From NCBI GenBank assembly GCA_034670405.1, contig JAXDDX010000013.1, positions 565,001 to 629,000 of the forward strand: 64,000 bases of DNA, given 5' to 3'. This stretch comes from Hoplostethus atlanticus. Taxonomy: Eukaryota > Chordata > Actinopteri > Trachichthyiformes > Trachichthyidae. A program made the position numbers and the translations under genes. The notes under the pieces were generated by a model. That model was not told the DNA's origin. It saw only the letters and a program-made list of their open reading frames with translations, and did no database searches. Within the stretch, counting starts at the first letter, position 1; every line of letters starts with the position of its first letter. Below, in pieces: positions 1-64,000 of this stretch.

Positions 1-345
1 TATATTGAATAGTCAAATAGAAGTTGTGCCTAAGCTGACTACCATATGTTAACCCACTACGACGTCCCATTGAATTCCTGTAAACAACTATATGATTGAT
101 AAACCTATCTCACCCCTACTTAAGGACTCACTTAAGGAGACTGTTCTTTCTCTCAGACTGAGATTGTATCACTCTCCTTGCAGACTGTAATGAAAGCCTT
201 TTCTATTTCATTCTACTACTGGAGTGTGTGCGTTTTGTTAATGTTATAGGTTGCAGACGTATCTGGAACTGCAAAACCCCTCACTCTGGGATATTCAGTT
301 CATGTCATTATTGTGGAAGAGGGGGGTTACATGTTGCTCTCTTAC
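1..345. other. Left-edge sequence, no gene seen
   Basis: Nothing recognisable. If the exon at 346-424 is real, this is the intron downstream of it on the minus strand. Confidence 0.4.
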
Positions 346-424
346 CTGTGGGTCTCCATCTGGGGCCTCCTCTCCAGAGAGCTCCTGGATGACTGTGGCC
401 AGACGGCTAAACATAAAGATGGCA
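346..424 (-). CDS. Isolated coding exon of an unrecognised minus-strand gene (partial)
   Basis: Read on the minus strand, a T-rich tract ending in TTTACAG at 430-425 is followed by 79 nt. These end CCCACAG immediately before a near-consensus donor GTAAGAG. With the first base completing an upstream codon, the frame is open and protein-like (AIFMFSRLATVIQELSG, then an acidic EEAPDGDPQ tail), with mostly G/C third positions. A second frame is also open, so the phase is not certain. I do not recognise the family and found no convincing upstream exon before about 1.2 kb. The gene would continue off the left edge. A chance exon-like stretch cannot be excluded. Confidence 0.4.
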
Positions 425-603
425 CTGTAAATGAAAAAAAAACGGGGTTTGAGGCTTTAGTGTGAATTAGCATTAGTCATGTTAGATAGAAGTCTTTCCT
501 TTGCTGCAGCTAAACTAGCCCTATTCTGTAACAAAGCACTTTTCTTGATTTTTATAATTGCATTTGACTTTGACTTTTTCTATCTCTCCTTTTAATTATT
601 TTA

Positions 604-700
604 AATTTTATTTTTTTCCTTTTAATGTAAAGCACTCTGTGCTGCATGTTGTTGTATGAAAGGTGCTATACAAATAAAGTTTATTATTATTATAGACTTT
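604..700 (+). repeat. 3' tail of a teleost retroelement (LINE/SINE-type end)
   Basis: The stretch runs from 'taaagcactctgtgctg' through 'aaggtgctatacaaataaa' to a (TTA)n end. This 'aggtgctatacaaataaagtttattatta' style tail is widespread in fish genomes as the 3' end of retroposons. The family name is from memory and unsure; the AT-rich repeat end is directly visible. Confidence 0.55.
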
Positions 701-1460
701 TAAAACCTTGATTAAAGTATGGATTATTTGTTACTATTGGTTACTATTCAAGACATTTTATGACTTTTCAAGGACCTGTAGACACCTTGTAGTTTCTAAC
801 ATCTAACACCTATCAATTTCATGCCAAGGATCCCAAAAATAGGGAGATTTGCAAAACCATGTTTATGAATGATCTTAACGAGCATGTAACGCCTTAATCA
901 AATGTGGATGAACAGGGCCTATTACAGCTACTGCGTGTTGTGGTGTTAAATTTCGAGTCTCGTGTGGGAGGAGAGAGGTCTATTTTTAAAATATGCCAAC
1001 ATTTGCTACCACGGTCCCCTGGGCTCTTGCTTTCCCTCAAAGTAACGCAATATATTGGCTGTGATCCCTCGTACATTTGATCCGAGTTATCTCGGACAAT
1101 GCCGACTTCTCCCGAACCGTTCGGATGCTGACTGCGGCTGCGTCACTCTTTTGTGAACAGCAAAGATTATAGCTAACGTAAAGAGAAATGGATGGCTAAC
1201 TTTCCGAGCTACTGGACACTGGTGTCCTCGGCTATAGTAAGCATATGTGACGATTCAGAAACGCTGGTTTGAACAGAATGCGTCGTGTAAACATTACGGT
1301 TACGATAGCTGTATTAGTTTGCAAGGTACTGTAGCTTAGCTATCCCCCGTTAGCATCTCGGTTCTCTCTAAGCAACAGCTCGCAAATAAGGACAGCTTAT
1401 TTAAAACCTTCGCTCTGACTTTTCCTCCTTGCATGACAGCTGTCTAGTGCAGTCCCGGGA
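701..1460. other. Upstream region between divergent candidates
   Basis: No supported coding exon. The region separates the minus-strand exon at 346-424 from the plus-strand small gene at 1461, so it may hold a shared promoter around 1.1-1.3 kb, where CpG content rises. A CRE-like GCGTCAC occurs near 1139-1146. The sequence just before 1439 ends CTTGCATGACAG and looks like a splice acceptor, so a non-coding first exon further left is possible. Confidence 0.35.
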
Positions 1461-2065
1461 ATGGTTTTGTTTTCAAAGAAGGAACGTTCAACTAACCTGT
1501 ACGAGTGCTTCGCAGGTAAATGTGTCTGGCTTTTATTTGATATGTTTCCTCGGATGGATGTCAGTGCATAGCCACATCACCAAACATTCCGGAAACAAAA
1601 GTTGCTCTGCAGCGATTGGCCAGTCGAGATCTGCGCACGTAAGGGGCTGTCTACAAGTTCCCACACGGTTTACGGTCACTACTCCCTTCTAGGGAGCATC
1701 TACATGATACACACTTTTACGAAACGCAAAATGTGCACTTGAGCCAACCGTTCTACATCTGGAATCATACCGCTAACACTCTCATGATGGGAGGGCAGGA
1801 TCAAAGAGTCAATCAGATCATCAACCATGGCAGACAACTGCGAAGGAGTCTGCTGCTGCTTGCTCACTACACCACAGTGTTTGTGGCATTTGTGGGCCGT
1901 ACTGTGCAGTGGATAGTGGAAGCAGTAAAGTGGACCACGCTGTTTGCACGCTACACCATGTCGGTATTTGACTCAATCTACAGACATCTGCAATGGGGGA
2001 AAAGGAAAGGCTACGCCGGTGGTGCCAGGGAGATTTGCCCAGGCCCTAACATGGAGCCAAAGTGA
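1461..2065 (+). CDS. Unrecognised small hydrophobic (probably membrane) protein gene
   Basis: An open frame ends with TGA at 2063-2065 and first offers ATG at 1784, giving 93 aa. It has a basic stretch (HGRQLRRS) then a long hydrophobic, aromatic segment (LLLLAHYTTVFVAFVG...VQWIVEAV) and a second amphipathic part (TLFARYTMSVFDSIYRHL). A likelier model has two exons. ATG 1461 opens MVLFSKKERSTNLYECFA up to an excellent donor CGCAG|GTAAAT at 1515/1516. Joined to an acceptor at 1792-1793 it continues in frame as QDQRVNQ..., giving 108 aa. That acceptor is weak (GGGAG). A stronger acceptor at 1691-1692 (CCCTTCTAG) would give a stop soon in that frame. I do not recognise the family. Candidate poly(A) signals follow at 2898 and 3473. 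Confidence 0.42.
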
Positions 2066-3480
2066 CTTTGTTTTATTCAAGCCTTATCTTATCTTGGCAG
2101 CCAAATCAAGACAACACCAAAGTGGGCCCACAGTAGAGACTGTGTGAAACCTATGAAGAAGTTGAAGGAGCTGGCTAGATTTGACTGAAACTGGAATTGA
2201 ATGTGAAGATGAAAGAATGTTTGGATGAAGAAAGGCAATGAGGCCTTATTGAAGTCACAATTTTTAGCTCTTTACCTTTTTAAGCTCTTATAACATAACA
2301 ATCTATGGTATTATAACTGATAGTCGTATTTAGTGTTATATTTTTATGTGTTGTTTTAAGTTGTTTTTCTATTACATATTCTACTTGTGTAATCCATGTA
2401 TTGTTATAGTCAATACTCATATAGTTATTGTATCATATGACTGCGGATGCAAATGTATTCCAGGATTAATGCAAACAAGACTACATACATTCGAAGAATA
2501 GACCTGCCTTCTTCGTATTATTGTAATGCACTACAGCGGGGGTATTTTTGATGAAGTTTTGATGGAAGGCTATATGAAGAATTCACCATGTTATCAAGAG
2601 CCAAATGTATTTCTTATATCTACTATGTACAATGTGAAGGTTATTTTTTGTCTACTTTAGATTAACCCTATAAAATTCACACAGAAGAACTATGCAATAT
2701 TTCACTTTGGTATACCATTTGTAGTTTTTGGTACACACATCCCATGTTATATTGGATGTGTTATATTGAAAATCATACTTATAACACATACAAACTAAAG
2801 CAGGATGGCTGCAACAATATTACTTTTACTGTGTTCTTTGTTGCCTTTCCCAAGAAGTAATTTTGCCTGTTTGCACTTATCAATATTGAGAGTCAGAAAT
2901 AAATACTATTGCTCAGTATATGTTACAAGGGGCAGCTAATGGTCAAACACTAATGAAATGTAGAGAAAAATGAAAATATTGTACTAAAGTGAAATGTTGC
3001 TCTAAAATGACCCATAGCCACATCCACATTTTTTTATTTTTGTATTTGGATATATTTTAATTGTAATCATTTTTCAACAGATTGTGAGCTGAGTCATTCA
3101 AGTGTCCTCTTCTATTATTGTCATTTATAACACATATTGGTCTTTTATGTGAATACAAATGACACATCAGCACTATTGGACGACATTAACTTCTGTACAC
3201 TCCTAGCAGCTAAATACAGCACTGCTTTCAAATATGATTACAGTATGTATGATATAGTCACACAACTATATCCACAACATACTAATACTTACAGAAGATT
3301 CTAGTATTATAATGCATAACCTGCTATGTTTCTGGTATTAACATTGAGATCAAAAGGCTTTATGCAGGTGTACTGATATTAATTTGATACACTAACGTTT
3401 ATTGTAATGGCTGTTTGGTTACTGTCCCAACCATCCAGTGACTCTCTTCTTGGTTCATGACTGTGGTATCTAAATAAACC
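2066..3480 (+). other. AT-rich 3' region of the small gene with poly(A) signals
   Basis: AT-rich, no coding potential. AATAAA occurs at 2898-2903 and 3473-3478. The second is followed by T-rich sequence and is a plausible end for a long 3' UTR of the 1461-2065 gene. This assignment is inferred from position only. Confidence 0.35.
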
Positions 3481-3502
3481 AAATCACCCAATTCATTTTT
3501 TA

Positions 3503-3849
3503 TAATCCTGTTTTATTTTCTGCAATTTTCAGTCTCAAAGCTAAACACAAGCAAAAAGGCTGTAAAACAGTGATGGTAAAGTTTGTCACCTTCTTAAATT
3601 GTATCCCACATCTGTTAGCAAAGCCTAACAGTGATTAAGAGCTCAGTCTTCAGCAAGAACATTATGGCAAGGTGTATTCCATCAGTTCAGCTGTATGACT
3701 AACTGCATTGTATGTATCTACAAGTGACGGGAGAGGATGACAACACAAAGGTGTTTGTCAGCATACATCCTTTGGATGGCGTCCAGACAGTCAACCTTCC
3801 TTCCAAAGCCGATCATCTGCAGCTGCACCTGGATTACATCCGGTGATTA
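3503..3849 (+). promoter_or_regulatory. CRX/OTX-type motifs upstream of the GCAP gene
   Basis: TAATCC occurs at 3503-3508, GGATTA at 3831-3836 and a related TGATTA at 3844-3849. They lie 225-570 bp upstream of the GCAP start codon. CRX binds TAATCC/GGATTA and drives photoreceptor genes, so the motif fits the gene. An E-box-like CAGCTGCACCTG sits beside the proximal pair. The motifs are short and could be coincidental. Confidence 0.35.
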
Positions 3850-4073
3850 GACCCAAGGAGAACACAAAGGGATTGGTCCACCTCAACCCCAACCCGAATC
3901 CGGTACAAAAGTCCCCCCCAGCACCCAGTCTCACACTCCAAGTCCCATCGTTGTGTGACTGTGAAGAGGGATACCACCCGCTTCACAGTAGACCAATTGG
4001 GCTGTGAGGTTTGTGCACTAGCTCCAGCTTCAAAGGCTCCAGCTGTCTCATACACACAGACACACATAAAGAA

Positions 4074-6129
4074 ATGGGCAATTCTACAGGATGCACCGTG
4101 GACGACCTGCAGGCGGTGGAGCTGCACCTCTGGTACAAGAAGTTCATGACGGAGTGCCCCTCGGGTCAGCTCACCCTGCATGAGTTCAAGCAGTTCTTCG
4201 GGCTGCGAGGCTTGGACCCAGAGGCCAACGCCTACATAGAGCAGATGTTCCGCACCTTTGACATGAACAAGGTAGGATGCTGCATTTCAGCTGCTGGGTT
4301 GGGTTCATGTAATGTGAAGCCCTGTGCATTCAATTTGACTGCAGAGGCTGGAACTTTGTAAGGGTGGCGGGCATGGAGTGATTGGTGTGAGGTTGGTGTT
4401 AGTTCGTTTAAAAGTAATATGAATAGGAGTCAAAATGAGGGAAGCAATGTGGGATTCCATGAAGGTGCATCAAGGGGCACTGCACTTACTCCTAAACCCA
4501 CTCCAAATCTAGAGTAAGTGCCCCATAGCAAATTTCAGATGCCCCCTTATTAGTTTTGTTCTTTATCTAGCACTGCTGATTTTTTCTGGGGTCACACATA
4601 CTAAAAATGTGCTTTAGGTTTCCATGACAATGTCCACCAAAAGGAATGGGTTGTAAGTTAGTTTTAGTTACAGGTTTTGCTCATTTTTACAATTTGGGTA
4701 AGATTTCTGAAATCAATCCATAATTATGGCTAAAAAAAAAAGTAATTTGCAAGCCCTTCTGAGAGGCTGTATTCTGGAAGACAATCACTAAGCTGTTAAA
4801 TTGTGTTTTGCCCGACCATCCAAGAGTTGGTAAGGGCTAGTACTCACATCATGTGGTGTGACCTTCCAGCCCATTTGGGGCCTCGGATCAGTTATAAATA
4901 GTGGCTCAGAGCAAGAGAAAGGATCATCGGAGGATCTGTCTGACTAAGAATGCTATATTTAGTGACGCTGTCAGCTTCAATTACAAAAGGCTGTGGTAAT
5001 CTCTTATGTACGATTTAATTTTGAGATTATCTCTTTGAGACAATGCCTTGGTGCCAAGTTTGCTGCCTGTGTTCAGACAGTCCCTCTAGATAATCCTAGG
5101 CCCGGGCATTCTCCACTTTCATGCATGGGATAGATCTTTGGATGACTGATTGCCACACTGAAATGCTGAAAACTATGTTTGATGTAGATGATTGTGTATA
5201 AGACTTGTAATCCTAAATACTTTTATGTAATAACATTCATTATTTGACACATTTAGCCCCCAAATCTTGCTTCATTCCATATGTGCATCACATGGAAGCC
5301 AGCATTCAGATTCATGAGTGAGTAACTGCTCTTCTTGTTTTTGAAGGACGGCTACATAGACTTCATGGAGTATGTGGCTGCCCTGAGCCTGGTGATGCGG
5401 GGGAAGATGGAGCATAAAGCTGCGCTGGTATTTCAAGCTTTATGATGTGGATGGGAACGGCTGCATTGACCGACATGAGCTCCTCAACATCATAAAGGTA
5501 TGTAGTGTACCGACCACGTTGCACTTCCTGCTCAGTATAAAACTCTCTTTGGCCACAACATGTCATGCTGACTTTATTCTTTGTGTCCTTTAGGCCATCC
5601 GCGCAATCAGTGGGAGTGAAAATCAGGAATCAGCTGAGGAGTTCACCAACGGTGTGTTTGACAGGATCGATATAAATGGAGATGGTGAGTATGTTTTGGC
5701 TCTATGGGGAGTTGAGCATTTAGGAACAAATCAGTGGTTGGACAGCTAATCACTCCGGTGCACAGTGCTTACACATTTATCAGCTGAGCTAGTGCTGTCT
5801 TAATGTAATAAACATTGAAGGAGAGAGTAAATGCAGGTGGTTGTTAAACATCATAACAATGCCAAAACCATGACAAAAGATCCTAAACCCAGTTCTGCAC
5901 AAAGGTCTGAGACCAGAGATGGCCCAGCTACAATACTAATGAAAGAATGCAGCATTTGCCCAGTACTTCCGTGTCAATAAATATACATCTTGATCCAATA
6001 GGGGAGCTGTCCTTGGAGGAGTTTGTGGCTGGTGCACGCAGTGATCACGATTTCATGGAGGTGATGGTGAAAAGTCTGGACCTTGCCCACATTGTGGCCA
6101 TGATCCACAGTCGGAGGTGCACCGTCTAG
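4074..6129 (+). CDS. guca1a: Guanylate cyclase-activating protein (GCAP1-like), frame broken by a 1-nt insertion
   Basis: GCAPs are myristoylated Ca2+ sensors that regulate retinal guanylate cyclases in photoreceptors. Exons: 4074-4271, 5347-5497, 5594-5684 and 6002-6129 (TAG). The start MGNS carries the myristoylated Gly2. EF1 is degenerate, with the family's Cys-Pro (ECPSGQ). EF2 is D63-E74, EF3 D99-E110 and EF4 D142-E153 in the intended frame, 188 aa, close to the family length. Introns follow MNK and IIK (phase 0) and GDG (phase 1), as in vertebrate GCAP genes. Exon 2 is 151 nt, whereas the family frame needs 150. An extra base in the AAAG at 5416-5419 shifts the frame and gives TGA at 5443-5445 after 98 residues, removing EF3 and EF4. 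Everything else looks intact, so this is a very recent lesion, an allele, or an assembly error. The paralogue (guca1a against other fish GCAPs) is not certain. Confidence 0.85.
4272..5346 (+). other. GCAP intron 1
   Basis: Intron of 1,075 nt with donor AAG|GTAGGA and acceptor TTTTTGAAG. I see no additional exon or recognisable repeat in it. Confidence 0.6.
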
Positions 6130-6868
6130 GGTCTGTCCATTCAGACTACCTCATCTACACCCATGATTTACGCTTGAGTTACAGCTCTTCTGGCAAAAGG
6201 TCACCTATAGACTGACCTTAAGATTGAATCCAGTTTGATATGATGGTTATCTATTGTAACAAACATTGACATTATTTTTTTAATATATGAAAGATTGACA
6301 CACATGCACTTTAAATGCATTGGTATGACTCAGTCAACATTTGCGAGCCTGGTATTTTCCTTGTTTAATGATCCTGAGCTCTGCAAGGACACCTTGATAC
6401 TAGGGATGATCTCTCAGACGGTCCACTTGCTGGGGGATAATGAGGGAGATAGGTGTGGAGTGGCAACATGTACTAAATGTACTAAACTGCGCTTTCCTTT
6501 TTTTTTTGAGTCCCTCTGCATCAAATTGCTCAAAAGTCTACGACCAAACTACTGGATTCCATAAGCCCCAAATTGCTGAGATTTAGTAGAACATGCAGCA
6601 AAAACTCTCAAAATATTTTTTTTAAGTTAACTCTCTTAAAAGAATATTTTAAGATGAAAAATACTAATATGCAATATTGTAGCATTTTATGTCAGACTAG
6701 TGTAGTGTTTCAGTGTGTGTGGGTGTATGCTCTGTCTGAATGGTTCGCTCCCTAGTGGGCATAACTACATAGATGACCTTTATTATGTTCCATGGCTATG
6801 CTCAACTGGTGCCTTCTGTTGGAAGACTAGTTTGTTTTTGTTGTTTTTAAAGCTTTTGCTATTTATAC

Positions 6869-6874
6869 AATAAA
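6869..6874 (+). terminator. Poly(A) signal of the GCAP gene
   Basis: AATAAA about 740 nt after the GCAP stop, followed by GT-rich sequence (TCTGTGTAATGTTTCTG) typical of a downstream element. A second AATAAA lies near 6944. The 3' UTR 6130-6868 shows no coding potential. Confidence 0.6.
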
Positions 6875-7383
6875 AATGAACAGTTGAAGTCTGTGTAATG
6901 TTTCTGTCCATACTTATCATAACCTGGTTAAAACGACTGGATCAATAAAAGTGTGTTGCAGTTATTGCAGCTTCTAGATAGCCATATTGCCATAACTGCA
7001 AATAACACCCCCAAACAAAAAAAGTTAAAAGGCAAAAACTTCCGATATGAATTAGTCTGTGGTGCAAAGGATCAAAGGGTTTGTAATTGGAAGTAATGTA
7101 ATTAATTTCAAAGTCAGAGGAAACTATTACATCATAACACTGTGATCACCCAAAGGCCAGTCTTGCCTGATTCTTACACCCTGTGCAGAAAACACAGCTC
7201 AAAGTATGCTGGCCTGGTTTGACCGACTGATAGGATGAAAGTTTTAAAACTGAATTGAATCATCTAAACCACAGCCTCATGCAGGTCACACAGCCCTCCA
7301 CAGAGGAAGGCCTTGTCTACTTTAATGTTGAAAGGCTGAAGGCTGAAGATTGGTTAATTGGTACCTAATTAAGGAGGCAGCCC

Positions 7384-7500
7384 CGGGGCATCCTGGTGAC
7401 TCAGTGGTCTAAGGCGCATACCACATAACCATGAAATCCTGGGTTTGAATCAAATCCTGGGATAATCAAATGCACTGATTCTCTTGCATGCAACCTAAAA
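7384..7500 (+). repeat. tRNA-derived SINE, decayed
   Basis: The head has a pol III A-box-like TGGTGACTCAGTGG (7394-7407) and a B-box-like GGGTTTGAATC (7441-7451), spaced as in a tRNA. It is followed by non-tRNA sequence and T-rich sequence near 7525. No cloverleaf is needed to explain it, so it is called a SINE, not a tRNA gene. It lies between the 3' ends of the GCAP gene and orc5. Confidence 0.6.
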
Positions 7501-7725
7501 TGCTACCGCTGCATTGTATTCATCTTTTTTTCTTTACATTATTTTAAACATCAGAAACTATTATTTGCAACCCTGCAGCTACATTAATATCCTGTCTTGG
7601 TATTAGAAGAATAAAGACAAAATCTTGAACTCCACAGGACTCTTTGGGAGTTGTCAATGAATGTAGGAATACGAAGCAAACATAACAGAGCCATGTCATC
7701 TTACAACTATGATATGGTGGATTGG

Positions 7726-7731
7726 TTTATT
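7726..7731 (-). terminator. Poly(A) signal of orc5
   Basis: TTTATT on the plus strand is AATAAA on the minus strand, 301 nt beyond the orc5 stop codon. It is the nearest canonical signal downstream, giving a short 3' UTR (about 7710-8031). Confidence 0.55.
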
Positions 7732-8031
7732 TTTACAAATGACAAAATTGAATACTGCCAGTCATCAGTTTTTCCATAGTGACTGTGGATTTCTGTAGGT
7801 TTTATTAAAAGCAAGTCCATCCCACTAGAATCCAATATTCTGAGGCACAGATTCTCCAGAAGCACAGTACCATTGGTCATCCACAAGGGGGCAGCGACAC
7901 ATAACTGGAATCCTTTTGCGCTGCAAAATTCTCTCCAATAGTCCAATAGATGCAATTTCGCCAAATGCTTGTCCTTAAGTGCATTCTTGTCTTAGTGTCC
8001 CTTTGTCATCTCTCCTTGATCCACAGTGGGC

Positions 8032-11000
8032 TTATAGGTAGTCATACAGGTACTTCACAATGTCAAAATTCACAGTCCTGGAAGAAAAAACACAAAGAGC
8101 ATATTTTTAGCACCAAAACTAGAAAGTACCTAAGTGAAAAGTCCACGCCCTTCAAAAATTCTTCATTCAGTCACAATCATGTATAACCACACACCCCTAC
8201 CTGGATATGGCGCGGATGAAGTCCAGAGAAACGGCACATTTGTACTTGGGGGCATCCAGCTGCTCATCAAGGCCGACCTGAGTCAACAGCTGTAGGGTCA
8301 CCAGGGAGGAGATCTAAATGGGGATGCAGGGAAGAAGGCATGAGTCTTTGTTCGACTTTTTCAGCCACTACTTCTTCAAACATTTTATGTATAAACACAA
8401 AATGATGGGAGCCACTTACACAGATATGGGTCAACCTAATTTCCTCAAACCATTTCAAGAACCAAAAATAGATCCCCAAACACATAACCATATAGGCAGA
8501 AAGTCTCTCATCTGAAAAATTCTGGTCACTGGGTTTAATTTAACACCAAATAGCATTTTTTTTTGCATATAGAACTTAAGATTGAATTTCAATATTTTGT
8601 ACATAATTGTAAAAAGTTCCCATTTGATGACTATGAGAATGATTCTTATATTGTCTACATTCTGTGATTAGTTGATTTTAATGTGAAATAATGTCAAATA
8701 TATTGTATGTTTAAGTCCATTTGAGTGTTCTAATGAAGCTTTGCACATCTAATTTGTCAAGGATGCCATAGTCCAATTATCTAAAAACAAAATCAAGAAT
8801 GGTTAAAGAAAGCCTCTTAAATGTTGGATCCATCTACAGATGAAGGCCTCGTCCTGGGTTCATCTAAACCATATCTGTACAACCTGTCCTGAATGTCTGG
8901 TGAAATACTGTATAGATCATGCAAACATTCAAAAGAGTGTTGACTAAATAGTAAAGGCAAAAGCCTGCTGGGATTTGACCTGGGAGAAGATGCTGGCAGT
9001 GGGGGCCACTCTGCTATCCACCACACTGTAGAAGATGGCCAGCAGGCGGTCCAGAGGGAAGAGCTTGGGCCCCAGAAGGTGGTTACTTGTCTGGAAGACC
9101 ATGCAAGAAACGTTATTGTCCATATTGGCACATATAGTCAGGTTATACCTGAAACTTATCAAGGAAAAAACAGTGGCAGTGTTATGTTAAAATTATCACC
9201 TTTTCATGCTTCTTCAGGAACTTTGTTTTCTTTATTTTACCGTGGTGCTGTTGGGGGACAAAAAGATGTCAAACAAGCTAAATGCAGTGAAGCGTGGTTT
9301 AAAGAAGTGCCCACTGCTAGTGGCATTGGTGAATATTATTGAGAACTTTTTTTCCACTACCTTGAGGAAGAAGCGTTTGTCCGTGCGGGCAGGGTTGTAG
9401 GATGCCAGGTAGGCAGCAATCAACAGGAACTTGGAGTAATAGGGAAGCTCAACATGAGCGTGAGCAGACAGCCCTTGGAAAGGAGAGAAATAAATGTTGG
9501 TTACATACCTATAAAACTTAACATACATCAGGTACGGAGATGCTGTGATACGATCAAGACCTTTAAAGTCAGCTCATTACAATTAAACTTAATTAAAATG
9601 TACTCTGGAACCATCTAACAGGTCAACTGGTCACAAGGAAACCACAATACCAATGGCAACTCTTAAGTTTTATTGCCTAGAGAACTACAACAAGACTGAT
9701 CACAGGAAAAGTTAACTATATGTGTGTGTGCGTTCTTGTAATTCTGTCCTTAATGAGTAGCAAATATCTTCACAAGAATAGAAAGATGAGGAAATGTGTG
9801 GACATTTTGCTGGTTCCTACTTCTTCAAGGGGATAGGGTAAGGTTAGGACTTGAGTTTAGGGGTCAGAATTAGGATCAGGTTAGGCATGCAGTGGTGTAC
9901 TTTAAATGTGAAATAGGTAAGATATCTACTGCCCCACAGCACAAAATGGCCAAAATAATGACTCAATGATTACTTCTTTCTGGCTATCAAAACTCACTTT
10001 CCAGCCCGTACACTGTTTTGGAATAGACCCCTACCCCACTCACATTTTCTCACACACAATAAGGATGACATGCTGCTATGCTTTTATACGTTATTTACTG
10101 CCCAGGAAGTAGAATAAAGCACAACCATTTCAGCATGAATCCACTGGGTCATTGTACCCCGTCAATGGCTTTACACGTTTGTTCTGCAATTGCATGTCAT
10201 GTGTCATTGTTATTGAGTGCAATTGTTGTTATTGATATGTGTTTTACCTCTCACGGCTCCAGTTTCCTTCTCCTCCATTTGCTGCAGCTGCTCCCATTGA
10301 ACGCTAAATAGGGGGGAAAGAGAAACAGCGCACAGCCTAGATCAGGAACCACAGCCTAGATAATGGCGCTGTCGACCACTGCACTGCTTGTTGGCCAATA
10401 TTATGAATATCAAAGGCTGTCATCACAACAACTACTGGGGTGAGACATTAGATCAAACTTGACAGGTGTTGATTATTTATGCATGAAGCAGATTCACATG
10501 GAGGACAAAAAATAAATAAATACATTTAAAAAATAAACAGACCTGGACACCTCCCGAAGGTACACCGTCTGCATGGCTTTTTTCAAATGAGGCTCAATGT
10601 TTCTCCACAGCTTGTGTGTGTCACTCTCTTTTACTGAAGACAAGCAATAAACAAGCATTACCAAAAAAGATGGTTAATCCTCACTAATAGTCTGGGAAGT
10701 CTACATTCGCTTACACTGTAACAGTAAGTGTGAAGAAACAATAATTTCCCAGTAGAAATGAATGCAGGTTGTACAGTGTGTTTAAGGAAAAAATACAAAA
10801 AAGAAAAATCTGAACATAAAAGGAAAACCAATCGTCAAATGAAAATTAAGAAAAAAAAGGAAAATGTGGCATTTTAAAAATTGATAAAGTAACTGTAATA
10901 TGAATGAATACATGTCCTTATGCATTACCTTTTCCTTCCTCCAAAGGCTCACAGAACTTTGAAAAGTTAAGGGCAGCCTAGTTGAAGAAAGAAAAGGTAT

Positions 11001-14000
11001 TAGAAAATCAAGAAAAATTAAGATTAAAATGTCCACTCTGATAGATTGATTGGCATGTGTGTGCGTGCGCCTGACCAGGTGGCGGAGCTCTCTGAGGTCC
11101 CGACAGACCGAGTAGAAGACTCCCAGCAAAATGTTGATGTAGGAGGAGTACAGCTCTGCAGAATAAGATGGATGGCTGTCCTGGGACAGGATCTGCTGAA
11201 GCTCTCCTGGATGGATGGATGGATGGATGGACGGACACACACACCCATACACACACACACATAGACAGAACATACATGGTAGCAATCTTACTGTCATCCT
11301 TCTTCAGGCAGACACAAGAGAATACCAATTGGAGACGGTTTGTCCCTGAACTACAACCATTCAATCACTCTCATATTTAAACGTTCAATTTCCCAGTGAT
11401 GTTTTGCAATGCAATATTCCATCCGCAGCCGCTGCTAAAAGTGTTAGAACAAAATCGCAGGTACAATAACATCTCACACCGCATCCACAAGTGTGTCATT
11501 ATGCAGCGTGGTGGGGGCTATTCATGACACTGAATGATGTGGTGTCTGTGAATAATAGTACCTTTACTGTAGTCGGGGAAATGGAGCAGAAGGGGTTCAA
11601 AACAGCCGGTGGTGGGTCTGAACGTGTCCCAGACAATTTCACTGAGCAGGATGACGGTCACGTTGTCCGCAACCTGAAAAGAAGAAGTTTGTTACAGTAC
11701 ACATATATATCTTATGTATCATTTGGATGAGACGCACATGATATCATCTGCAAAGAAACCTTTGCTAGTGATACTTCATTAATGGCCGATCTCAGATACA
11801 ATGTTGAAAAAGTTGTTTACAATGATAAAGTAGGTTTCAAGGGAGCTTTATCTTATTTGTGTCTGGACTCAATAATAGGCTGAAATGTAGTTTTATTATA
11901 ATGACTTATTCCACAAGAAAAATACTGTTAATAAAAATGGTAATGTTCACTTGCATAAGTATTTTAAGTATAAGCATCTTAGTTGTTTAGCTTGATCAAA
12001 TCAGATTAATCAGTAACAAAATAATTGTTAGTTCAAGACCTCATTAAAGTCAGTAAATCCTTCCTGTTAACCTTTGCGCTGGAGAGCCACAACAACACAT
12101 GTAGGTGGCAGAACAACCCTTAATCATTTTGTCATCCATCACACACATTTAAATCAGCACTGAAGCTGTATGACATGCGAATGGCACGTCCCTCTTAACA
12201 CTCAATCCATCCCCAACAAGATATCAGTCCATCAGGAAACATTAAGACACATAAATAAATAAATAAGCAGGTTTACTTTTGATGTGGTTAATTAAAATGC
12301 AGTAAGTGGTTGTAGGAGTAGGAGCCTTATGAAAGAGCTCAACACACTCAGCTCAAGGTCATTCATTATGAAAGGAGCTCTTCTTGTCCCTCTTTATCAT
12401 CCACTACCCAGTGTAAAAACAATGAAGTGCCTTACTCAATAGTGCACACAGCAGACAGATTCTCACCAATTCCTGGAGACGCAGAAGAGCAGGGAGGAGA
12501 TTGGCATCCATGTCTCTCAGAAGATCGGCCTTTTCCATTACCTGAAGAAACAGTTACGTTTATTTTGTTGCAGTTTTGTGACATGCATAATCAATAAGCC
12601 AGAGGTTTTGAAAGGCACACTGATGTTGCTTGGTGTGAGCTCATTTTCAAATGTAAAAAATGCTTAAAAATATTAGATTAAACCCATGACTGTATTGGCT
12701 GAAGATCACACATATTTCCTCCAGGGTAAGGCATGTGAAGCCTTCTATTTGCATATCCCACCACTATTAATATGATCATACAAGGATTTACATAACATAT
12801 CCAAACAATCAATAATTTGATATGCTGTGGATTATAGTGGTTTACCAAAGTGTGTCACACCTCTTGAAAAGTCAAATACCAGGGTATTTGGGTAATGAGG
12901 GTAATGTGTATTGTACTCACAATGTATCGTGTCTGCTTTGCAGTGGACTGGGAAGACTGTTGCCTGTAGATGCGAACGAAGTCAGACAGGGAGGGGCTAC
13001 GGGGGAGCAGGGAGGCAGCATCACAGCCAAAGAGGGACAACAGGACTTGTTCAAACAGCAGCGCAACGGAGACACATTCAACACAACTGACTGTGGCATG
13101 AGGCAGCTACAGAGAGGGGAAGAATGATGGAAGAAAAGTATTGTGAGATGTGTGTGCCTGTTAGTACACATCTTTACACTAGATAACAGCTCTGTGAACT
13201 TTCAAAACTTTGGTTTTACTTGATGTCACAGCTCCCCTCTGCTGCCATTTGGTGTCACTCCTCGTGAGCATTGGGATACAAAATGGTGCACATGAATGCA
13301 AACTATAAAAATTGCAGTGAGACAGTAAATCCTTTCCATATTAGGTACTTAGCTGATGGTCCTATCCAGAGGGATTTACATTAAGCAGGAGTAAGCAAGT
13401 TCAGTATCGTGCTAAAGGATTCATGGTGCTGAACATGTTAGCTCATGCGAGGATGAAATCGGTGATTTTTATCTAACAGATGAGATTTTTAAACACTAAT
13501 CCACTCTGCCATCCAAGCACACCACATATAATATATAATTTAGGTAGACACTTTGCCAGGTAAATAGATATGCTTAAGACCACAGACCCCAAACTGATTA
13601 AGGTTTTGTCCCAGGGAGCATCTGGAAAGATTTATGGTGTCTGTTTGCACTGTAGGAAGGTGAGAACAGTGGAGATGGTGAAATTAACTGCTCTAAGCTG
13701 AAAGCAAGTGTCTCTCTCTCACCTCCAGTTCCTTCAGCAAAGTGTTTATCACATGACTCTTCCCTGAGGCACGATGACCATAGATGAAGATGGAGGGGTA
13801 GCTGTATTGATCTGGCTGTAGGAACAACAACAAAAAGCCCTGAAAAACAACTTTATTGGAATAGGAAATAAAGCTCTTGTCACAGCCTACATTTAATCAA
13901 TGTTGGACAAAAATCTATACAAATGTTTGTACAAAAGTTCTCCCACTCCCTGCTTTAATTTTACAATGTTGCCAACTAATATCAACCATCAGTCAATGCT

Positions 14001-14381
14001 GTTGTGATTTTATTGTAGTTAACTAAAACTAAGCATGAAACGTTTTAGTAAACTGAAATAAAATAAACAGTTTGAAAATGCTGAACCTAAACTAATACTA
14101 TGATCCCATATGCTCAGTTCAGGTCGGTCGGTCAAGGCCAAATTAATTGTATATAGCCACTAACACTAACACTGGACTGATACTGGGAAATAGGCCATAT
14201 TGAGAAACTCCATCTAAGTAAAATAAAAGCTAAGCGTGATTCACAAAACCTCACAACACTGACCTACCTCTCCCATTAGCGAGAGAAGCATCCCTGCTTG
14301 AACATCTCTGCAGGGCGACTTCTCTGCGACCCTCCGCAGCCTCTCCTCCTCGTAGCCTGGATGCTGAAGCAGTGCTGTCAT
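8032..14381 (-). CDS. orc5: Origin recognition complex subunit 5
   Basis: ORC5 is an AAA+ fold subunit of the six-part complex that marks replication origins and loads MCM2-7. It binds ATP but is not regarded as the hydrolysing subunit. Fourteen coding exons, from the start: 14268-14381, 13723-13815, 12921-13106, 12467-12541, 11562-11673, 11076-11206, 10929-10977, 10543-10633, 10248-10303, 9361-9473, 9200-9247, 8980-9090, 8201-8313, 8032-8077. All phases join and total 445 aa plus stop (human 435). Walker A GHRASGKS is in exon 2. The Walker-B position reads YIVMEKAD at the exon 3/4 join. The conserved blocks [30 protein letters not shown] and FPLDRLLAI mark the middle and the C-terminal domain, ending KYLYDYL. 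The 48-nt exon 11 (HHGKIKK...) is small but splice-flanked. The N-terminal start at 14381 is the least certain part. Confidence 0.95.
9720..9920 (+). repeat. Decayed copy of a common fish interspersed repeat
   Basis: In orc5 intron 9. The order is TGTGTGTGCGTTCTTGTAAT, 'tcttcacaagaatag', 'gtgtggacattttgctggt' and then an AGGTTAGG-rich tail ending in 'ggttaggcatgcagtggt'. This matches my memory of a widespread teleost element (expected 'cttgtggggacatt...tagggttaggcatgtagt'). The formal family name is not known to me. Confidence 0.45.
13336..13425 (+). repeat. Degenerate copy of the 'cagacgcttttatccaaagcgacttaca' type fish repeat
   Basis: The stretch 'acttagctgatggtcct' plus 'atccagagggatttacatt' aligns by eye to the better-preserved copy at 32098-32470 (TTTAGCAGACGCTTTTATCC, then AAAGCGACTTACAATAAG). 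It lies in orc5 intron 2. Confidence 0.5.
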
Positions 14382-15882
14382 TCTGGTCTTCGGACTACCA
14401 ACCACTATTGTGTGCGCTTCAAGAGATGAAGGCCATGAGTCTAAAAAAACAAACTGTTAACGTTAGCTTAGCGTTCCTACGCATTACATGGTAACGTTAG
14501 TAAGCTAGGGACGACGACGGGTATTCAGTCAAAAAAGCGAGGCACAGGGGAAATATCACATGGATGTTTTTACTGTAAATAAGAACGCTTTATGTTAAAG
14601 TATCCATACCTGAAAATGTGATGTGTAACAAATTTAAAATGCAGCGAAAAGTAAGTTAGCGTTGAAGCGAAAACGCCTGCAAACACTGACAGAAGTTTCG
14701 CGCGCGCCTTCAGATAACGTCACGGCACTATCTCTGGTTCCTGACCAATCACCGCCGCCAATAGAACTATGGGTAATGTAGTTGTATGCTGTGGACTAAC
14801 CGTTTATTCCGAAGAAATTGTTGGGCTATATCTATCTATCTATCGCGTACGATTTGATCGCAGTAAGGTTGTATTGGAGGATGTTTAGTCTTGTACACTG
14901 TCATGTGCCAAAACATTAAACGTTCGTCACACAAAAGTTGAAGTACCTAGGAATATTATAGAGATATTATAGGAAATAAAAAATGCAATTAAGTACGACA
15001 AGGTCAGTATAAACTCAATAGTACGACCGGCACACTACACTGTACGTCTTTAGGGGAATATTATAGGAATAGTATAGTGTTTTTTCGTTAGGGCTGGTTA
15101 CTTCTAACCCAGTATATCCCAGCATATCCCCAGGACAGTGCATTGTGCGAGCGCCATGCGAATAAAATATATAAAATGTAGCCAATAGAGAGGGGATTAT
15201 TTGATTCCATAATTAATTCCATATAGTACTCTACAGTGTTGTCTTTTATTGTAGGACTGGTGCTTGTTTTAAGATTTCGCGCGTCTGATACTGAAATAAC
15301 ACGTCAGACCGGGATTAAGGGGTGTGGGTTGGCTCTGTAATATCCGAGGCTACCCTCCAACTCTAATTCAATTGGATCTAAACTGCGGTTGTTGATGGTC
15401 TGTCGGCGTCGAGCACAGACGGACCATTTAGATATTGTTAGAGCAAGATCTTACAGTGCCCCGTAGTGATTTGCAGACCTGAATCTCCCTCGGATAAACT
15501 GCCCGATTTGTCGGAATAATCTCTAGTTTTGGCCGTGGCAGGTAGGGGCGTTTTGAATTTACGGCTGTAGGGCAAACCTATGGGTTTATGAATGGAGGAT
15601 GGATCTCATAGCCTACGGTTTGTTTTCCTGAGCGCATGTTTCGTTATTGTAGTCTAGTGAATGAAATGGATGCCGTGGCTGCGAGAGTGCAGTGATGCTG
15701 TGGGTACAACTGGGACCACAAGCATTGGACTTGGGCAAAAGCACAGATTTTCAAAGACAGCCAGACAAGTAGAAGTTGTGTACTGACCATGCCTTTTACA
15801 GGATCAGATGCGGCAGATGTGAGTTTGGTGAAGGCAGATTAGTTGACCCTGAGCTCAGAATAACCGCCACAGAGACTGGAGG
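14382..15882. other. Divergent upstream region of orc5 and lhfpl3
   Basis: About 1.5 kb separates the two start codons, which face away from each other. The orc5-proximal part (14640-14790) is CpG-rich and carries the motifs listed separately. A (TATC)4 run lies at 14828-14843. The lhfpl3 side has a KLF-like GGGGTGTGGG near 15319 and the presumed 5' UTR just before 15883. No extra coding exon was seen. Confidence 0.5.
14696..14785 (-). promoter_or_regulatory. orc5 promoter candidate: E2F-type site, CCAAT boxes, ZNF143-like site
   Basis: TTTCGCGCGC at 14696-14705 matches the E2F consensus TTTSGCGC. CCAAT motifs follow at about 14743 and 14759. The sequence near 14765-14782, read on the minus strand as ACTACATTACCCATAG, resembles the ZNF143/SBS element of bidirectional CpG promoters. 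E2F control is well known for replication genes as a class; its use here is inferred. Confidence 0.45.
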
Positions 15883-18800
15883 ATGGTCCCCGGGGCCCCC
15901 ACCACCACCACCATGCTCCCCGCCTCGGAAGCTGCCAAAATCTACCAGACCAACTACGTGCGAAACTCCCGGGCCATCGGCGTCCTCTGGGCCATCTTCA
16001 CCATCCTCTTCGCCATCGTTAACGTGGTGTGCTTCATCCAGCCGTACTGGATCGGAGACGGTATGGACACGCCGCAGGCAGGCTACTTCGGTCTGTTCCA
16101 CTACTGCATCGGGAACGGGCTGTCCCGGGACCTGACCTGTCAGGGCAGCTTCACCGAGTTCAGCACCATCCCCTCTGGCGCGTTCAAGGCCGCCTCCTTC
16201 TTCATCGGCATGTCCATGGTGCTGGTCATCACCTGCATCGGCTGCTTTGCGCTCTTCTTCTTCTGCAGCACCGGCACCGTGTACAAGATCTGCGGCTGGA
16301 TGCAGCTGGCTGCAGGTAGGAGACTATGCTCTGCTACTGTTGTTGTTGACTACAGGTGGAAGTTCATAAGTTTGTTCAGCGGTTCCCAAAGTAGGGTCCG
16401 GGAATCCCCACGGGTCTTTGAATGGGGTTCCACGGGGTCCCAGCAGAATGAGGAATAGTTCCACTCTACTTTAATTCAGTGGGAATTATCCCAATTAAAA
16501 TACGAATAAGAGTGACTGTTCTAATCACAGGTTTCACTCTCGCCAATATTATCTATTATCTCTACACTGTAAGACCTACAGTGTAGACAGTTATACAACT
16601 GAGTGCTAAATCAACAAACATCTTCCCACATGATGTCCCTAGGGCAGTCTTCAAATGGGACTTGATGGCTTAATGTGTAAAAACAGTTGAAAACCCCTGA
16701 GTAGGGGGAAGCTGGAAGTTCATGTTAGTTGTCCCAGGAGTTGCCTAGGTAAAGCTTAGGTATGCACTTGGCTACAGAAAACAATTTGATATGATCTTAT
16801 CCTGTGAAACCCCATCTGACAAGATTTCTGCCCATATCTATGACTTGGTACAAAATTATATAACTATATAGTGTAGGAGGGGTTACAGCTTTCTTAACAA
16901 GCTCTCATTGTGCTAACTTCTTAGGAGTGAAATAAAATAAATATAAAGAAATTAATTATTCCTCATTTTGCTGGGATGGAATCAGGGGATACCTGGATCA
17001 AGGATACCTGGAGGTCCCCAGACTCCACTTTGGGAACAAGTGGCCGAGAGGTTGGTCAGTTCCTCAGAACCAGGTAGTGATGTAGTGGGAAATGAAATGG
17101 TGGATAAACTACAACCTCCACTCAGCGATCATCGTAAGGCAAACAGCCACCAATACAAACGAAAATGAGAAAAGCATTAATTTATGAATTTTATTATGTT
17201 CATATAATTGGCATAATTTTGATTATCGACTTACTATGCTGTATATCATGAATATGTATCATATATCAGCCTAGAAAGATGGGTAATCTCTATTCCGCAA
17301 ATAAAAAGGTACGATAAACTAGTGGGTTTACTCTCCACTACAACCCCGGGACCAGGTAAGACCACAATGTTATTACACGTACAATGGAAGGAAGTAGGCT
17401 ACATTACATAATACTTGCCTTTTAACCAGGGGGTTAATTGCATGCATTCAATATGAAAAGAAAAAGGGGAAACAAAAATGAAAGGAGCAGAGACATTTAT
17501 ATAGAGCTGGCTGAAGCGCTGCTTTCAGCATTCAAAGATTTTCAGTTGAATTTCCAAGATCCTGTTTGGAAGAGACTGTGCACAGATTTTGATCCCCATC
17601 CAAAATTACATTTTCAAAGAAACTGATGCAAGTCAGCTTCATATCTTAGCCAACTATCGGCCTATCTATCTCCAGTTTGATGATGCTTAAAGGAAAATGT
17701 CACTGAATTGCAATTAGACAGTAACACAAATCTAAGAAAAATCACTACAATAGGCCTGTCATTCACCTGACCTTGACAAAAAATTGTGGGGGAGCTGTAT
17801 TTATGGCGTTGTCTGTTTCTATGTCCTATGAGTTTCGTTTGTCCCGTTCAGCCAGAAACAAGCGAGAAGAGTTTTTTTCCTGCACCCAAACTGTGATATC
17901 ACACCAATGTACAGCCCCATTTACAAACACACAGGAAGGGATTGTAAAGGTCACTGATATTTACAATAGACTGATATACAGTGATTGTTGGTGGTAGATT
18001 TACACTATGAACACATAGACTTCTTTGCACCTTATTAAGATAAATATAGTTTGTGCGTACAAACTTTGTGTGTCTCATATTGCGTCATATTGTACATCTT
18101 GTTGATGCCATTTCTGCTAAGCACTGGTTGTTTGTGCTCACATAATAAGAATCACATTCATATATGTTGCTCTTCTGTTTTTCCCTTAATAAAAACTTGT
18201 ACACATCTATCCTATTGTAGGTAAAGATGTGCGTCAAAAGTCCAATAGCAACCGCAGAATCCCACCCTGTGCTGATTTTTTTTACCCAAAGGTAGTCCAT
18301 GTGTTTGGCCTAATCTATTCGCTATGTTCAGATTTCCTTGCAAACACCCTCCACCGTAAATATATTCCCAACAGCCCGAACCCTAGCAGCTGTGAGGTGG
18401 ATTATCTCGTGGTGAAGGCACACACCACTGCGTCATGTTGGGCTGAGCTCTATCACAAGCCAGTCTAATGAGAGGCACAGCCTGGCGGTTTGTGTCTTTG
18501 CCTTTGCCTTTTTTTCCCCTCACAGATCAAAGCTACTTCTTATTCCTCTGAGCCATGTGTTCACTTTCCCCCGGTTTTCCCACCGTGTCAAGGGAGCAGA
18601 TCTGAGAATAAGCAACGCAACCGAGTGCAAAAGAAAAAAATCTTATTTTGAAATGCCACAGCTGATACACTCATCTGCCTTGTCTTACACACTGTGGAAT
18701 GGGTGTTGTCAGTGATGTGAGAGGGAGTCGACACTGGCGATGACAGCGCCGCTGAGTGTGCTGCTCGTTGCTCCTCGTCTCCTATTGATCATCACATCGT

Positions 18801-21800
18801 TTGCCTCACTCAAAGGCACGATCCATGTCAGCATTCACCCTGCAACTGTTTCCTCATCCAGCTCTATCACTCCATCTGTCTCCCTTCATATCGCAGCTCC
18901 TCCTCTGTCTCATTCGCTCAAAAATGCAACGTTGAGGCCACTGTGAAATTGGCTATTAAGAGATTTCCAGGGAACTGTAATTGGCAATATTGAGGAGTTT
19001 TCTCTCTCTAGGCAGCCTGAAATCCCAATGTGATTGTGAAAAAATCCTCCCAAGGCTCAATGCTGTCAAATGTCATTTCAGGTAGTATTAACGGCTGTGA
19101 TGTCCTATCAAAGACTGCGCGTGTAGCTCAGAGGCACCCCTATTCAACGATGGGATGGCCTGAATGTTTGATTTGACTAATAATGATCACTATATCGTCT
19201 GGTTTCACTGTCCATTTTGTTGCCCGAAGATTTCCCTTGTCTTTTGCACAACTTCCAGCTTTGTGCAGACTACCCACCCTCAGCAGGTGTCAGACATGTA
19301 TCACCAGCACCGGCAGCATCTCTTGCTTCTACCTCTCTCCTCCCCTCCGTCTCTCACCTCCACCTTTCTGCCTGAACGCCCTTCTCACCACAAGATACCA
19401 ATTACTGACAGTCACCACCACTGCCACAACTGTGGCAAATACAAAGCAAGGTCAGTGACAACAGCTATTGAAAACTAAGGAACAGCGGCTGCTGTCAGCC
19501 AGTCTAGGATGAGGTGAGGGCACAGTATGGAAACGCAGCAAAACAAAGCGTGACTGGCTCTGATGTGAGGCTGCACATTGGTGCTCAATAACCTGGATGG
19601 CCTCCAGAGCTCTGCTGGCCATCTGGATCTCACTGACTCTCACACACACACCGCCTGGCTAGTGCACAAAACACACACTAAGATCGCCATGGCATCAACA
19701 CCTGCCCAATTTTTTGAAGCTGTAGATCCATAGGAATCCATAGAAACCGAGGTTGGTGAGTGCTGTTGAAGCATTTACAGTAAACAATCCATTTCCGAGT
19801 TGTTTGACCAACTCCCTGCATAGTAAGTGGCTTGCCTCGTGGTGCACTCTGTGCCTACTAAGTGGTCCCCTAGAGAGGGAAGCTGGCATTAGCAGCCAAC
19901 AATAAAAGCTCCATTTGGTTGCTGGAGGTTTATTGATCTGTGTGTTTCTCTCCAGAATAGCACGACTCTAATAGGGGACAGCCGCTGTCACTGTATGGCT
20001 TTTTCACATGTACTGGCATATAGAATGTGTAAACGTTTACCTGTGTGTGAGAGCTGGAGAGAGCGTTAGGCTGTGTGTGTGTGTGTGTGTGGGCGTGCAC
20101 ACGGCATTCCACAAAGACTCTTGATATCTGAATGTATTTCTCATATCAATTTTTCAACCCGCCACCTCACGTCCTCCTGTTTGATGCACTATAACATGAT
20201 TTGATATAGTGTCTGACCGACCGAACGCTGTTATTATTATATGTGAGTGCTCGGTGCACCGTGTGGTATTCAATTTTACACCTCTTCAGATAGACGGCAA
20301 GTGGAACTGGGACATGCTTATCACGATCACATTGTGTCTTGGAAAGGAACGAGGGAGATACGGGAGACACTATCACAGCGTGTCTCAGGAAGAGAAGGGT
20401 AGATAACAAAACACAATACAGTGAATGCTCAAGAAGTTGAGATCTTTGAAAAATTGAAGCGCTGCATGTGTCATTTCTGCACCCATATTTATACCCATAT
20501 TAGAAATCAATTTCACACGTTATTGTACGTTTAGATCTCATTTTGTTTAGTGATCTTCTACATTTTTTTTAAGCTGATCACAGATTTCTTTAAATAGCAA
20601 GATAGTCTGATGCTGATATGATAATGGTTTTATTAGTATAGAGAATGTTTTAGAAGAGTGCTTTCCCTTAATACAATACACTTAATACACTGGTCCCTTA
20701 AGGAACAGACTTAATACACTACTTACTCTGAATCAATGTGTGAGCACACTCTGGGGACAACACACATGGGTTATGTTTCATCTCAATAATAACACACATG
20801 ACACAACATATGCTGTTATTAACTAGGGGTAGACCGACATATTGGTTTGATATATCAGGCAGATATTGGACTTTTATTAAATATCAGATATCGTCCGATA
20901 ACTGCTAAATAAATACTAATTCTTTAATTGTTCAATAATGTTTTTGTTAATTAACTCCGATATTGGCATTAAAGAACGCACATCACTTGAACCCTGTTGT
21001 TAACGTGTTATGAAGAAGCACATGCGTTTGATGCCCGTCCCCCTCCTGCTGAACACATGGATGTGTTGAAAATGACACATCGTTGTCAGATGATGTGTAA
21101 GAAGTGAGTAAGATCCTGCACTGATAGGAAGATGATTCAAACCGCTCAAAATGTTCTTACTCACATTGGAGTATCAGACTACAACACCGCCCGTAGGCCG
21201 ATCACCGATCTCATATTTAGAGTGGGTGCCCATCTGCTGATACTGATTGGCGGCCAGCTAATCAAAGCATCCCTAATTTAGATATTGCAAGTGCTTTCAG
21301 CAAAAGGCTCTGCAGCGAGACGACGGCTGCTTCCTGCGTAGCTGAGACAGAGCTCATTTAAAGCCGCTAGCTAATGACATCAGCCAGGTCGTCTTATCCT
21401 CTCACAAGTATGGTGACGGACAGGAAGAGTCTGAGAGGCTTACAGTGATGTAACATGTAACACAAGAGCCTAACATGCAGACATGAACACATACACACAC
21501 ACAGGTTTGTATTACTATATTTGTGAGGACTTTCCACCGACTACATTCATTCAGCAGCTAACCTTAAAGGAAAAATCCACCCTTGCACACACACACACAC
21601 ACACGCAAACACACAGATACTTGAAAGGCCATTAGCCAAAGCTTTAGAGAACCCAGTGATGAGATGGTCATCTGAAGGTGCTCTGATTGATGAAAGTCAG
21701 CCTGCTCCCAGCACTCTGCAAGCCCATTGAGTCTCCCACTGTTCAGCTCATGGTGCAGCTTGGAGAAGGGGCGGGAAAACACCTTGCGCTCTGCCCCTCA

Positions 21801-24800
21801 CTCTCACACTCATCTCCCTGTCTCCATTCAGCCGAGCGGCCAGCTGCTAGCCCCTGGAAGCTATACTGTTGCTTCAGTGTGTAGTGTTCTACATCAGAGG
21901 TCAGGGCTGCCTCGCTGGCTGCCTGACCTACAGGTACCACCTGGAAGGAAAAACAGAGAAATTGTGTTTTAGGCCTAGGAGAGGTCGCAGCAGATGGACA
22001 GTGGTTTTACACCGAGTAAAAAAAGTGCTATGGAAGCATAAACAAAAGGACATACTCCCACCGCGGTGACACAGGGTGAATCAATCAGCTTACCAGCCAG
22101 CTGAGCTGAAATTGAAAAACAGTAGTAGGATTTCAAGTCTGTGGAGGATAATTCTGAGTCTATGGATTGTTTGGATTTCAAAAGTATGTGTACGTTGAAG
22201 GATGTTGAAAATAGGATTGTGACTGATTGTGTCTGGAGTTTTTATTCCAAAGCAAATACAGGCTGGAAAATGAGTCTCAGCAACTGGCAAAGTGAATTGT
22301 TGTCATTGTTATTGATCAACAACCGCAGATATATTATGGTCATTTTGTGCTATGGGGCCCCTTTAAGCTTTATACAAAGAAATAAAAATCTAAGGGGAAT
22401 TTGCCTGTTTAATGGCGCTGCAACAGAGAAGCACAAAGAACAAAGAAAATCTTTGCTGCTTCATGGCTCCACCAGTGTCCTGCTCCCAGATCATCAGCGA
22501 TCTGCTTAATAGAGCTGTCAGCCTGTGAATAAATCCAAATATGACGTGGGCGAGGCGATGGAAAGGTGTCACAGAGGGCGAGGTGTTTTATGTGGTGCGT
22601 GGTCCAGTGGAATAGCAATGCGAGATGAGCATCGTGTCCAAGACGGCACACTTGCAGCCAGACTAGAGGCACTCATTTCCACTTGTCAGCTGCCCACAAA
22701 TCTGCTGCAGCACGGGGAGGAATTTGCCATTAACGGTGCAGCGGTATTTTGCTCCCTCTAACAAGGATCACTAGGTCTTGCACGGTTTAGCTGTAGTGCT
22801 GCTATTTACATTTGACCCTGTGCTTGAGTAGATTAATAATCAGATGATCCTACCGCGCTGGAATTGTCAAGGTCACATTTGTGAGCCATTTCATGCTGTC
22901 ATCCTGAGGTGATAATAAGTTCGTCAATTTTTTCACAGGCTGACAGGGGCTCTAAAATTGAGCCGGAGCATGATGGGCAGATAAGACGCAGGGCCGGCTA
23001 GAGCCTGTTTTGACGTAAAGCAAGAGTGGCGTGTCTGATTGGGGAGTCACAAGGTATTTAGAGACTTAAGGGTGACTGACAGTTTTGATTGCAGAGTAGT
23101 TAGGAGGTGGAATGAAGAGAGAGATGGAGATTACGTGAGACGAGAGAAGGAGAAGAGACTGTCAGGGCTGCCAAACAGATGAAAATGACAACCAAATTCC
23201 CTGTTCTTCAAAGTGCTCTGGGACTCTAATTGTGTTGCACAAAATGGATATTCTTCCATTAAGGGTAAATTGCCCAAGAAATGAACATCGATAATAGGGT
23301 GCTTATGGGGAAATATACATGCACAAACAAAACTTAACAGAGCAGCACCAGGGTCACTTTGCTTTGAGCACGCAAACACAGGCTGGGTGTTGCTTGACTG
23401 AGGAGGGGAAAACGGCTATGGCTCGTGGCGGCGACTCTGCACACCATAGCTGCACACGATCGTTTACGGGCCAGCTCAAGGCAGGTACTTTCAGCATCTG
23501 AGACCTCCCAGGCTCCATTACCGAGTCATTAAACCGACTTTGAGCAAGCGGGTTTATGTAAATGTAGTTACGAGATGCTGAAGGCACTGAGCATCGGCAC
23601 AGTTGAACCACTAATTACACCCACAGTTTGCTTGGTTGAAGCAACGCACAAAAACACAATTCCTAAAGAGCAAAGTGTCTCTCTCCAGGGTAACCTACGG
23701 CTTGATTCCTCTAGCGCTAAGCCTGGAGGTGCTTCATACATGTTTCATGGGGTGTACCCGGTTCGCTCGTGTTGTGGGGAAGGGAAGGGAAAGGGACTGC
23801 GCATTCTTTGGAACTCTGTTGGCATTTTCCGGCGTTGCCCTTTAAATTGCTGGGAAATGATGGGATCGTGTCCAGTTGCCAAATAGAGCCGGTGGTGGAG
23901 CTGATGGGGAGATAACGAGGTCTTTCCAGGAGTCACTGCAGGATGTGGATGTGTAATGCTGCGCCGTTGCTTGATGCCATAGTGCTTAGTAACACTCCTA
24001 ATCAGGCGCTAGTTATGGAGCTGTAGGAGAGCTCGCAGCAGGAGATGTGGAAGGAAATGATAATGGCAAACGGCATGAGGGGATCAACAGGAATGATTGG
24101 CGTCTCCTGGTTTGACATTCACGGTGTGTCAAACAGTCTGCGTGTGTAAGAGAGAGAGAGAGTCTATAGGACTATCACAGATGTATTCATCTGATGGGTG
24201 TGTGTTTGTGTGCATGTGCGCGAGAATGGCTGAGTGGGAGTATCATTGATGCAATCAGCCATTGATGTGATGATATTTTTCTCTCTGCAAAAGAGAATGT
24301 TCTCAGTCTGCTGTTATATTATCCTATTGTATTATGCATCCCTAAGGGAGCGTCACTAAATAGCTTGCCTGCTCTGCACTGCACAAGGGATCAGTGACAA
24401 ATCCCCCAGCAGGGAAAGTGATAATCTCAAGGACCATAAGCTTGTCCCAGAGGAGAACAAAATACTCTGCCTCTCTTTATTTCCTGTTTGAGTCTCATGG
24501 GAAGCTGTATGCTAATGCAAACTAGCTTATTCTTAAGAGTTGTGGTTATCAATTTATTCCTCCATATCACAGGCTATCCATTAAAGGGGGTTTCATCGTC
24601 TCAGTAGATTTACAGTGGTTTAGATTCAGATTTATCTCACGCCCACCTGACTAAAGACTTAAACCCCTTTCACACCGAGACCCAGGAATATGATGCTATG
24701 CTGATCTGGGTCCATTCAATGTAGGAGGCAATTCCCACTGAGCCTCGTACACGGGAATGTCCCACCTTTTATCATCATCACAACAAGCAGGTTATTTTTT

Positions 24801-27800
24801 ACATCCTGTGTTCAACACGGCAGGTGACGTGCCGCTGAAGTGAGTTGAACTCAGTTTACCCGGGTGGACCTCGTCACACCTGAACCAATTAAAGTATCAT
24901 GAAAACCTCAAGCCTCTAATTGGTTCAGGTGTGCCAGAGTAAGGCTGGAGCTAAAACCTCCAGGACAGGGGGTCTTTGAGGACTGGATTGAGAACCAGTG
25001 TTATAGATGCTCTTTGTACAACTGGTGCAGTATGTACATATCCCACTACTCAACAGGTTTCTTGAATTTGGAAAAAGGTGGCGGTTCACCCACCTCTGTT
25101 GTTAGAGGCTGTCATGTCAGGCACAGCACAGAAGTCTTCCACGCTTCATTAGGATTTGATTGTCCCGTCTCCCCAGAAGTAATGTAATTAGTGTTGCTAG
25201 GATAGTGGTGGAGGAGGAGGAGGAGGAGGAGAGCCTGATTGCAGCTCTGCCCTACTGCCCTGGCCTGTGGTGCTCATCCCCTGTGTGCTTAGAGACCTAC
25301 ATACTATACCAACAACTTCCTCAGCAGGAGAGCATCTTTCATCATCCGCCAATGACCGCAAACCTCAAATGACCAGGAACTCGGGGGAAAGTTTGCTGTC
25401 AGAGTTACAAACAAGACTTTGAGGCTTGCCTTGCTGTGATGGAATGTGACAGGGTGAATACAAGGAACGAAAACCCCAAACCAACAGTATGCCGAATAGA
25501 CAGCGGAGTGACTTTGTTGCTTCTCGATCCCTCGGGGCTTTCAATCTGCGCATACCAAGAGTTCACAGTTGAGATATATTGGACATTGCAGCCAATTCAA
25601 ATAACCTTGCAGATTAAACGCTGCTGTTGTCGTGTCTTTGTTGTTGTTTCTTTGCGCGCCCACCCGAGTTACTTTAATATGAATTATACATATCAACATA
25701 ACTGCTGGTTTGTAAATAAATCATGATTCTCTTAGACTTGAATGAAAGCCTCTGAGTGCGTTTTGTCTCTCGAGTATCTGGGAAATTAAATTATGCATCT
25801 TGTCTATGAAGTAAATACCCTTATTTTGGTGATCAGAGGACAGCAGCAGCAACTATTCTGGTTCTCCAATCGGCGTGTGAATGCAAATGAATCTCTGTGT
25901 CTCTGAATCACGAGCAAAAGGAATACGTACCTTCAAACGGCAGTAAGACTACCCAACACACTCTCGCTCTCTCCCTCCCCCTCAGTCTGCTTGTCTTTTT
26001 ACTTGGCCCTGAACAGGCTCTCCTCTCTCAGACTTCATTATTAAGAGATGAAGCAAGTTGAACTCCCCTTAATTAGGACCTGAGGGCAAAGGGAGAGCGT
26101 TTCTTCACTAAATAAATCTCAGCCCTGAGGGGTAAGCATGTTTTACCACAAAATTGGGAGATATATATCAACAAGCTATAATGTTTTCATGTTTAGTATG
26201 CTGGACAAAATACACCAGCACCCTTATACTCACAGTTTATTTAACTCTTTTTCCCAGCTCTTAGTCTTAATTATTTTGACTTTAAAGTAATAATCTGCAA
26301 CATTTTTATAGAAATAAGTCCATTTTGCTTCTTGAGGTGCCGAAACATCGATAAACATCGATAAAGAAGGTGCCCACTTGATAACCCCAACAACATGCCG
26401 GCTCTCACACCGTCAACCCTGCAACCTGTGGGTTAGTGAATGCTGCTGCCTGTAGATTTATGACAGCCTAGCCTGATATCCTCAATGGCGAGCATCAGTA
26501 GGGCAGGACATCACTCTTTAGGTATGAACCGGACTTCTGTAAGTGTTCTCCCTGGAGGGCGGCACAAGGGGATTCTTACATCACATCCTGTGTTTTGTTA
26601 AATTGTTGTGTCCTCCACAGTGCGCTCTAAATGTTGTCAACACGTCTCCTCTGCTGCCGCTTGCCTTCCCATATCTGAGAGTCTAGAGGAGGGGCAGGGT
26701 TTATAGATTTCCCATCGGGGTTTATCTTCTTGATCACCGAGCCGGGGTGGAGAAGACGGGCGGTTGATTTATTCTCCTCTTCCAGAGCGAGGGAGCGGGA
26801 CAAGGGCACAGTGACCCATTTCAAAATGAGCAGAGAAGCCTCTTTGGATGAGCGTGTGTGTGTTTGTGTGTCTGTGCGTGTGCTTTTGAGTGATGTTCGG
26901 CTCAATGTGTGTGCGTGTTTGAGTTAATGAGTGATGTTGGTGTCCGCTTGTGTCGACGAGACTGACGCACTGGCCCAGGTATTCCTCATATATTAGATTC
27001 TCCCAGAGGCCAGTTATGACACCTGGCTGTCATTGTTGGAGGGTGAGTAATGCACTGGTGCCCACTGATTTATGGGCAAGGCGCTTTAGCGAAGGTTGCA
27101 CCACACAGCCCAATTTCCACCAAGTCTGAAAAACAGCTGTAAACTTTCATTTTCGATGACAGTGGAGAGACGGAGCGCTCTAAACTTTTGAGAATCCGCT
27201 CTCCCCTTGCAGCAGGTATTATCTCATCCCTCTGCTGCTTCTCCTGTGGCATCCATTTTAGATTCCCAGAGGAAATCAGAGGACATGGTGCTTTGCTTTG
27301 ATGTGGCTGACCTCCTCAGCCATTTATTCAGTCTAAGCATAACAGCTGATAATGAGACAGCCATGCATGAGCCTGACCCCCGTGATCAAAGCCTATCTCT
27401 CTCTCTCTCTCTCATCCTCTCCCATCTTTGATATATGGCTTACAAATCACTTTCAGGTTTGGCCATCATGACACTTCTGCACTTCTGGGTACAACTGCAT
27501 TTCATCCTGGGAGAGGCAAAACAAAATCCAAATCCATTAGATGCTTCCATGGAGGACAATAGTCTACTTCCTCTACAATAGCTTTCTCAGCAGGCCATAA
27601 ATGTTATGCCCTTCATCCCCTCAATTCCACCCTCTTATCAATCAATATCTTCATCTTGGATGTGGAAGATACTCGATGAGGGGCTGGGCTGCAGGCAATT
27701 ACCAATCATACAGATTTGACTTCCAGAATATATTACCCTCCCGAGTTGTCTGCGGCCTGAGAAAAGTGCTTCGGAAGAAGATTTAAGTGCTGTGCTGTCC

Positions 27801-29237
27801 TGAGCGAAGGGAAACATGGCAGCTATTGATAGTGAGTCAAAATGCCCAGTGAAGGGCCTAATAAATGTCTAACTGATGTTTCCTGATTCCCATCATAGTT
27901 ACGTCTGTAATTGGAGTGAAACAGTTGTGTTAGTAAAAATAATTGGATAAACTGAATGTAAAACAAGGATGTGCTGTTGAAGAATCAGTGTGCAAAACCA
28001 GGAGGCTTATATTCCTGCTAGCGTCCTCCAAGGTAGAGGCTTTAATTACACTGATCATCTATCTATGATTATACGGGATTGTATTGAGCTGCAAATGAGG
28101 AAGTGCATCATGCTGTGTGGAAAACACGAATAACAATGCTAACATGAAAAACATGTTGACGGGGGGGAATCATATCAAAGGGAGCTTAGTGAAGACTGTG
28201 GGCATAAATAGAATACAAATGAGGTCTGAGCTTGAGAGGACATCAAAAGGCTCCGGCACTCATGTAGCGGCACAACGAGGCTTGTTATTTGATAAACTTA
28301 GCAGGGGGAGTTAAGAACTGTGAGCTGCGGGAGTGTTTGCATCCCAGCAGACTCAGACGATTACACCGGGGAGTCGGGAGAAGAACAACTCTTCCATGAG
28401 TTCCTGCTTTCAGAGGCTGCTCTTCTGGGTCTGAGTGCAGTGTTTTCTCTTGGTATTGGTGTGTGTGTGTGTGTGTGTGTGTGTTAACAGTTGCGTCTGT
28501 TCTGCAGTGTGTTGCTCTGTGAGGCTCCGCTTGTTTACAGTCACCATTTTCCGAAGGTCACGGATGAGAGGACACGGGTTGTGTGGCGAGAGAGAGAGAC
28601 GGCGTGTGTTGTTTCAGCAATGTTTGCAGCCACCTCGCCGGTTAATGTTCTTCCTCCCCGATCTTGCCTGTGAGTGAGCCGGCTGCGGTTGCCATGGAAA
28701 CGGCACTCTGCTGGCAGCGTCGTATCGCTTTCCCCGCTCTGCGCGATCGGCAGGAGAGTCGGTCAGGATCAGTGTGCTGGACGGAGGGATGCACTCTGGG
28801 AATCAATGCACCACAGTGGAGTTCAAGGTGTCTCCATGGCAACGTGCTTGGATTCCAGCCCGTTTGGCTGTTCCCTAATCCCAGCCACTTCTTTTGGGTC
28901 ACAGCGCGGGTCAGGGGAGCATCCCTGTAGCACTGCAGCATCACAGCAGAATGCTAAGTGAGTAGATGTGGCCTTACTCTCTCACATCAAGAGTGACAAC
29001 ACGTCATGCAGCTTCGGCTTTAGGACTACAACCCTCCCTTCAAAGAAGACTTTGAGTCTGCCATTATGTAACCACTGGCTGTTAAAGTATCCCCATGTCT
29101 CTCTATTGTAAATGTATCTCCGGTGCCTCATTACTGCCAGCTTGCATCTCTCTATTCATGCCAGGTGGATTTTCCTCAGCGAGGCACTGCTCTGGATTTT
29201 CTCTCTCCCCTCACACCGTTAGTCATTAGTACTGAGC

Positions 29238-29281
<44 letters not shown>

Positions 29282-32200
29282 ATGTACCCTGCCATCAGCA
29301 CAGATCAGAGACACATTAGAGTTACTGAAGTGGAGTGGAGCAATCCCCTCAGCCTAACTTCAAAGGCAGATGGTTTTGGAGAGAAAATAAGGACAACCGT
29401 AAAACATTCACAAGAACTGGCAAAGTTGTCAGCCACTTCAAGAACACTGTCACCACATCTGAGGAAGCCGAGAGAGAACAGTGCAAGAATAGGGAGCACT
29501 TCGATGAAGTGCTGATGGATCTACAATAAAACGTGAAAAGCACCTGGGCTCCATCTGTGTGTTGGGGAGCACAAACAAGCAGCCTTTGGGCTCATTAGGA
29601 ATAGATCATTCATTGGGTTCATTGTTGCAAATAACATCTGAACCTCTGGCTTTTCTCTCTCTCCAGCTGAGAAAATGAAATAGTGTTCCTATTGCTTCTT
29701 GGCATGCCTCTCACCCCATATGCCCGCAGCGGAGCTGGTCCCCATCCAAATAGGCTTGCCATGACACTATTGGGCTTATCATGCTCATGGAAGTGCTTCA
29801 AAAACATTATTACTGTAGGGGGATTTTAGCTTTGCTGACAGTGTGTATACAAGGCTTAACACATGTTCTTCGTCTGTCTGCAGCCTGGATCCTCCTTGGC
29901 AGCTTGTTTCCTCCTCAGGTTTGCTGGTGGGAGCCAGTAATTAATGGGAACACCTGTTCCAATTCACCTCCTATGTTCCCCCACCCAAGAGGTTCATGGG
30001 AAACGGGGTCCTCTTGTACACCAGCGAACGAAATCCGCTGTGGATTATGGCTGTGGGGCTCATATGTGAGGACAGGCTGACTCCTCAGGAGGACATATGG
30101 CAGGGCTTGCTCATCAGAGGAGATGAAAGAGAGGTAGCGGGAGAAGATGAGAGAGGCTTTTGTGAGTCACGTTCATGCCATAGTACTGGGGTGTTGGTTA
30201 AGTGCTGCCAGTTGTAATCATCACAAATCCACGTATCACTGGAGTGGTGACAGCAGGCAGCCTGTCACCATGGCAATGCAGCATCTACATAATTTGTCGC
30301 GCTGAAGCCCAGGTTCCAACTGCTGATTGGATGACTGGTGTAGTGACCGACCTTCATCCCTGAACATGCAGTGGAAAGAACAGGAAGCTTTGATTAAAGG
30401 TTGCTTGGAAACACAGACCAAACTCAGATCAAATCAATTAGAACTAACTTCAGTCAACTCAGGTAAGAAATATCTGATGCTGCATTAGAGGTTGGATGCA
30501 ACTCCTGAGATGCTCTCAAATCCACTGTAGTCAGCAGGGGCCTGAAGAGGGAGAAGAGGGATCTGAAGAAAACAATACGTCAATACGGAAAAACAATACG
30601 GAAAACAATACGTCCACCCAGGAGGATTATCATCATAACTTTTAAGCACATAATTACTAAAAGAAGAAAGCTTTCTTTCTATGGCTTTGCCTTGCCATAG
30701 GTTGTTAAATGGGCCATTTGAAGTATCTTAAAATAATCTTAAATTACCAACACAATAGTGTGCTTAGAGCTTTTGTAGGATGAGCCTATTGTTCTCACAC
30801 TCAGTCATGTTGAGTAGCTGACAGCCATTAAATTAGCTTACATTATTTAACTTTCTTCTCTTAGACAGAATCCCTATAACAGGTTGTTAACCTTGACCTA
30901 AGGTCAGCAGTTTTTTCTCTGAGGACTGATGAAGAGCCAATAATACTATAACTCTTACAGTCTTACAGTAAGGCCTGCACTTGACAGAGAGCCAGGCTGC
31001 TTGTGCCTGCTTCAGCACAGGAACGACTGGATTGTAAATTTGCTGCTCAAATCAATTTTATGCCACGCTCTTCTCAAGGGACCATCTGCAAACTACCTTG
31101 TTTTAGACACAGAGTGAAATTTTCTTTTTCTTTTCACGGCATTGAATGATGACAGTTAATACTCAGATAAAGTCATCCTGCAGAGTAAAATAAGGAGCCA
31201 GTATTGCCCTGGCCTGACTGAGGTGTCTGCTGAAGGCTTTGAAGTGGTTTTGCAGTGTGCCAGTCTCTCTGTCTGGCGCTGCATTTTTAAACAGGGCCTT
31301 TTTTCCCCTCCATGTCTCAGATGAGGTGCATTGGGATTCCAATCTTGTAACCCTTGTTGCTGCCATATTCCTCCAGCCATCACTCTCCGCTCCTCTCTCC
31401 TCTACTCCGCTTGTCATTTCATCCCTCAGCTGAAAATGACACGAGTGACACTCGCGCATCTCTCACGATAACAACACGCGCCGCTCTCATATTCTGACCC
31501 GGTGCCTAATAACTCCAATAAGCTCACCCTCATTCCCGACATCACATTGTCACCCCCGTCACGTTAGGCATCCTAATCTGACAGCCGCTGTTGTCTGTCT
31601 GACTTCCCATCCGCTCCTCCCAGTCTACAAGCAAACACCACACAACCGCTCGTGTTATTTTAAACGCCAGCTGCACAGACAGCGGTTTTCTCCTCCGCTG
31701 TTCCCTCTAATCTCATCTTCCTCGCTCTCTCTACCTCCATCTCCATCTCCATCTCTCCTTCCCCTCCTCGCCCTTCCTTTTGTTCTTGTCTCTTAGCTCT
31801 TAGCTTTATCTCTTCACCCCTCCCTCCTTATCGGCCACAATGACAAGAGAAACAGGGTGTTGTGGTGGAGGTAGAGAAGGACAAAAAAAGGGGGGGGGGG
31901 GGAGCACGCAAATGGCCTTTTGTTGCCGCCATGTGTCCTGGCTTGCATACAGAGCAGAGCAGAGCGACCTAGCCGGTATCTAAAGCACAGAGTATTGTTG
32001 AGCAGAGGAGGGTTACTGAGCACTGCTGTCACCGGCGTCTCCTGGTTGAACTTTCAGCACCACGACGCATGGACAGTTCCCCGGGAGAATTGCATTTTAC
32101 ATTGCATTACAGTCATTTAGCAGACGCTTTTATCCAAAGCGACTTACAATAAGTGCATTTAACGTAGGTAGGCAAGAGAACTACTAGTCACCAGAAATCG

Positions 32201-33147
32201 TAAGTGCATTTCCTTCCTAAACAAGCATCTAAGAGCAGAACCAGTGCTAAGGTAAAAGTGCAATAAGTTAACTACCTACTTTTACTTAAACAAATGAGAC
32301 AAATAAGTGAAGCATATCAGTATATAAGTGCTAAGACAAGTAAGTGAAGACAAATAAGCAAGTGCCAAGAGGAAGGGTCAGGGTAGTGTTTCTTGAAGAG
32401 GTGGGTTTTCAGCCTGCGGTGAAAGATGGTCAGCGACTCAGCTGTCCTGACATCAGTGGGGAGTTCATCAACTGCACTGCTTGATTATCGTCCAAGTGTT
32501 GTTTGAGTTTACATTCCCACATCCATTGTCCCGTGTTCTGCTATCCAATCGGATCCTCTGAAGCGCAGCAGCCAGGAGGTGCTGTGACTCCCAAGCAGCC
32601 GATTAATCTGCCGTGCCAGCGGTCGACAGCAGGGACAAACCATGTGAGTTAGTGGACCCAACACATGAGGTGTTAATGAGGACGGGGCGATGCGTCAGAC
32701 TGCACACGGGAGTCATGTTGCAGACCGTGCCCCCTCCCCCTCCTCATTATCTTTCGGCTCAAACACACACACACACACACACTCACTCTCACTTGAAGTG
32801 TGTGTGTGTGGAGCAGAAGGGATCAGGGCAGGGGGGAGGAGAGAGAGAGAGAGAGAGAGATGGGAGTGTGAAAGAGGAAGAGGTACTTTGCCCTCATACC
32901 TCCTTGCATCTGTCGGTTTCCGCCCCAATTAACTCCCATTAATATAATTTGCCATGGTCCACCTTGATGCAGAGCGCATATGTGGTCACACTCTCTCTCT
33001 TCCCCTCTCTCTCTCTGACCGACACCCCCCCCCCCACACACACACACACACACACTCCATAACCATGACATTTAAAGGAGAATGAATCTTGCAGAGCAGA
33101 CAGCTAGGCCTGTGGAATGCAACATAATGAATGGCTTGACGGGTGTA

Positions 33148-33235
<88 letters not shown>

Positions 33236-33569
33236 GAGGTGTAGATGATGACACTTCCTCCACCGATGCCCCCAAGGCCACTGCCAACAGCTGTGAAGCC
33301 CTCTAGGAAAGATGAAAGAGAATTTCCCTCCGTGGATTAATAAAGTATCATACTATGTATTATTCAATAATGGTGTATATACACAACACAGTGAGTTGTA
33401 CCACATACACCATCCTCTCTCATTAATCAATCCCCTCAGCACAGCCAGTAGCTGGGGTGGGAGCACTCTGGGAGAGTAGGGATCTGTAGTTCCTTCTGAT
33501 GGTCCTGCAGCCCACAAAAATGACAACAGCATGCATGCAAAGACTCCTGCCAACACATGTACACACACA

Positions 33570-33604
<35 letters not shown>

Positions 33605-33755
33605 CACATACATACAGTAGTGCACCATTGATGTGGAACTGTGCAACACAAACACATACATATTTACATATATATATACACATTATATATACACATTCAT
33701 GCATGTAGTCATGCATTTACACATGAACCTAAAAATATGCACATGCTCAGTCAAC

Positions 33756-33796
<41 letters not shown>

Positions 33797-33800
33797 ACTT

Positions 33801-33845
<45 letters not shown>

Positions 33846-36800
33846 TTCGCCAGCTAGTAGAAGATTAATTTCAAGTTCCCTGCTTTCCTGATAAGGTAAG
33901 TCATGTCATGTGGCTTTACTACCAAGTGTGCCTCATTCAGTCATCCCGCCACAGGGGATCGACGTGGTTTACATCTTAAAGGCCCGTGTGGCCAGCTATA
34001 CGTGGGTAAAATACGGTGAACACAGAAGCAGCATCAGATTCTGGTAGCAGCCCGCTTTTCAAATGAGACACAATTTTTCTTGTTAGGATGATGTGAAACT
34101 TGCCCTGTAATGTTAGCCTTGTGTATGTTACCAGTAAAGTTATTTTTTATTTTGATTTGTCAAGGCTTTCTTCACTTGTTCACTACAGACACAGATTGAT
34201 TCTCTTCTTATCCACCAAGCCACCTTGACGTCAATCGATATCAGTAGGACAAACAGAATTCAAAATAAGTTTAAAGCCTGGCTGAGCCAGAAAAACGTAG
34301 CCACAAGAGTCTTGTATAAAAAAATCAAACCCTGGACTAACACTGCACTGATGTTCATTCCAATCAGGAATCAAGAATTCACAGGATCTTCAATATTGAC
34401 TCGCCCAAGGAGAAAAATATGCCTCCCAAATGAGAGACTGAGATGTAATGAGGTTCATTAATTGACCTTCCTTTCCCTCTGGATTAGCTCATTACTGTCT
34501 CCTCCAGCGGCCAAACACTGAAGGCATGCTAGATGCTGAGTGAAGCTTCAGCCGAAGAACCACACAAGTCCGTTTTGAACATTTTTGAACAGCCGATGTG
34601 CTCATTTCACAGTCGGCCTAAATCATTTGAAGTGATGAATGTTATAAAGCCGCGATCACTCAAAGGAACACAGCCCTCTTCTGTCTTTAACTATGACTGT
34701 TACCCTAAGCCTTTAGGTTTTGAGATTTAAAAACATCTCTCATCTGAAGACTCAAAATGAACAGACACTATTCCTCATCTGAGGGTTTCATATATGTTTA
34801 ATTATTTATGACAAGGATAAGGATAGCGTGCAGTCTGCTGCTTTCCCTCTGTGGTGAAGACTGCAGGGACGTTCAGATGAGGGGAATCTATCCATCTGGA
34901 GATGAAGAGATTGACCCCACTGGCCTAGCTTTGTTATTGCAGGTTACGGCCACAAACTATTTATAGGATATTACGTAGAGTTGTGTGTTGTTCTGTGGCA
35001 GAAAAAGGAAATTTCAATTTCAAATAGTTACTTTTGAAAGCATTTTTGGGGAAGGGAACATGCTCCTCTTGTTTGAATTATCTTAGCTTTGGTTTTAGGC
35101 CTTGAAACTACATGTCTGCTAAAGCTGAAAGATTACACTCAGTCTACTTTAGATCAATATATTTCTGGAGAGGGGAACGGAGTACATTTGTTGGAATCAT
35201 TTTAGCTTTGCTTTTAGGTAGTGAAGATGACAGCTGTGAGGATGATGATGAGACCAGTCGGTGAGAGGAGGTGGGATTTATATTACATGTATGTTTATGC
35301 TGTTATTCACAGGCATGTACAGTGAGTGAGCAGTTAGGGGTTCAGCGTCTTGCTCAAGGACACTTCAAGAGGAAACATCAAACCTGGGACCTTCCGGCTA
35401 GGTGACGAGACGGACAGCTTGAGGTGTCCAGCTGAAAGGGGGAAAGACAACCTGGTGTCCTTTTGATCTGCTGCTTCCCCCTCCGAGCTGAGCTCTGTAA
35501 AGATTTGCGGATGAGGCAGCTTACAGTTGAACTCAGTCTATTATTATTACAGCTTTAAGCCGGCAGGAGCAAGTTGTTTACACAGGAGAGAAGTGTACAA
35601 ACTCTACCAAATCCTCTAATATAAATAAAAGGAAATCCACCCTAAAACGGCACTCATATATGTTATTGGAAAAGTTCAGTCAGTATTTGTGAACGTGAAA
35701 AACCCTCTCCTAAAAGTCCAGAGACTCTAATTTGTGATTTTCTCAAATCACTTAAGCTGCGCCATTGACATTACGGAAGGTATTGTACAAATCTGTGGAT
35801 CTTGACTTAAAACTACCCAAGATCGTATGCTGCCTTCAAGTGCTGTTGGAAATATCAGATTTATAAGGTTAGCACACACAAATGACCCAGCAAAGTAGTA
35901 AATACGACTGGGAAAGTGGGAAGTCTTCTATGGTACCAGACTTGCCAAGATGTGACATTTAGGGAGCGGATTGCACAGGAGACATGTCAACAACCGATGA
36001 TAAACAAGATAAATTACGGGGTGTCCTGTTGGCTCAGTTGGTTGTATGCATGTCATGTAACTGTGATATCCAGGGCTTGGGTCTGGCCTGCAACCTTTGT
36101 CACATCATCCCCCAATCTTTCCTGCCCTCTACTGTAAAAATACCAAAAAAGTTGTTTAAAAAAAGTGATCAGTACAACAACTTTTGGCTAATAAATTAAG
36201 TAAAAACCTCAATTAAATGCCTGATGTGCATTTTCCCCTCTTCATTCTGTCCCTACAACTGAAAGCAGCTCTTCGCCACTTGATTTTGTGATCAATGTGA
36301 CATGTTGCATTTACGATTTCCACACTTGGAAGCTTACAAGGAGTACATGAAGCTTGATGTTGCTTTAGGGTGGATTTTTTTTTTTGCTTTTTTTTTTTAA
36401 TCTCCAAAGTCAGGGAGGCTGCGGGAAAAAGTCAATAGACTCACTGCCTCTTGGGAAATGTAGGCGTGGGATATGGATTAGACTACAGGTACAATACGGG
36501 TTATTATCACGGTAGCCTTGTTGCCGTCGTTGTTGGTACGACTGTGAGCGGTATGGCTGGTTGCAGTTTAACTCATGACTAACAGAAAATCAGAGATTAG
36601 AGGGATGGGGGAGCACAGCGGGGAGCCCTGACTCACCGAGGCTCTTTCTATTCCCCAGTCATCTCTGCAGAGAGGGAGAGAGGAGGAGAGAAAGAGCGGG
36701 AGGGAGAGGGAAATATAATGAGAGAGGATAGGAAACCTAAAGGTGGATAGAAAGACAGGGAGTGAGGGAGGGAGGGAGGAGGAGATGGTGGGGGGAGACA

Positions 36801-36946
36801 CCGAGGCTCTGTCATTTCCGGGGATTATCTGTCTGCTTAATCTGATGGCAGCCCCCGTCAGTGTGGCATCCCACTCTGGTTTAGCTTCCAGCAGCACTGT
36901 GAACACAGACCTATTATACCTGTAACTCTGATTTGATTGGCGAATG

Positions 36947-37009
<63 letters not shown>

Positions 37010-39774
37010 AGCTCCCTACTGGCAGCAGCACTGTTGTCAGAGGACTCTGCTCCCTAACAGCCCAGTCTGTCATTGTCAGCCATGCAGCAGAAGGCTAATG
37101 AAGGCAGCCAGAGAGTGTTGTGACACGTAGTAACAAAGTCTCTCTTCTCTCTTCCCATCTCCTCCTCCATCCTCCCCCGTCTCACCTCTCCTCCTCCACC
37201 TCTCTCTGTCACTGCTTTCCTCTCTTCTCTTATGTCCTCTTCTCCTTCTCTTTCCTCTCTGTCTCTTTTTTTAATAATTGTTCTGCATGTACGAAAGAAA
37301 GCATGTGGATATTTGGTTTTCAGTACACTCAGTGGTGTGGGAGTAAATTAAATTAATAAATTAATCAAACAACCAATATAAATAAAAATCTGATCTCTTT
37401 TTTTCTTATGACTCCATCCTGATAAATCTCACATCAGTTTGATTCTGCTTACTAACATGTACACTGTGTATGTCATAAAAGCCTAAAAACGTGGATAAAT
37501 GTGGGAAAAGAGCTGAGATGGGAGAATACACTGTATACTGCCTATTTCTTATCCTATGCACTTTTGCTTTTTTTTTTTTTTTTTTTAACAAACACTGAGG
37601 TGTGTTTTTCTACTACACTGTGTCCTGAATCTGACAAAGTTGTCCCTTGGTAGACCATCAAGCACGCCGCAAAGCTAACAGCCTCTTTCCCTGCTCCCTC
37701 CCCGTCTCCCCCAGGTACATGTCTGATTCTGGGCTGCATGATCTACCCAGATGGCTGGGACAGCGACGAGGTGAAGAGGATGTGCGGCGAACAGACGGAC
37801 AAGTACACGCTGGGGGCCTGCTCGGTGCGCTGGGCCTACATCCTGGCTATCATGGGCATCATGGACGCCCTCATCCTCGCCTTCCTGGCCTTTGTCCTGG
37901 GCAACCGTCAGGACAGCCTGATGTCTGAGGAGCTGCTGGGAGACAGTAAGAGACCCATCCGTCCATAGATGCAGGCAGATGAGTGTTGGGCTGGGGTTTC
38001 CACTTTTTGGGATAATCCAGTTGGTTTCATGCTGAAGCATTTTAAAGAGTTTGTTTTTAGCGGGTTGGGCCAGTCCACTCACCTTTTAGTATTTTTTATT
38101 ATTTATTTGACACAGATTGGAGTTTTAGTTCTACAAAACTCTCAATTCCTCAGAGGCAGAGCTGCTCTGGGGTCGGAAATAATCTTATTGGTTGAGTTAA
38201 ACCTCAGTGGGCGGAGCCAAAGAACCACAGTAACTCAGTGAAAAAGAAAAAGGGGTAAGAGAGGAGGAAGCAAATATGATGACGTTTAGCACTCTAGCCA
38301 CACTGAGTTATCTAGGTAAGCTAGTTAGCCTAGCGACCCTCCAAAATCATGAATGTTTTTTGGTTCTTTTAATAAATTCTTGACATTTATATTGTTTATT
38401 CATATTTTTCCATTCAAGTTTGCCAATTAGCTAACTGGAGATTATTTCTGCCTGTTTGTAGAGCTGAAACTCCAATCTGCTATTTAGACAGGGAGTCAGG
38501 AGAAATAGCTCCAGCGGGTTTGACAGGTCTAGGCCAGCGGGGGCTTGACCGACTATCTCTGGAAACTTTTGTTCCGGGCAGATTTTGACAAGCAAATCCT
38601 GCCTTTAGTCTGTTCTTTGTTCCCTAATGTAATGGCCTCCATTTATCCACGGTGGGGGGTTTTCCTCCAGATAACAAATTCAAAACATTATTATGACGAC
38701 CTTTCCACAAAAGCCCAATACACTAATGAGCAGTGCACATCAAAGGCACCATCTGTATCCTGCTGCCATCCCACAAATCCCACCCAGCAGCTTGACAACA
38801 AGGAACCGTTGAATTCAAAATGTACCTCGTTTCTCTGCAAGTTGTCCTCGCATAATTTCACACGCACAAGTTATCAATTTGCATGCATTAGACGGGTGTT
38901 TCATAGAGCGTGATTGGCTGCTTTGCTTGCTTCTATTACCAATGGGAATTTTGATTGGAAAGTGGCATAGGGCGAGGAAAGACAACAATCTCATTGGGAT
39001 TCATAGAGAATGACTGAAACGGCGAAAGGAGGCGAGAAGGAGAGGGTGATGCAGAGGAGGAAGAAACGAGATGAAAAGCAATGAGGAGGAGAGAGAGAGA
39101 ATGAGGGGTGACAGAGAGAAATAATGCAGCAATAGCAAGGGTTAATTGAAGCCCGGGGATGCTGGACAGAGTCATGAATTACTAATGGCTGTTTACACAG
39201 CTTGCTGCCAGCCTGTCTAAATGAATCACAGCCACGCTATCAGCCGGGCCACAGTTGCCTGTTAGCGAATATAAGCAATGTGACTGGGAGGAAGAAGCCA
39301 TTATCAACCAAGGGACCAGAGAGGAGGAGGACGAGACAGAGAGAGAGAGAGGGAGAGAGAGAGAGAGGATGCATAAAATATGAGAGGCAAAGTGAAAATG
39401 GGGGATTTGTCAAATGTCAGAGGAAATGGAATTGTATTGAGTGTGAGTGAGGGATGTTTTCTTATCTCCTGGCTCAGGAGGATGAAGAACATAGTGACAG
39501 CTGTCCAAGTTAGAGACCCCCTCATCAATAATGTGCCTTGAGTTTGCTGTACATTTCAGTCAACTCCGTGTGATTCATTTATTTATGACTGTATCCATAA
39601 CTGATGTGTTTGTAAATGAAGTCCGTCTGGTAACATTGGACTAGTAACTGGGGTCTTCTGAGTTTTACAACACCGCCACCTGCTGGTTAAGTGTAAGTAG
39701 AGCAGCTTGATCTTTTCTGTACTGAACTGACCGGTTTCTCTCTTCCCACAGAGAGCGGTAATAATGCCATATAA
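15883..39774 (+). CDS. lhfpl3: LHFPL tetraspan subfamily member 3
   Basis: LHFPL proteins are four-pass membrane proteins of the claudin-like tetraspan superfamily; LHFPL3 is mainly neural and its function is poorly defined. Exons: 15883-16315, 37715-37945 and 39752-39774, 228 aa. Four hydrophobic segments are visible: near residues 30-52 ([20 protein letters not shown]), 108-131, 143-155 and 185-210. The conserved [44 protein letters not shown] and [12 protein letters not shown] blocks identify the member. The start [19 protein letters not shown] resembles the human Ala-rich leader before MLP; Met11 (15913) is an alternative start. Intron phases join exactly (GCAG|GT.. to CAG|GTACATG gives AGTCLIL). 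Exon 3 adds only seven codons and encodes an SGNNAI tail unlike the longer mammalian end. Reading through the exon 2 donor would give SKRPIRP and a stop instead. Confidence 0.94.
16316..20823 (+). other. lhfpl3 intron 1, proximal part
   Basis: No coding exon supported. Mixed unique sequence with (GT)n at about 20071-20091. The donor after 16315 is CAG|GTAGGA. Open frames here (for example 16968-17168, 18229-18468 and 19164-19478) lack splice sites and protein-like composition. Confidence 0.55.
20824..21274. mobile_element. Non-autonomous DNA-transposon-like element (hAT-like), uncertain
   Basis: It begins TAGGGGTAGACCGACATATTG and ends with a stretch that reads TAGGGATGCTTTGATTAG on the minus strand, so the two ends look like imperfect terminal inverted repeats (TAGGGGT/TAGGGAT). 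The interior has repeated GATATC-type words and a 'gccgatcaccgatctcatatt' block, which I recall from fish 'aggggtgcaccgatatatcgg' repeats. No transposase frame is present. I could not identify a clear target-site duplication. Confidence 0.4.
21484..21575 (+). repeat. Fragment of the same fish repeat type as 9720-9920
   Basis: A (CA)n run leads into 'ggtttgtattactatatttg' and 'tgaggactttccaccgacta', the same order as the 5' part of the element at 9720. It is short and diverged. Confidence 0.35.
21576..24874 (+). other. lhfpl3 intron 1, unique sequence with possible conserved non-coding blocks
   Basis: No exon supported; (CA)n sits near 21585-21605. The stretch 22790-23060 is free of simple repeats and rich in homeodomain-like TAAT/ATTA and TGACAG (MEIS-like) words. 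That is typical of, though not proof of, developmental enhancers. Confidence 0.35.
24875..24933. repeat. Perfect 17-bp inverted repeat with 25-nt loop
   Basis: CACACCTGAACCAATTA at 24875-24891 is exactly complementary to TAATTGGTTCAGGTGTG at 24917-24933. The following 'gccagagtaaggctggagc' and 'aggacagggggtctttgagg' stretches resemble a fish interspersed repeat I recall, so the hairpin probably belongs to that element (about 24870-25010). Confidence 0.65.
25011..28434 (+). other. lhfpl3 intron 1, middle part
   Basis: No exon supported. It contains a short (GGA)n run near 25208-25230, a tandem ACATCGATAA pair near 26345-26364, TG-rich runs near 26850-26915 and a (CT)n run near 27395-27413. 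Confidence 0.5.
28459..28484 (+). repeat. (GT)n microsatellite
   Basis: Thirteen uninterrupted GT units, seen directly. Confidence 0.9.
28688..28843 (+). promoter_or_regulatory. Pair of RFX X-box-like palindromes in a GC-rich intronic island
   Basis: GTTGCCATGGAAAC at 28688-28701 and GTCTCCATGGCAAC at 28830-28843 each fit the RFX consensus GTNRCC-NN-RGYAAC with one mismatch, in opposite quality of half-site. The surrounding 28540-28900 is GC- and CpG-richer than the rest of the intron, which suggests an enhancer or alternative promoter. Function is inferred from motif only. Confidence 0.4.
29242..29279 (+). repeat. (GA)n microsatellite
   Basis: An uninterrupted run of about 18 GA units, seen directly. 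Confidence 0.9.
29280..32097 (+). other. lhfpl3 intron 1, unique sequence
   Basis: No exon supported. It holds an imperfect tandem array of AACAATACGGAA-type units at about 30566-30614, an RFX-like GTCACCATGGCAAT at 30264-30277, a pyrimidine-rich stretch 31600-31800 and a G run near 31891-31903. Confidence 0.5.
32098..32470 (+). repeat. Abundant teleost interspersed repeat
   Basis: It begins TTACATTGCATTACAGTCAT and continues TTAGCAGACGCTTTTATCC and AAAGCGACTTACAATAAG. It ends with 'gtgggttttcagcctgcggt' and 'cagctgtcctgacatcagtg', a repeat I recall as present in thousands of copies in many ray-finned fishes. The copy looks fairly complete and lightly diverged. No protein frame; class not asserted. 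Confidence 0.7.
32761..33060 (+). repeat. Cluster of short simple repeats
   Basis: (CA)n 32762-32782, (GA)n 32840-32861, CT-rich 32990-33017, a C run, and (CA)n 33037-33055, seen directly. Confidence 0.85.
33152..33232 (+). repeat. Long (GT)n microsatellite
   Basis: About 40 uninterrupted GT units within lhfpl3 intron 1, directly visible. The length suggests high polymorphism. Confidence 0.95.
33323..33361 (+). repeat. Retroelement 3' tail (fish LINE-type)
   Basis: 'aatttccctccgtggatta' plus 'ataaagtatcatacta' resembles the 'ttccc..gggattaataaagtatc' end of common fish LINE copies. Confidence 0.5.
33559..33842 (+). repeat. (CA)n microsatellite cluster
   Basis: Three CA blocks (33559-33602, 33759-33794 and 33803-33842) are separated by TA/CA-rich spacers, with an (TA)n-like stretch around 33660-33690. 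All directly visible. Confidence 0.92.
33900..35310 (+). other. lhfpl3 intron 1, unique sequence
   Basis: Nothing recognisable; no exon or named repeat. Confidence 0.5.
35311..35415 (+). repeat. Fragment of a fish interspersed repeat
   Basis: 'ggttcagcgtcttgctcaag' followed by 'gacacttca' and 'aaacctgggaccttccggct' is characteristic of the tail portion of a common fish repeat. Short and diverged. Confidence 0.45.
36017..36165 (+). repeat. tRNA-derived SINE
   Basis: The pol III A-box-like GGCTCAGTTGG (36031-36041) lies in a tRNA-like head (GGGGTGTCCTGTTGGCTCAG). The body reads 'cctgcaacctttgtcacatc' then 'cccccaatctttcctgccct', as in percomorph SINEs whose tails read 'tgctgcatgtcatcccccct...tttcctgtc'. 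It ends in A-rich sequence. The B-box is degraded. Confidence 0.6.
36955..37008 (+). repeat. (GT)n microsatellite
   Basis: About 27 GT units directly visible, about 700 bp before lhfpl3 exon 2. Confidence 0.93.
37009..37714 (+). other. Distal end of lhfpl3 intron 1
   Basis: CT-rich tract 37135-37268, a T run at 37568-37587, and the exon 2 acceptor (CCCGTCTCCCCCAG) at 37714. No exon other than exon 2 is supported. Confidence 0.55.
37946..39751 (+). other. lhfpl3 intron 2
   Basis: Donor ACA|GTAAGA and acceptor CTTCCCACAG. (GA)-rich runs lie near 39338-39367. Sequence around 38160-38230 ('aatcttattggttgagttaa', 'acctcagtgggcggagccaa') may be a repeat fragment. No further exon seen. Confidence 0.55.
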
Positions 39775-41860
39775 CACCTGGCAATGGTAAAACAATCACA
39801 CACACGCAGGTAAGGATAATATTTTGGTGTAGCCTAAGCATATATGAACAAATGTGAGAAAGATTTACTGACAAATAAATGTAATAATAATACTGCTACT
39901 ACTACTAATAATAATAATGCATTTTATTATGACTTTAAAAAATGAATTAAAAGCAGGTAAAACTCTTTATTCATTCCTCTTATTGTAAACTACATTCATG
40001 TAACTTTACTTACTGCCTGCAGGTCTTGCTGCCTAGATGTGACGTTACTTCAGGATCCAGTTTCACACTCCCAGTCCAACCCACGGCTGGGATGCAGAGC
40101 TGACGCTTGGGGAGTGAACAGATCAAAGAAGAAGTTTGGAAGGGGAGCGGACCTCGGTGGGAACGAGGGTGCCTCTCGCCCTCTCTGAAACGGCCCCCTG
40201 TAAAATAGCCTCATCATTTATCTCCGACAAATACAGGTGTTTCTTTTGATGGGCAACAACAGTCTTTTCCCAGAGTTCACCTGTGTTGAAACTGCGCCCC
40301 GATGCCAGAGTTGTCTTTCAGTTGAAAACTTTCTCCGTGTTAGTGAGAGGGTGGGTGTCAAGTTCACAGGTTCGGCTGAAAACGCAGACGAAGCCTCACC
40401 CAGGCTGTCATTAAAAAAACAAAAAACCCGAAGGACTCCTCATGTAGTAATTCAGCTCCAGGACTCTTGTCGGACGAACGCCACTGAGGGATGCCCGATC
40501 AAATCAAATCAAATCAGAACAAATTAACCAGACTTTGACCCGCACGAACGAGGACTTGACAGACTTCAGGTCAAAGCTGTCAAATCGTCTTTCTGTTAAC
40601 AAGTTGTAATGTGTCCAACAGTGTAGTATACCATGTCACTGAAGAATAACTCGATGCACAGGACTCGGTCTGGATGTGGGTTCGACACACTGTGTGACCT
40701 TTGACTGATTGAACCGGGTTGTGGCTACAGCGCAAACAGAAGCAGGCTAGAGTTTGGGCCTGCGGAGTCAACATACTGGGTCAAGACTTGAAATACTGCC
40801 AGTGACGTTCCAGCAGAAGCAATAGAGCAAACGGAAAGATCGGTGTATGTAATCATTTAAAAAAAAAAAAAAGTTTGATGTGATCGAATCAAAGTTAGAG
40901 GTTAAAGGTGTTGCTGATGGGAAATCTTTTGCAAAAAAAAGAAAATATGAAGTGCATTGAAAAGAATATGTCAAATGTATCAACTCTATATTCTATGTAT
41001 AGCTACATGTTGAATATGTCCCTGTATTTTGTCTTGACTTTGAAATGTACACAATTGATGATGCAGTGTTTTCAAGCTATTGGACCATTATTAGTGTGTG
41101 CCATACCTTGTAATCTGACAGTATTGTGGAGCGCTAAAGGGTTCAGCCATCCGGTGTGCTGTGCTGGGCAACCGTGACCGAACAGATCTGAAAGTTCATT
41201 CTGTGCTGTTGTATCTCTGTTTCCTCTTATTCTTCACTGCCTCCTATCTGAAAAACTAAGAGCATACTAAAGGGTGGGTCAAGCCGTGGCCATAGGACAC
41301 AGTGGTGATTACAGTTGTCACAAATTTAAAAAAAGTGGACATTTAAAAGTGTTTCAAATGTATGATAGAGTGAAAAGACAGCAGCGGCAACCTGCTAACG
41401 AAGACAAGTTTCCGCTGCCACACGGCTGTAAGAGAGCTTGGTTTCAACACTATCCTTGTGAATGTGCCTCCTCAGACATCGTCCCTTTCCCTCTGCTCCT
41501 TCTCTCAGCCATCTGTTCCTTTAGCTGTTGCCATGTCTAGCTGAAAGAGTCCCATGTGTTTGTCCAGCCAAGCTCAAACATAGATTACTGCTCCATTACT
41601 GCAAATTAGGACACATTCTACTTTCCTTTTCCAGTCAACAACACACCAGAGATTACCTCCTCCTGACTCAAGACCAGAGAGAGAGAGTTGTGACCAAGAA
41701 CAGCGACAGACAGGTTGAACCCTTTTTGAGTGTGTCCAGATGAGCCAGTAATGATACGGAATCACAGCAAGTGATGAAACTCTTTCCTGTGTATATCATG
41801 TACATTTGACGACGCAATTCATCATATGAGGCAAAATAAAAATGAAAAACGCCACATTTC
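39775..41860 (+). other. lhfpl3 3' UTR, containing an intron
   Basis: A consensus donor CGCAG|GTAAGG at 39809/39810 lies 35 nt past the stop codon. A good acceptor (TTTACTTACTGCCTGCAG) ends at 40022. The 3' UTR would resume at 40023 and run to AATAAA at 41835-41840, followed by GT-rich sequence (TTGTGTTCTTGGTTCTG). No coding exon is evident in it. Confidence 0.5.
41835..41840 (+). terminator. Poly(A) signal of lhfpl3
   Basis: AATAAA with a GT-rich downstream element about 25 nt later. It is the best signal before the convergent kmt2e 3' end. Confidence 0.5.
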
Positions 41861-43440
41861 CTGAAGAGGTTGTGTTCTTGGTTCTGTTTAAAAAAGGTCT
41901 GATGTTACTTGATTGAAAACAAACTCTTTCAAAACAATGAGAAATGTTTTTGGACTCATGTCTTACGTATAACTACATAAATGCTCAGCAACTAACAACA
42001 TAATGGTTGGTGGCAATATTCTTGTTCCATACAGGATGAAATCAGGACATCTAGTGGCAGTAGGTCATCATGTCTCAGATCATTTTGAAGTGTAGAGAAC
42101 GTCCCCATTTTCCCTTCTACTCCTTCTTTGCTCTTCCTTTGGAGGAAAGGATCAGAAGTCACAAGGATTTGGGACTTACCCCCCGACTTGAGTGTCTCTG
42201 AAGACTAAAAGCAAAGTCAAAGCAAGCCGTTCCCAGTCTGCGAGCAAGAACACCCTGGCACTTTAACCCTGCGACTTTTGCCACTTAGTGAGTTTCTAGT
42301 AGCTCTGCAGTTCACACAGGATGCCAAAACCTTGTGAAATATAAATAGGACAAAAATAGGGTTTAAAAATTTATGGAATGACTTCGGGAAAAGACCTTTC
42401 AATTTTGATCTTACATTGAACCTAAAACTTTGTACCAAACTTAGCAGGTTTGGAAAATAATTCAAGAGCGATTCACAATGACAGACTTACGCTTATTTGT
42501 TCCTTTTAGTGAAGCATTACGAGGGCAGGAGTGCCCTTGTAATCTTGACGCGCCCAGTGGATCCCCTGATGCCGGTACCAGCTTTGATATGCAGACAGCC
42601 TCCTGGATCAAAGGGAGAGGTGTGCAAGGCCATCTGCTCACATGAATGCTGACATCCCATGTAAACTGCATCTCTAAGAGGAGGATTAACGCTAGCCAGT
42701 GTTAGACAACGTTACAAACCAGCAATTAGTATAGAATAGTTGGGTCAATGTTCATTAGTTGTTCTAATGTAGTAAAACTTACTGAGAGAACTTCAGACAA
42801 TAAGTTCAACCAGCAAATGTCTGGTCATGTCAACTAGTGTTTTAGTTTAATTCACTAACTGCTGAATTGAATCCCAGTGGTACGTTTTTTATTCTCAGTT
42901 TATGTGGCACAAAATTATTTCACCATGTGGCCAAAAATCATCATGTCTGCTTCTTATTTAACTTTACTATTGAAAGTTAAACTAATTTATATACATTTAA
43001 ACGTGAGTAGTTTGAGTGTGAAGCTCCCGACACACTAGCTCACATCGCTGCGTTATGTTAGTTGTGTATAATAACCCCCTTTTTCTCTACTCTATTTTAC
43101 CCTATTTGTTGCTGCAATGTCCCAATTTTCCCATGGGGATCATTAATAAATTTCATCTCATCTTCTGGGGAATTATTTCTAGCATCCACCAAACAACCCA
43201 AGGGCAATTTGGGCATGTACAACAAATTTACTGTGACCAAACAGTGAAACGGCCTTGAACACTTTCTCACAGGCATATCTCACCCTCTCAGCAGCAGCGT
43301 GTTGTTGTCCTTCAATGCTTTCCGTCTTCTGTCCTGAAGGCAGAAAGCATAGTGGACATCTGTCAACAAGGCTGGTGGCGGAGACGGTAGCACAGCATTT
43401 ACCCCGACAGAGACACATGACACGACGAGTGGTATAAAAC
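41861..43440. other. Intergenic gap between convergent lhfpl3 and kmt2e
   Basis: No gene seen. A retroelement-tail-like stretch lies at 43123-43165 ('ccaattttcccatggggatc', 'attaataaatttcatctc'), of the fish LINE 3' end type. Confidence 0.5.
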
Positions 43441-43454
43441 TGTCATTACAGTGA

Positions 43455-44646
43455 TTTATTATAATGAACCATGAAAATAGCCAACCAGTGCAGTGTCTGT
43501 GAGTCTCTCCCCTCCACACAAACATACACTCACACACACAAATAATAAAAAAGACAAAAGTTGAAGAGTCCAGAGAGGGAAAAAATAAAATAATGCTACT
43601 GTCACAGAAACATTCAGCTTTGCCAAGAGAGCGTTCATATTTACAACCATATTCCAAAATGGGATGGGAGCGAATTGTACAAGCATAGAAAAGAAAAGAA
43701 GCAAATATTTACAACCTGTTCCTGGTGAAAGCTGGAGTAACCACCTATACATTAAATTACACTTTCTACAAATAACCATTGATATTCAAAAATAAACCGC
43801 TAACGTCCTACCTATGGGTGAGACCACTCTGGCTACCTCAGAAGACGACAAGCATTCGTTACGCTACGACTTCCTCTTGCGCTTTCCATCACACTAGACA
43901 GGCATACACCTTCACACCCTATCCCACAAACAGCACGCACGCACACATACCCACCCACACACACCCACACACACCCACGCACGCACACACACGCACGCAC
44001 GCACACACATGAGTGCAACCTCCTGGGGCAGTGAAGCAGGCTCCCAGCAGGGTCTTTTCTGAATCTCTGCAGCGGTGCACAGATATTTGTTGTTAGACAG
44101 AGGAATAAAAAAAATAATTCTGTGTTTTTTTCTCTATACAAAAAGCTTTCTCTTTGCTATAATGAGCCACTAGATTAAACAAATAAATGGTGTAGAGAGC
44201 AGACAACAGACAAGAGGAAGTGAAAGGAATAACTGACAAAGGAGAACAAGGGGATATAGGCTGGAATGTCCATTGATAAACAAAGTGTGGGGCCTTACAA
44301 CAGGAGTCCAAACAAGACACAGGACAGAGAGCTTTCCTCTCCATCACAGGAAGGATATATAAAAACAAAACGGAGGCCAGAGAGAGGGTTGTGAGCACCG
44401 GGGAACGTCCATCTTCATTTTTACACAAAGTCTGTTTTGAAGATTCTTTCATGGTCCTTTTTTTTATTTTTTATTTTCCGGTCCTTTTTTAAAAAGTACC
44501 CTTTTATCTCACGTTCAGCTGTTTTTCCATTGGCCAAGTGTTCAGGTACATAGAAAACATATCTACAGCTTATGTTACACACGCTGTTGGAGCCCCTCTC
44601 AGACTGAGTTCACAGGGGCGGCCAGGCCCGCCAGCAGAGAGGGTGG
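43455..44646 (-). other. kmt2e 3' UTR and poly(A) signal
   Basis: TTTATT at 43455-43460 is AATAAA on the minus strand, 1.19 kb past the stop. The UTR carries two Pumilio-type UGUAAAUA elements (43638-43645 and 43706-43713) and a GU-rich repeat (43933-44010 on the plus strand as CA/CGCA). No coding potential. Confidence 0.6.
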
Positions 44647-63101
<18,455 letters not shown>

Positions 63102-63215
63102 GACGTTCTCTGCTGATCAGTTCTTGTCCTACTGAGTCCAGAGCATGGGAGTCCAAAACACTGAGGCATGCCAGCCACAGCACTCATTGCAGACATCTAA
63201 GTGCATCCACAAGGC
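63102..63215 (-). other. kmt2e 5' UTR part of exon 1, with upstream ORF
   Basis: An acceptor (CACTGTATTTTCAG) at 63216-63218 suggests that the first coding exon begins at 63215 and that earlier exons are non-coding. A 25-codon upstream ORF runs from ATG at 63206-63204 to TAG at 63131-63129, 27 nt before the kmt2e ATG. Confidence 0.5.
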
Positions 63216-64000
63216 CTGAAAATACAGTGGGAAATTATGAGGGGGGGATGGAATAAGACAGACAATAGAGAGGGGGACAAACAAAGACAATCAGTTAGCA
63301 TTGTGTAGCGGCATCAGTGATAGTATTTATAGATGGAATGAAAGAAACGACACGTTGTTGAACTGAACAAGAACAAAACCCTTGCTAGGCTGCAATATCC
63401 AGTCATAATGAAAACTGGGTATTTCCAGTACACGTTATTACATGATTCAGACTTTCAGACCAGTGAATTCAAAACCAAGACAACGCACTGAGAAGTTGAG
63501 TCGTATCTGACAGGAATTTCCCCTCTGACAAACCTAGTCTACCTTAGCTAGCTGAGGTATTGATTGATGACAGGGAGAGGAGATATAAGGTGAAGCCTGA
63601 ACTGCTGCTGTGAACTGCGCAAATGCGACCTCTACATGCTGTCTGCCAGGAATGTAGGAAGCTGCAGTGTAAGAAAGCTCCCACAGGGGGGAGCAGGAGA
63701 ACTCAGAGTAGACATCCGCCATGAAAGGAGGGAGAAAAACGCAACACACAGAAGCCATTTTTCCCCCCTTCCACTGGAGGACTGCTCTATTCTGAGCACT
63801 TATACACACTCTTCCCAATGAAAGACACACACAGAAAATCCTTCAACAACGTAATTACAACCACACACAGTTTGTTGATATGAGAGCTTAGGTGTTAACA
63901 TTACCATTGTTTGTCTAGCAAAATGGATGGAAAAAATGCACTGAAAGATGAAGTTGGCAATAATTAACCACATTAGGTGTCAGGGAGCAGAGGGAGACTA
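63216..64000 (-). other. kmt2e upstream intron or promoter-distal sequence
   Basis: No coding exon seen. The kmt2e promoter and first non-coding exon are not identifiable here and may lie beyond the right edge. Confidence 0.45.

Follow-up and report, generated by a model that had tools for sequence, protein, structure and literature searches.

Guanylate cyclase-activating proteins (GCAPs) activate guanylate cyclase as calcium falls, restoring cGMP after light, and zebrafish have six of them; knockdown of zebrafish gcap3 gave no defect in visual behavior, yet its block slowed cone recovery (as reported in PMC8370914). The guca genes have four exons, and a survey by Gesemann and Neuhauss, from which teleosts were left out, describes many guca losses in tetrapods (PMC10061024). 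According to Lamb and Hunt (2018, PMC6170504), the isoform GCAP1-L was lost from mammals and is elsewhere the most conserved GCAP clade; in gar it lies on LG8, no more than 3 Mb from SWS1, as part of a row of blocks corresponding to human chromosome 7. Losses of single GCAP genes in fishes are already in print, for Policarpo and others give gcap1 as one vision pseudogene of the eyed ophidiiform Lamprogrammus exutus and describe heterozygous gcap2 lesions in Lucifuga gibarensis (PMC7826195). The literature we searched contained no report of a teleost loss of GCAP1-L under that name, although such a loss could have been described under another.

We found a four-exon GCAP gene at positions 4074-6129 of the forward strand of the window, that is, the whole 64,000-nucleotide stretch of Hoplostethus atlanticus DNA that was analyzed (Table 1). 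Its coding layout is that of the family, all three introns start with GT and end with AG, and AATAAA signals lie downstream at 6869 and 6944. When the two frames were joined by an X at the break described below, the resulting protein matched six distinct solved sequences with E <= 1e-40, each named GCAP or guanylate cyclase activator; the best was 2r2i (E 4e-84). Identities were 127/181 to 2r2i, 117/178 to 2na0, 104/182 to 7m2m and 89/169 to 2ggz, which are chicken and bovine GCAP1, zebrafish GCAP5 and human GCAP3, respectively. Even with exon 1 alone GCAPs outscored neurocalcin, recoverin, NCS-1 and KChIP1, and among the neuronal calcium sensors the closest kin of the protein are the GCAPs. 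The N-terminal Met-Gly (MGNSTG) is present, so that the sequence would allow myristoylation, and the EF2, EF3 and EF4 loops in the DNA pieces fit the binding rule of D, D/N, D/N/S and E at positions 1, 3, 5 and 12 given in PMC6170504. The piece of exon 2 that follows the break matched Pfam EF-hand_1 (E 2e-07); exons 3 and 4, each searched alone, had no match in Pfam. The exon reading and the solved GCAP matches thus uphold what an initial annotation of this DNA had claimed of the gene family, the exon sizes, and the preservation of the four exons, the splice sites and the remaining EF-hands.

Table 1. Positions in the window of the GCAP exons, the lesion and the neighboring genes.
Feature	Position	Strand	Remarks
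GCAP exon 1	4074..4271	+	198 nt; ATG, Gly2, EF1, start of EF2 loop; match to GCAP1 2r2i, E 2.4e-27
GCAP exon 2	5347..5497	+	151 nt; remainder of EF2 loop; EF3 in shifted frame
One-base surplus	5416..5419	+	held by these four bases; which one cannot be told from the sequence
Premature TGA	5443..5445	+	52 nt before end of exon 2, 143 nt before last exon junction
GCAP exon 3	5594..5684	+	91 nt; start of EF4 loop; aligned to solved GCAPs in X-joined protein
GCAP exon 4	6001..6129	+	129 nt including stop TAG; aligned to solved GCAPs in X-joined protein
orc5	8035..14381	-	13 exons, 1,287 coding bases, frame intact; match to human ORC5, E 2.2e-154
LHFPL-family gene	15883..37935	+	two exons modeled, 654 coding bases, frame intact; gene end outside model
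kmt2e (MLL5)	44650..59026	-	21 exons modeled, 4,956 coding bases, frame intact; 5' end outside model

Exon 1 of the GCAP gene ends between codons and exon 3 starts between codons, so an exon 2 that keeps the frame must be a multiple of three in length, which it is not. As written, the frame gives 90 native residues, then eight wrong ones (AALVFQAL) and then TGA, while the family sequence resumes in the next frame from 5420. The predicted product has 66 + 24 + 8 = 98 residues where a GCAP has a frame open for about 190-200, and it retains EF1 and EF2 and has lost EF3, EF4 and the C-terminus; in all of these respects the earlier reading of the exon, the shift site and the truncated product held. 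Because the X-joined protein aligns to the solved GCAP1 chains both before and after the break, where the X is the sole unmatched position, we interpret the lesion as a single surplus base in a genuine gene rather than the chance end of an open reading frame. A wrongly drawn exon border was rejected as well: shifting the acceptor by one base puts the upstream part into a frame with stops, and splice choice at the normal border of exon 2 therefore cannot mend the gene. The proposal that a base had slipped in a short run of A residues fared only in part, in that the surplus does lie within 5416-5419, but it is not assignable to a particular base there and an A-run slip is not established. The lesion breaks the frame of an ancestral coding gene, as a loss-of-function lesion does, and judged from its sequence the locus is a GCAP gene by descent that, as written, would not encode a working GCAP.

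Which GCAP is it? The gene is followed in the window by orc5, for which the comparison with human ORC5 used a 369-residue string of exon pieces, by a gene of the LHFPL family, whose best match was LHFPL4 (E 2.1e-61) with LHFPL5 matched too and which we called lhfpl3 from its neighbors, and by kmt2e. The PHD exon of the latter matches MLL5 2lv9 (E 2.5e-23), and it alone was matched; most of the gene is presumably kmt2e. Two kmt2e open reading frames, searched for the last exon, exon 10 and a SET exon, had no match in Pfam. Human ORC5, LHFPL3 and KMT2E are adjacent on 7q22. The GCAP gene would accordingly sit in a human-chromosome-7 block, and from its gene neighborhood it is likely GCAP1-L, although the text of PMC6170504 does not name orc5, kmt2e or lhfpl3. 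No further, intact copy of a GCAP turned up when five pieces were searched against the window by tblastn: below E 0.3 each piece matched nothing but itself, and the next matches stood at E 0.39 and 0.80. A pattern search of bacterial and archaeal contigs gave 27 matches and, as one would expect of such genomes, none was a relative.

Some other features of the neighborhood may be recorded here. Between 15883 and 59026 kmt2e runs in the opposite direction to the LHFPL gene, which points to a possible local inversion, as the human KMT2E and LHFPL3 run the same way. The kmt2e model includes a GC-AG intron (CAG/GCAAGG) at 55090-55091 (-), after the exon 55092-55344, and proline and glutamine runs abound in its last exon, 44650-45696 (-), which is nonetheless open throughout. 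Upstream of the GCAP gene, a 140-codon open frame at 1643-2062 (+) may be an exon of another gene or due to chance; it had no match in Pfam or, at E <= 1, in solved structures.

We found no second lesion across the four exons of the GCAP gene. Nor was there excess decay after the break in the identities to four solved GCAPs, which before and after it were 64/89 and 63/92 for 2r2i, 60/86 and 57/92 for 2na0, 52/89 and 52/93 for 7m2m, and 42/79 and 47/90 for 2ggz. The gene thus lacks the second lesions and relaxed constraint of a decaying pseudogene. From the absence of a further lesion, and given assumed indel ratios, the divergence since the break is less than about 0.03-0.06 neutral substitutions per site (95%), which is a loose bound. 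For the extended CRX-type pattern YTAATCY the window has 28 occurrences, where 33 would be expected, and none of them falls in the 500 bases before the GCAP ATG; the shorter GGATTA and GATTAG stand at -243 and -229 and may be chance matches.

A major question arising from these observations is whether the surplus base belongs to the fish or to its assembly. The initial annotation had called the lesion very young, allelic or an assembly indel, and this three-way reading agrees with our results. As a control we used 36 exons (13 of orc5, 21 of kmt2e and two of the LHFPL gene), which comprise 6,897 coding bases with 126 homopolymers of at least four bases, and found zero frame breaks in them. The exon joins had been picked among in-frame GT-AG or GC-AG options, and the control consequently rests on the open frames within exons and on the alignment of orc5 to human ORC5. 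With zero breaks, the indel rate has a 95% upper bound of only 4.3e-4 per base, at which the GCAP coding sequence could still carry 0.25 such errors. The window is free of N and contains two dinucleotide arrays of 45 copies each as well as homopolymers as long as 19; these features suggest a fairly accurate long-read assembly. We looked for a pattern of assembly indels in the 36 control exons and did not find one, so the local stretch of the assembly is not full of indels; a single error is compatible with the control.

Such a single error, made in assembly or polishing, would mean that the GCAP gene of the animal is intact and the surplus base a consensus error, and we regard this as distinctly possible. 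One lone lesion in an otherwise perfect conserved gene, with no second lesion anywhere and similarity equal on both sides of the break, is what an assembly indel is expected to look like. The prior for a loss is further lowered if the gene is GCAP1-L, given the strong conservation of that clade (PMC6170504), and false frameshifts from assembly indels have been documented in vertebrate assemblies (PMC9516821). On the other side, the control exons showed no breaks and there was no sign of shortened homopolymers, although one error is compatible with this, and the surplus base sits at a run no longer than three and not at a long homopolymer. Runs as short as this are not where recent long reads typically err. 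The intact control exons, the absence of N and the presence of long repeats lead us to lean, with reserve, towards a real, young loss-of-function GCAP allele, most likely of GCAP1-L, which is segregating or recently fixed; the similar identity on either side of the break is also what a young lesion predicts.

Could the frame be restored after transcription? Skipping of exon 2 would keep it, as exon 1 ends and exon 3 starts between codons, and so would AGs within 5418-5480 (+) used as internal acceptors, with the exon then starting at 5420, 5438 or 5480 (use of these acceptors would drop part of EF2 or more). The shortened protein that results from skipping would lack EF3 altogether and the greater part of EF2 and would hardly be a calcium sensor, and the purine-rich stretch before 5420 makes a poor acceptor, which leaves rescue at the RNA level very improbable. 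Programmed +1 ribosomal frameshifting at 5416-5419 would yield the full protein and would account for the preservation of everything after the break in the shifted frame, but a young lesion explains the same conservation, and we know of no GCAP that is made by programmed frameshifting; we think this every bit as improbable as RNA rescue. These weightings, in which a real allele stands above an error and the two forms of rescue together count for very little, are our judgement and were not computed.

If the allele is real, the surplus base in exon 2 would shift the frame and bring in a stop after eight wrong residues, with the loss of EF3, EF4 and the C-terminus. Stops that lie about 50-55 nt or more before the last exon junction generally lead to nonsense-mediated decay, which from its distance to that junction would be expected of this one. 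The GCAP mRNA would then be removed or, failing that, an inert 98-residue N-lobe would be made, and in either case this isoform would no longer tie guanylate cyclase activity to calcium. The remaining GCAPs might cover its function. By analogy with zebrafish such cover by paralogues is plausible, since the number of GCAPs there and the lack of a behavioral defect on gcap3 knockdown indicate that loss of one GCAP is in principle bearable.

What would such an allele mean? That a teleost lineage has just lost GCAP1-L through fixation of the frameshift, with the rest of the sequence still pristine, is in our view unlikely, but if it were true the loss would have been caught at its start and photoreceptor recovery could be compared between carriers and non-carriers. 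A real and fixed lesion would lengthen the short list of fishes that have lost a GCAP and would indicate that the strongly conserved GCAP1-L is dispensable when paralogues remain, whereas a segregating one would provide natural carriers in which to measure the role of this little-studied isoform. Should the surplus base be an assembly indel, the case would be a caution for automated tallies of lost visual genes, in which this gene would be scored dead. What we describe is either an artefact or an event of a familiar kind. A link between GCAP loss and dim light, which the initial annotation had drawn, found no support in the window and has a precedent only in the gcap1 of Lamprogrammus exutus as given in PMC7826195.

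Compared with GCAP1-L as Lamb and Hunt (2018, PMC6170504) portray it, the present gene is alike in its GCAP1/L/3-type protein and in its human-chromosome-7 neighborhood, and it differs in that its frame is broken in exon 2. GCAP1 (GUCA1A; 2r2i and 2na0) provides the best solved matches (127/181 and 117/178), yet the present gene has other neighbors and no second GCAP gene beside it within the window; the latter is a weak difference because the tail-to-tail pair of GCAP1 and GCAP2 is absent in teleosts anyway (PMC6170504). With the gcap1 of Lamprogrammus exutus and the gcap2 of Lucifuga gibarensis, as reported in PMC7826195, it shares a loss-of-function lesion in a single fish GCAP gene, a likeness that holds at the level of gene names. 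The guca1c of kiwi, in the account of PMC10061024, similarly illustrates that tetrapods lose one GCAP while others remain, but there mutations are accumulating in four genomes, whereas the present fish offers a single lesion in one sequence.
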